Positions 1 to 64,000 of a DNA stretch of 64,000 nt are shown here, piece by piece. Every line of letters begins with the position of its first letter. Within the stretch, counting starts at the first letter, position 1. The notes below the pieces were generated by a model, which saw only the letters and a program-made list of their open reading frames with translations, was not told the DNA's origin and searched no databases. The stretch is from Bryoerythrophyllum caledonicum (taxonomy: Eukaryota; Streptophyta; Bryopsida; Pottiales; Pottiaceae), in assembly GCA_963971425.1 (NCBI GenBank), contig OZ020516.1, forward strand, positions 13,628,593 to 13,692,592, in the 5' to 3' direction. The translations under genes and the position numbers were made by a program.

Positions 1-20
1 CCATTACATGTGATTTTTGG

Positions 21-836
21 CAAAAACTAACCACCTCCTACAATAAATCGAGATGTTTTATCTTAATGAATGCCGGCACCTTCAACAACAATCCACAAGA
101 AAATACGGTTCACCCTTGGCTACTTCCATGTTCATGTGAGACTCAAAGTTGTCATTGTAATGCCAGGCTCAAACCGGACATACTTTGTGTCAGAGGTTTG
201 CCATATAATGATCCACCACCCGATCACATTAACCAAAACTACACCATTCAATTCATTGAACTCACATATCGCAACGATAGATTTTCCTCGGAAACAATCC
301 AAAACAAAATAGATAAATACCAACCCCTCATAGAAGACATCATAGCCCTTGAATGGAATGTGGATCCCCTAATAGTAATCACATCTGGCGCTCGTGCCAC
401 CACGTTTATTCCATCTATGAAAACTCTTGAAGAAACCTTCAAAATACCCATCAAAACAATTAAAACCACCTTTAAAAACATCAATACCATCGCTATTCAA
501 TATGCCATGTCCATTTTACTACATAAGCGCAAAATTGAAAACAACCAACCTCTCCCGAACACACACGACCCTCCATAGAACTACTCTCACACACCTTCAA
601 ACATCTCTCTCTCTTCTCTGAACAACTCTTTCAACTGCCGGTAGGTTACTTATGCGTTCTTGCTACTTGTTACTTATGTGTTCTTGCTACTGGTTACATA
701 GTGTCTACCCTCGAGAGGGGGAAGTAGTTCCATACCACTAGTTCCTTGTCCAGTGGGCATGGTCTTTGTGGTGGAACGAACAGACACTTTATTCATGCCG
801 GCTCCTTCGGAGACCGGCGTTTTTCTTCTTCTTCTT
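21..836 (+). mobile_element. 5'-truncated copy of the Dualen-like LINE, with 10-bp TSD
   Basis: This is a complete short insertion. The 10-mer TGATTTTTGG occurs at 11-20 and again at 837-846, directly outside the element, as expected for a target-site duplication. The body matches the 3' end of the full-length element at about 34,695-35,503: the C-terminal restriction-like endonuclease frame, the 3'UTR, the hairpin at 796-819 and a (TTC)n tail. The 3'UTR here contains a duplicated segment around 645-690 that is not in the full-length copy. Truncation at the 5' end is typical of target-primed reverse transcription. The element identity rests on direct comparison within the window. Confidence 0.93.
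66..578 (+). pseudogene. C-terminal restriction-like endonuclease remnant of the LINE polyprotein
   Basis: The 170 codons are open and closely match residues about 2918-3087 of the polyprotein frame at 25,991-35,254. The catalytic pattern is intact: RLKPDIL, then FIELTYRND with the acidic residue, then KIDKY. The remainder of the polyprotein was lost by 5' truncation, so the fragment has no promoter and is not expected to be a functional gene, although this domain itself has not decayed. The ATG at 66 is an internal methionine of the parent protein, not a native start. Confidence 0.9.
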
Positions 837-846
837 TGATTTTTGG

Positions 847-1924
847 TGTGCGATGACCTAACACAAGGTAAAACATAGATCCATTGAGTTTATGCAATGT
901 GAAGTGCAAAAATTTACAATTATCTTGAGTCAAAGTATGTTGAACTTGTCCGTGCTCAGTAGAAAAAAACAAAGTTTAACTCTTCAAATGCATATATATC
1001 TTTCAATCCATACCGTCAACGTTTACGAAAATGTTAGGGTGTCTTCTTGTAGTAATTAGCTTCAAGATCCTATGGTTGAAAATAGTAAATGGTTGTTTGA
1101 ACCAGTCTAGTAATATCTCATTTCAAAGTGGCACTTTTGGGGTGGTTTTGGTGAAGTACAAGGCCTAGTCTTTTAGGGGTTAACCCCTAATTGATTTGAG
1201 ATTCAAACGTATTTGGAGTATCTAGTCGATACGGGATGAGTTTTGTGAAGCTTAACAGTGTGGAATTGGAAGCGGTTTTTTTGCGGCAAGTGTTGCATCC
1301 AGTTAGGTAGCGCACTGAATTTTTTCAAGAATTTTCAAGTCCTGTAAGATGCCCCGAATTTTTTGGTATGCAGTTCACTTGCTCATGGTTGCTCTTTGGC
1401 TGTAATCAATGGGCCTTGTATGGAAGGAGTGTATTGTTCGCCCGCGTGACGTGAGAGCGTACCAGCGATATACACAACTTCCCCACCTACCGGTCACAAA
1501 CCAACCGGTGCATTCGGTGGACATAATATTGAGTTACAATTCAAAGATTCTGGGTGGATACAAAACCAACGCACCTTTCAACCATACTGGCTCGTGCCAA
1601 TTCCTCATGCAATTGTAACCAGCGGAATGGGTCACCGAATCAATGGGAGCATGTGAAGATTACAATTGCATTCCACCTTGGGTAACTCTCAACGAGTGGG
1701 TCAATTTGCCCTGGGCCTGTATACACCGTCGACTATAGAATACTCAAATTTTCCGGTCTTTTTTGCCTGTCGTAGTCAGATTGTGCATCCAAAAAATTAG
1801 GGTATCGCTTCAAATTGTGAAGTGGGCCATGGGCAACAAACTTTCTTCCTGTCGAAGCTCCCAATACACAAGCATCTTTCCAGTGGGAGGAGTTTGAAGT
1901 AGGATACGACCTGAAACGGGTCGT
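847..1924. other. Intergenic, no gene recognised
   Basis: No reading frame, RNA gene or transposon domain could be supported on either strand. The largest open stretch, about 1409-1618, has no recognisable protein similarity. Confidence 0.5.
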
Positions 1925-1996
1925 AGGACCAATTAGGACCGATTAGGACCAATTAGGACCGATTAGGACCAATTAGGACCGATTAGGACCAATTAG
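1925..1996. repeat. 20-bp tandem repeat
   Basis: Alternating AATTAGGACC and GATTAGGACC units form a 20-bp repeat (AATTAGGACCGATTAGGACC) present about 3.5 times with almost no divergence. The flanks are unique. It is a short minisatellite with no visible function. Confidence 0.9.
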
Positions 1997-1997
1997 A

Positions 1998-2205
1998 CTT
2001 GATATGAACATACCTTAACCTTACCAAGTGGTCACTTTGGTACGAAGTCGTCACTTTCAGACACTACATTATTTTTCTAGATCATTGTCGTTTGGAGTTG
2101 ATGGATATCACCTAGTCACTACCTGGGTACCATCTAGGGATGATGTGGACATCACCTAGACAAATCTTCTGAAATTTCCAAATTTTCTGGACATTCTCCA
2201 CTGCA
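1998..2205 (-). repeat. Copy of a small repeat family carrying 'gggtatcacctag' minisatellite units
   Basis: Read on the minus strand, 2,140-2,205 matches 41,440-41,490: GGAGA-TGTCC..., then a run ending AGATTTGTCTAGGT, then degenerate ATCACC/GGTGAT units. Related copies lie at 41,395-41,705 (+), 55,560-55,735 (+) and 56,430-56,655 (-). It looks like a non-autonomous element that carries an internal minisatellite. The termini were not resolved, so the borders are approximate. Confidence 0.55.
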
Positions 2206-2219
2206 AATTTAACCATGTA

Positions 2220-2359
2220 AGAAGAAGAAGAAGAACTCCGGTCACTTAAGAGTGAATAAAGTGTCTATTCATTCCACCACTAAACCAATGTCCACCAGAC
2301 ATAGATTTAGTAGTATGGAACTACTCCCCCGCTCGAGGAGAGACACTATGTAACCAAAG
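2220..2359 (-). mobile_element. 140-bp LINE 3'-end insertion with 14-bp TSD
   Basis: AATTTAACCATGTA occurs at 2206-2219 and 2360-2373, bracketing exactly a minus-strand copy of the LINE 3'UTR. The (GAA)n at 2220 is the reverse complement of the (TTC)n tail, followed by the 3' hairpin at 2242-2255 and the block CCTCGAG...ACATAG. It is about 10-20% diverged from the other tails and its hairpin has a different sequence but still pairs. It therefore belongs to a related subfamily. It contains no coding sequence. Confidence 0.93.
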
Positions 2360-2478
2360 AATTTAACCATGTACGAATGATATTAAAACAGGATATTAAG
2401 AACAGAAACTAGAAGAAAAAAAACCCGAAGGCTTCGACAAAACACCCATCAGCAGGGCCCACTGAGAATCCGGGTATT

Positions 2479-2550
2479 GGAGACGCCGGGTATCGATCCC
2501 GGTACCTCTCGCATGCAAAGCGAGCGCTCTTCCATTTGAGCTACACCCCC
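2479..2550 (-). tRNA. tRNA-Ala (anticodon TGC)
   Basis: The minus strand folds as a complete 72-nt cloverleaf. The acceptor GGGGGTG pairs with CGTCTCC with G-T wobbles, the D arm is TAGCTCAAATGGAAGAGC, the anticodon stem CTCGC/GCGAG encloses the loop TTTGCAT (anticodon TGC), and the T arm has CCGGG-ATCGATA-CCCGG. CCA is not encoded and there is no intron. A-box and B-box (GATCGATAC, close to GGTTCGANNCC) promoter elements are internal. The sequence resembles the plant nuclear tRNA-Ala consensus but the acceptor and T-stem differ at several compensated pairs, so it may be a divergent but functional copy. Confidence 0.93.
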
Positions 2551-3106
2551 GAAGTGCTTACGCGGCACTGTTGCTCCAGAAATGCAGCTGTACATATAAA
2601 TGTCATCTGTAAGACATTTGTTATAAGTTATTAAAGTTTATCTTTGAATTCCGTTATTGTGGACGTTTTCATATTTTCACTAAATCAGTTTATACACATA
2701 AAACCAGGCATCAATTAAGGATATTTGAGGGGATGATTTCTAAATAAGATTACAACCATTAAAACAAATTTGAGGAGGCAAGTGATGTGTGTGAGTGAAG
2801 GAATGAGGAGGAATGGCAAGTAACTCCCCCCAGCACCACAAGCACAGAAAATTGAATATTAAGAAAAAATTCAAAAGATTTTTCTTGCATCGTCCTCCAG
2901 TCTACAGAGATATGTGGTAAAATAGATGCACCTGGTCATGCCACAAGTGCCACACTAGCCGCAGAATGGTCAAGTCTCTCTGCCTAACATTTGAGCTAAA
3001 CTGTTATACAAATTGTGTGAGAAAAAAAAAGGGGGGATTAAGAAAAAAACTTTTCTGCCGGAGATCACTCACTCCTTCTAAATTAGGGACCAAAACTATC
3101 AATATT
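2551..3106. other. 3' flank of the carrier gene
   Basis: No gene seen. The stretch nearest 3107 presumably contains the 3'UTR and polyadenylation signals of the minus-strand carrier gene. A purine run of A and G lies at about 3021-3036. Confidence 0.4.
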
Positions 3107-6010
3107 CTATAGGCCCTCCCACGCACCTGGCCGGAGGATGCGCTTCATAAACTCGTAGGTCATGAACACAATGCCCACGCTCGGGATGACCTTGTAGTAC
3201 TCCGGAAGGATGCCGCGGTAGAGCCCGAAGATGCCCTCCTTGGCGATGATCTCCTTGAACGTCCCGCTCAGCCCGGACTTGTAGATCTTCTCCTTCCCTC
3301 CGACTCCCTCCAATTGCATTCGCCTCCTCACCAAATCAATCGGAAACGTTGCTGCAGATTGTAAACAATCAGTGTTAGGACGTCAGAAGGTGCCACTGAT
3401 GTTCACAGTATCCTACATGTATGGTGTCGTATTTGAACATATATTGGAATGACCTCCAAATGAAAGATGTTAGGTGTAAGGTGCTTGCTAAAAATTCTGT
3501 ATCCTACGTGCCTGTATGTAGGGCTCCCGATTGACAAATCTACTTACAAAAGACTCGAAAATTTGAACAGTCTGTGCAAAAAGTAAGTCCCAGATAGAAA
3601 TGTGTCTCCAAACTATTCCATGATATAGAGCGAACTTCCTTCTTTCCACTGATGTACGATTTGTTACAGAAGAATCAAAGCAGATGGATAAAGCAAAGCA
3701 TCCAAAAAAGAGGGAGATGGCGCCTTCTTTGAGATGTGGCATACCTGTTGAGGAGCAGATTCCAGCGAAACTACCACACGCAAGACTAACCAAGGGTGGT
3801 GACATGTCTGGCCTGCATGATTATCAAGCCTCGGTTCCATTAGTACATCTCAAGATGTAGGAGGAAAGTAGTAATGTCCATGGAGAGCTAACATGGATTC
3901 GCTGATGGACGTTTTTGACAAAGCAGTGATGGAATGGGTCCTAGGTTTGGGTTTAGGTTTAGACGTACCTTCTAGCCACCCACATCGACTTCAAAGTTTC
4001 GTAGACACAAAAATTTATGGCTATGTTTGGGCCGACACCCTGATTCCAGAAAGAACAAAAAAGCACAAGTTAGTTCACGCAGCACAGAGTCACCCTTTTC
4101 CTGTCAGATGCAACTCCTATGAGTTAGTAAATAAACACAAAACAAGTGACTGTTAGTTCCTCTGATGACTCACTAGTTGTATAGTGAGGCGTTAGTTAGA
4201 ATCGGATTGGTAAGTGTTAGTTCGAGGAATGACACTCATAACTGATACAGAGAAACGTAACGCTGCAGTGGATGTTGCACTACTTAGATAATGATGTTAG
4301 CTAATTAAAGACCTGGTTCCCTTCTAAAGTATGCACCACACAATGTCATCCAGTCGTCTCTATCCAGTTCAATGAATGACACTGACTTTTCACTGTTACT
4401 TACCTGACTTGGCACATGGGCAAGCGTCGGTTGGGCATCACTGAAACCCCACCCAAAACAATTATCCGATATTTCACAACTCTTCAGCAATGCCCGACCG
4501 ACCCCATACCTGCATGTTGTGTGTTCCCGCACTTCACATCAGCCAAGCACTTCTACTTTCTGACAGCATTAATAGAGTAACTACACCGATCGTGAACTAC
4601 AAGAAAAGGAGGTCACTTTTCAGCGTTCACCTGAGTGGGCTTTCAGACTATAACCTGTAGACATCCAAGGAGGCACAATTCCCTAACTCGCACCTACATC
4701 CTTCGCTCGGAGCTATCAATGATGCTGGAAAATATTTTACAAGATTGTTACTAAGAAAGTTGATATCCACTGCTCTCTGATACGTGGTCTCAAAAGATAG
4801 ATAGCCAGAGAGAAGCCAAGTCCGAAGCACACTTGTGAGATGGATCAGTGACTATACCATGAGTGTCGTTCCCATGCCTTTGTACAGCCCTCGATAGCCC
4901 TCATCCCGAGTAATGGTCATCAGAGCGTGAGTGATGCCTCTGTAATACATCTCCTTAGTCTGGAACAGAGGAACAGTAAAAAATCAGCTTTGGGAGGGGG
5001 GGGGGGAGTCTACAGATTCGGTTCCAAAAACTGTAGGAAGACGGACCTGTGCAGCCAAGCGCGTGCGAACCAAATCCAGAGGATACGTCAATGATGCAGC
5101 TGTGATACCAGCACCTCCACCAGCTAACAGCCTCGTTCCCATCCCAACCCCGAGGCTCTCCTGGTTGCCCTCAATGCCCATCATCCTCCTAAAGTACTGC
5201 CAACGAGAGGATAATGTCACCATCGTTGCAGAAAAATCATCTCTAGAAAGGACAGCAAATGACGCCAACGTATGCGTCTACAACTTCTTTTCTCGCCTAA
5301 TCACTGGACTGATTGATAGCCTGTTTAATAGCTTACCATCTTGTACTGCTCGTAAGCGAAAAAGTTAATGGATGAATATGGAAGCCGGTGTACTATTGTG
5401 ACGCCGTTGCCCTTCCAGAAGGCTCTTACGCCTTCCTCCCGGAAGATCCGTGTGGCCTCCTTCAAAATACTAGGCTTGGCCATGATAGCACCGTCTGATC
5501 GCATACCTTGAACCTGAACCATCAAAGGATCAAAAGATCAAGCCACAAATTCCTGGCCCACTGTATCCAGTTAACAGAGACTGCAAATGCAAATCGCCAG
5601 CTGAAGAACAAAGAGATGCTCAACAATCTCACTCTCAGGACACATAAGTATGGTATCCATGCGCTCGAGATCACCAGAGACGCATAGAATAGTCATGATC
5701 AAAGAGTAGTTTTCCACACCTGGAAGAGGATTGTGAGGCGGGCGAGGGGGGCAGTGCAAGTTTTGCTGAAGGCCCCGGCGATGCCGCCGGCCAGGAGCTG
5801 CGAGGCGGTGCTTATCTGCTGCGACGGGGCGCGCACCACCACAGGCCGCACCTGCGGCGCGTCCTGCATCGCTCCGGAGGCATTGCTGTCGTTGTTGCTG
5901 CTGCTGCTGCTGATGCTGCTGCTCGACCTGTCGTCAATTGCGCCTGACAGTGCTCTGTGTGCTCCTCCCACCACCCCCGCTAGTTGAGCCTCTCCCGCAT
6001 GTGGTTGCAT
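3107..6010 (-). CDS. Mitochondrial substrate carrier family protein (SLC25 type)
   Basis: Seven exons assemble into a 367-residue protein: 5720-6010, 5337-5513, 5047-5196, 4858-4959, 3969-4039, 3745-3812 and 3107-3351. All introns are GT-AG and the phases agree. The three carrier repeats are visible from their signatures: ISTASQLLAGGIAGAFSKTC with PLARL, then LLAGGGAGITAASLTYPLDL, then VSLACGSFAGICSSTATFPI with DLVRRRMQ. The second Px[DE]xx[RK] motif is PLDLVR and the third is PIDLVR. The first repeat has PLARL, lacking the usual acid, as in plant relatives of the nucleotide/CoA-type carriers such as Arabidopsis At3g53940 and At3g55640. The protein should lie in the mitochondrial inner membrane with six helices. 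The substrate cannot be read from sequence. The first 60 residues are Ser-rich and non-conserved. Introns 4 and 6 are the longest, and intron 6 contains a MITE relic. Confidence 0.93.
3385..3535. repeat. MITE relic inside intron 6 of the carrier gene
   Basis: The sequence includes TACATGTATGGTGTCGTATT, then a perfect GACCTCCAAATGAAAGATGT, then AAGGTGCTTGCTAAA and an ACGTG...TGTATGT...CTCCCGA terminus. These blocks occur in the same order in the right arm of the intact MITE at 24,973-25,439. Only one arm is recognisable. It sits entirely in the intron and does not touch the splice sites at 3351/3352 or 3744/3745. Confidence 0.7.
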
Positions 6011-8669
6011 GCCTCTTCACTTCGCCTTTCACCGCTTGAACATCTGGGACCAACTCCAAGTCCACGCGCGCACAGCTCGATTCCCCCCAAACTTGAAGCG
6101 TTTCTTCAAACCTACACTCCTTCAATCTTTCATCATCTCACTCCAAAGACGCGCTTAAACCTTCGAAGACTCTGCAAATCCATGAACGCACACCGAGTTC
6201 AAAATTTAACCATTATACATCATACGCCATCCCACCTCATCCGTCATCGCTATACCCTCATAATTAGACCATGGAAGATCTGAATTTCCCAACCCCTTGC
6301 AACAGATAGTTCGACAAACCCACACACAACCCTTCATCAACGTAACTTGAATCCAAAAACTTGTACAATTCTGTCCGATCCATGAACCCACACCAAGTTC
6401 AAACTCATGCTATCCTTCCACATCCATAAACCTTCATAAGAGAGGTCTGAATTACCCCAACCCCTTCCAAAACCCACACCCCTTCAACCTAAGTCAGAGA
6501 CCTCGATCCAGAAACCTTAGAATCCAAAACAAACCCCCACCATTGTGCATCAAATGTCATTCCACCAGGAAACTCCAGAAGGGAGAAACAAAAGAAAAAA
6601 GCTCAAACAACAAAAAACATAACCCCCCACTCCTGAAATTAAGTGACGTAAAACCCTACCTTCCACTTGAACAAACTCCGCACCAAAACCTAAGAAATCT
6701 AAACCCCAAACCCTAAAACCCACCGCCCAAACCCCACAAAATTGTCGGCAAAAACCACAAACCCTACGCACAACCGCGAATGGTTTGCATGATCACGGAC
6801 ATCGTCTTTACCGAGGAAAAGGGAGCAGAAGAGGAGATGATCGATGGAAACGCAACTACGAGTGCGGAAAGACACCGAATGCACCGCCGTCGTCGTCGTT
6901 GTCGTCGTCGTTCTGTGCAAAAAACGTGAACGAAGCTGAGCAAAAGTAAAGTAAAAGCGATAGAAAGTTTGGCAGGTATTAGGGCTTCCCGTTCGCGAGG
7001 CGCACCCAAACCCGTCAGATGCGTTTCAAAATACGCCTCTTTGGTAGAATATGACTGGGGGGCGAAGATTTCTGCGGGGTTGGGTTCCGTGACGGGGTTT
7101 GGTAGCGCCCCCCACGTTTCTCATTTGGACTGTTGCTGTATTGACAGAGGAGAATATTCTAATAGAACTGATTTGGAGATGCTCTGAGTGGGTTTCACTC
7201 GTACTATCTACTTCCTTTGTTGATTTTGGGGCGAGGATGTTGGAATGGAGTAGATTTTGAGGTGTTAGGACCTTAGGGAGCGGTGAGAGTTTTTTTTTTA
7301 ACATGTCTTGTTGTTGGGTTGTCACTTTCAGTTGGGACTTTGTTGGGTGGATTTGGGTTCTTGAGTGTGGAAATGGCACAATGAGGTATTTAATGGGGTC
7401 ACTTTTGTTTGGGAACGTCTACAAAGAAAAACAAGCCCATCTCCGGAGGGGACCGGCTTGAATATAGTGTTTGTTCATTAAGCCTATGGCCACTAGATAT
7501 AGATAGTGTCATAGAATTACTTCATCATTTTGGGGGTTTATGTAGGTTTACCCCTTCCAATTTATCCTTTGAATCATATTTTTCCTCAGTTCATCCATAT
7601 TTATGTTCTCTGCCCGTTTTCCATGAGTTCCCAAGAAGTTCCCCATGCGTTCCTAGTGCAATCCCTACAAGTTCTCCATGCAATCCGTGTGTGTCACATT
7701 TGCGTTCACATTCGCTCCCTATGCAGTCCCAACGCGTTCTCATTGGCAGCCAATTGTTGTTTTAAAAATTACATCCAAATTTACTTTCAATTTAGTAGGG
7801 CCCACCACCAGTCATCAAAGCCCCAACACAGCCCCATCCGCACTCATGTGCATGACCTTGTAGTTGTGAGGGCTATGGTAGTGGGCACCACACTCGCAAT
7901 GAGACTTTAAGTCACAAACATACATAATCTACATAATATATTCTTGATGATTTCAAGATAGTAATATATCTGATGGTTACATCCTTACGGTTGCTTATCC
8001 CTAATTGGTTTAATTCCTAATGGACTAGAGCATTTTATCTAAGAAGAATCTCTACTCCATGGATTAAAAACTGTCACGATGAACTTTTTAAGGATGTATC
8101 CGTAGAGTTTTACATATTATATACCTAGGCAACTAGAGTAAATAATGGGTATTTCAAAATAACGGATATCGAATGTAAATAACGGGCATATGTTTTCATA
8201 ATTTGAGATCGCCTTTGGCCTGTTGGAGACAACTAGGGTATACTAGTGGAATTAGTTTCTGTCAAGTTTATCTATATTATTGGAATATTTCTATATATTT
8301 ATTTGAACATTTTTTATTTTTTATTTTAATTTCAATATCATAAATTTATAAATGATATTTTATCAATATGAATATATTTTGCTTCAACTTTTTTGTATGG
8401 GCTAAGAGTGGGAAAAATGGGTTACAGGTAGTTAGGGAAATCGCGTTGGAATGTTGAATTTGTTGCTCATGCTCAATGACAATCTTACGTAGGTGCAAAT
8501 TCAAGGCGCTTAGTGATTTGTTTTGATTTGGTTCTTTGCAATTTTTCAAGTTGTTGCTTTTAGCTTTACGTGCTGGCCAATGATCAAGAGTTGTTGTGGC
8601 AAATGATTGCCCCAATTTTAGAAATTTTTCCTTTGATGCAATATACAAAAATACTATTCAAGAAGATTA
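6011..8669. other. Intergenic; upstream of the carrier gene, diverged ~200-bp tandem duplication
   Basis: No gene recognised. The promoter and 5'UTR of the minus-strand carrier gene must begin here. Blocks beginning TCCATGAACGCACACCGAGT (about 6,179) and TCCATGAACCCACACCAAGT (about 6,379), each followed by CATAATTAGA/CATAAGAGAG and a common CCCCAACCCCTT-like end, indicate an old duplication of about 200 bp. The part from about 7,400 to 8,660 is AT-rich with short unsupported open frames. Confidence 0.45.
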
Positions 8670-9300
8670 TATCCCTGTCCATCCGATATGGTATTGCCCT
8701 AGCAAATTATGAACGGCTTGATTGATGCAATTTACCTCGAAATTGCGATTGGCCAGGATGGAAGGGAATTTTTTAGTAGTCATGCTATTCTTGTTGAACG
8801 CAATGAAGACGTGGTAAAAATCAACGCGGTTGTGTTTCGCATGGTGCCTAGGATAAGTCAAATTTTCTTAAGCACAAACGAGGTGGACAATGGATATGGC
8901 GGCAATGTGATCCCATCCGAGTATCTGAATACATAGGAAGCCAACAGGTGGCCACTGCATAAGCTTACACTAAAAGTTGGTACACCAATGTTGCTTTTGC
9001 ATAATTTAAATCCATTCAATGGACTATGCTACGACACTAGACTCATTTTCCGCCGCTACACAACCCCACTGATTAGGGTGGAGATCCTTACATGTGATCA
9101 TGCATGACACATTGCATTCATACCACAAGTCTTTTTTGTTGCTAAGAGCACAAAACTTCCATTTCTACCAAGCCAACAAGCAGTTTCCAATATGCATTGC
9201 GTGTGCCATAACCATCAATGAGTTACAAGAACAAAGGCTTCCCATAGTTGGTATCTACCATGGATGTTTGTAGGTTGCATTTTTGTGTGCAACGGCTCCC
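8670..9300 (+). pseudogene. Decayed Helitron/PIF1-like helicase C-terminal fragment
   Basis: One plus-strand frame gives GLIDAIYLEIA, AILVERNEDVVKIN, VIPSEYLNT, LHKLTLKVGTPMLLLHNLNP, NGLCYDTRLIFRR and, after a frameshift near 9,190, ACAITINELQEQRLPIVGIY. These align in order with the conserved end of eukaryotic PIF1-type Helitron helicases (LIDAVYP, AILTPRN, EFLN, LKVGAPIILLRNLNP, LCNGTRL, AMTINKSQGQT). Internal stops occur at 8934-8936 and about 9106-9108. In the last motif the key K-S-Q-G of TINKSQGQT is changed. The Rep domain and Helitron termini (5'-TC, 3'-CTRR hairpin) were not found, so this is a fragment of a dead element. Confidence 0.85.
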
Positions 9301-10216
9301 AAATACATTTTAGTGCATTCATAAGGATAATCATTTGTAGATGACAAAATAGTATGCAATATTGTTTACAACACAGCACATTGGAAATTACAAAAAAAAA
9401 TTCAATTTGATTTTTCAACTTTTACCCAATTTTTTTTCCAACGTAATGCCCATGTCCTATAAGGAACGATGGAAATTCACACTTGCATGAAACTAGTGTA
9501 TTAACTCGTTGTCCCCAACAGGACAATCCAACAACCCTTTTCCATAGATGTGTCTACTCTTTTGTAAACTCTAGCTTCTTAGAGTATATTTCCAACCTGT
9601 GATGAACTACTATACCTGCATGATAAAAATGAATGGCTAATTGAGCTCCTCTATTGCTTTTAGAGACGTGGTTTGTGTCCCATGTCGTGGAAGAGAAGCT
9701 TGGTGTACATGATTATAAGCAAACATACATGAGCACCATACAATGCTGTGAGGTATCAAATCCGGCTTCTAGAAGGCTGGGTTTGGTATCTGACACCCAT
9801 ATCGCATTGTGGTCGAAAACTGGTTTGATTACATACCAAACCATTTGTTTACCCTTCTTTGACTTTATAATTTTTACCATATTTGTCACTTATCTGTTTT
9901 CAGTGCATTCCTACATCATTCTCGTGTGTTCCACAATCTTACTTATTGCATTCCCAAGTGGGCTCGGTCGTTCCCTAGTGTTTCCTATGTATAATTTTAA
10001 ATTTCAGAAAACAAAATTTCACATTAGGTGGGGTCCACCATTTGACATTGGGGTCCAGATGGGAGTTCCGTTTGGTGGCCTATGTGCTTGCTTTATGAAG
10101 GCCCTATCGTTTAAAGGTGAGAGCCTATGGACAACTTGTGTATCAACCCGGTTTTAGCCTTAGTGGGTATATGGGCCACCACACTTATGCCCCCTTCCGA
10201 CCAAGAGGTAGGCAAG
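9301..10216. other. Intergenic, no gene recognised
   Basis: A 167-codon open frame at 9,654-10,157 has no recognisable domain, no plausible codon bias and a hydrophobic low-complexity centre. I do not call it a gene. Confidence 0.4.
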
Positions 10217-10300
10217 CACTACACTAAAATTTATGTTTAGTGTAGTATACACTAAACACGAACCCTTACACCAATTGCGAACGAGGCATTTAGTGTAGTG
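10217..10300. repeat. 84-bp inverted-repeat mini-element with CACTA-like ends
   Basis: It begins CACTACACTAAA and ends with the exact reverse complement TTTAGTGTAGTG. Further TTTAGTGTAGT motifs lie at about 10,232 inside it and at about 13,239. The CACTA start suggests a tiny non-autonomous CACTA/EnSpm derivative, but no 3-bp target duplication is visible, so the class is tentative. Confidence 0.5.
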
Positions 10301-10452
10301 ACAAAACCCTACACTAAATGCCAACTACTACACTATTTGTCAATTTTAGTCAAGATTTCAACATAATTTTTTTCACTTGTGCACATTTAGTGTATCAATA
10401 GTAGAAGTATAAAAAAAGGTCCAGCAGTCGAGGGCTGTCAGAGTATCTTATC

Positions 10453-10606
10453 AGCAGCTTTCAATTGGCCACAACTCATTCATTATAAACCCGAATTGGA
10501 CATATGAGGTGTTTTTTGGCATCTACAGAAAATGTAGATGCTAAAAAAACACCTCATTTGCACAATTTGGACAAGTTTTGAATGAGTTATGACCATTTGA
10601 AAGTTG
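10453..10606. repeat. Foldback with near-perfect central hairpin
   Basis: The left arm (10,453-10,527) is the imperfect reverse complement of the right arm (10,533-10,606). The innermost 22-23 bp, from TGAGGTGTTTTTT to CATCTACA and back, pair with about one mismatch and one bulge around a 5-base loop (GAAAA). Outer parts also pair (CAACTCATTCA with TGAGTTATGAC-type blocks). A transcript would form a hairpin of about 70 bp, like a MITE or a young small-RNA precursor. It lies 230 bp beyond the 3' end of the ALP1-like gene. Confidence 0.75.
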
Positions 10607-10831
10607 CAAATAACTCATACTCCGCAAGCATAATATATCAGATATTAGAAATTAAAAAGAAAATAAAAGAAAACAGAAGAAACGACAAGAAAGTAACGCT
10701 GATAAATTATATAGGCATGGTGCTCCCATCCTCAGACAGTGGTATGGTAAAATACAAATGATTTTGATGATAATGCCGGAAAATGAACAGAACGCTGTAA
10801 GTATTCAAAATGGTGTCAGCTATACAGGAAG

Positions 10832-12190
10832 TCACAAGAAGGACGAACCTGCGTGCACGTGATGAAGCAGGTTATGGGCGATGGTGTCACGGGACTGCAT
10901 GGCAGTCAAAGGGAAGCTGCAATTCTCCGGCAGCATGTCGTCGTCCACCACCTCGAAATGGAGGCCCGGGTCGAATCCTTCATTGTGCATCTCACACACG
11001 TTGTGCAGCACGCAGCAGGCGCCCAAGACAGCCGGGAGCTCCTGCAGCTTCACCTCCGTCCTCCGCTGCAAGAATCTCCAGCGCCCTTTGAGACGCCCGA
11101 AGGCGTTTCTGGCCACTTGCAGCACCTCCACAACCTTCTCGTTGAAGGCGTGCTGAGCCCAGGTGAGGTTGTGTTGCACGTATGGAACCAACAGCCAGTC
11201 TAGCAGCGGGTATCCGGGCCCTCCCACTACGTACAATCCCCGGAGGTCGTCGCTCATACCACGTCTGTAGAGGTTTGATTTCTCAAACACGCGCTCATCT
11301 GACATGGATCCAGGCCAGCCGATGCATACGTCTGTGAAGGATCCGCGGACATCCAACATCCCCTGCAAAGTGATGGAATACGATGTCTTCTGGTTGTGCT
11401 CCGTGTGCCTCTTGTTGAAATACGCAGCCACGTTGATCTTAGGCGCTATGATTGGAATGTGTGTTGTGTAGAGGGCGCCAACCACGTTGCGCATCCCGGA
11501 GAGGCTCTCAAACTCCTGCGTGACTTGCTGGAGGCGCTCGGAGGAAGGCCACTGGACGTACTTCGGAAGCAGAACATCGTTGATGGCAGCGCAAACCTCC
11601 AACACCATCTTGTGGCATGTTGAGATTCCGAGGCCGAACCGCTTGGAAACAAGGCGGAGGGGTTCGCCTGTGGCTAACCGCCAGATGCAGACAGCTACTC
11701 TTTGCTCCACAGGGATGGCAGCTCTGAGCATGGTGTTCTCCTTCGCCACAGCGCCTGCGAGCTGCTCACATATCAGATCGAATGTGGCGCGCGACATTCG
11801 GAAGGATTGGTGAAACTCCTTGTCTGGAAACCCTGGATGGTTGCACTGTGCCCACCACGCTTGCGACCTGTTCTTCACCCAGAGGCGACGGTGCACGCTC
11901 TGCTGCGTGGAGACAGCGGCTCCCAACGCGGCGGCTGCCACGTGAGCGCGGCGGAGTCGGTAGCTCTCCAGCACATCCATGTCCGCGTACAGCGCTTGCA
12001 GCTGCATGTAGTAGTTCTGTAGCCACGCGCGGCGGCGCGCGTGCTGCTGCTGCCATTGCTGATACTCGAGCGCCTGCTGCCGATCCTCCCACTGCTGCTG
12101 CCTCTCTTGCTCCTCGTCTAAGAGCAGCAGCAGCAGAAACTGCCACTTCCTATTCCTCTTGATGCGACCGTCAGCACCGGGTGCCCTCAT
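10832..12190 (-). CDS. ALP1-like domesticated PIF/Harbinger transposase, catalytically dead
   Basis: This is a single open frame of 452 residues. Residues 25-60 are Gln/Arg-rich and helical. Residues 100-445 match the plant DDE_Tnp_4/HARBI1-like family that includes Arabidopsis At5g12010 and At4g29780: FRMSRATFDLICEQL, IPVEQRVAVCIWRLATGEPL, RFGLGISTCHKMVLEVC, VVGALYTTHIPIIAPK, FNKRHTEHNQKTSYSITLQG, CIGWPGSMSDERVF, VVGGPGYPLLDW, AFGRLKGRW and LGACCVLHNVCE. In active Harbinger transposases the acids lie in IDGTH, LADxGYP and the E of IExxFGxLK. Here those positions are Y241, G324 and R361, so the protein should not catalyse transposition. It is probably a nuclear protein; the relative ALP1 acts with Polycomb complexes, which is known only by family. 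The start at 12190 is the first ATG in frame. No introns are needed. Confidence 0.88.
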   Translation of the reverse strand: MRAPGADGRIKRNRKWQFLLLLLLDEEQERQQQWEDRQQALEYQQWQQQHARRRAWLQNYYMQLQALYADMDVLESYRLRRAHVAAAALGAAVSTQQSVHRRLWVKNRSQAWWAQCNHPGFPDKEFHQSFRMSRATFDLICEQLAGAVAKENTMLRAAIPVEQRVAVCIWRLATGEPLRLVSKRFGLGISTCHKMVLEVCAAINDVLLPKYVQWPSSERLQQVTQEFESLSGMRNVVGALYTTHIPIIAPKINVAAYFNKRHTEHNQKTSYSITLQGMLDVRGSFTDVCIGWPGSMSDERVFEKSNLYRRGMSDDLRGLYVVGGPGYPLLDWLLVPYVQHNLTWAQHAFNEKVVEVLQVARNAFGRLKGRWRFLQRRTEVKLQELPAVLGACCVLHNVCEMHNEGFDPGLHFEVVDDDMLPENCSFPLTAMQSRDTIAHNLLHHVHAGSSFL

Positions 12191-13972
12191 CGTCGCTCAC
12201 GCCATCAACGCACCTTCACCAGTTTCTCCTCCTCCTCATCCCCGTCCTCTCTCTCCTCAAAAGCCACTGCCAAAAACCAGAACAACGTCAAAGTCCAAGC
12301 CTCACAATTTTCCAGAAAACTTATCCTCCTACCAATCAATCCGTACCAATTTGATCGTACAAAACCTCCAAAAGCAGCGACTCTCACAACCAGAAGCTCA
12401 CTCACTCTTCACTACAGCTCCAATGCCAAAACGAGCAAGAAAATCTCACGCCACAAACACGATCATCAACGAAATTAGGTTAATTAGGTGTCCACTCATC
12501 ACCTTCACCAATGCTCATGCTAAAATACAATCTAATCCATAACGCACGAACATAACAACATCCGAACCCTAGGCCTGAAATTGCAAGCCTGAAATTAACA
12601 ATTATTTCCACCAAACCTATCCTCCACCTCTAAAACTATGGAAAAAAATCCTCTCACCGTCTAGCAGCTCATCTACCTACAGCAATCAACTCCACGCCCG
12701 GACTGCATTCCTAAGATCCTCAACCAAAACTAGGAAAGACATGAGCTCCTCGTCCCGGACTCCAATCTTGCTCGATCCTGGACGGATTTCGGCGAGGAAA
12801 GTTAGGAGATGGTGAAGAGGAGAGGTACCTGTGGCGTGGAAGCGGGTGAGAGCGTCCAGGACCTCGCGAGGGCGACGACGAACTTGCACCTGAGTCTCTC
12901 GCACACACGGAAGAAGAAAACAAAACACAACACTGACCTAGCGCCAGTTTCCTTCCATGCGCATTTCTCATCCCTGAGTTGATACATCCGGGTATGCGTC
13001 ATCCCAGGTACAAGCGCGATGTCGCCGGGTACGGAATCGTGTTCGCGGGTATGTTCTGTCGTCCAGGATATACATCCTTCTTGCGGGTATATTGCAGGCA
13101 TTCCGGGTATTTGGGCTGTTTATGTCCGGATTTTGATTTGAGGAGGGCGAGGAAACAATATTCTCACTTGACTTGACAGTGAAAAGTGAAACGGTAAACT
13201 AAATTTGATATTTCGGGTTACCACACTGCACTGAATTTGATGTTTAGTGTAGTGGTACTTTATGATTTTAGAGCACTATAGCTTTTTATAAAGATTTATG
13301 AAGATTTTTACTGAGAGTATGACTATCTATACGGTGTCAAAGAGAGTGAAAAAATATCCATCAAGAGAAAAAATTTATAGCACTTATAAATCATATAGTG
13401 TGCCTACACTAAACATTAAATTTTAAGTAGTATAGATAGTTGTAGTATCAGTAAGAATACAAAATTATAGCATTTATTGATCAATCATATTAGTGTACCT
13501 AATATCCAATTTAGATCATTTTGACTTGTGACCCCCTCATCACTATTTGAAATATAAGGTTGTCAGGAGGAGGAATATCAAGGAGACCCTCCCATCCCTT
13601 TTTCTTTCATTTGCTAGATTCCCTTGTGGCCATTGACAGAACTTCCCTCTAATTTATTTACCAAACCCATGTTTGATAGTAATGCTCATTTGTCAGTTTT
13701 TGCCAAGAAGAAAAAAAGCCCTTGATCCATCCATGGCCCTCCTAGAAAGTAAGTTTGGGTTCCAAAATCCACAGAATTTGAAGATGCAAGTGTACTTGTC
13801 TACTCCACAAATCCCATCTTATTTGGGGCCTAATGTAAATCGGCCCTAAGATTGTTTTACTTATCTTTGTCTCTGGAAAGATTGTTCTCACTGGTGCTAA
13901 GGTGCGAGAAGAGATTTATGAAGCCTTCAAGAAAATGTATCCTGTCTAAGAAAATATATTTGTCTACTCCTC
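12191..13972. other. Upstream of the ALP1-like gene; no further gene seen
   Basis: It contains the promoter region of the minus-strand ALP1-like gene. A possible 5'UTR splice donor (CACAG/GTACC, near 12,827) is speculative. Between 12,990 and 13,120 the motif CGGGTA(T/C) recurs at 25-45 bp intervals, suggesting a decayed minisatellite. TTTAGTGTAGT-type motifs at 13,239 and 13,407 resemble those near 10,217. Confidence 0.4.
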
Positions 13973-14041
13973 AAATCCGGCTAGCCTTCCATCCTCAAAT
14001 CCCATCTTATTTGGGGGTTGGATGGAAGGCTCGCCGGATTT
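13973..14041. repeat. 69-bp hairpin (22-bp inverted repeat)
   Basis: AAATCCGGCTAGCCTTCCAT at 13,973 is repeated inverted, with one mismatch, at 14,020-14,041. The spacer contains a second, weaker pairing (TCAAATCCCA with TTGGGGG). It may be the remnant of a small foldback element. No target duplication was found. Confidence 0.7.
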
Positions 14042-14649
14042 GCCTTCAATCAGGCCTTCACTATGGCCCCAATTCTTCCATCCGGCCCCAAATAATGTAA
14101 AGCATTGAGGCTGGAGTTCAAATTCATCATCTTGGCCCTAGTCAATGTAAAGTGTTGGGGCCGGATTCTAGAGCTAAATTTCCAATTTTTAAGTGTCTTA
14201 GATTTTCATAAGGCTCAACTAAAAATTATAGAAGGACATGTGTCAAGCTTTTGTCTTTGTTTCTTTCCTAGTTTAAAGATAAATAGGTTTCATATATTCA
14301 CTTTATATGTTTTTTATTCCTTACTACATTTAAAATTAACTAATAAATAAATAAGAGTATTTTTCTATTTTAAAAAAAATCCCTTTTCTCTTATTTTTGA
14401 TAGGTCTAAAATAAAAGAGAGTTTTTTTTTCATACACTGACTCAAAATACTGAGTCAATGTTTCAGTTAGTTACATTAGATCTATAGTGCCATGAGAACA
14501 GATGAACAAATTGAAAAACTTTGTATACAAAAGTTGTAAAGCATAAAGTAATAAACAACATCTAAGTGAAAAAACACAAATTAAATTGATAGATTCCAAG
14601 ATATGGAATTTGGAAATTGGATATATACATGGACTCGGTTTTTTGAGCA

Positions 14650-15020
14650 CTTTTTAGAATACACTAAAAAATTCGTCCACCTTCCTTTTGATTTCAAAAC
14701 AGCTGCGATTCGAGCAAGCATGATAGCATACAACTTACTATACTCATCTACACTGATAGAAGCATAAACCTCTTCAATACGAGTCCACAACTCATGGAGA
14801 TTCCTTGGAGTAGTGGGATAATAATTCAATCTCCGTTTCACAGAAGCCCACACATGTTCAATGGGATTCAGGTCGGGAGACTGAGCAGGCCACTTCATAA
14901 CATCATATGGTTGCTCCCAAAACCATTCTCGAACAATCTTAGCCGTGTGCACAGGAGCATTGTCTTGTTGAAAAATAACTTCATCGAGATCAAAGTCAAA
15001 ATCTACCAATGTAAACAGGC
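14650..15020 (-). pseudogene. Tc1/mariner-type transposase, C-terminal relic
   Basis: The minus strand encodes DLDEVIFQQDNAPVHTAKIV, then KWPAQSPDLNPIEHVWASVK and a helical C-terminus. These are the second aspartate motif (QQDNAPVH) and third acid motif (SPDLNPIE) of the DDE_3 domain, with the 34-residue spacing typical of Tc1. About 120 residues are present. The helix-turn-helix region and the first aspartate are absent, and the sequence before 15,020 is unrelated, so the gene is truncated. Terminal inverted repeats were not found. Confidence 0.88.
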
Positions 15021-15582
15021 AATTAAGCAATTATGCACTTGGCCATATAAAAGTGCACTTGGGTACAACGGCGGCCATTGCGAACAAAAGTGGCAAAATT
15101 GCAATTAAAAAAAAATCAATGAAAAAAAATGATTTCCAAAGAAAAAAAATTGAGCTTCTACAACAATATTACGTACAATCATGGTTGTTAATATTGGAAG
15201 CAGTTTTTTGGCATTTTCAACTAATTTTTGGTGGCCCCTCGTTAATACTAGATAAATCTGTATTTAATATAGTTTCACAATATTTCAAAGATAAATTTGA
15301 AGGATTGTAGTATACAAACCGGTGTAATCACAGAAAAACATAGTTTATGCAAGGGTTGGCAGTTGATTAAAAGATATTCTACGTAGTATATAATGTATAC
15401 AATGGTGGAAATTAAGTATAGATTCTTCTACATCTGGACTTAACACCAATAGTAAAATTACCTTTACTCTATAGGATTAATGACATAACGTCTTACATCA
15501 CCCTTAGAATATACTACTTTTACAAATACACTATATATCAATTACCATACACACCTAGTATACTCTCATAAAGGCACACTAT
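15021..15582. other. Intergenic, no gene recognised
   Basis: AT-rich sequence between two transposon relics. Open frames here show no recognisable family. Confidence 0.4.
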
Positions 15583-18500
15583 CTACTCCACATAATTTAG
15601 GGTTTCTTGCAAACGGTCGTCATCGATAGCTTCGGTTTGCATTGCAATATATTGTAGGATGTGAGCCTTTGCCGATTGAAGAATGCGAATCCTGCTTTCA
15701 ACTTGCACTCCAAATACATTGCGCTTTCTCCACCCGTTGGCCCCAGACATGGTTCTTTCCAGTGTGTCTATCCATGAAAAAATGCATGCATCTTTCTCTA
15801 CCCAACTATGGCTCTCCCCAGATGGCTCCCAGAATGAATCCATGCAATTTGCATACCGTTGTGCAGAAGACCCATGTCCATCAGCAACCCCCCTTTGGAT
15901 GATGGGCCAATACCAACAAACCTTAATCTTAAGTCTCCATCGGTTTTTTCCTTCCTCAATCACTTTCCCCACATAGAATGGTACACTGCCTTCTATCTCT
16001 GCTCGATCAACACTCAAGGCTACAAACTGTCCACAACGGATATCAAATTGTGGATTAAATGGTGGAAATGGGTCGTGATTACCTTCATATATTGTTCCTT
16101 CTTCGGCGCGTTCCTCAACATAGTTGCGCTCTGTTTGTTGTGCCCTACGCACTGCTTGATTAGAGGGTCTACCTCTACGAGGTCCAAAGTATCCTCCAGC
16201 CTCGGCATTTGGAAGCATGGCCACTACCTGCTCTACGACATCTATCTCGCGATTTTCTTCACTTGCACCATCCAATACATCCAAAGATGCGCGCCCTATA
16301 GGTCCGGTGTTGGAGAACTCTGAAGGCCAAAACGATGAGGAACGATGTTCATTGCTGCGGTCTTTGTGTGGAAATTCAGCTAAATAGAGTTTCAATCTTT
16401 CAGCCTCTACTTTTGCCTCACGATTCTTGTCCTCATGCTGTAACCTTTGAATGCACCTTTCTTTATATACAATGAAGTCATCAAATGCCTTCAACTCCCG
16501 TTCGTCCGCTCCAAATACTTCTCAAACGCTGGTCGCTCATCCCTACTTGGCAACGACCTCAATGATTTCGTCCCTGCCTCCGGTCCCCATGGATCCTTGC
16601 AATAATGCTTGAGTTGTACTCGAACCTCATGAGTCCCTTCTCGATTGTCCAAATAGAATCGCATGTGGTGCGGAAATGTTATGCCCACCAATGAATCCTG
16701 ACCTGTCAGTAAGTGAGGAGTTATGAACAATTTCCAATCCCATACATTCTCTAGCAGCCGGGCGCTAACAAATGCCTCCGTAGGGGATGTTCCTCGTCCT
16801 GTAAGACTCATCATTTCTTTCAACGAATCCACGTCCGACCTCTTCAACGTATTTGATATACAACTGAAGCGTTGATCTATATCTTCATGTGTATGGCCCA
16901 CTATAAGAAAAGATAGTTCCACCTCCTGAAAAAACCCCAATCCCACCAATGTAGCACATAGAGCAAACATATAAATGTTTTCGTTCTCACGGGTGCAATT
17001 GTCGGCCTGAATTCGCAGTGTTGGTGGCAAAAAGCCCCTCCTCCGCAGCACATCTCCAATTACGTACAACAATGTACTCACGACTTGATTGCTATCGTGT
17101 TTGTGGTGAGCCCCAAACCACACGTCGCAATATAAACCAATGCCATGTACAAGAGCACCACACAGATGGGTCTTCACAAACTGGTGCTCAATGTTCTTCA
17201 CAGTCTGACGCATCCTCGGTACCATGGTCGTGTTTTGGTCCATGCCATCCACTATGATGCACATGTACAACTCATCGCTTATATAACACGACATCTTGAA
17301 TATCCAATAATGCCTACGTTTTTCCATCTGGTTGCGCAGATGCAACATAAACAACTCATTTATCTTTATCCTTGCATCGGTATTGGTGGTTCCTTCCATG
17401 GCACATTTATACTCCCAACAATGATAACACTTTGAGAATCTCGAGAATGGAGGTACCTGAACGCGGGGATACTTGATGCGCCACATCCTCTGGAACGAAC
17501 TCATAGAAATGGTTTCCCCATTACAAATTCTCTTGACCTCCTCGTTCACGTAATTGAATACATAAAATTTGGCTGTATTCGTAGGAAGGATAATGAGAGG
17601 CACTACTTCGTTGTCACTCTTACGGCGAATACATCGATGAGGTTAAGGACAACCAGCATCATCCACAAACGATTTAAAGCAAGCCTCTGCTGCAGACATT
17701 CTAGTACTCTCTCTTATCGGATCTGAAAGGGTATTGCCGTGAATCGATGTCACTCTTCCATATATTAGACAGTCCTTCTTTAATTGCTAAAAGCGCCTCT
17801 GTGAATATCCAACCCCAAGAGCATAGCAAACATTGCAAACTTCTTTCCCATCTAACTTTGTTACAAACTTGTCTCGACGAGTTCCTTCCGTCCTTGTGTA
17901 AAAAGAAACTAGCATCTGTCTCATCCACGTACTTCGAACTGAAAACTCATTATCCCATGCATTATATCGCATGTCCAATAGATACCTTGCTGGAACTTCC
18001 CTCAAACAATTGCGTTTGCATCCTCCTTGTGCAATTGCAATTTGCACGCTTCTAAGCGATACCTTAGATGGTGCAGCTTCTGTCAATGATGGCTCCCTAG
18101 AATCTCTCCTATTCCTATTTTGCATAGAATATGGACGACGTGCTGGTCTAACATAAGCAAATCCATCTACATGGGGCAAATCTTGGATGTTTGAGGGAGT
18201 AGGCTGGAAAAACGGCGAATTTTCATCTTCGGCGTTTGAAGCATGACTACTGCGTCGAGACCTCTGGGTGGATCCTGGTGTGTTGATGAACTCAGGAAAA
18301 TCAAATTCTGGGGCCATCACTTCTGTAGGCGCTATCTGTGATCCAATGTCACCATGGACACCTGTGATATCAGGTTTTACAGCCACTACACGTAGCAAAG
18401 ACCGATGTCAACGAATGATCAAGCCCACACACATGCCAAGGCGTTCTCCTACAATCTATCCAGTCCAATGCAATGCATCATCTACCCTAATGATACGCAC

Positions 18501-18773
18501 TGCCACCTCAAATGGGAACAACTTTGACCCATTCAATTCCATGCCACTTTTGAATGCATGCTCTCTGGTTGCTAAGCCCACCACATCTCCTTTCTCAGAA
18601 AGCAATTCCACTGCCCTCCCCAATTCAGATGTTCTAATCCCAACAGATCTCTGTTGAATTTGCCTTGCACGTGCTGGTCGTACTAATCGAGCCCCCACAA
18701 AGCTATTGGAGTGCATATTATCCCTTTGGATGTGTGGCCGTATCGAAGGAGTCTGAATCGTGCGGCTGTCCAT
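15583..18773 (-). pseudogene. DUF7869 transposase-like gene, decayed
   Basis: A single minus-strand frame starting MDSRTIQTPS (18,773) continues for about 760 codons with four stops: TAG 18,456-18,458, TGA 18,408-18,410, TAG 17,787-17,789 and TAA 17,643-17,645. It then shifts frame near 16,494 and ends at 15,583. Between the stops the protein stays recognisable. A Cys-containing N-terminal block (CKRNCL, then LDGKEVCNVCYALGVGYSQR) is followed by the DUF7869 core with VDGMDQNTTM, THLCGALVHG, LRIQADNCTRENEN and LIVGHTHEDIDQRF. Aspartates and the HTHEDID motif suggest an RNase H-like nuclease fold, which is an inference. The C-terminal third (PNAEAGGYFGPRRGRP) is low in similarity to anything I know. 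The intronless layout and the decay fit a dead transposon. No terminal repeats were identified. Confidence 0.8.
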
Positions 18774-21060
18774 TATCACTATTGAAAAAATAGGAACATT
18801 ATGGTTGCACATTAGTCAAAATACATGTACTAATTGTTAACCTTCAAAGCACCATTCATTTGATAAAAGATATATTTCTAAATACATATTCACTGTTCAA
18901 AATATGATAATGATATTAGACCTTTTGATAAAACAACTTTGAAATGAAAAAATTAAGAATTTGTAGAGCATGAACTCCTTGCATAGAGTCATTAACCGTG
19001 AAGGTACAATGACAGTCTTACACCAAAAACACTTCAAAATTCTTGGATTCTAGTGCAATGAATAAAAAAGGAAACAAAAACTTTTATTTCTAATTTTGAC
19101 CGTAGGATCTCAATTAAGGCTTATTAGGTAATATTTAAACAAAATTTCATAAACTTTGACCGCATGGATTGAAAGATTATAGTGTTTGAAGTCAAGCATA
19201 TGGTTCATTTTCTTCCTGAGTGCAGTGGATTAGCAGACTTTGACTTCACTTGCTGTCAAATTTTTGCACTACACAAGGTCTAAATCCATAACCATCTTGT
19301 TAAGCTTGATGTTGGTTCTTTGTACACCAATTTTTAGAGGTAGAGAACGGGTGTAGCATATTCAAAACAATTGTGCAAGGAGTGGAAGTTTGGAATTTCT
19401 TAAATCACACTATAATTTTTTGTGAACTTAATATGTTTTAGATTGGTAATCCAAATGGTCATAAGAAGGTTTACACCACATATTGTTGTGGAAAAAATAA
19501 AAAGTGAAAAATAAAAAAATATTTAGGTTTTATTTGGAAAACAAAAAGTTTTTTTGGTACCTTGCCCAACACTGACTGACAATGTGTGAAAATGTTTGAC
19601 TTGGGTTGATATGCTATTTTTCACTAATGACAAGAACTTATTTTGACAACATCAAGGGAAATAGTATTAGTTGTAAGTACAGAAAATCTCACATTCAACA
19701 TAGTGTCATAGCAAAAGTTTTTGAACGTGCCCGACTTGCCCGCTCTCCCCATTTGAAATTCAAAACCCTTCAACTTTTTGATCAAATGTCCAATTTAGGT
19801 AAATACTATTTTCCCACTAAAGTCTTGATAATGCCTTTCTATGATAAAATTTTCAAAGAGAAATGTTGGAAATTGACACCATAGGAACATGGCCGAACTT
19901 TCAAAAAGCCCATTTTTGACAATTGATCCTTTAGGTGTTAAATATGTTACACCTCTTCTGCATCCCTAAACATTGATGTAAAATAGAACTTATATAATTT
20001 CTAACATGATGATAATGAATCTAGATCATGTGTGATGCAATCTTTTGAATCCAAGTGAACTGAAATGAAGGGATTCCACTGAATCTAGGGAAGAAAATGA
20101 ACCATGTTGTCTACTTGCTATTACTGACACTATTGGAACTTGTTACAATCGCTAATAAATGAAAGGGTTTATACATCCACATAAAGGTTATTCTATAAAT
20201 TACATAGTATAGAAGATCATAATACAATCAATCTTAAACTTGTATAAAAATAAATGTTTACCTGAAGATACGTTGCAGGTGTTAGCGGTACACGCACTTT
20301 AAATGCTTGATGGCGTTCAACATTAATTCAGCATTCTATCGTTGTTGTTGAACATGTTTTCCAACCCTTCCCACTGTACCAGCAACACATGCATAAAATT
20401 TATATGGTAAACTATGTGATAAAAAGTCCCAAGTATCTTTGTATTACATGTAGGCTATAGCCAATTTTTTTAATATAATATGTAAAAAGCTTAAACAAAA
20501 GGAGAAACAAAGAAAAAGGTCCAAAGTTCTAAAGTCAAACTTTGACTAGTAAACTTGGAGCACAAGGTTCCAACAAGGATATAAGGTTTCTATGCAAATC
20601 TAGAGGTCTCTTCCCATCTCAGTTTCTAAGGTGAGCTCTCTTGCAATCGAAACCTCAAGGCCATGTGCATTTTTACTTCATTCACTAATTTCTGTCAACT
20701 TGTGTGTACTGTGCAGATTGGAGGAAATTTGAGAAGTTTCTTGCAAATTTGGTAAGTTTCTGACCTTGTTTCAATTCTCAATATGAGGGAACTCCAGCGT
20801 TAGATTCATGATGATCAAAGATTAGTCAGAGATACGATAGTGTAAGGTGAGCAGAACCATGAGTTGAGCACCCAAATGAAAATCATCCACTTCAGTATAT
20901 TCAAAGATTACAAATTCAATAGAAGTAAGATGTTTACAACTAGTGAGTCAACTAGTGACATCAAAGAGTGACACCAAAACCCACTGAGAACTTCAATAAT
21001 GAGAGTAGCCCGTAGTATTGTACTAAAACCATGGTATGGCACATCAGCCCACTACCTGAA
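18774..21060. other. AT-rich intergenic, no gene recognised
   Basis: Nothing supported on either strand. The 92-codon open frame near 19,606-19,884 has no recognisable similarity. Confidence 0.4.
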
Positions 21061-21160
21061 ACCCTAGCCACCACAACCAAACCCTAGCCACCGCGACCAA
21101 ACCCTAGCCGCCACAACCAAACCCTAGCCGCCACAACCAAACCCTAGCTGCTGCAACCGG
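21061..21160. repeat. 20-bp tandem repeat containing the telomere-like AAACCCTAG
   Basis: Five units of ACCCTAGCCACCACAACCAA differ at only a few positions. Each includes AAACCCTAG, close to the plant telomere unit AAACCCT, and the array is followed by AAACCCAAACCCTAAAAA. It is an interstitial minisatellite. It lies 220 bp from the assembly gap. Confidence 0.85.
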
Positions 21161-22026
21161 AAACCCAAACCCTAAAAATCAAACCCATGGAGTTCGCGTG
21201 ACGCGTCATGGGATGTGCGCGCGTACACCCCCACAAGTTGGTGTTCCTCCTTCCATTCGATAACTTCCTGTCGCGTGCAACCTCTTAACGACAGTCAGGG
21301 AGCTTCGTAAGTGGCCATTAAAATCTGCACTTCAAGTTTGAGTTAGAGGCATAAAAATTAAGTTTTATGAGGCAAGGCAGCCCNNNNNNNNNNNNNNNNN
21401 NNNNNNNNNNNNNNNNNNNNNNNNNNNNNNNNNNNNNNNNNNNNNNNNNNNNNNNNNNNNNNNNNNNNNNNNNNNNNNNNNNNNNNNNNNNNNNNNNNNN
21501 NNNNNNNNNNNNNNNNNNNNNNNNNNNNNNNNNNNNNNNNNNNNNNNNNNNNNNNNNNNNNNNNNNNNNNNNNNNNNNNNNNNCTCCATTATCACGAGGT
21601 GTTCAAGAGTGGAATGTCGAAGTTTCAGTATATTAAAGTTGGTTGTTATTTTAAATGAAAAAAAATGATATCTTAATGTAGACCTCTGATGAATTATAGT
21701 TAAATATAGTGCTGGATAGTGGTGTAGAAATAAAAACTTAGTAGTAGAGGGTTTGGTAACTTTAACACGTCATCACAAAGCACGAAGCGTAAGAAATGTT
21801 GCGAGGATCTAACAAGGATCTGCTGCAAGAAATTACGTCATGTTCTTGGATTAATCCCAGGCAGCTAATTGATTTTAGGATTCAATTGAATATGCCGATC
21901 AAGCAAGTGAGGAATTAGGCAATTACGCAACTTAGACCTTATTACATGATTTTTTGACATAGCTGCCCAATCTTCCACTGCATACTCAATCAAACTCACA
22001 ATCTAATTGTGAGCTTGTTTTGTTAT
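21161..22026. other. Intergenic, interrupted by an assembly gap
   Basis: No gene recognised on either side of the N run. Confidence 0.4.
21384..21583. other. Assembly gap of 200 Ns
   Basis: The round length of 200 suggests a placeholder rather than a measured gap. Linkage and distance across it are therefore uncertain. Confidence 0.99.
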
Positions 22027-22196
22027 CCTTTTAACCCTTCAAGGCCAATGAACTTTTTTGGCCTCCAAGGATCTACGAGTGTTGTAGATCATGTAGAATG
22101 GCCATTCTTCCTTGAAGTGCCCTGTAGCGCTTTCTATAAAGGTTTTTGTCCAGAATCGACCCTTACATGGTCGATGGGCCTTAAAGGGTTAAAAGG
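22027..22196. repeat. 170-bp MITE with ~20-bp terminal inverted repeats
   Basis: The left end CCTTTTAACCCTTCAAGGCC is matched by the right end, which reads CCTTTTAACCCTTTAAGGCC on the other strand. The inside is GC-neutral and can be translated by chance as FNPSRPMNFFGLQGSTSV, and a similar chance frame is seen in the second copy at 56,060-56,350. The TSD is unclear (TAT on the left and TCA on the right do not match). Confidence 0.75.
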
Positions 22197-23223
22197 TCAG
22201 CAAAATCTATGACATGTGGGGACCAAATTTGGCCATCATCCTTAAAGAATTAAGTCTGGAGTTAGAGATAGCAGGGCTTGTATGTCAACAAAGGTTAGAA
22301 GTTGATTGGCAAAGGTTTTAGTTAGCAAAAGTTAAAAGTTAGCAACAATTACAACTAAACTAATTATAACTTACCTGAGGTTTGAGTGTAATCCTACTAG
22401 AATCAGTTGTAAAATCACCCAAAGTTTCAATAAGATACAATGAATCTTAGCTGCCTTTTTCGTCTTTGAACTGATTATAGAAATTTCAAACCATTTTATC
22501 TTTGCCAAAAACTCTACTGCATTACTTTTATTTTCTAGGAAAAAAGATTTACACTTCCGCCAACCAACGCACCACAACTAGAACTTTACAGTATCCGAAT
22601 ACCTTCAAATACAAGACATGTGGAGGCATAGTGTCCACTAGAACTTATTCCAGAGAAGAATTCTCAGCCAGCAAAATTGAAGAAGAGAAGATTGAAGTAC
22701 CAGGTAGTAAAACCCTTAGATTGAGATCAATGTCAACAAGCTCCAAATAAATGAGGAAAACGTTGATGTCAATGCCTATAATATTTTCTGATGCAGACAG
22801 TACTTATCCAGTACAATCAGCGAACAAACCCACTTGTAATAGTTCACAGAATTGTGGTCCGAGTGGCTAAAAAGGAAAATAGAAAAGAAAAAGAAAAAGT
22901 GATGCTGCAGCTCTACAGTTTTACACAAGGATTGATGAGGGCAACATCAGAGGCAGTCAGTAACAGCCCAATTACTGAAAGGAAAAAAAGGGGTAAAGAG
23001 ACACCTATGTCAAATTCTTAATACCTAAACCTATGGCTTTGCGGGAACCTTATTTACTGTTCTGAGTGCCATAATCTCACCATTCCAAACGAATGCACAC
23101 CAGCTGAAAGACAATTCCGATCTTCAATAAGGCTTCTAGAGACAGAGCCCCATTTGAAATAGTAGTATATCAAGATGGAATACTCGTACAAACCTGAACA
23201 GAAAACTTGTGTGAAGATCATGC
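22197..23223. other. 3' flank of VPS32, no other gene recognised
   Basis: This presumably contains the 3'UTR of the minus-strand VPS32 gene near 23,224. The short plus-strand frames (22,502-23,021) have no recognisable family. Confidence 0.4.
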
Positions 23224-24617
23224 CTAAAGCGCCATCTCAGCTTGCAGAGCGGCAAGTTCGTCCTCCTCCTCCGTGTTCTCCACTGGTTTCTTCTTTGCGG
23301 GAACTGGAGTGGGCCGGGAGTAAGACTCGGCTGCAGGAGGAAGCTGGTGTGTGGAAGGCCTGATTAACTGTTCTTCTAACTCGGCCCCCTCAAGATCCTC
23401 CAGCTCAGCCTCCAGCTCGTCCTGCAAAACAGACGTAAAACCTCAAACCCAGTCCAATGATCTAAATTTCTTATCAACATCAAACGCTTCGCTTGCAACA
23501 GGTTGCTTCTAATAACTCTATTCAGATGCATCAACAGTAGCAAATAACAAGAAGCTAAAATGCTGCAATACTTGTTGATGAGAATTCGGGAATCCCTGAG
23601 AGAATTTGCAAGGAAATAAGAGGTAATCCCTATGGTTTTGGTTCTGATCCAGATCATGATTTTGATTTTGATTCAAAAGCTGGAGATCCAAGCTCACCTC
23701 ATCAATATCAGCTGCTGTTCCAATAGGAGTGGAGAGCGCCTCCTGGATTTGCTTCATGTTCTCCGTCTGTTCGTTAATCTCGTCCATGGTCTTGTCCACA
23801 TCATCAATGTTCCTGCAAGCAGCAAATTAGGGTTAACAACTCTGCAGACAAAAACACACACAAGCAATCCAGTCGAAGCTGTTCTCCAAAACCTAAATGA
23901 AGTAGACGTGACGAAGCCAAAACGTAAATCTGCAAACACAAAGCAATTCCAAACTGCAAACACAGATCAGTCCAAACAAGGAGGACTCGTACGTGGCCTT
24001 CTGAATGGCCTTCATAGCGGAAGCACCGCTTCGCAGAGCATCCACAGTCTCCGTCGTTGCCTTAGCACCCTCTAACATAATCATCTGCACACAACAAACC
24101 ACCAGCAAAACCAGTCAGAAACTCAATTAGGTCACGAACGGATTCAGGACACCGGAATTCGACAACCAGTCCCGCACCTGGTCATGGATACGCAATTGGA
24201 AGTTCCCGAGCTGCTCCACTTGCACTTCATACAACTTCTTCCGCTTCAAACACTGAATCGCAGCTGCCAACAATCCCACACAAAACTCGTCAGCACGATT
24301 CCCTTCAAACCCTAAACACACACACACACACAACCCCCTTCCTCCCTCCCTCCCTCCCTACCTCGCTTATTTTTCAACCTAGTAAACTCCTTCGCCTTTT
24401 CAATCTCCATGGCTATCTTCTTCTGCAACACTTTCTCCTTCTTCTCCAGCATCTCCAGAGTCTGCACCATCATCCAACTCATCATCAGGGAACGAAACCC
24501 TAACAATCACCACGAAAATTGCGACGACGCGAGGAGGAATCTTACCTCATTGAGCTTGTCGAGCGTGGAGAGGGTGGACACCTCCTCCTTGGGCTTCCCG
24601 AATATCCTCGAAAACAT
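23224..24617 (-). CDS. VPS32: ESCRT-III subunit VPS32/SNF7 (CHMP4)
   Basis: Six exons (24546-24617, 24362-24461, 24178-24263, 23993-24084, 23698-23812, 23224-23421) join in phase through GT-AG introns to a 220-residue protein. It starts MFSRIFGKPKEE and contains LNETLEMLEKKEKVL, IQCLKRKKLYEVQVEQLGNF, QMIMLEGAKATTETVDALRS, TNIDDVDKTMDEINEQTENM and a C-terminal EDELAALQAEMAL. This matches Arabidopsis VPS32.1 along its length. The basic N-terminal helical hairpin polymerises on endosomal membranes in multivesicular-body sorting, and the C-terminal MIM-type helix recruits the AAA ATPase SKD1/VPS4, both known from the family. The acidic exon 6 is the least conserved. Intron 2 contains a short (CA)n run at about 24,315-24,331. 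Confidence 0.96.
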
Positions 24618-24969
24618 GGTGCCAAATCTCCTCCCAATCCACACGAAACCCTGATTGATGATGTGTGTGTGCCCCTCGCCGTGTGCGTGTGTGTGTGAGG
24701 TGCGGCGCCGAGGAATTCAAGCGCCCCTGGCTACGACGACGACGGCGACGGTGCCTCCTCTGTCTCTGTGTGTGTGTGTGTGTTTGCGGGGCTTGTTCTG
24801 TGGAGTTGCCTTGTAAGAGAGAGATCCGTCCTTTGGCTCCGTCCAACTCTCAGCCTCATACTAGGGTGATGCGTGTCTAATACCCTGAACCGGGTTGTTG
24901 ATATGGTGCGCATGTACGATCTGAACCTGCTGTGCGACTGGCTGCCCTTGCTGCTCTCGATACCCGGAC
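24618..24969. other. VPS32 5' flank with GT microsatellites
   Basis: It contains the 5'UTR and promoter of VPS32 (minus strand). GTGTGT runs lie at about 24,663-24,697 and 24,763-24,783. No other gene is seen. Confidence 0.5.
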
Positions 24970-24972
24970 TTA

Positions 24973-25439
24973 CCCTCAAACGAGAGTCGGGAACCGTATA
25001 TACAGGCACGTATTTTACTTTGTAAAACACAAAAAAATGTATTAAAGTTTAGCAAGCACCTCACACCTTTGGATTGAAGATTCTTCAACTCACAACCTTC
25101 ATTTGGAGGTCATTTCAATTAATCTCAACCTTACCATCTTCAAATACGACATTGTACATTTAGAATATTGTTCCCCCCCTGTGGCACCTTCTAATGTTTA
25201 AGGGTTAACCCTAAAACGTTAGAACAAGCCCTTGGTGACCACAATATTCTACATGTATAATAGTGTATTTGAATATGGTAAGGTTGAGATTAATTGAAAT
25301 AACCTCCAAATGAAAGATGTGAGTTGAAGAATCTCCAATCCAAAGGTGTAAGGTGCTTGCTAAACTTTAATACATTTTTTGGTATTTTACAGAGTAAAAT
25401 ACGTGGTTGTATATACAATTCCCGACTCTCGTTTGAGGG
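24973..25439. repeat. 467-bp MITE with ~200-bp inverted repeats and TTA target duplication
   Basis: The ends CCCTCAAACGAGAGTCGGGA and its inverse, at 25,420-25,439, are flanked by TTA on both sides (24,970-24,972 and 25,440-25,442). The arms pair for about 200 bp with few mismatches around a short centre containing GTGGCACCTTCTAATG. The 3-bp TTA duplication is typical of PIF/Harbinger (Tourist-like) elements. Partial relatives occur at 3,385-3,535 and 43,655-43,872. Confidence 0.9.
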
Positions 25440-25990
25440 TTAAGAAGTACAATCATCTCTCTTTATATTAGCCTTGATCGTTTTCCCTACTATATAGAGG
25501 TGCTATTATAATGGAAATAGTGGGTAATGCCTCTTACACCAAGTGTTCCTATTGTAAAGAGAAAAGACTTATCTAACATAAAGTACCTGTTATACATGTC
25601 TAGATTGTCAAGTTTTGAGGAGAGATGTCTGAGAGTAGCTGAGAGCTCCGTATTTTCTGGTTAGGTGCAACAAAGAAGTTAGTCTCTGGGAAGAGGTGTG
25701 AGTGCAACGAAGGTGGCTGGATCTGTTGCATACCCCGCTCATAGCTAAGATCAGAGGCAATAGTGGGCTTTGAGAGTGGCGTTGTGTTGGGCAGGGGTAG
25801 TAAAGGTCAGATCTAACCCTGGCATTCGAAATTTGAGCGATCTGAAGGTAGATTGGAGTGAGGGATGACCTGAAAGCACTGGGACCCTGTGTTGGCACTC
25901 GATCTAACTTCTTAGAACTCAAACACGATATACAGGTGTAGATCTAACTTGTGTTGGTTGTGACGCCCTAAGCCCACTTAGACTTCTTGA

Positions 25991-27418
25991 TTGTTGCCCC
26001 GACCCAGAAACCACCACACATACGATCTGAAGTCCACACACAGATTCGGGATAGTAGCGGCTCACACTGAAGGAGCCAACCAGCAGCGAGAACGAGATCT
26101 CAAGTCCACACAAGTGCAAGAGAGTGCAACCAAGTTACAGAACAGACGAGAGGAAACCGACGATCAAGGAAGTTCACATGACCTGAAGTGCATCCAAGTT
26201 CTGCAGCAAACATCAGCCACAAAGAAGCACACCAACAGCACGAAACCAAGCAGACAGCACTCCATCCCTGGAGTGCCCAGGTTCGATCTGACCTTACTTC
26301 ATTTCAATTTATTTTTTGTTTGTTTATTAGTGTTTGATTTGTTTGCACATTACAGTATACGAGTGATACAAAGAGATCTACAGAGCACTCACACACTAGT
26401 AGCTACCTCCGACATCTTACATATCACCACACTCACATACACTAGATGTAGATCACCACAAGCTCACTGTAACAACACGCACATAAAGCTCCACACTAGA
26501 TCTCTGATAGAAAACCCTATTAAGCTCGTATGTGTAGATCGCACGCGGAAGCGCTGGAAATTTTTCCCAGATCTAGATCTACCTGCACATCAGCAACAAA
26601 GACACACAACATCAACACTGAAGAAAACGACACGTCGACAGCAGTGCACAAGAACACGACGCAACGGCCAACAAATCCGTAACTCTATCCACATCACAAC
26701 AAGACCTCACAGCAAGATCGCAACATACAATAACACCTCAACAGGGAGCAACCTACAGCAACTTCACACCAAGATTCGATCAAACGTAACGGAGGACCAA
26801 GATCCAGCCCGCGGCAACATAACAGGGAGCACACTCTACCCCTCCTCTCACAGTTCTTCCCCTTCTTGCATTCCTCACTCACCGCTCTCACCTTGCTTAA
26901 ACCCTCCACCTCTCCTCCATGTTCCCTCCTTCATTCTCACCACAGATTCCAAGCTCCCCCACCCAAGCCCCCGGCGCATTACTACAGACAGTCACCTGAA
27001 TCGAATCCAAAGACCACGACCCAACCCTCCACAAACCCTCGCACTCACACAACTTCTCCCTGCGAACCTCTCCCTGCAAACCTCTCCCCATAGCGACCCC
27101 TGGAACTCCCCTTGCGACCTACAAAACCTTGGTAGCGACCTTGTGAATCTTCATAGCGACCCCTGGAAATCCCCCTGCGACCTATCAATTGGTAGCAACA
27201 ACCCCTGGAAATCCCCCTGCGACCTACCAATTGGTAATAGCGACCTCCCTAATCCCCCCTGCGACCTACCTAATTCCCCTAGCGACCTACCTAATTCCCC
27301 TTGCGACCTACCTAATCCCCCTTGCGACCTACCTAATCGCCCTTGCGACCTACCTAACCCCACTACCAGTACATATACTGGTACGTATTCTGGTGCGTAT
27401 TCTGGTACGTATTCTGGT
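25991..27418 (+). other. ATG-less but stop-free extension of the LINE reading frame
   Basis: For 476 codons before the first in-frame ATG (27,419) there is no stop in the polyprotein frame, although in-frame stops TGA 25,961 and TAG 25,979 lie immediately upstream. The predicted peptide is Pro/Ser/Thr/His/Arg-rich without a recognisable domain. The inverted copy is also stop-free and ATG-free over most of the matching part (40,595 down to 39,630). Either translation begins at a non-AUG codon, an upstream exon supplies the start, or this is a 5'UTR that is open for compositional reasons. Confidence 0.6.
27240..27360 (+). repeat. 21-bp minisatellite in the LINE 5' region
   Basis: About six units of GCGACCTACCTAATTCCCCT plus one base, each seven codons long (C/S-D-L-P-N-x-P). 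The same array occurs in the inverted copy at about 39,360-39,483. The repeat length is a multiple of three, so unit gain or loss keeps the frame. Confidence 0.9.
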
Positions 27419-27720
27419 ATGTATAATCATACGAATACCGATATGAATACTGATACATATATTGATACGTATATTGGAGTACATATTGGTACGTATATTG
27501 GTACGTATATTGGTACATATACTGATTCATATACTGATATGAATACTGATATGAATACCAATACAAATACTTGTACGAATACTAACACGAATACTTACAC
27601 AAATATTGATACGAATACCAAGACGAATACTTACACGAATACTCATACAAATACCAAGACGAATATTAAGGCACATACTAATACGAACATACGAATGAAT
27701 ACAAATATAAAACCAAATAC
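27364..27720 (+). repeat. 6/12-bp minisatellite encoding Thr/Asn/Tyr-rich repeats
   Basis: Units such as GTACGTATTCTG and GTACGTATATTG, later ACGAATACT-type hexamers, encode strings of GTYS, GTYI and NTNT residues. The period is a multiple of three. The inverted copy has a differently expanded version at about 39,000-39,360. The first in-frame ATG of the long frame lies inside this array. Confidence 0.85.
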
Positions 27721-30700
27721 AACTACATATACACACACAAAGACAACCACACACCATCAAAGAAACACATACATATACACACACACACACAAAGACGAAT
27801 ACATACAATCAAAAAAGCACCAAAAAAAATACCAAAGCCACATACAAAAACACAAAATTCCAAAACAAAACAATAAACCCACCTACTACAAACTACTAAT
27901 ATTAATTGGAGGGGACATAAACACAAGGCCAAACACAACCAAAAAAAAATATAAACAAACACACACACACCTATACACCATTAATAAAACAAAAACAAGT
28001 ACGCAAACAAACACATGGACACAAAAAAAATTAAAGATAAATACAATTACATTCAAAAAAAATATTGAATTTATAAACATCCACCTCTCTCCAAACAAAC
28101 AAGACCTCCATAACATAACAAAGCCCCAAAGAATTACAAAAAAAGAAAAAACATTAAAAAACAACACTAAACACACATATCACAAACTCCTACTACTTCT
28201 AGGAGGGGACATAGAAACTAACCCAGGACCCATGCCTAATATACTAAAAAGACACCCTACTTCACATAAGAAAAATGCAAAAATTTACTTCATACCTAAT
28301 ACCATAAAACTACAACCGGAATATAGACACATTGCAAAATCTTTTGCACCTTTCTTAAAAAACACACATACATTACACCACACACATAACAACACATATC
28401 CAAACATTGCCCGATACGTTCAACAAAAAAATGCGCATCCACCACCTCACATACTATATGCTCTAGTAGTCACTACCCATCCACACATAGATGAATGTAA
28501 CCATCTCTTAAACCCACAAAACCTGAACACAATTACATGGGTCAATACACTTCTACAAAACTTACTAAACTTACAAAATCCACCGGAACGACACATCTAC
28601 ACTTCACACCCGTATACAAAGTTCCTTGAAGACAACCAAAATATTATAAACCATGAGAACTCAATACATAAGGAACTATATGACTTTTTACACAGCGAAA
28701 CAATATCTCCCTCAAATGAAACAATAAAAATAAAATTCCCCTACCTACCTAACAATCTCATCAATGAATCACTAAAATGTTTGGACCCTATACCAGAATA
28801 CACCCACCCACCCCCACCACTTCCCTACATCTCTCCGCAAAACCAAAATATTATATCAAATCAAGAAAATACATACATAATCACATGGAATGCCTCCTCT
28901 CTAAACACTGCCCTTCCTAGCCTACAAACTTTGGTCACGCACACAAATACACCACCAGCCCTCATAGTTATACAAGAAACAAAATTATCTGCCACAAAAT
29001 CCACAAAATATATACAAAATATATTTCAAGACTATAAACTCATCTATAACAATATACATGCACTTACAAGATGCATTCAACAACGAAGACCATACACACC
29101 AGGCCGAGGAGGTCTCCTTACACTAATACACAAAAAATATGCCTTCCCGGGCAACATCAACAAAATCCCTACCCCAATGCACATATCACCTTACATTCAA
29201 ATAATCAAAATTACTAATCACCCTCTACAACCATGGTTAATCTTTCACATGTATATGCCATCTCATCCCGAAGACACTAGATTTATCATAGACATACAAA
29301 ACACTATTACTTCCCAAATTCATAATAACCCTAATCACACATACCTATTGTGTGGGGACTTCAACAGAGACATAGCATTAATTGGTCGCCAAAATGGAAA
29401 TCATAACACCCCCCCTCAAACCATTGATTACCAATGGCGCCGCTTCACAGAAAACTTAAACTTCGTCTACATCGATACCGATACACAATTCTCTAGACAA
29501 GGTGGCTATAATTACAGCGACTGGAGTCTAATAGATGGATTCTACATAAATACAAACAACAATACACAATACACCTCTACAACAAACAAGGATGTTATTC
29601 TCAACTCGGACCACTCACCTATACAATTACACATTCCAAATAACACATTAATTAATAGAACTCCTACAATCCTAAAAAATGATACTATACGCATACTCAA
29701 CCCCATTCCAAAAGACAATATAGAAAAATTCAACACCAAATTCTTTGAAAAAAACTCCATACAAATAGACTCCCTCATAAACACTCTCGAAAATAACAAT
29801 CAATTATCACAAATACAATGGCAAGAAGCATGCCACACCCTAGACAAACTTATCAATGCAATCTCTGACACACTAGAACAAACTTGTAAAGCCCAACCAA
29901 TACCTCAAATGACAAACAGAACTTCTCAACAAGGAGGTTACTTACCCCGTAAACTTTCTAAAACTTGGAAACAACACCTAACCACATACCATACTATACG
30001 GAAAACCATTAGAATTGTAAAAAATAACCCTCAATGGCGTAATCACCCCATATGCAACGAACTACTAACTATACAATACACCCAAATCCCTACCCCGCCA
30101 CCTTCGGACCTACCTCACGATACATGGATAAAAAATATAGCACTAATTGCAAAAAATGCCAACATACAAGCCCGCAAAATTACCTCAAAATATACCAAAG
30201 ATAACATTAAAAAAGCCATTTCAAAATATAGACAACTATACGAAATTAGCCCCAAAAAAATTAACAGGAAAGTTTTTAAAAACCTTGAATATCCACCAAT
30301 GGATTGTATCACAGACCAATACAACAATATTCTAACTAGCCCAGAAGACATTGCAAATGAAATATTCAACCAACAAACCAAAAGTAATAGACCAACAGTA
30401 CCAACATGTAATTATCAACCACAACATCCATCTGAATGTACATGTGCAGTACGCCAGTACCCATGGCACGACCTCGATGGATTTACCCTTGACAAACGAG
30501 GCGAACCAGAAATCTCACTACATAAATACTTTAATATAGCCACATATGACACATGTCTTCACAATCTTGGTAACAACAAAGCCCCAGGCCCAGACCGCAT
30601 CCCAAACTCAATACTAAAAAACATGCCCCCAAGATTCCATAAACTATTATTACTATTCTTTTCTCATTGTTACAAACAAAAACAAATACCTATGTCATGG

Positions 30701-33700
30701 AAATCAAGTACAACAATTCTACTATACAAAAAAGGCGATCCATCTATACTACCCAACCATAGGCCAATTGCACTAGCTAACACAATATACAAACTCTTCA
30801 CTAGTACACTCACCTCTATACTATCCTCATACGGTGAAAAATTCAAAATCTTACATGATAGTCAAGAAGGATTTAGAGCAGAAAGAAGTACCGCTAGACA
30901 AATACAAACTATAATAGCCGCACTAGAAGACGCAAGATTTACAAACCAAGATATATACATACTATACGTCGACTTCAAAAACGCCTTTGGCTCAATGGAC
31001 CATGCCCGACTATTAGCAATAATGATGGACCTTGGTTACCCAAAAGATGCAACTACACTTATTGGTAACATCTATTCTCAATCATCTACTTGTTATACTG
31101 GTGAACATTTTGGGAAAACAAAACCTATACCCATTCAAAGAGGAACTATACAAGGGGATACCCTTAGCCCATACCTATTCATTATATTCTTAGAACCACT
31201 ACTCAGATGGCTAGAACGAGGCAACAATGGATACACTTTTGGCACATCACAAGTCACAATAAATTCTGCCGCATACGCAGATGACCTCGCCGCCATAACT
31301 AACAAAATCAAATCTATCCAAATACAACTCAACAAAATTGATAGATATTGTAAATGGACCGGAATGGACGTAGGTGTCCCAAAATGTGCCGCTACCGGAT
31401 GCCCAAACAAATCCAAAATAAACCCTACCACTTTTAAAGCCCTTATGCAAGCTTCCAGCATCAATTACCGCAATCAACCAATCCCCATATTACACCAAAA
31501 TGAACCATACATATACTTAGGTACAAATCTTGTTCCATCACTAAAATGGAAAATCCAAATCCACACCACAACGACGAAACTCATCAAACAATGCAATGAA
31601 CTAACAACATGCCCGGCCACCATGAAACAAAAAATAAAAATGATTGATACCGTACTACGTCCAGGTGTGGCATACAGTTTCTACGGTGTACCATACTCTA
31701 TGCCTGCTATCAAAAAACTTGATAAAAAAATAATAGCCATACAAAAAACCATATGTGGACTACCAAAATGCATGTCAAATGCAATAACCCAACTCCCGCA
31801 TAACCTATTCGGGCTTGAAGCTTTCTCCCTCAAAAACGCATACCTCCGTTGTATAGGTGAACAACTACAAAATGCCTTAAATGATAAAGGTAGACTTGGA
31901 AAAATATATAATGGACTAACTCATTATGTCCTTGCCCAATACGGTGGCGCAGAAAACATACCTAGAATTAAAACAAGTGACTGCATAAGATCACCGATAA
32001 CACGAACATTCTTCTTATTAAAACATATAGCTAAAGCCCACCTTAAAAGTACGCTCCCAAACTTCCTCATTAATCCTACAACACTAGAAATACTATGGCG
32101 CCAAGAAACACTAAATCATAACACACTCAATGCCCAACTCTCCCAAAAGCTTCTACAAAAACTCATCTCAAAAAATATTTTTGAACTAAACCAAATTACT
32201 ATACCAAACGGCACACACATCATGAACAATGAGGATTTCAAAACCTACCACTTCACCCCATCCAAACTAATAAAAAGTGCCCTAAATGTTGCTAAACAAC
32301 TATTTTGCCACCCAACATGCCCCACTACATGTCATACTCCTTGCAACATACACCCATACTCTCATATACTTAAAGATCCATTCACCACCCTCAACAATAA
32401 CATCATCCCAAGAAATATTCCCACACCAACCAACCCCCCTAACCCTCCACATACATACCACCCCCGCCCCCCAACATACATCCCCAAAAACCCTACCACA
32501 TATCCCATTAATAATATCATAAACCATAAACATATCCAACACACAGACACAAATAACATAAAAAATACATACACAAAATATTTATGTCAATGGCAACACA
32601 ATGATAACACATACAATAAATGGCTTCCCCAAAGAGACCTATTTCCACGACATGACACCAACACCTCCACACATAACACAGAAAAATTAAAACAATACTA
32701 CCAAAAAATTCAAAACAAAACATACTCGGATATCATCCTAGCACACCACCCCCAAGAACAATTCTCAGACTCAAGATCCGTAACACCACCCATAATTATC
32801 CCTCTCTTAAACATCCACACAACAGAATGCAACCCCGAAAATGATATCCTTACATCCTCAAACACAATCCAAATAAATAACAATCAAGCACATCTATACG
32901 AAGAAAATGGCCGACATTTACATACCATCCCCATTACTAGACTCCAATGGCTATGGAATCAATACAATATAAATTTACAAACTCCTACAAACATCGAACC
33001 AACGACCCAATCCTTTGAAACCGAAATAATCTGGCTATACCAAAGGTATAAATACCGAATACCAAAAACTGACCCCCTAAAAAATGCACAATACACAATA
33101 CCCACTCCCATCTTAGACTCATTAATCACATCCTTTAACATCGAACAAGCATACTTTTCTTCCCCGGTCACATGTTCTACCAAACTAAAAAAATTCTACT
33201 CATCTTATGAAAGGGATAAAATATTCGGATCCCTAGGAAAGGCCTTTGACTATAAATGGATTGGTAAAGGTATAGCTCACCCCCACAACGAGAAAGATAT
33301 GGAACAAGCAATACATTGGGCTCGACTTGCCGCCAAACACGATCCAAATAACACAAATACGATCATCATCACACCGAACAACAATTGGTACCAAAACAAT
33401 AACCAACATTTAAATCCATTTTTAGATTCCCATATCATTGCAGTATTTGAGGCAGACACAATACCATACGAAGAACCTACTATCCCACCCGAACTAAAAA
33501 AACCCCGAATCGAGCCATCAACATTACAAATACTATGCGTCCATCATCAAAATCAAACCCTAGGTTCCCTAGAACAACTTGCTGAACTTACCACCATAAC
33601 AAACAATTTAAACATACACCGAATATACACAAAATTGGCCCCACCAACACCCATACAAACCCCAGTAAACAAAAGTAAAAACTGGTCCAAACTAAACTAT

Positions 33701-35254
33701 GTCAACAACACATTAAACTACTCCGTCACACCTCCCCCTCTCCCTGACTACCCAACTCATACTACACCAAAATTTAACCCCGCACACAGTTACTACACTG
33801 ACGGCTCCTTTAAACCACCAGAACAAATTAGCCCGGGTTCTTGGCGCAGAGAAAAAGCTGGCTATGGCATATTTAATTCTATCAAAGAAATTAAACTAGC
33901 CAAAAGACTCCATGGCCTACAAAACGTCCTCAGAGCAGAACTCATGGCCATTCACAAAACACTACAAATCATCACAACAAAATACAAAAATGAACCTGCA
34001 CATATATTCACCGATTGTATAAATGTACTCTACCTACTAAACACTCAAATAACACACCCTACCCTTCACAATAGCCACCCCGACCAAACCATATTATCAT
34101 CAATGGTCCAAATGTTACAAAACCGTACACAAATCACAACTCTTCACAAAGTGAAAGCCCATGCCAACATTGACGGCAACGAACAAGCAGACAAACTTGC
34201 AAAAGAAGGCCGAGAAAAAACACACAAAAATGCCAAAGATCCACACGAACATGCCCATGCCACCCCATACTACTTTCAAAAAGAAGATTGGCCTTCCAAA
34301 GAAGATACCCCCGACAAAGGCCCAATTAGATTTTTGGGCAAATATCTCAAAAAACAAGACCTCTACAACAACCTTGACACAATCTCAGAAAATATTCCTT
34401 ACATAGAAAAATGGACTAATAATAACGACATAGACAATGAACTCTCTACAAACTTTTGGAAAAACCCCATCATCTCAGACTCACAAATAACATGCCTCAT
34501 CAAATTCCGTACTGGTCAATATATGGGAAACGCTCGCAAACAACTCTTCTTTGGAATAGAAAGGTTCCCATCCATAACATGCCCCATATGCCCCTCAACG
34601 GACCCCGACACATGGCTTCATGTTCTACTCAAATGCCAAAACCACCACATACACTCTCTAATTGTTAAAAGGCATAATAAAGCGGTAGGGGAAGTCCGGA
34701 AATTAATCACCTCCTACAATAAAGCGAGATGTTTTATACTAATGAACGCCGGCACTTTTAATAACAATCCACAAGAAAATACAGTCCCCCCTTGGCTACT
34801 CCCATGCTCATGTGTGATCCAAAGATGTCATTGCAACGCTAGGCTCAAACCGGACATCCTATGTGTTAGAGGTTTAGCATACAATGATCCGCCACCCGAC
34901 CACATTAATCAAGACTACACCATTCAATTCATTGAATTCACATATTGCAACGATAGATTTTCTCCGGAAACAATCCAAAACAAAATAGACAAATATCAAC
35001 CCCTCATTGACGACATCATTGCCTTTGGATGGAAGGTAGACCCCCTTATTGTTATCACATCTGGCGCTCGTGCCACCACCTTTATCCCATCTATGAAAAC
35101 TCTAGAAGATACCTTCAAAATACCCATTGAAACAATCAAAACCACCTTTAAAAAAATTAACACCATCGCTATTCAATATGCCATGTCCATTTTGCTACAT
35201 AAACGTAAAATTGAAAACAACCAAGCCCTCCCCGATACTCAAGATCCCCCTTAA
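27419..35254 (+). CDS. LINE polyprotein: 2A - APE endonuclease - RT - RNase H - CCHC/RLE
   Basis: The frame has 2,611 codons from the first ATG, with 476 more open codons upstream. Residue numbers count from 25,991. 2A-like core at 738-747, then Met748. APE endonuclease about 960-1210: TWNASSL, IQETKL, CGDFN (D1123, N1125), SLIDGFY and SDHSP (D1207, H1208). Reverse transcriptase about 1525-1800: KAPGPDRIP, LYVDFKNAF (D1661), QRGTIQGDTLSPYL and YADD (1762-1765). RNase H about 2600-2740: D2604 (YTDGS), E2650 (RAELMAI), D2675 (FTDCIN) and D2734 (NEQADKLA), all four acids present. The zinc motif is C2864, C2867, H2877 and C2882, then RHN 2894-2896. The restriction-like endonuclease has P2954-D2955, E2982 and K2998/K3001. 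All enzymatic sites look intact. It should form ribonucleoprotein with its own RNA and insert by target-primed reverse transcription. Which endonuclease nicks the target is unknown. Confidence 0.93.
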   Translation: MYNHTNTDMNTDTYIDTYIGVHIGTYIGTYIGTYTDSYTDMNTDMNTNTNTCTNTNTNTYTNIDTNTKTNTYTNTHTNTKTNIKAHTNTNIRMNTNIKPNTTTYTHTKTTTHHQRNTYIYTHTHKDEYIQSKKHQKKYQSHIQKHKIPKQNNKPTYYKLLILIGGDINTRPNTTKKKYKQTHTHLYTINKTKTSTQTNTWTQKKLKINTITFKKNIEFINIHLSPNKQDLHNITKPQRITKKEKTLKNNTKHTYHKLLLLLGGDIETNPGPMPNILKRHPTSHKKNAKIYFIPNTIKLQPEYRHIAKSFAPFLKNTHTLHHTHNNTYPNIARYVQQKNAHPPPHILYALVVTTHPHIDECNHLLNPQNLNTITWVNTLLQNLLNLQNPPERHIYTSHPYTKFLEDNQNIINHENSIHKELYDFLHSETISPSNETIKIKFPYLPNNLINESLKCLDPIPEYTHPPPPLPYISPQNQNIISNQENTYIITWNASSLNTALPSLQTLVTHTNTPPALIVIQETKLSATKSTKYIQNIFQDYKLIYNNIHALTRCIQQRRPYTPGRGGLLTLIHKKYAFPGNINKIPTPMHISPYIQIIKITNHPLQPWLIFHMYMPSHPEDTRFIIDIQNTITSQIHNNPNHTYLLCGDFNRDIALIGRQNGNHNTPPQTIDYQWRRFTENLNFVYIDTDTQFSRQGGYNYSDWSLIDGFYINTNNNTQYTSTTNKDVILNSDHSPIQLHIPNNTLINRTPTILKNDTIRILNPIPKDNIEKFNTKFFEKNSIQIDSLINTLENNNQLSQIQWQEACHTLDKLINAISDTLEQTCKAQPIPQMTNRTSQQGGYLPRKLSKTWKQHLTTYHTIRKTIRIVKNNPQWRNHPICNELLTIQYTQIPTPPPSDLPHDTWIKNIALIAKNANIQARKITSKYTKDNIKKAISKYRQLYEISPKKINRKVFKNLEYPPMDCITDQYNNILTSPEDIANEIFNQQTKSNRPTVPTCNYQPQHPSECTCAVRQYPWHDLDGFTLDKRGEPEISLHKYFNIATYDTCLHNLGNNKAPGPDRIPNSILKNMPPRFHKLLLLFFSHCYKQKQIPMSWKSSTTILLYKKGDPSILPNHRPIALANTIYKLFTSTLTSILSSYGEKFKILHDSQEGFRAERSTARQIQTIIAALEDARFTNQDIYILYVDFKNAFGSMDHARLLAIMMDLGYPKDATTLIGNIYSQSSTCYTGEHFGKTKPIPIQRGTIQGDTLSPYLFIIFLEPLLRWLERGNNGYTFGTSQVTINSAAYADDLAAITNKIKSIQIQLNKIDRYCKWTGMDVGVPKCAATGCPNKSKINPTTFKALMQASSINYRNQPIPILHQNEPYIYLGTNLVPSLKWKIQIHTTTTKLIKQCNELTTCPATMKQKIKMIDTVLRPGVAYSFYGVPYSMPAIKKLDKKIIAIQKTICGLPKCMSNAITQLPHNLFGLEAFSLKNAYLRCIGEQLQNALNDKGRLGKIYNGLTHYVLAQYGGAENIPRIKTSDCIRSPITRTFFLLKHIAKAHLKSTLPNFLINPTTLEILWRQETLNHNTLNAQLSQKLLQKLISKNIFELNQITIPNGTHIMNNEDFKTYHFTPSKLIKSALNVAKQLFCHPTCPTTCHTPCNIHPYSHILKDPFTTLNNNIIPRNIPTPTNPPNPPHTYHPRPPTYIPKNPTTYPINNIINHKHIQHTDTNNIKNTYTKYLCQWQHNDNTYNKWLPQRDLFPRHDTNTSTHNTEKLKQYYQKIQNKTYSDIILAHHPQEQFSDSRSVTPPIIIPLLNIHTTECNPENDILTSSNTIQINNNQAHLYEENGRHLHTIPITRLQWLWNQYNINLQTPTNIEPTTQSFETEIIWLYQRYKYRIPKTDPLKNAQYTIPTPILDSLITSFNIEQAYFSSPVTCSTKLKKFYSSYERDKIFGSLGKAFDYKWIGKGIAHPHNEKDMEQAIHWARLAAKHDPNNTNTIIITPNNNWYQNNNQHLNPFLDSHIIAVFEADTIPYEEPTIPPELKKPRIEPSTLQILCVHHQNQTLGSLEQLAELTTITNNLNIHRIYTKLAPPTPIQTPVNKSKNWSKLNYVNNTLNYSVTPPPLPDYPTHTTPKFNPAHSYYTDGSFKPPEQISPGSWRREKAGYGIFNSIKEIKLAKRLHGLQNVLRAELMAIHKTLQIITTKYKNEPAHIFTDCINVLYLLNTQITHPTLHNSHPDQTILSSMVQMLQNRTQITTLHKVKAHANIDGNEQADKLAKEGREKTHKNAKDPHEHAHATPYYFQKEDWPSKEDTPDKGPIRFLGKYLKKQDLYNNLDTISENIPYIEKWTNNNDIDNELSTNFWKNPIISDSQITCLIKFRTGQYMGNARKQLFFGIERFPSITCPICPSTDPDTWLHVLLKCQNHHIHSLIVKRHNKAVGEVRKLITSYNKARCFILMNAGTFNNNPQENTVPPWLLPCSCVIQRCHCNARLKPDILCVRGLAYNDPPPDHINQDYTIQFIEFTYCNDRFSPETIQNKIDKYQPLIDDIIAFGWKVDPLIVITSGARATTFIPSMKTLEDTFKIPIETIKTTFKKINTIAIQYAMSILLHKRKIENNQALPDTQDPP
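27872..27940 (+). other. Degenerate upstream sister of the 2A motif (GDINTRPNT)
   Basis: YYKLLILIGGDINTRPNT is plainly a duplicate of YHKLLLLLGGDIETNPGP, which lies about 100 codons later. Both are a hydrophobic Leu run followed by GGDI. The core here lacks the E and the terminal NPGP that ribosome skipping needs (D-x-E-x-N-P-G-P). The inverted copy has the same variant near 38,667-38,690, so it is an old state of the family rather than a fresh mutation. Confidence 0.75.
28187..28231 (+). other. 2A-like ribosome-skipping motif, GDIETNPGP
   Basis: The codons GGA-GGG-GAC-ATA-GAA-ACT-AAC-CCA-GGA-CCC encode GGDIETNPGP, preceded by LLLLL. This is a perfect D(V/I)ExNPGP consensus. In the family mechanism the ribosome fails to link Gly to the last Pro, so one mRNA yields two proteins. 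The break would separate the low-complexity N-terminal part from the APE-RT-RNaseH-RLE enzyme (2,340 residues counted from the next Met). The next codon is ATG (28,232), so independent initiation there is also possible. 2A motifs are known in trypanosome and sea-urchin non-LTR elements. Confidence 0.88.
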
Positions 35255-35467
35255 ATGCTTCTCCGCCGAGACTTATCTTGACTGGTTGGTTTTGTGGTTT
35301 TGGCGACTTGCTTTGTTAGTTGTTACATTGGTTGTTTGTGTGCTTGGTTGGTATCAGGTCACCTGTTACATAGTGTCTACCCTCGAGAGGGGGAAGTAGT
35401 TCCAGTTTACTAATTCCTTGTCCGGTGGGCATGGTCTTAGTAGTGGAACGAACAGACACTTTATTCA

Positions 35468-35503
35468 CGCCGGCTCCTTCGGAGACCGACGTTCTTCTTC
35501 TTC
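35468..35503 (+). promoter_or_regulatory. LINE 3' hairpin and (TTC)4 tail
   Basis: Positions 35,468-35,491 fold into a stem of about ten pairs with one bulged A and a TTC loop (CTCC-TTC-GGAG at the tip), followed directly by TTCTTCTTCTTC. The same structure lies at 796-819 and 38,896-38,919, and a sequence-different but paired version at 2,242-2,255. Short insertions always keep it, so it is the likely recognition site for the element's reverse transcriptase. That role is an inference by analogy with other stringent LINEs. Confidence 0.75.
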
Positions 35504-38500
35504 TAGATGATTGAGAATAGATGTTACCAATAAGTGTAGTTGCATCTTTTGGGTAACCAAGGTCCATCATTATTGCTAGTAGTTGGGCATGGTCCATTGA
35601 GCCAAAGGCGTTTTTGAAGTCGACGTATAGTATGTATATATCTTGGTTTGTAAATCTTGCGTCTTCTAGTGCAGCTATTATAGTTTGTATTTGTCTAGCG
35701 GTACTTCTTTCTGCTCTAAATCCTTCTTGACTATCATGTAAGATTTTGAATTTTTCACCGTATGAGGATAGTATAGAGGTGAGTGTACTAGTGAAGAGTT
35801 TGTATATTGTGTTAGCTAGTGCAATTGGCCTATGGTTGGGTAGTATAGATGGATCGCCTTTTTTGTATAGTAGAATTGTTGTACTTGATTTCCATGACGT
35901 AGGTATTTGTTTTTGTTTGTAACAGTGAGAAAAGAATAGTAATAATAGTTTATGGAATCTTGGGGGCATGTTTTTTAGTATTGAGTTTGGGATGCGGTCT
36001 GGGCCTGGGGCTTTGTTGTTACCAAGATTGTGAAGACATGTGTCATATGTGGCTATATTAAAGTATTTATGTAGTGAGATTTCTGGTTCGCCTCGTTTGT
36101 CAAGGGTAAATCCATCGAGGTCGTGCCATGGGTACTGGCGTACTGCACATGTACATTCAGATGGATGTTGTGGTTGATAATTACATGTTGGTACTGTTGG
36201 TCTATTACTTTTGGTTTGTTGGTTGAATATTTCATTTGCAATGTCTTCTGGGCTAGTTAGAATATTGTTGTATTGGTCTGTGATACAATCCATTGGTGGG
36301 GATTCAAGGTTTTTAAAAACTTTCCTGTTAATTTTTTTGGGGCTAATTTCCTATAGTTGTCTATATTTTGAAATGGCTTTTTTTATGTTATCTTTGGTAT
36401 ATTTTGAGGTAATTTTGCGGGCTTGTATGTTGGCATTTTTTGCAATTAGTGCTATATTTTTTATCCATGTATCGTGAGGTAGGTCCGAAGGTGGCGGGGT
36501 AGGGATTTGGGTGTGTTGTATAGTTAGTAGTTCGTTGCATATGGGGTGATTACGCCATTGAGGGTTATTTTTTACAATTCTAATGGTTTTCCGTATAGTA
36601 TGGTATGTGGTTAGGTGTTGTTTCCAAGTTTTAGAAAGTTTACGGGGTAAGTAACCTCCTTGTTGAGAAGTTCTGTTTGTCATTTGAGGTATTGGTTGGG
36701 CTTTACAAGTTTGTTCTAGTGTGTCAGAGATTGCATTGATAAGTTTGTCTAGGGTGTGGCATGCTTCTTGCCATTGTATTTGTGATAATTGATTGTTATT
36801 TTCGAGAGTGTTTATGAGGGAGTCTATTTGTATGGAGTTTTTTTCAAAGAATTTGGTGTTGAATTTTTCTATATTGTCTTTTGGGATGGGGTTGAGTATG
36901 CGTATAGTATCATTTTTTAGGATTGTAGGAGTTCTATTAATTAATGTGTTATTTGGAATGTGTAATTGTATAGGTGAGTGGTCCGAGTTGAGAATAACAT
37001 CCTTGTTTGTCGTAGAGGTGTATTGTGTATTGTTGTTTGTATTTATGTAGAATCCATCTATTAGACTCCAGTCGCTGTAATTATAGCCACCTTGTCTAGA
37101 GAATTGTGTATCGGTATTGATGTAGACGAAGTTTAAGTTTTCTGTGAAGCGGCGCCATTGGTAATCAATGGTTTGAGGGGGGGTGTTATGATTTCCATTT
37201 TGGCGACCAATTAATGCTATGTCTCTGTTGAAGTCCCCACACAATAGGTATGTGTGATTAGGGTTATTATGAATTTGAGAAGTAATAGTGTTTTGTATGT
37301 CTATGATAAATCTAGTGTCTTCGGGATGAGATGGCATATACATGTGAAAGATTAACCATGGTTGTAGAGGGTGATTAGTAATTTTGATTATTTGAATGTA
37401 AGGTGATATGTGCATTGGGGTAGGGATTTTGTTGATGTTGCCCGGGAAGGCATATTTTTTGTGTATTAGTGTAAGGAGACCTCCTCGGCCTCGTGTGTAT
37501 GGTCTTCGTTGTTGAATGCATCTTGTAAGTGCATGTGTATTGTTATAGATGAGTTTATAGTCTTGAAATATATTTTGTATATATTTTGTGGATTTTGTGG
37601 CGGATAATTTTGTTTCTTGTATAACTATGAGGGCTGGTGGTGTATTTGTGTGCGTGACCAAAGTTTGTAGGCTAGGAAGGGCAGTGTTTAGAGAGGAGGC
37701 ATTCCATGTGATTATGTATGTATTTTCTTGATTTGATATAATATTTTGGTTTTGCGGAGAGATGTAGGGAAGTGGTGGGGGTGGGTGGGTGTATTCTGGT
37801 ATAGGGTCCAAACATTTTAGTGATTCATTGATGAGATTGTTAGGTAGGTAGGGGAAATTTATTTTTATTGTTTCATTTGAGGGAGGTATTGTTTCGCTGT
37901 GTAAAAAGTCATATAGTTCCTTATGTATTGAGTTCTCATGGTTTATAATATTTTGGTTGTCTTCAAGGAACTTTGTATACGGGTGTAAAGTGTAGATGTG
38001 TCGTTCCGGTGGATTTTGTAAGCTTAGTAAGTTTTGTAGAAGTGTATTGACCCATGTAATTGTGTTCAGGTTTTGTGGGTTTAAGAGATGGTTACATTCA
38101 TCTATGTGTGGATGGGTAGTGACTACTAGAGCATATAGTATGTGAGGTGGTGGATGCGCATTTTTTTGTTGAACGTGTCGGGCAATGTTTGGATATGTGT
38201 TGTTATGTGTGTGGTGTAATGTATGCGTGTTTTTTAAGAAAGGTGCAAAGGATTTTGCAATGTGTCTATATTCCGGTTGTAGTTTTATGGTATTAGGTAT
38301 GAAGTAAATTTTTGCATTTTTCTTATGTGAAGTAGGGTGTCTTTTTAGTATATTAGGCATGGGTCCTCGGTTAGTTTCTATGTCCCCTCCTAGAAGTAGT
38401 AGGAGTTTGTGATATGTGTGTTTAGTGTTGTTTTTTAATGTTTTTTCTTTTTTTGTAATTCTTTGGGGCTTTGTTATGTTATGGAGGTCTTGTTTGTTTG

Positions 38501-39580
38501 GGGAGAGGTGGATGTTTATAAATTCAATATTTTTTTTGAATGTAATTGTATTTATCTTTAATTTTTTTTGTGTCCATGTGTTTGTTTGCGTACTTGTTTT
38601 TGTTTTATTAATGGTGTATAGGTGTGTGTGTGTTTGTTTATATTTTTTTTTGGTTGTGTTTGGCCTTGTGTTTATGTCCCCTCCAATTAATATTAGTAGT
38701 TTGTAGTAGGTGGGTTTATTGTTTTGTTTTGGAATTTTTTTGTTTTTGTATGTGGCTTTGGTATTTTTTTGGGTGCTTTTTTGATTGTATGTATTCGCCT
38801 TTGTGTGTGTGTGTGTATATGTATGTGTTTCAGTTTACTAATTCCTTGTCCGGTGGGCATGGTCTTAGTAGTGGAACGAACAGACACTTTATTCACGCCG
38901 GCTCCTTCGGAGACCGACGTTCTTCTTCTTCTGTATGTGTTTCTTTGATGGTGTGTGGTTGTCTTTGTGTGTGTATATGTAGTTGTATTTGGTTTTATAT
39001 TTGTATTCATTCGTATGTTCGTATTAGTATGTGCCTCAATATTCATCTTGGTATTTGTATGAGTATTCGTGTAAGTATTCGTCTTGGTATTCGTATCAGT
39101 ATTCGTGTAAGTATTCGTGTTAGTATTCGTACAAGTATTTGTATTGGTATTCATATCAGTATTCATATCAGTATATGAATCAGTATATGTACCAATATAC
39201 GTACCAATATGTACTTCAGTATACGTATCAGTATACATATCAGTATATGTATCAATATATATATCAGTATATGTATCAGTATATGTATTCGTATCGGTAT
39301 TCGTATTAATATACGTACCAGAATATGTACCAGAATACGTACAAGTATATGTACTGGTAGTGGGGTTAGGTAGGTCGCAAGGGGGATTAGGTAGGTCGCA
39401 AGGGGGATTTGGTAGGTCGCAAGGGGAATTAGGTAGGTCGCTAGGGGAATTAGGTAGGTCGCAGGGGGGATTAGGGAGGTCGCTACTACCAATTGGTAGG
39501 TCGCAGGGGGATTTCCAGGGGTTGTTGCTACCAATTGATAGGTCGCAGGGGGATTTCCAGGGGTCGCTATGAAGATTCAC
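35504..39580 (-). pseudogene. Broken LINE polyprotein of the inverted copy
   Basis: Open pieces: 38,693-39,580 (low-complexity repeats, interrupted by the nested insertion), 36,351-38,360 (from the Met after the 2A site through the APE endonuclease, with GDFN, SDHSP and other catalytic motifs intact) and 35,504-36,293 (RT up to VDFKNAF and the NIYSQSS segment). The 36,351 TAG replaces a Tyr codon (TAC). The 2A proline codon CCA has become CGA at 38,367-38,369, giving GDIETNRGP, which should abolish skipping. The RT lacks YADD. Confidence 0.9.
38831..38932 (+). mobile_element. 102-bp nested LINE 3'-end insertion with ~10-bp TSD
   Basis: GTATGTGTTT at 38,821-38,830 is repeated at 38,933-38,942. 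Between them lies a 5'-truncated LINE 3' end starting CAGTTTACTAATTCC, with the hairpin at 38,896-38,919 and a TTC tail. Its sequence equals the 3'UTR of the full-length copy at 35,402-35,503 almost base for base, so it is a recent insertion by a close relative. It lies within the low-complexity coding part of the inverted copy. Confidence 0.94.
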
Positions 39581-41160
39581 AAGGTCGCTACCAAGGTTTT
39601 GTAGGTCGCAAGGGGAGTTCCAGGGGTCGCTATGGGGAGAGGTTCGCAGGGAGAAGTTGTGTGAGTGTGAGGGTTTGAGGAGGGTTGGGTCGGGGTCTTT
39701 GGGTTCGATTCAGGTGACTGTCTGTAGTAATGCGCCGGGGGCTTGGGTGGGGGAGCTTGGAATCTGTGGTGAGAATGAGGGAGGGGACATGGAGGAGAGG
39801 TGGAGGGTTTAAGCAAGGTGAGAGCGGTGAGTGAGGAATGCAAGAAGGGGAAGAACTGTGAGAGGAGGGATAGAGTGTGCTCCCTGTTATGTTGCCGCGG
39901 GCTGGATCTTGGTCCTCCGTTACGTTTGATCGAATCTTGGTGTGAAGTTGCTGTAGGTTGCTCCCTGTTGAGGTGTTGCTGTATGTTGCGATCTTGCTGT
40001 GAGGTCTTGTTGTGATGTGGATAGAGTTACGGATTTGTTGGCCGTTGCGTCGCGTTCTTGTGCACTCTTGTCGAGGTGTCGTTTTCTTCAGTGTTGATGT
40101 TGTGTGTCTTTGTTGCTGATGTGCAGGTAGATCTAGATCTGGGAAAACTTTCCAGCGCTTCCGCGTGCGATCTACACACACGAGATTAATAGGGTTTTCT
40201 ATCAGAGATCTAGTGTGGAGCTTTATGTGCGTGTTGTTACAGTGAGCTTGTGGTGATCTACATCTAGTGTATGTGAGTGTGGTGATATGTAAGATGTCGG
40301 AGGTAGCTACTAGTGTGTGAGTGCTGTGTAGATCTCTTTGTATCACTGGTATACTATAATGTGCAAACAAATCAAACACTAATAAACAGACAAAAAATAA
40401 ATTGAAATGAAGTAAGGTCAGATCGAACCTGGGCACTCCAGGGATGGAATGTTGTCTGCTTGGTTTCGTGCTGTTGGTGTGCTTCTTTGTGGCTGATGTT
40501 TGCTGCAGAACTTGGATGCACTTCAGGTCATGTGAACTTCCTTGATCGTCGGTTTCCTCTCGTCTGTTCTGTAACTTGGTTGCACTCTCTTGCACTCGTG
40601 TGGACTTGAGATCTTGTTCTCGCTGCTGGTTGGCTCCTTCAGTGTGAGCCGCTGCTATCCCGAATCTGTGTGTGGACTTCAGATCGTATGTGTAATGGTT
40701 TCTGGGTCGGGCAGCAGTATAAGAAGTCTAAGTGGGCTTAGGGCGTTACAACCAACACAAGTTAGATCTACACCTGTATATCGTGTTTGAGTTCTAAGAA
40801 GTTAGATCGAGTGCCAACACAGGGTCCCAGTGCTTTCAGGTCATCCCTCACTCCAATCTACCTTCAGATCGCTCAAATTTCGAATGCCAAGGTTAGATCT
40901 GACCTTTACTACCCCTGCCCAACACAACGCCACTCTCAAAGCCCACTATTGCCTCTGATCTGAGCTATGAGCGGGGTATGCAACGGATCCAGCCACCTTC
41001 GTTGCACTCACACCTCTTCCCAGAGACTAACTTCTTTGTTGCACCTAACCAGAAAATACGGAGCTCTCAGCTACTCTCAGACATCTCTTCCCTTCGAACG
41101 CGGAGAACCAATAACTAGTTACAGATTGTCCAGAAGAAATTGGTATTTGACTTGTTGAAA

Positions 41161-41300
41161 TTCTGAGTGTAAGGTTAAATCTATCGTATGGTTGTGATAC
41201 TTAGGTTCAACCTAGATGATATTCATGCAATTCTGAGTGTAAGGTTAAATCTATCGTATGGTTGTGATACTTAGGTTCAACCTAGATGATATTCATGCAA
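41161..41300. repeat. Perfect 70-bp tandem duplication
   Basis: The 70 bp beginning TTCTGAGTGTAAGGTTAAAT are repeated immediately, without visible differences, at 41,231-41,300. The identity indicates a very recent event or an assembly artefact. Confidence 0.9.
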
Positions 41301-41394
41301 GGACTGGGTGAATTTTCAAATAGAGTCAGTTACTTTTAGAAAATACATGATTTCTACTATTGTACTTGTCTAAAATTTTCCCTTTTTAGTTCCC

Positions 41395-41705
41395 TAGTTA
41401 TCCTACATGTTGGTCAATTTTGTGCAAAATTACTTCACTATGGAGAGTGTTCCAAGAAATTGGAAATTCAAGAGATTTGTCTAGGTAATACCCATGTAAT
41501 ACCAAGGTGATACCCTTGTAATGCCTAGGTGATACCCATGTAATACCAAGGTGATACCCTTGTAATGCCTAGGTGATACCCATGTAATACCAAGGTGATA
41601 CCCTTGTAATGCCTAGGTGATGTGTATGATTGTGTGATTTCAAAATCATATGATCACACAAAATAAATAATTAGGCAGGGAGGTGCCAAAACTGACCGAT
41701 GCTAC
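41395..41705 (+). repeat. Repeat-family copy with 44-bp minisatellite
   Basis: The flanking parts match 55,560-55,735 (GGAGA.TGT.CC, CAAGAGA.TTGT, then AATAATTAGGCA.GGAGGTGCC and a GACC...GTAC end). Within it, 41,481-41,620 contains about three 44-bp units, each composed of two related 22-bp halves (GTGATACCCATGTAATACCA and GTGATACCCTTGTAATGCCT). The array is expanded here, single or degenerate in the other copies. Confidence 0.8.
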
Positions 41706-43654
41706 AGTACCTTGGCCATAGTCTGTAAAAGCAGACAAAAATCTTTCTTCTCCCATGGAATTGGCATGTATGTCAGTCAGTGGTTCACATATCAGGAATG
41801 ATGGTTGCCTCAATTGATTGCACAATGCAGTGCATCTATTTCTGTTTGTTGTATGCTAGTTCTGTAATTCACCTTCTGTCAGTAAAGGCTGCTATCAAGC
41901 AGAGTTTAGGATACACCCTAAACCCTAAACCCTAGGTGAGGCCAAGACTTGCTAGTTATTATTTTAGTCCCTGACATCATGATATGTAGAAGATATTTGA
42001 CAAGTAGTACTAGAAACGAGTAGGTAATTGTGCATGAGGTAAGCCCCCCTAAAACCGACAAGTTATGGAATGTGCATACATGGAGAGAGGAGATAATTAT
42101 ACTTTTATTTTTCAGTGATAGCCAATAGAATTACAGTTCCAACCCAAGTAATTTCATTATTTTCCGATGAAAATTGAATTAGTTATGAATTTTCAAACTG
42201 TACAGCCATGTTTAGTGGGTGGTCAACATTAGGTACCCCCCATAACCAATGACCAAAAGTAAGCGTCTTGACTAATAGCAAACCTCCATTTGGAATTGAG
42301 TTGGTGTTGATGGGATGGAAGAGGGTCGGATATACCCCAATTTTATAGGCATTGGCTATGGGTTTTGGTTGGTTTTTTGGGGGTGGTTACTTTATATGGA
42401 TGTTCATTTTTTATTGCAATAGTGGGTCCTTAGGGTTAGTGGTTTAGAAAACATTGGTCTTTACACTCCACGCACTTGGAGAAATCCTCAATGTTCTCGA
42501 AAGGAGTTTTTAGAAAATTTCACACTTTATGTCCACAGATCAGACATTGCAAATGGAATTTGGACATAAAAGGACATTTGTCCATTTCCCATAGATGTAT
42601 TGTACATATATCTACACAACTTATGTAAGGACACCATTTGTGGAATCATGTGTAGAGAATGTCTAAGGATAATATAAGTACCAAAATGACTGGGTTTTTA
42701 CAAAGAAAGTTTAACTTGCAATGGAGATGTTGGATGGGTTGCCAAAGGGCGCAACCACATGAGTGTTGAAAATTCAGCAACCAAATACTGTAGGTCATTT
42801 AAGTCACTACTATAGCAAGTATGTTGCTCCTCACGTACTATTTCAAACAATTTAGAAGTTTAGAAGTGGGTCAGTCAATCCAGTCACAAAAGACAAGAAA
42901 AACCACCCTTTTTCACTGTCTACGTTAGTGAAGTGCAACACTTTTTGAGTGAGGAGCGATAGGGTTGCTTGTAGTGAGTCGAATAGAATGCAATGCGTTT
43001 TATTTTTTACTAATTGGCAGATCTAGATGAGGTAGCCAAGAAGTTGAAGGTGAGATTGATGAGATGTTAGATTATTCCTAATTTGTGAAATATTGGTGAC
43101 AACGCCTTCCATGAAATCTGTAAAATTCAATGATGAATTTTCTTGTTAATTGAAACCAGACATGAATGACAGCTGGTTGACAACACAAAGCCTGTAAGTT
43201 GAGTACAGAATCGTAAACAACAGGGCATTAAATCTATTCTGCAATATTCTCTGGTCTTCTAGGCAGACTATTTACAAAAACCATCATTCTCTTGCTCCAT
43301 GTACAGTTACTCAATGAATTCAACAAGCTTTCAACAACATTCTTAACAAGGACAAGAGGCCCATAGGTGGTCGCTTTTGGAGTAATTTGCGAATTGGTGT
43401 ACGGATACTTCATCCTTGTTCGAGTTGTGGCTTTATTTAAGTTCCTTGGATCCCTGTGCTTTCAACAAATGTCGTGAGGATGTGCGCCGGAGTCTGATGG
43501 GTGAACTATAGTAAGGTTTGTAGTGATTAGTCACGATGAAATGTACCCACTGTGTAAATGATGTAATGACTAGTCGCAATGAAATGCACCCACTCGTGGC
43601 ATCTCCAAGGCTTGGTCGTAGGTGTTGTCCTTATAGGGTTAAACCATGGTTGCA
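41706..43654. other. Intergenic with a short telomere-like block
   Basis: No gene recognised. At about 41,913-41,937 there are two to three CCCTAAA units. The rest has no supported coding or repeat structure. Confidence 0.45.
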
Positions 43655-43872
43655 AACCATATACATAGACACATATTTTACTCTCTAGAATACAAAAATG
43701 TATTCAAGTATAGCAAGACCTATACCTTTTGATTGAAGATTCTTCAACTAAGGAAGGTCTTTCATTTGGAGTTCATTTCAGTATCTAAATCTTATTGTGT
43801 TCAAATACGACACCATACATGTAAAATATCATGGCTACCAGTGGCACCTTATGATGTTTAGGGATTAACCTT
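43655..43872. repeat. Half of the 467-bp-type MITE
   Basis: Matches the left arm and centre of the element at 24,973-25,439: ACATATTTTACT, AATGTATT.AAGT.TAGCAAG, GATTGAAGATTCTTCAACT, TTCATTTGGAG and GTGGCACCTT. The second arm is missing and the termini are eroded, so it is a fragment. Confidence 0.75.
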
Positions 43873-44081
43873 CCCAATATGCCGTTGTTGCCAAGCTATG
43901 TAATAGATTACAACACTTTAAATATACAATCCCATGAACAAATTTCTCATCCAAAAGGTCAAACAAGTAGCTTGCGTGTATGGGTTCTCAACGACCGTTC
44001 TGATTTCCAATCACTCACCGCAATCAGTGCAATAGAGTATTTGCACCTTATTGTACACAAAACTTTGATTTCATCCATTTG

Positions 44082-44266
44082 ACAACTTCTCATCCGTCTC
44101 TATCTACTCGCTTCAATTGTCCTATGTATATTGGTTCTACTGATTACTATTACTATTGATAGATCGTGACTGCACTATATATTTAGTTTACGTCGCTCGC
44201 TTCTCTCTTGTAATGAGTTCAGTGTAATACAATGAACTTCACCTTGATTCATCAAGGTTCTCAACA
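44082..44266 (+). repeat. Left LTR of the copia element
   Basis: Shares ACAACTTCTCATCC, the block CGTCGCTCGCTTCTCTC, GTAATACAATGA.CTT and CCTTGATTCATCAAGGTT with the right copy. It ends in CA directly before the primer-binding site. CTTGATTCATCAAG near the 3' end is a short palindrome. Confidence 0.88.
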
Positions 44267-44278
44267 TGGTATCAAAGC
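44267..44278 (+). promoter_or_regulatory. tRNA-iMet primer-binding site
   Basis: TGGTATCAAAGC directly follows the left LTR and differs at one base from the common plant copia site TGGTATCAGAGC, complementary to initiator tRNA-Met. Confidence 0.88.
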
Positions 44279-44387
44279 GTCGTTAAAAAACTGCTAGCTC
44301 CTCACTCACTAGTCTCTTTGTAGACACTCTTCGTAGACACGTATCTTTTGTTTTTTTTCTCTAGTCGCACCTATTCCAATCATAGGG

Positions 44388-47300
44388 TTGGTACTCAGCG
44401 GCAGAGAGATACTTGAGAAGCTTCAAGGAGCTTCAAACTATGCTATTTGGGCATATAGGGTACGCACCGCATTCCAAGGGGAGAAAGTGTGGAGCATCGT
44501 CAATCTAGACATCATCCTAACCAGAGCCGCTCCAAGCTCATCCGCCAACTTTGCTTCAACGACAACAGATTCGTGAGCTAGACGTGGCACGATAGTCATG
44601 GAATCGTCCACGCTTGCATCTCCAACAAATGACAGGCTTACCAACATGAGATACAGGGCACTTCAAATTATTTCAACTTCCATCATAGATGCACTTTTAG
44701 CACACTTTATGCATCTCATTGATCCCAGACTAGTCTGAATTAAGCAACTTGATCTTTTTGAATTAGATTCGATGAATTGCCATGTGTCTCTCAAATCTCA
44801 GCTTTACAGCCTTAGGATGACTGATAAAACTTCCATGGAAGAGCATGAGGCATATTAACTCCATTGTTGGGCAACTTGCCAACATCGGCATAGTAGTGCC
44901 TGATGATAAGATTGTAGACAGGGTTCTAATGAGCCTTCCTGAAAGCTGGAGTTACTACCGTCAATTGTTCTCTTCACAAGATGACCCCCTGTCACTTTTT
45001 GTGCTTTAGTCAAAACTGCTGCTAGAAGTTGGGCTCCGAACTCGCAAAAAGAAACAAGAAGAGCTGGAGGAAGCCATGCTCACCAAGTATCAAGTAGCCT
45101 ACATAGGCAAATCGGGAGGCCGCACAAGCAACCATGGGAGTAGCAGAGGTCGCGGACAAGGCATGAACAGTGGATTTAGCCACTAGCAGATCTCGCAAAC
45201 CAACACTACCTAGCAGAGGCCACAAACCAAGGAGCATGAGGGAGAACACCAAGAAGGTAGTTATGGCAAAGGGGTTTGTCATGCATGCGGAAGCCTGGAC
45301 CACTGGGCCAACAACTGTGAAATCCGCAAGCTCAAAGATAAGATTTGCAAACTAGAGCTTGGCCTACGTTCCAACTCTTCCAATTAGAAGATGTCTGATG
45401 AGGCTCACCTAGTTGACAATGAAGAGCAAGAGGAGCCCAAAGATGAACAAGCCTCAATCAAAGAAGAGAAAGCTTCCCTTCCCGAGATACTAGATGTCTG
45501 TGTAGCCGAAGTCCATCATTCCAACTCTCAGAGGAAACCCGCAGAGTGGTATCTTGACAGTGGTGCTAGTGCACATGTAACGGGCAATAGAATCTTATTA
45601 TGTAGAATAGAACTAGGACCAAAAATCAGTGTCACCACAGCAAGTGGCCGCATGTTACCTGTATCCTGCCAAGGAATATTTACACTTGATGGAAATAGAG
45701 CTATGCGCAGAGTTCTCTATGTCCCTAAATGCAAAAAAACCTACTCTTCTTTGGGAAGTTTGCAGATGAAGGCTACCTCACATTATTTGGTTCTCAAAAA
45801 TGTTGGGTATTCTCTAAACAAGGACCGAAACGTGTGATTCTTACTGGCTCTAGAGCTAGAAAAAAAAGCCTCTACCGCATGAGTACATCAATCCTCACAC
45901 CTAGAACCTTAGAAGCAAACAATAGTAGCTATCAATTCCAACAAGCCCAACTTTGGCACAACCAAACCGCTCATCTCAAGTAAGGAAAAGGCACCCAATT
46001 CCGATCACTAAGCCAATTGGGGACTCAGATGACATTGTCCGTCAAAAACATTTGTGTAGAAAGATGTGGAATTAGGAATGTAACTCAACAAATATTTTTC
46101 AAATTTAATCTCAAAGATTTGCATTTGATATAGAATTTAGAAGCCCAAAAACCACCAGAGCCCATAATCAAATTACAAAGTAGGTGAGATTTGGTGCCCT
46201 CTATTGCCCAATGCCAATAAGTAAGAGTGAATAAAAAGAGAGAAGACATGCCATGGATAACCAACTCATGAAGGTACCCAATGCCGATTGGCCTTGTTCA
46301 ACTTTGAAGGCAAGGCCACCAATGAGAGTTCAATTGAGGTGGAGCAACCTAAAATTGCACACTTCATGATCCAATGCCGATAATGACTTGAGTTTTTAGA
46401 TTTTGATTTATCGGTTTTGGGTCGCTTCATTCACTAATTCATGCATTTACCATTTTCATGCACCATTCCATGCATACTCTACTCGTCGGAATTGGATGGC
46501 CGATTGGAATTGCGTGCCTCTGCCTTACCAAAGCATGTATAAACTCTCTGGACAGAAATTTGTCACAGACTTCCCCTTCTTCCCAAAACAACACACCAGT
46601 GCGCCTCATGCACCTTAGGAAAACACCACAGGCTACATTTTTTACAAGCAAGCAACACAACCACTACTAGACCATTAGAATAAGTTCACTTAGATTTGTG
46701 TGGTTCCTTCCCGTGTACATTATTCTCTGGTTCAAGGTATTTCCTTACCTTTATTGGCAACTATTCATGCAGGTTGTGGTTGTATTTTCTTGCTGCAAAG
46801 AGTAGTGCATTTGAGACTTTCAAAGTCTTTAAGCGCATGGTAGAGTACAAAATCAGCCTCAAATTTTTTTGTCTTTGCACCAATAGAGGCAGGGAATATC
46901 TGTCCACGGAGTCCAACAATTATTGCCAAGATTTGGGGATTGGAAGACAACTTACAGCACCAAGAACGCCACAACAAAACGGCATAGTTGAGGGCAAGAA
47001 TAGGCACTTGTGTGAAACAATGCGTACACTTCTCTTCAGTGCCAATTTACCACCGCAGCTCTAGAAGGAGGCGGTACGTGCAGAAAATTACGTATCCAAC
47101 CGCAATCCGCACCATGCCTTAAGGGACGTCACATCACTAGAGCGTTGGTCAGGTCAGAAACCTGACAATTCCCACTTTAAAATATTTGGCTACCAATCTT
47201 ATGTTTTGCTACAAGATAGAGACAAGCTTCAATCCCAATCACTCACTTTGACCAAAGTTGACTAAGGCAATTGCACCAAGGGATATCGGTGCTTTGATCA

Positions 47301-49403
47301 TGATAGAAAAGATTATCATCTTGCCAGATATTTGCTTTGATGAATCCAAACTAGGCTTACAAAACTTAGCAGTTCCTTCTCCGACCGAGGACCACCTCTT
47401 TATAGCCTTTCTAAACTTGAATGTTCTTCACTATAGTGAAGCCATCGTGCCCCAGGCACCAACATCAGCTGCACCAACAAGTCATTCATCAACAACCGAC
47501 ATGAACTAGTCCTCAAGTTGAGCTAGCTGCAACTCTAGGCCTGTTCCTAGTCCTTCTATCTCACCGCAATATCTCTCTAACAGCCACCATCCAACCCTCT
47601 TCGATGCTTCAAGCCCAACCAACATCTCATCTTCATCCTCGCCCATCTCCAACCTGCATCCCAACCTGACCCTAACCATACCCACATCTCTCCCGAAATT
47701 AAATTCTCGTGATCACCAACCCTCTTCCCTATGCAAATCCATTCGCTTCAGGAGGCAAAATGTACATTTAGACGACTATGTGCTCTTGGTTTTCCCATAC
47801 AATTTTAGCATCTATTTAGCTGAGCATATATCAACCTTAGATGCAGATGATATAACCTTCCTCGAAGCACAACAATACCATGGCTGAACTAAAGCAATGT
47901 AACAGGAAATAGAATCTATTAGAAAAAATGGAACATGGGACCTCGTTCCACTCCCACCTGGCAAGAAATCCATTAATCCAAAGTGGGTGTTCAAAACCAA
48001 ACCATCTCCACCAGAGCAACCTTTGCGACTCAAAGCTCGTCTCGTCGCCAAGGGCTTCAAACAACGATACGGAATCGACTATGACAAGATCGTTGCCCAT
48101 GTAGTTAAATGGTCAACAATTTATATCCTGACCGCTTCCGCAGCACGATTAGGACATGACATCTTTCATCTAAATTGGAAAATTGCGTTCCTCTATGGCC
48201 ACTTCTACGATGAAGTGTACCTAGAACAACCTCCAGGCTTCTCCACTTTAGGGAAAGAACACCTTGTCTACCGCCTAAAAAAAGCTCTCTACGGACTCAA
48301 GCAAAGTCCGCGCATGTGGTACAATAGACAAGACACATACCTCAAAACTCTAGTATTTATCAAGAGCACTAGTAATCCAAATCTCTACCTTCTAGGCAAA
48401 AGCACAAACCAAATAGCACTACTAGTGTATGTCGACAACTTTTATCTCACAAGGCCTCCTACAAAAAGGACAACCTGGGTTATCCAAAAACTTAATGACG
48501 AGTTTGACCTGACTAATCTAGGGCTCATGAGGCGTTGTCTCGGCATGAACGTCAAGTTCATGCCTTCGGGCATTTTCCTCTACCAACATGAATATGCACT
48601 AAAACTTCTCACTGACGATGGCCTAGAAACTTGTAATTCAGCGGCCATTCCTCTTCCTCCAAACCTGCGCATTAGAGAGGACATGGATGCATTATACACA
48701 GACCAACACAACTTCTGTAAGCTAGTAGGAAGATTAATTTTCTTGACCACAACTAGACCTGACCTAGCTTCTCGGTGGGCTTAGTTTCCAGATATATGTC
48801 TCGACCTCAAGTACCACACCTAGAAGCTGCACTCCACATATTCAGATACATCAAAAGGACAACAGACCTAGGACTTTTCTACAAGAATGACACCACAAAC
48901 AAAGTCACCGGATTCACTGATGCGGACTGGGCCGCGTGTCCTTCTACCCGCCGGTCCACCGGCAGATACTCCTTCTTGATGACGGGATCAACGCTCAGCT
49001 AGCTATGCAGAAAACAACTGACTGGCGAAGAGCTCAACCAAATTAGAATACATAAGCGTTTCAACTAGAACAACAGAACCCATCTGGTTATGTTGCCTCT
49101 TACATGAATTAGAAATCCATCCCTCCACATAGTTCCAACTACATATCCACCTTTCTAACCAAGATATATAAAATCAAATAGTACCTCTACATATTTTTTG
49201 CCACAACCAATTAGCAATTAAATTAGCAAAAAATCTCATATTCCACGCTAAAACCAAACACATTGAAGTGCATCATCACATTGTCAAGAAGAAAGTTCAA
49301 AACAAACAAATCAAACTCGAATACATCTCTACTAAAATGCAGCCTACTGACATCTTTACCAAAGGACTTAATCGAGTGAAATTCGAACAACATAGGCATG
49401 CTT
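44388..49403 (+). pseudogene. Copia gag-pol remnants
   Basis: Order of recognisable pieces: gag start with ILEKLQGASNYAIWAYRV (44,400); zinc knuckle C-H-A-C-G-S-L-D-H-W-A-N-N-C (45,277-45,318); protease EWYLDSGASAHVTGN (about 45,545); GAG-pre-integrase LWHNQTAHL (45,953); integrase core with YFLTFIGNYS and PQQNGIVEGKN (46,735-47,000); RT with ARLVAKGFKQRYGIDY, KKALYGLKQSPRMWY and YVDN at 48,428-48,439 in place of YVDD; RNase H GFTDADWAACPSTRRSTG (48,911) and a C-terminal QPTDIFTKGLNRVKF (49,345). Multiple stops (for example 44,574, 45,835, 47,062, 48,782 and 49,000) and the loss of a catalytic Asp in RT show that it is dead. Confidence 0.92.
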
Positions 49404-49857
49404 AAGGCATGCACACCCTAGCCTCCCTCTCCTCCTATCTCTCCAAGAACTCCATAGCTTCCCTATAGAATCATCCATGTACAATTTCCACCCCCGCCAA
49501 GAATCCTAAATCCCAAATCGTAACGCCCAGAACCTGAAGATGCTCGTCCAAACTCTACTTCCTGGCGCCTCATCATTCTCGAATCAACTCCTTTGAAGAA
49601 TGCGCTAGCAATCCTCTTCAACAACGCGGTGATTGCCCACATACACATAGCAACAACAAATATCCCTATGGAAGAACAACATCAAATGCGTCCACCGTTG
49701 TATATTTCCAAATTTACAATCAAGCACAACAAGACCTACTCAACTCTCTTCTCACTCACGAACGTCCATTGTTGTAAAACACTGCTCACTCCCACACCTC
49801 AGCTCCCAGACATCGGACACAGAGCTCGAGGGAGAATATTCGCACCTTTGTGTATAT

Positions 49858-50046
49858 ACAACTTCTCATCCATCTCTATCCACTCGCTTTGGTTTTCCTT
49901 TGTACATTGGTTCTACTAACTACTGATACTTTTGATAGCTCGTAACTATAGTATATATTCAGTTCACGTCGCTCGCTTCTCTCCCTCTTGTAATGAGTTC
50001 ATTGTAATACAATGAGCTTAACCTTGATTCATCAAGGTTTTCAACA
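49858..50046 (+). repeat. Right LTR of the copia element
   Basis: Matches the left LTR from ACAACTTCTCATCC to ..TCAACA. A purine-rich GAGCTCGAGGGAGAA stretch upstream (about 49,822-49,836) may be the polypurine tract. Confidence 0.88.
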
Positions 50047-53000
50047 CAAAGACGTTTAGCTTCTTGTACATACGACTCTTGTGGGTCGTTTAAGAATCAA
50101 TTTGTCTCTGCAATGTATCAAGTATGAACCTAGATTAGCTTTGTAAGGCTCACTCACTTGTGATTGTCGTCAGCTAAGACTCAAAGCACTAGATTTGAGG
50201 TTTAGGGTTCGTGAGCCTCAAAGAACTGGTCACATCTATAATACCGTATGTCTACATAAACTATGATAAGCTGAAGCATACAAGTTAGCACTTGAGATTG
50301 AAAATTTCCATACCCGGCCTATCTCGAGCACATTTTTTGTATGAGTGAAAGTTTGTCAAGCTTACATTTTTTACTTCAGGCCAAGAGCCATGTACAGTCA
50401 ACTTCCTCTACAACAACATTTTTATGCTATAAATAGAAACTATTATAATAAAATGGTGTTGGTATGAGATGTGCAATGTGCGGAGGGCAAGCCAACTGTT
50501 GTAATATATGCTCTTGTAAAGGGAGTAGATTATAATTTACGAAAGTTAGCATGAACAACATGTGATTGTCTTTTTGAAATATGTTTGAATGAAAAGTGGG
50601 ATCTTTCCAATTCAATCTAAACATGTTATGGTGTTGATTAAGTACGGAAACAACTAGGTATTAGATGTTCCAAACAAGATAATTCTAATATGTACTCAAT
50701 GAAAATATGTGGTGATCTTGCAGGTACCATATGATAGTATGTGGTGAATATCTCCGTGCTTAAATTTTTGAGCTGATTTTAGATCATTTAGAATTTAATA
50801 TGAAGAGAAGGTATCTTGTTCAAGCCTTAGGTGACTCTAGAAATATAAGTCTAATGTGTGCCAACTCTACCAATAGAAGTTGTGGCTTAGTTGGTTGTAT
50901 CATGTATTAATACTACTTTTTATTGGTGCCATTGAAACATTTATGGTAGTTGCTAAGTGCACTAAATTTTGGCGTGTTTGCAAATGATTGAACGGTTTAG
51001 CGCCTGAATGTCAAGTATCCTAGGATCCAAGGCAACAAGTTCTCCTACAATAGAGTTATTTGTAAAGGGAACTGGTCTTTGGTCTTCATTTTTCATGGAA
51101 ATGAAAATCTAACATGTATTTGAGTGTAGCCGCAAAGTATTCAGGAGTGAAATAAATTCAGGTTTTGAGGGTTTTATGGAGGTGTCAGTTACCACAAATG
51201 GCACAAATCTCCCAAAAACAAACAAGAACAGTGTTGATCTTCATGACACTCTAGCATATATCCTACAATCCTAAAAATGTGCATGACTTGAAGGGTCAGA
51301 GTTTGCTTATTTTGACTTGAAGGCTCAAACTGGAGTTCAGAAATTACGGGGCTCAAAAACTAATCTGTCCAGTGTTCTATTCAAGGTCGACAGTAAAACC
51401 CTGCCAGTGGACTTGGTGACCCTGGCTTTTCTATTTAGCAGGTTGGAAACTGAGGATTTGGGATACTTTGCGGATAACTCTAATCTGAATCATCTAGTTG
51501 TACAAGCTTATAGAAGACTTCCCACAAGCGTTTACTTCTTCTATACAAGCAAGCAACTCCAAGAGATTTTACAAGTTTATAAATTTATGAGTTTTGAATT
51601 TTCAAGTTTTTGAATTTTGAATTTTTAAGTTTTTGAGTTTTTAAATTTATGAGATTTGTTGAATATAATAAAATTTGAATTTGAATTTATGATGTTTGAT
51701 TTTATGATATTCCAATTTATGATATTTAAATTTAAGATATTTGAATTTATGATGAAAAGATGGGTCAATTAAATTTTTGAGTTTCTAAATTTTTGGGTTT
51801 TTTGAATTTTTGGGTTTCTAAATTTATACTATGTATCCTATTTTTAATTTTTAGAGTTGAATTTAAGTGTTGAATTTATGATATAATTAGAATTTCGGTT
51901 TTTTTACCATCAATTGGGATTTATTGAAGCATAATAAATGAAATTCTACAAAGTACTATAAGTAATGCAAATATAAAGCGTATGTTTTATTACATTATTG
52001 ATATGAACCATGTTCAGTATGTAACTTCAATAGAGCATATGTTGAGAATTATTTTGTCAAGATATGGAAACCCGGATAAGAGTGTGACTTTATGAATTAA
52101 TATATTCTTTAGAATTTTTCCAAAATACCTACCTTTGACAAATGTTTTCTAAGGTGGTGTATCTTTTTTTTTATAGGTACAATGAGAATGAAATTTACAT
52201 TCGTATGAAGCACTTATCTTCTAGCACCTTTGTATTGAATTTCAAGAATTAAAATTATAAATGTAAACGTGCCGGAGATGTGCACAAGTCCACCTCAAGA
52301 CTATTTGGTCATTCCAGGTTAAGGTTGATGCCAAAATGACATTTTTAAAGATTGAATTGAAATATATTGCTATCAACAAAACAAAAGAAGTTGAAAATGG
52401 AACTAAAATATTGGATATAAAATGTACAATGATAGTTTCAAATCAGTAATTATTTTGATGTTATGAATAATTAGAGCTAATCAAAGGGCAATGTTGTATA
52501 TAACATATATTCAATAAATTATTCAATTAACTTTAAATTTTATTACATTTTAAATGTTAAAATTATGATAAATTTTTAATCAAATGAGTTTCATTAAAGA
52601 AAATTTTATTTAATGGTCAAAATTTTAATACTTTATATTTCTTGGTCAATACAAACCAAAAATAGAGATAAATTTATTTAATTAAAATTTTCAGTTTATT
52701 ACATTATTTTTGAAATTTTGATAGCATGAAAAGGTAATTTTTCAAATCACAATGGGAGAAGTATTGAATATAGTTAGAACAAGTTGTTTGAAACGGTGGA
52801 ATTAGATCACATCCTATTAAATCTTTTCTACTCATTAACATTAATAGAAAAATTTGAATGATATTCATTTTACATCCAATCAAGAACTGGAATTTCCTTA
52901 CACAATCTTGAAGTCCTAGCCTACCGTAATTTAGAATTGTATGGTAGACCTCTCCATTATTTGATATAGAAAACTTTCATACATTATCTAAAGTTGCAAC

Positions 53001-55559
53001 TTGAATTACTACTGGCACGATTAGTTTTAAATGATAATTTATCACTTCATGAGAATAATTAATTATATTTATGATGATTTTCATATAACCAATTTGGAAC
53101 TACGTGATATTGTATTTCCAAATAGAATGATTAAATTACAAAAAACATCAATTTATAAGTTAACTGTTGTATAAGATAAAATCTTACAATAGTGTTCTTT
53201 AAAATATCCAAAAGATGTTAGATCAAACCCAAAATCAAAATATTGTAGATATTTTTCTAAATTTTTCACTGTAGATCATTACAATATATTTTTTCCTATA
53301 TATACAAATTGTCATTGCAAATGACAACTTGAGTCTAAAATTAGAATTTAAACCTAAACTAGATACAAATTTTTTAATTTCAATCATACTGAGATCAAAG
53401 TTCATGGACTTGTGCATCATGTTGGAGTTTTGTTAAATTTGGATAAATTATTATTTTTTAAGTCTATGTCTTGCCCAATATTGACTATTTAAAAAAATCA
53501 ACAACTCAATCCTTAGGCAATGAAATCTTAATAGTTGTTCTTATTCACCAAAAATTGACCAAAACTAGGATACCAAAAGCATCAAACTAATATTTTGGTC
53601 CCAAATGACCTCTTGGGTTGTCATAGACATTCAAGTGTTGGAAAAACAACTTGATTTGAAAATGAATTGATTTTTTTCATCCAAACCAAAAATTGGATGA
53701 ATATAAAATAACTCTTTAGTGCCAAGGAGGCCCAAACAAGGTCTACATGCACTATTTTGAGAGGATATCTATAAATCTACCGGCTCGTGGGCATTGCCTA
53801 TTTCAGAATGAAGGTGCGCCCTAAATTTTGGGATCACATGCAACTCTCAAATGTCAAATGTGACCACTAAATCCCCCACGAAAGTGATTTCCATCAACTA
53901 GTGTGACGGTAATATGTATCCAATGTGTACATGATGTTCCACATAATCTATCGTAGTCATGGAATCTCCTAGGTCTCTTCTGTCATGCTCCGCACTAAAG
54001 AGTTAAGTTGTAAATATTGACTTATGTTGTTTATACCCCATGATGCAGGATTCTTCTTCCAATGATGATTAACTTAAATTCAAATGTTCAAACTTTGCAT
54101 GCTATGAACTCTATTCAGTGCAGCCATAATGTCGAGCAATGATAGTATAGTATTCCCTAATTTTAGATGCATTTAGAAAGTGGTAGTATCATTTGCATTG
54201 ATAAAGAATTATTGAAATCAATTGAGTGATCATGTCAAATTTAAATGAATATTTTGAAAAACATTAAGTCTTAGTCTAAGGAGCTAAACAGAAATCTCAT
54301 TAGTATGAATTAAGCTTTATGTCATTGCCTGGACATTTACGTGTACATTTGTGTACAAGGTATTTGACTGGAAATTGATAGAATTGACTTTGTTATTGTA
54401 TCTCAGAAGATTTCAAATGCACATTGCACAAGCTTCACTGTTCAATCATGAATCATGCCACATTGGGGACTCATACAGTACATTATAACCTTGTTTATGT
54501 CACTCTCTACAATATCACAGTATCTGAGCATATCATCATAAGCATGATATTAGGGAGGTTCAGAAACATCCTAATTATTTCAAAATTAATTCTTACTAAT
54601 GATGAAACTTTCCTTCCAACTTATTTTCAACATGGCCGCTTGAATCAACACCGCAAACTTCATGTGTCCACAATCACCTTCCCAATTTGGTATTTAGTCG
54701 CTGAATGAACTGTGACCGTGTACAATTAAGTCAATTCTTGGCCAACCATAGCCGCCAGTCGTTCTTAGAGGGTGGACAACAAGTTACAATGAAGTTTTCC
54801 TGAAAGTCCTTCCAGAAAGAGGAAAGAAATTAAAATGAGGGGTCGCCATAGGATATCAACATATGAAAGGCAATTGAATTTACCTAGGATAAAGCAAACT
54901 CCAACCTTTTCAGAGGCAGACATGATTCAGAAGTCCCCGTACTCTACCAACTAGATATTTCTTCCCAAGACAAATTCTACTGCTGTCTTCATAATGGACA
55001 CGAAGTGTGTGGAGTAGAGATGGCTTGTTGACAAAACATGCCACAGCCAAACATGATATTCTCGAGAAATCAACCACACTTGCAGATTCACTGCAGACAT
55101 GCACACCAATCTTGTCAATTATCATTATAAGATGCGCAATGTGGGCCCCATAGAAGTTTTGATAACGTTCTACTGTAAACCTCTAATCAAAAGATGAACA
55201 TATGATTTTTTTAGTCTGGTGGATTTGTGCAATTTTTTTTAGTTTTTAGTCTGTATTCAGATGGTTTCTTACATCAAAACCCACATAGATGACATGATTA
55301 TCTTCAGCCAGAGAACATTAGTAGCTGACTCAGTTGCATGAGCAAAATAGGAAACTAGTCAAACAACTAAAAAAAGAATTTCCCTCTAAGAGATGTGAAC
55401 CAGGCAAATTTTAGAAGAAAAATAATTACATCCAAAAAAAGAGCAGGACAATTACATGGAAGGTGCACCCAATGCCTGATTCATGCAAAAGGGGAGGTTT
55501 CTTCTCTGTGATGAAACAGTACATACACTATGAGTTGGTCAGTTTTGTACATAATTAAT
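50047..55559. other. Long AT-rich intergenic region, no gene recognised
   Basis: About 5.5 kb with no supported gene on either strand. Between about 51,590 and 51,900 the sequence is a degenerate array of TTTTGAATTTTTAAG/TTTATGATATT-type words. A plus-strand frame at 51,317-51,613 has no recognisable family. Confidence 0.45.
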
Positions 55560-55735
55560 TCAGAATGGAGAATGTCCAAATATTTTGAAAATCCAAGAGA
55601 CTTGTATAGGTCACACCCATGTAATGCCTATGTGATACCCATTTTATCTGAAACATTGGGATTTGGAAAAGTAAATAATTAGGCATGGAGGTGCCATAAG
55701 TGACCATTGCGTACGGTACAAACTACCCACTTGAA
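55560..55735 (+). repeat. Repeat-family copy (same family as 41,395-41,705)
   Basis: Contains GGAGAATGTCCAAA, CCAAGAGACTTGTATAGGT, only about two minisatellite halves, then AATAATTAGGCATGGAGGTG and a TGACCATTGCGTACGGTAC end. Confidence 0.75.
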
Positions 55736-56059
55736 ATATTATTGGTCACGGTTGGAAAAAACCATAATACATATCAATATTAACATATGATAGTAGTTAC
55801 ATCTAGTATTTTCATCAAAAAAACAATCACCCTAAATCCAAAACTGCATTTTACTTGGCTAGTTTTCCTACCCTTGCTCCTATTTCCTACCATGTAATTT
55901 CTCCATTTTTTCCAACTTTAACACTCATAAAATAAAAATCAAAGAAGCAAGGGCCAACACATGTCATAGCACTTAGTAGATTACACCCAATAGTGTAATT
56001 TTTTAGAGAGCGTCACTTTCCATAATACATGTGAGGTTATAACATATAAAGCGGTAACA

Positions 56060-56350
56060 TTTTATCCTTTAAGGCCAAGCGACCCATTTCACGTTGTTTT
56101 GGCACGATAATCTCAATAGCATCTCCTACATGCCATCTCCATGAAAGACTTAAACTATGAAAAAGAGTGGGAGGAAGGTGGGCATCTATTGAGACAATTG
56201 CCACAATAATTGGTACAAGCATTGGTGAGCGACAATGAATGGGGGCTATTATGAATTGTACCTTGTGCGTATATGCTATTTTTTCATAATCTAGAACACT
56301 CGTAGATTCTTGCAAGCTAAAAAGGCTCATTAGCCTTGAAGGGTTAAAGA
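56060..56350. repeat. Second copy of the CCTTTTAACCCTT-type MITE
   Basis: The left end ATCCTTTAAGGCCAAGCGA and right end AGCCTTGAAGGGTTAAAGA are inverted relatives of the termini at 22,027-22,196, and ACTCGTAGATTCTTGCAAG matches the inverse of its interior. It is longer (about 290 bp) owing to extra central sequence. It lies between two inverted copies of the minisatellite-bearing family. Confidence 0.7.
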
Positions 56351-56429
56351 GGGCCGATTGTAGTGTGGTAGGAAAGGTGAGAAGGAGAGCGAGGAAAGTT
56401 ATCCGGTGACAAATTAACCTCAACTCTAA

Positions 56430-56655
56430 TTTACAACTGAATACCGTACCTTGGTGGTCCCATTTAACACCTCTTTCTTAAAAGAATTATTTTTCTTTGA
56501 CGGAGCGATTTGGACACAATGGGTATCACCTAAATATTACATGGGTATCACCTATGCATTACACGGGTAGCACCTAGTTATCACATGGGTAATCACCTAG
56601 ACAAAAAATATATATTTTGAATTTTTTTGGACAACTCTCCACTTTGAATTAATTA
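56430..56655 (-). repeat. Repeat-family copy, inverted (same family as 41,395-41,705)
   Basis: On the minus strand: GAGTTGTCC, then TTGTCTAGGTGAT, about four GTGATACCCATGTAAT-like units, and a GAGGTGTTAAATGGGACCAC end comparable to 55,700-55,735. With 55,560-55,735 it forms an inverted pair around the MITE at 56,060-56,350. Confidence 0.72.
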
Positions 56656-57104
56656 TATTCAAAAGCGACCATGGCGTAGGGTTAAACACACCAAATTTGC
56701 AGAAAAGTAGTCCGCAAACATGTTTTCCACAGAATATCTCAAATTCAGGAAAATGAACCCCCTCTTTGACGAGGCCAAAGGAAAAAGGCATTTTCTGCTC
56801 TCTGTGCAAGTCTCCATTAAATGCCGCTCTTCACTTCTTAATTTAGAAACCACTTGTTTGGCGTCCTTACCTAATTCAGCAAAATCCCGCTTTATCCCAC
56901 AGTGTTAATGGCCGCGTCTTTCCCAGGCCCTGTAAAGAAACCGCTTCTTTCGCAAACGCAAAACCGTCATGCTGACAAAGACACCGTCGCCCAATCTAAG
57001 CCATTCATAGAGCTCATGATCACAGATCTACGGTTCTCGACGACGATGCCTGTGACCGTTTTCGGTACGACCGCTTCTTCTTTTCTTGTCTGTACCGGAT
57101 GGTA

Positions 57105-57545
57105 ATCTAATTTCGTTTTCCACCAATAGTCCGTCATGCACTTATATCTGTAACTCCGTGGATTCAGAATCTGACATGTACACTCGCGGTAGTTTTGACG
57201 GTTTTAGAAGCCATATCCTAAATCCGGCAACGAAGACTCCCTCCTCTCCCGCCACAAAATCCCCTTCGCTAATTCTTTCCCTTAGCCGATGCAAAAACCC
57301 GTCACCATCACACAGACGCGTATGTACGCCGCTCGTAGAGGATCTTTTAGTGGAAAATCGTTTTTCACCAATTCCATCATGCGCTAATTCCGTGAACTCA
57401 GACTACGAGATGTACTCCATAAGTAGAATATGACGATCTTAGACGCAGTATTTTAAATCCGGTAACGAAGACTCCATACTCTTTCGCGGCAGAATCCCCG
57501 TCCTATCCGACGCAGAAACCCGTCACCATTTAGGCTCACATTCGC
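57105..57545. repeat. Diverged ~250-bp tandem duplication upstream of the CDPK
   Basis: Four blocks recur in the same order at about 57,118/57,366 (CACCAATAGTCCGTCATGC and CACCAATTCCATCATGC), 57,216/57,449 (AAATCCGGCAACGAAGACTC), 57,287/57,519 (GATGCAAAAACCCGTCACCA) and 57,300/57,530. It lies in the probable promoter of the CDPK. No coding function is evident. Confidence 0.7.
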
Positions 57546-57880
57546 AAATGTACCCCCTCCGAAGAGAATCGCCAACTGTAAGACCGCCGCGGCGGGGTTT
57601 CCTTCTCCCCAAAACTGCGTCATGGCATCCAAAGTCGATTCAGTAGACGTATGTGCGTGAGGGGCACATGATTCGATGGTGGCGGGTTTGGAAGTGCGTT
57701 GGCGGGTTTGGACCCCCGAAGCGGTCGTCGTCTCGCACAAGACGAGGATGCGTGGAATAATGGTTTCGGCAAAATAGTGAGAGAGCTAGCTTTTGCTACT
57801 TTGGCTGCCGAAACCATTAGTTCCTTAGCAACAAGCGCAGCCGGAGCTCATCGCCGCCTCGAGTTTCGTCTGCCGCAACC

Positions 57881-59808
57881 GTGAGTTTCTTCCCGGGCAT
57901 CGCCATTCTAGTAACCTTTCTCTCTCTCTATTTTTGCCTCCTTAGACGCAGCCGAGTCCTGCTCTTTTTCCGTCGCTGTCGGAGATTTTCCGAGTCCAGG
58001 TTGCCTCCGGAGTGTGTCTTAGGAGCGGCCGCGGTGACGGCCCGCCTTCCTGTTAGCGTAGTGAGGGTTAGGAGCCTCGGTTGGTGTAGTGTTGGTACAT
58101 GGAAGGTCGTGCGTCTTGTTTTAAGAGAGTGACGGTGGCCACGTCTGAGATTACGTGAGCGTATCTAGTTTGTCATTCTTGTTTGGATGAGGGTTTCTTT
58201 GTTTAATTAGTTAATTTTTTTTAGTTGCATTTTTTGTTCGAAGTTTTTTGTTAGGTTGGTGAGCGGTTTACTTTTATGTTGTTGTAGTTTTTGATAGCGT
58301 GTTTATTGTGTTGAAGCAGGTTGAGAAGGGGTGTGGTTTGAGTATTGTTGGCTTCCTGGTGTATTGAGGGCATGAAGCGGTCGTCACTAGTCGTGGATGT
58401 AGAGCAATGGCTTGATGTTGAGGCAGGGTAATGGCTCTTAGTATACTGTGAGATAGTAATGCAATGCTGTTACGTCTGACGGTTACCAGTTTATTTGAGT
58501 GATTTTGGAGGTAGCAGGTTTGGATTTAATATATAGTGTGACTTCAAAGAATAACTCTGGTGTTGCCCCCGTTTATGAACGCAGGAAACGTGGAAGCTTG
58601 CCGAGTCTACAGTTCTCCAGCTTGTTGCGCTTTCTCTCATGCTATTAGCACAGAACTTGTGTTTTGAGTTTCGACCACCGTACACTATTTTCAGGTGCGA
58701 AAATCCGGGTTTCTCAGATGCTTTTGGTTTTTTGCGGCTTGATTTTTGAGCGTATGGATTGAAAAACGACGTATGTTCCTTAGTAGGTGTGCACTGGAGA
58801 TAGTGTTGCGGAATTTTGATGAAGCATCTGTTGAGGAACGTGTTACGGTTCTTAGCATACTGATGTGGTGGATGGTTGGATGTGGTATCAATCCGCAGGG
58901 TTCGCTTCTCAGCCTTGAAATCCTAGACGACGTTCTTTCTCATCAGCCCGTTCTCATTTCAGGTGCGAATTTGGGAATCTCAGATGCTGTTTGCTTTCTC
59001 GTAAGGGTGTACGAGTTGGAGAGCATTTGTGTTTCAGCAGTTCTGGTAGTTGCAAACGTGAATGCGAGGACAACGAACACGTGTATGAATACTCAAAGGT
59101 TGTTAGGTTTGGCTTGCGGAACTTCTGAGGCGTTCTGTGCAAGTTGTACAGAATTGTAGTCTTAAGAACGCTACGTACTTTTGAATTTCCTCTCTGGTTC
59201 GTAGGAGTTGGTCCATCAGGTTACCATTCGTTCAGTCTGACGAGCTAGACATGAGAACTATCGGTTTTTAATATGCTGTTGGGAACTTTTGTCTTCAATT
59301 TTCTGTTCTTCTCTAGTTGTTTGAAGTCTGCTCCAAGAGGAGATCAATCTTTCTGTACCTTACCACCTACTCGTCATTCGTGGCAGGCAGCTGTGGTTTA
59401 TGAGCTACTTAGCAATCCAAGTGTGTTAGACTGTTTGCATCAGTGGGTTTTTATTTATTTGTAGACATGATGCCTATGATCACAGTGGTAGCGTGTTGTT
59501 AGAAACCACTAGCCGGTGCTGAGTCTCGCTTGATACTGTACTATTCAGTAAAGTGTGCTGTACTTCATTTTGGCAAGACTATGTATGCTTCCTCCGTGGG
59601 GCTTCTCATGTCGTTAGTTGCGCAGTCATTATATTTCGCTATTGTACGTGAGTGTATCACTGAGAGCGTTCTTGATTTTTTTTTTCAATCTCCGTAGTTA
59701 TGGTAGTAATTATTTTTCATTGGTGTCTAGCATTGCATGTGGTAATAGGTTGGACAGAGTGGTAATGCGTCCCATTTTGAGCTGATTGATCTTCTGTATT
59801 TGTTGCAG
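57881..59808 (+). other. Probable 5'UTR intron of the CDPK gene
   Basis: A good donor (AACC/GTGAGTTT, 57,881) and a good acceptor after a T-rich stretch (CTGTATTTGTTGCAG, ending 59,808) bracket 1.9 kb of T-rich sequence with no gene. Downstream, ATG at 59,809 opens a 10-codon upstream frame ending at 59,841, which a second possible donor (AAG/GTACGTGG, about 59,824) and acceptor (GTTACAG, 59,967) could remove. A partially duplicated segment (CAGGTGCGAA...TCTCAGATGCT at about 58,694 and 58,962) lies inside. No transcript evidence is available. Confidence 0.5.
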
Positions 59809-59978
59809 ATGAGTGTCCGAAGGTACGTGGCTAGATGGTGACAAAATCGGCATCAAGTTCGTTGTAGTGTATGTTTAGGCCTTTGCTTTGGGAGACTCGT
59901 TTAGCCTTCTTTCCGTGACCAGACCAGGGAAACTGGTTTAATAGATTCCCGTGGAGGCATGTTACAGATTGGGTCTGA

Positions 59979-61712
59979 ATGGGCAACAGTTGTGTAGGAG
60001 CGGCTGGGTACTTTCAGGGCTTCACCAGTGTGATCGCACTGGGAGGGCGTAGCTCCAGATCCCCTAGTGAGGTATCACCTACTCCATCGAAGACAGAGCA
60101 TAGAGGGGGGAGCAGGGCAGAGGCGGAGTCCCCTGAGACTCAACAGAAACCGCCACGCCCGGCTCACATCCCTGCTGTAGAACCGGCTGAAACTCAGCAA
60201 TTCAAAGAAGTGATCGAAGCCATGAAGAAAGGGAGAGAGATGAAGCCCGTCCCTGGCCAGAGTCTAACTCACTCTGTGTTGCAGCGGAAGACGGAGAACC
60301 TCAGAGACCTTTATGTTCTGGGAAAGAAGCTGGGGCAAGGTCAATTTGGCACCACCTACCTGTGCATTGAGAAGGCCACCAGCAGGGAGTATGCATGCAA
60401 GTCCATTGCCAAGAGGAAGCTTATTTCCAAGGAAGACGTGGATGATGTTCGCCGTGAACTGCAAATCATGCATCACCTTTCAGGACACCCGAACATTGTC
60501 ATGATCAAGGGGGCGTATGAAGATCCTGCTTCAGTGCATCTAGTGATGGAGCTTTGTGCAGGAGGTGAGCTTTTTGACCGCATTATTCAACGAGGACATT
60601 ACTCCGAAGCCAAAGCGGCAGTGCTCACTCGTACTATAGTGGGTGTTGTTGAGACCTGCCATTCTCTCGGCGTGATGCACAGAGATTTGAAGCCGGAGAA
60701 CTTCCTGTTTTCTAGTACAAAGGAGGATGCGGCTCTGAAAACGACTGATTTTGGGCTATCAGTCTTTTTCAAACCTGGAGAAGTTTTCAGAGATGTGGTT
60801 GGAAGCCCTTACTATGTTGCTCCTGAAGTGTTGAGGAAGAACTATGGCCCTGAAGCTGATGTTTGGAGTGCGGGTGTGATTCTTTACATCCTTCTCAGTG
60901 GAGTTCCTCCATTCTGGGCAGAGACTGAGCAAGGCATCTTTGAGCAGGTTTTGAAATCAGAGCTTGATTTTGCCTCAGATCCATGGCCTAAAATTTCTGA
61001 TAGCGCCAAGGATTTGATTCGCAAAATGCTCACCCCCCAGGCTTCGAAGAGGTTGAAAGCTCATCAAGTGTTGGCACATCCTTGGATCTGCGAGGACGGA
61101 GTAGCACCCGACAGACCTATCGATTCAGCAGTGCAATCCCGGCTCAAGCACTTCTCCGCAATGAACAAGCTGAAGAAGATTGCCATTCGGGTCATTGCGG
61201 AGTCCTTGTCAGAGGAGGAGATCGCAGGTCTAAAGGAGATGTTCAAGATGATGGACACGGACAACTCAGGATCCATCAGTTACGAAGAGCTGAAAGCGGG
61301 TCTGAAGAAAGTGGGTTCCAATCTCAAAGAGGAAGATGTGCGGCAGCTCATGGACGCTGCTGACGTCGATGGCAGTGGGGCAATCGATTATGGGGAGTTT
61401 CTGGCCGCCACTCTCCACTTGAACAAGATTGAACGCGATGAAAACATGTTCGCCGCTTTCTCATACTTGGACAAGGATAACAGTGGCTATCTGACGGTCG
61501 ATGAGCTTCAACATGCCTTGGCTGAATTCAACATGGGAGACGTATCCGTAGAAGAACTGCTCAAAGAGGTTGACCAAAACAACGATGGTCAAATCGATTA
61601 CACCGAGTTTGTTACCATGATGCGCAAGGGTAACAAGGGTGGAGCTGGTCGCTCATCGTTACGGAACAGCCAAAACCTGAGTTTAAACGACGCGTTGATG
61701 ATCGGAGGATAG
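59979..61712 (+). CDS. CPK: Calcium-dependent protein kinase (CDPK/CPK)
   Basis: A single exon of 577 residues. MGNSCVG gives N-myristoylation at Gly2 and palmitoylation at Cys5, so it is likely membrane-attached. Residues 8-110 form a variable, Ser/Pro-rich domain. The Ser/Thr kinase domain spans about 112-370, with GQGQFGTTY, Lys141, HRDLKPEN (Asp236), TTDFG (Asp257) and APE (281-283). The autoinhibitory junction follows (about 380-410: [20 protein letters not shown]). Four EF hands have intact loops at 426-437, 462-473, 498-509 and 532-543. It phosphorylates targets in response to calcium; targets cannot be inferred. The family usually has several introns in the coding region and none are needed here. 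Length is normal. The ATG is preceded by a probable 5'UTR intron, and the gene converges on FPP with about 370 bp between stop codons. Confidence 0.97.
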
Positions 61713-62078
61713 GGTATACATCTTCGCGAGAGACCGAAGTCAGCAGGATGTAGGCACCTCAACATGGCTGTGCGAACCAGTCACTTCTACAGAGGCGAGT
61801 AGCACTCTCTTCTAACCAGGGGGAGTTCGAATATGTAAAGCTTGTCATGTTGCTCTAGGGCCATGGCCTTTAGTTCCCGTGTATCATTTTCAGTGCCATC
61901 GCTAGAGGCGCCCGAGAGGAAATGACCAGGTGCCACACACTGTTGATGCTTCTACTCCTGACCTGGTGAAGTGTCGTTGACAAATAGGGAGATATACTCA
62001 TGTATTGGATTTCACCATGTATTGAATTTCAGGTTATGTTTAAACATCCCAGGCGAGCACCTATCTTTCATTCTACAC

Positions 62079-64000
62079 CTAGTTTCTGACCTGCAGACCT
62101 CGGACGCCGGACGAAGAGCGCTGCAGCTTGGCCCCATGATCCGATGCTGCTTGTGGGGAGTTTCCAAGGCCAGAGTGTTGCCTGTGATAGGAGAAGCTAG
62201 TGCCAGGACTACTGTTGATGCGGCTGTTGTGCGCTGGGCTGGGGCTCCTCACTGCTACACGTTTGGCCGGGGTGCCAGCGCGGTCCTTGATTGCCGAGGG
62301 GGTGTGGTTGTGCATGCTGAGGGAGGAAGGAGCCCGGCGCTGAGGCTCCATATTCTCGATGGTTGTCGTCTTTTGGATGGTGGTTTGTTGATCTGTAGCC
62401 CTGCCGCCTCTCAGTTGCTTGCCGAGAGCTAAGATGGTTCGCTGGCATTCGGCGAGCGCTGCTGCTGCTGTGATCTGCCGCTCTTCCTCCTTTCTTGCAG
62501 CTTCCTCTCTTCTTTGCTGGACATGTCCCCACATACAATCAGCATAATTTTCATATATATATATATATATTCGTTGTTACATTTCTGCAAAGCTTTCTAG
62601 AGGCATTTAGATTTACACAGCCAGCGTGAATTTGACAATGATACAGTGATGACTAACTAGTTTAAGGTTTACCTTGAGCGATTTGTTGTCGTCGTCATCG
62701 TCGTCGGAAGTGGAGTGGCTGGAAAAGTCCCCTGGTGAGAGCCCGGACATTTCACTACTGACAGCGCGCCCTCTGCCAAAGAGAAAGATCTTGTTAGCCA
62801 GTGTCATAAGAACGTAGCAATTCAAGAAGTCAGAGACGAATGGATCTCCGATTGTAGGATCATTTCTAAAGTCACCCAGAGTTTTTATAAGCTAACCCTT
62901 TTGGGTGGTCTCGGAAGGAGAGGTTGTGTTCTACCCTGCATCTCGGTTTCCACTTTGGGTTGATCATAGGTGTTAAACGCTATTTAGGATGAGAAAAAAG
63001 AGGTCAAAACTCGTGGTATCTTTGCTTCACTTGACAAAGAAGTGTGTAATGGAGATTTGATGTCGATGTGCATTACCTTCGTAGTTGCTGCTGAAGCGCT
63101 GTCAGCTGAGCGACAACACTCTCATGTCGCTGGCGTTCACCACTGAGCTCGCGCTCCAGCGCCACCACTTTGTCGTGCATTTTGCTAAGCTCCCCACTTG
63201 CAGCTCGAAGAGCAGGGTTCGGCGACGACAGCTGAAGCAGCTCTTCTTCGATCATATCCTCCTCCTTGTGGCCAACATCTGCCGACCCATCTCCCTGCCA
63301 AAATCCACAAGAAGACATTCATAATTACATTTTTTCCAATAGCTCTGAGAATAAATCTCTACACACGACATAATATTCTAGAACCAATGCCATTCTTTTA
63401 GATTCTTTTAGATGAATCATTGTTTAGAGTAAACTTCATTGGCCTCTGCCAGTTTGGTTATGAGCTCATACAGGGATTACTCGAAGATTCTTAAACAGAT
63501 GGCCGCCCTTGCACTCGTTCTTTAGAGAATACTCCCAACCAAACTTGTAGGAAAGTAGTCATATTCAATGGAGTACAGATTCCTCAAAAATGTCTGGGTC
63601 CTTTAGAGGTTAACTCAACAGATAGGTGTTTGTTGGTAAGATTACACGACATCCAAGAGGGCACTATCATCACCTATAGTGACTTTGATGATCCTTGAAT
63701 AGTATAATTTATAACAACCACGTAATTTCTAAGCTTTAAGAATTTCTCTTATGAATATCTCCATTCAGCAAATTCACCTCACCTACAATATAAGATTCAT
63801 GTTTCAATAAAGAAAGTCCGGATACCTGATCATGATTGGCAACCAACTCATGCGTCCCTTGGCAACCAACCTGCTGCACCTTCAACCGCTCCACTTGTTC
63901 AGTGGCCTCAGCCAAGCGAGACTCAATGGCCGCCTTCTCTGCCTTCAACCTGTCAAGATCAGTCTTCACAACGCCAGGCTTGAGAGCCAGGATAGCGTCC
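62079..64000 (-). CDS. FPP: Filament-like plant protein (FPP), C-terminal part, runs off the window
   Basis: Exons on the minus strand: beyond 64,000 to 63,826; 63,077-63,294; 62,673-62,772; 62,079-62,516. Junctions are GT-AG and the phases agree (0, 2, 0). The first two exons encode a heptad-rich coiled coil (DLDRLKAEKAAIESRLAEAT; ALERELSGERQRHESVVAQL). The third is Ser/Asp-rich (STSDDDDDDNKSLK). The last holds ALAECQRTILALGKQLRGG, which matches the conserved C-terminal AECQxTIxxLGKQL motif of plant FPP/DUF869 proteins, then a low-complexity Ser/Pro tail. These are long plant coiled-coil proteins thought to be linked to the nuclear envelope and microtubules. The 5' half of the gene is outside the window. 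An AT dinucleotide run lies in the last intron (about 62,550-62,570). The ending GLQVRN could be replaced by a further splice (CTGCAG/GTCAGA), so the last residues are uncertain. Confidence 0.88.

Follow-up and report, generated by a model that had tools for sequence, protein, structure and literature searches.

R2 elements insert in 28S rDNA, are not known to carry APE or RNase H, and work with a restriction-like endonuclease (RLE) alone; L1 works with APE alone. Elements of the Dualen/RandI group, as they are presented in two accounts, carry APE and RLE together with the reverse transcriptase (RT) between them (PMC3636483, PMC4640811), and one of the two takes dual-endonuclease LINEs as evidence that APE-type LINEs arose by RLE replacement (PMC4640811). 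Dualen has been described from Chlamydomonas relatives (PMC8226300), LINE/Dualen has been reported in cryptophytes (PMC12747079), and the tails given for green-algal RandI elements are (ATT)n and (CTATTT)n (PMC3747384). The LINEs of plants have been placed in L1 and RTE, with APE and RT, often RNase H, and tails of (A)n or (GTT)n (PMC9033089). 2A (StopGo) sequences in LINEs are recorded for the trypanosome L1Tc and for sea-urchin elements (PMC4981915), and one paper on StopGo states that there is no evidence of natural use by plant viruses (PMC12846837).

Here we describe a moss element that resembles each of these systems in part. Like Dualen/RandI, it carries APE, RLE and RNase H with RT between the nucleases, and its RT falls in a clade with a Pleodorina protein. 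It differs from that group in its land-plant host, its (TTC)n tail and a predicted 2A before APE, and it lacks the OTU or Josephin domain found in P0008, P0019 and P0024. With R2 it shares the RLE fold, the CCHC and RHN motifs and PD-E-K, but its RT lies apart from R2 and its targets in the moss are dispersed and A/T-rich. An exact D(V/I)ExNPGP core, preceded by an L-rich stretch, recalls the trypanosome and sea-urchin 2A LINEs; the element described here is a dual-endonuclease LINE and its host a plant. APE and RT are common to the element and the L1 and RTE LINEs of plants, whereas its RT stands apart from the plant L1 row of our tree (P0004) and its tail is (TTC)n rather than (A)n or (GTT)n. 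To our knowledge, plant L1 and RTE LINEs have no RLE, PCIF1-like domain or 2A.

The element and its host

We analysed a stretch of 64,000 nt, referred to as the window, whose features are collected in Table 1. A preliminary description had placed an intact element at 25620..35503. The element is indeed intact; its start was set too far downstream, since the 5' end common to other copies begins at 25596. The open reading frame is uninterrupted, as claimed, with no stop in 3087 codons. The parts listed earlier (APE, RT, RNase H and RLE) are all present, and the PCIF1-like domain, the 2A and the inverted copy at 35505-41088 had been overlooked.

Table 1. Features of the dual-endonuclease element (copy 1) and of related copies in the window.
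Feature	Position	Strand	Basis or remarks
Full-length element, copy 1	25596..35504	+	9,909 bp; 5' end and 3' end common to other copies
5' leader before open frame	25596..25990	+	Other copies begin 0-54 nt upstream of 25621
Stop-free frame, 3087 codons	25991..35254	+	First in-frame ATG at 27419; another ATG right after 2A, 28232
N-terminal low-complexity part with 21-bp and 12-bp in-frame repeats	25991..28207	+	Sequence
Degenerate duplicate of 2A region (KLLILIGGDINTRP...)	27890..27943	+	Sequence; comparable degenerate stretch in L051
Predicted 2A (StopGo), YHKLLLLLGGDIETNPGP, then ATG	28178..28231	+	Motif match
APE endonuclease	28877..29623	+	Pfam PF03372 (Exo_endo_phos) 8.7e-7 on cut-out domain; profile
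Reverse transcriptase, YADD at 31274	30554..31759	+	Pfam PF00078 (RVT_1) 7e-26; RT profile
Weak chromodomain-like stretch	32513..32644	+	Pfam E 0.015, below cut-off
PCIF1/CAPAM-like methyltransferase-fold domain	32858..33613	+	NPPF position = HPHN
RNase H	33788..34213	+	Pfam PF00075 2.6e-14 on cut-out domain
CCHC knuckle, RHN, restriction-like endonuclease (PD..E..K)	34433..35215	+	Alignment, fold, selection
3' UTR	35255..35504	+	Sequence
3' terminal hairpin	35467..35492	+	26 bases ahead of (TTC)n tail
(TTC)n tail	35493..35504	+	Sequence
Copy 2, inverted, without its 3' half, dead (stop, frameshifts, insert)	35505..41088	-	Sequence comparison
5'-truncated copy inside copy 2, TSD TGTATGTGTTTC	38832..38932	+	Junction
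Copy 3, 5'-truncated, 82% over 24-832, TSD TGATTTTTGG	21..836	+	Comparison and junction
5'-truncated copy, TSD TACATGGTTAAATT	2219..2356	-	Junction

The motifs named in the preliminary description (those of APE, the YADD, four RNase H acids, CCHC-RHN and PD...E...K) were found at their expected places. In APE these are TWNASS (28883), QETKL (28973), GDFN (29354) and SDHSP (29606); in RNase H, TDGS (33797), AELMA (33935), FTDC (34007) and NEQADK (34178); and in the RLE region, CPIC (34580), KRHN (34667), KPDI (34847) and IEFT (34931). The C, C, H, C, R-H, P-D, E and K of the last region are invariant in an alignment of 11 sequences, and the fold obtained for the C-terminus is that of the R2 endonuclease, in line with its earlier reading as a PD-(D/E)XK nuclease. 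A chromodomain between RT and the PCIF1-like domain was considered and rejected, its Pfam E value of 0.015 being under the cut-off and the stretch being clearly common only to P0005.

The N-terminal part is harder to interpret. Pfam gave no match above cut-off for 25991..28207. The TTG listed as start codon is mechanical, and no in-frame ATG occurs from 25991 until 27419. Over 25991-27418 there is not a single stop, whereas each of 2000 shuffled sequences had six or more even in its best frame. Since this stretch has neither a stop nor an ATG, one has to invoke a non-AUG start, an upstream exon that escaped notice or some other device. Tandem in-frame repeats of 21 bp and 12 bp occupy 27060-27690, where copy 2 differs by indels of 18 nt and 14 nt. 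The coding strand from 28232 to 35254 is very G-poor (about 10-12%, and about 5-6% at third positions). At the other end of the element, both stem sides of the terminal hairpin are changed in the truncated copy that begins at 2219.

That the host is a land plant was confirmed from one gene, which identifies it as a moss: the CDPK encoded at 59979..61712 shares 87% identity with Physcomitrium patens CPK26 from end to end, 96% with a metagenomic protein and 76% with Sphagnum. This gene and copies 1 and 2 lie on one gap-free stretch (21584-64000), preceded by 200 Ns at 21384-21583. The 3' end of copy 1 directly adjoins an internal part of the inverted copy 2, with no duplication, as if copy 2 had lost its 3' half when copy 1 inserted. 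The two copies form an inverted array, 25596-35504 (+) and 35505-41088 (-), with 3.2-kb arms that are 99% complementary; a read-through transcript could give long dsRNA and thus small RNAs against the family. A comparison of copy 1 with copy 2 as a selection test was discarded, because copy 2 is dead and the counts are uninformative. The three 5'-truncated copies of the window have TSDs of 10, 12 and 14 bp; among 2000 random site pairs taken as a control, the longest match was 9, apart from two matches of length 25.

Position of the element among LINEs

The RT tree comprised 43 rows, P0005 being omitted because its RT piece has only 132 residues. Copy 1 and P0006 were paired at 100/100. A clade of 23 rows (99/98) held the element, P0006 and the 16 PCIF1-bearing relatives of the tree, with a protein from the volvocine alga Pleodorina starrii (P0024), which ends just past the RT, among its members; the tree contains no sequence labelled Dualen. 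Placement of the RT with L1 was rejected in an AU test against a single plant L1 row in a tree without an identified RTE row (p 0.00045); that row, P0004, is presumably a plant L1 by its domains. Grouping with the two R2 rows and P0034, which we take to be NeSL-like by its Ulp1 domain, was also rejected (p 8e-7). An L1 with a look-alike C-terminus was ruled out by the RT test together with the R2-type endonuclease fold. A position of the element as sister to all other clade members was compatible with the data (p 0.49), and its joining five volvocine-like rows, a set picked after tree inspection in which only P0024 is named, was weakly rejected (p 0.033).

APE and RLE are encoded by one element, and its RT clade lies outside L1 and R2 in a tree without labelled Dualen rows; assignment to the dual-endonuclease (Dualen/RandI) group is supported on these sequence grounds. 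The APE tree (18 rows) was weakly resolved. Its only firm join was with P0006, and 11 other members were set apart (89/92), which makes an APE swap possible. No relatives were confirmed among prokaryote genome contigs searched with the RLE or among viral contigs searched with the RT.

A predicted 2A ahead of APE

The octapeptide DIETNPGP is an exact match to the D(V/I)ExNPGP core, which is expected by chance 3e-5 times per protein. The stretch upstream is L-rich, as in one known class of 2A (PMC12846837). For conservation we used stretches from five other copies, four of which cover the site. L050 retains the core at the corresponding position, as does L051 (there as DVEINPGP), and in each of L052 and L053 it is one residue off, the latter with a stop close by. 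P0008, a second member of the group, has GIEKNPGP. If the predicted 2A functions, the polyprotein would be split in translation at this point. A canonical 2A (DIEQNPGP) also occurs near the N-terminus of P0039, a LINE protein with APE, RT and RNase H that falls outside the Dualen-like clade.

Insertion junctions and a proposed mechanism

We scanned the moss assembly (437 Mb, 894 contigs) and inspected 30 copy junctions. Twenty-two were unique insertions with a TSD of 10-13 bp (10 bp in one, 11 in four, 12 in ten and 13 in seven); the remaining eight comprised two duplicates of those 22, five junctions without a TSD of at least 9 bp and one with a gap. Copy 1 of the window has no TSD of at least 9 bp at its junction. 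The first duplicated base was T in 21 of the 22 and was followed by G in 13, and the flank is A/T-rich. Half of these insertions (11/22) carried bases between TSD and element: G in nine, GGG in one and GT in one, the single G of L037 depending on where the longest leader is set to begin. A reverse transcriptase that copies into an mRNA cap would leave such an untemplated G, as established for L1.

We propose that insertion would begin with Pol II transcription from scattered start sites, giving a capped RNA. At a nick in an A/T-rich site with T at the first duplicated position, target-primed reverse transcription would copy this RNA, with priming at its (TTC)n end, and the RT would often run into the cap, leaving the untemplated G. 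APE and RLE may divide the two cuts between them, RLE being favoured for at least the second strand and held by the RT via CCHC/RHN, as in R2. It seems rather unlikely that just one endonuclease is active, with the other retained for DNA binding. R2 with its RLE and L1 with its APE do manage with a single nuclease each, but in copy 1 neither nuclease shows damage in the active-site motifs checked, and the RLE has a dN/dS of 0.06-0.16. We know of no living test system for cooperation of APE and RLE. With many intact recent copies in a moss related to the genetic model moss, the proposed division of labour would be directly testable.

A PCIF1-like domain with a changed catalytic motif

The methyltransferase core fold of the element matches PCIF1/CAPAM over 215-228 residues; unlike in PCIF1/CAPAM, only this core is recognisable, and Pfam gives no separate WW domain. 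The catalytic NPPF of PCIF1/CAPAM reads HPHN in copy 1 and A[H/D/P]PH in all eight moss loci compared. Across 18 rows, the Asn of this motif is kept in only two (P0001 and P0022, there as NPEY), and F-x-S-P is kept in 12. The domain is present in every one of the 17 relatives that reach at least 800 aa beyond the RT, and it is probably common to the Dualen/RandI group. Its dN/dS is 0.098-0.195 in 8/8 moss loci, with an upper bootstrap bound of at most 0.332. These low values indicate that the domain is kept by selection despite the changed motif.

In METTL14, a methyltransferase fold without catalytic activity has been retained for binding RNA. By analogy, the PCIF1-like domain has most likely lost methylation and would bind the element's own RNA at its capped 5' end. 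Taken further, the dual-endonuclease LINEs may have acquired a cap methyltransferase of cellular origin, which lost its chemistry and was retained as a cap-reading module that picks the element's own complete, capped RNA and brings its 5' end to the RT; running into the cap, the RT would add the untemplated G, and many copies would be full length. We put this forward tentatively, as a possibility that may well prove wrong. It agrees with the 5' end found within 11.1 kb of 35 of 40 scored young 3' ends; on the other side, those 3' ends are the best 40 of 3,476 candidates, and the 5' search had only 105 candidates. Given that three copies of the window are 5'-truncated and that the ends used are the best-scoring ones, truncation may be frequent in the family as a whole. 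Untemplated G is also known at L1 5' ends, yet L1 is not known to have a PCIF1-like domain. If true, a cap-methyltransferase fold conserved across the group would represent a new principle of RNA recognition by a LINE.

Two other readings of the domain fare less well. An active methyltransferase that marks the element RNA (for example, with cap-adjacent m6A), raising its stability or hiding it, would suit the fold, the F-x-S-P of 12/18 rows and the purifying selection; we think it unlikely in view of the Asn retained in two of 18 rows only, as NPEY, and of the A[H/D/P]PH found throughout the moss loci. A functionless relic is very improbable: the catalytic motif is degenerate, but dN/dS is 0.10-0.20 in all eight loci and none of the 17 relatives extending at least 800 aa past the RT is without the domain.

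Copies, age and selection

A genome search with the PCIF1 family (PF12237) scored the best 150 of 2,614 candidates, all above cut-off. Forty-two tie on one score, and among these at least 33 loci have a frame of exactly 3087 codons. The same search found no match in 14 named control genomes. A search with the RLE protein scored the best 141 of 8,980 first-look candidates; all have at least 93% identity, 138 are stop-free, and 33 again lie in 3087-codon frames. In both searches only the best-ranking candidates were scored, and numbers of first-look candidates should not be read as numbers of copies. The genome-wide count called for in the preliminary description is thus represented by these 33 places with 3087-codon frames, some of which look duplicated, and not by a complete total.

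Twenty whole copies were taken from the 42. Nineteen align over at least 9,882 bp at 99.98-100%, and the twentieth has a 200-N gap. The best 40 of 105 candidate 5' ends are 99-100% identical, and the best 40 of 3,476 candidate 3' ends match 100% over 148-150 bases, with two more partial rows at 89-90%; 35 of these 40 have a 5' end 9.9-11.1 kb away. The near-identity of intact copies and ends argues that the family moved very recently. The RLE search also revealed a second expanding subfamily: at least 14 copies have frames of exactly 2809 codons, with further frames of 3118-3757 codons, and several lineages of this LINE seem to be expanding side by side in the moss genome.

Older copies were compared through eight other loci of the same genome, the best-scoring ones of the PF12237 search rather than a random set, from which 0-6 stops were dropped. 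Their amino-acid identity to copy 1 is 56-91% (56-60% for L001, L004 and L005; 83-91% for others). Between copies 1 and 3, the RLE gave a dS of 0.68 and a dN/dS of 0.086 (bootstrap 0.046-0.147) over 190 codons; two further codons of the 192 were stops, at the end of the frame and at the alignment edge, and were left out. Against the moss loci, dN/dS was 0.057-0.158 for the RLE over about 150 codons (6/6 loci with enough codons) and 0.068-0.256 for RNase H (7/7); several synonymous distances to the eight loci exceed 1.5 and are rough only. The RLE, RNase H and the PCIF1-like domain are under purifying selection.

Because copies at 56-60% and at 83-91% amino-acid identity occur in one genome, the lineage has probably been diversifying in the moss for a long time. 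The alternatives offered previously were an ancient survivor and a horizontal acquisition; the eight loci fit the former better, with vertical descent as no more than a possible reading of them. That the element was recently acquired from a green alga by horizontal transfer and then multiplied in a burst seems quite improbable to us. The description of Dualen from Chlamydomonas relatives (PMC8226300), the near-identity of the youngest copies and a 2022 review section that names L1 and RTE only as plant LINEs (PMC9033089) would all agree with it; against it stand the diverged copies in the same genome, the weak rejection of the volvocine-like grouping and the compatibility of a position sister to all other members. 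Contamination or assembly duplication is scarcely credible, despite the 200-N gap and inverted copy pair in the window and the common flanks of a few copies (at least four of 33 places look duplicated, 29 of the 33 having been examined: L039 and L041 of L026, L033 of L031, and L022 of L023 in the 5' flank), since the moss CDPK shares its gap-free stretch with copies 1 and 2, and copies with different flanks and perfect TSDs occur on many contigs of 23-65 Mb.

The element is very probably a non-LTR retrotransposon of the Dualen/RandI group that has moved recently, is probably still mobile and has long been present in the moss; its mechanism is partly inferred. Its mobility is indicated at the sequence level by many near-identical intact copies, TSDs, 5'-truncated copies with the same tail, the hairpin and (TTC)n end, and selection.

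Relation to described elements

The preliminary description knew of no intact member in land plants, and we found none either among the matches listed in the open-access literature searched. The same search gave no PCIF1 in LINEs, and no PCIF1-like domain or 2A in the Dualen group, among the matches listed. We judge the combination of two nucleases, a PCIF1-like domain and a predicted 2A in land plants to be without a known report in that literature. Such an element would add a third LINE type to the L1 and RTE described for plants (PMC9033089).

Other features of the window

The truncated copy at 2219-2356 is separated by about 120 bp from a tRNA-Ala(TGC) gene at 2478-2550 (-). A 469-bp foldback at 24972-25440 (arms of 200 nt, 91%) adjoins copy 1, has related half copies at 43655-43870 and is MITE-like. 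An uninterrupted 452-aa ORF at 10832-12190 (-) matches DDE_Tnp_4 (PF13359, 4.6e-32) and is presumably a PIF/Harbinger-like transposase. The ORF at 16491-17603 (-) contains DUF7869 (PF25273, 2.2e-48) and is accompanied by ORFs on the same strand at 15583-16494 and 17787-18398. Finally, a broken Copia-like element extends over several ORFs at 45391-48784 (+), with RVT_2 at 47987-48784.
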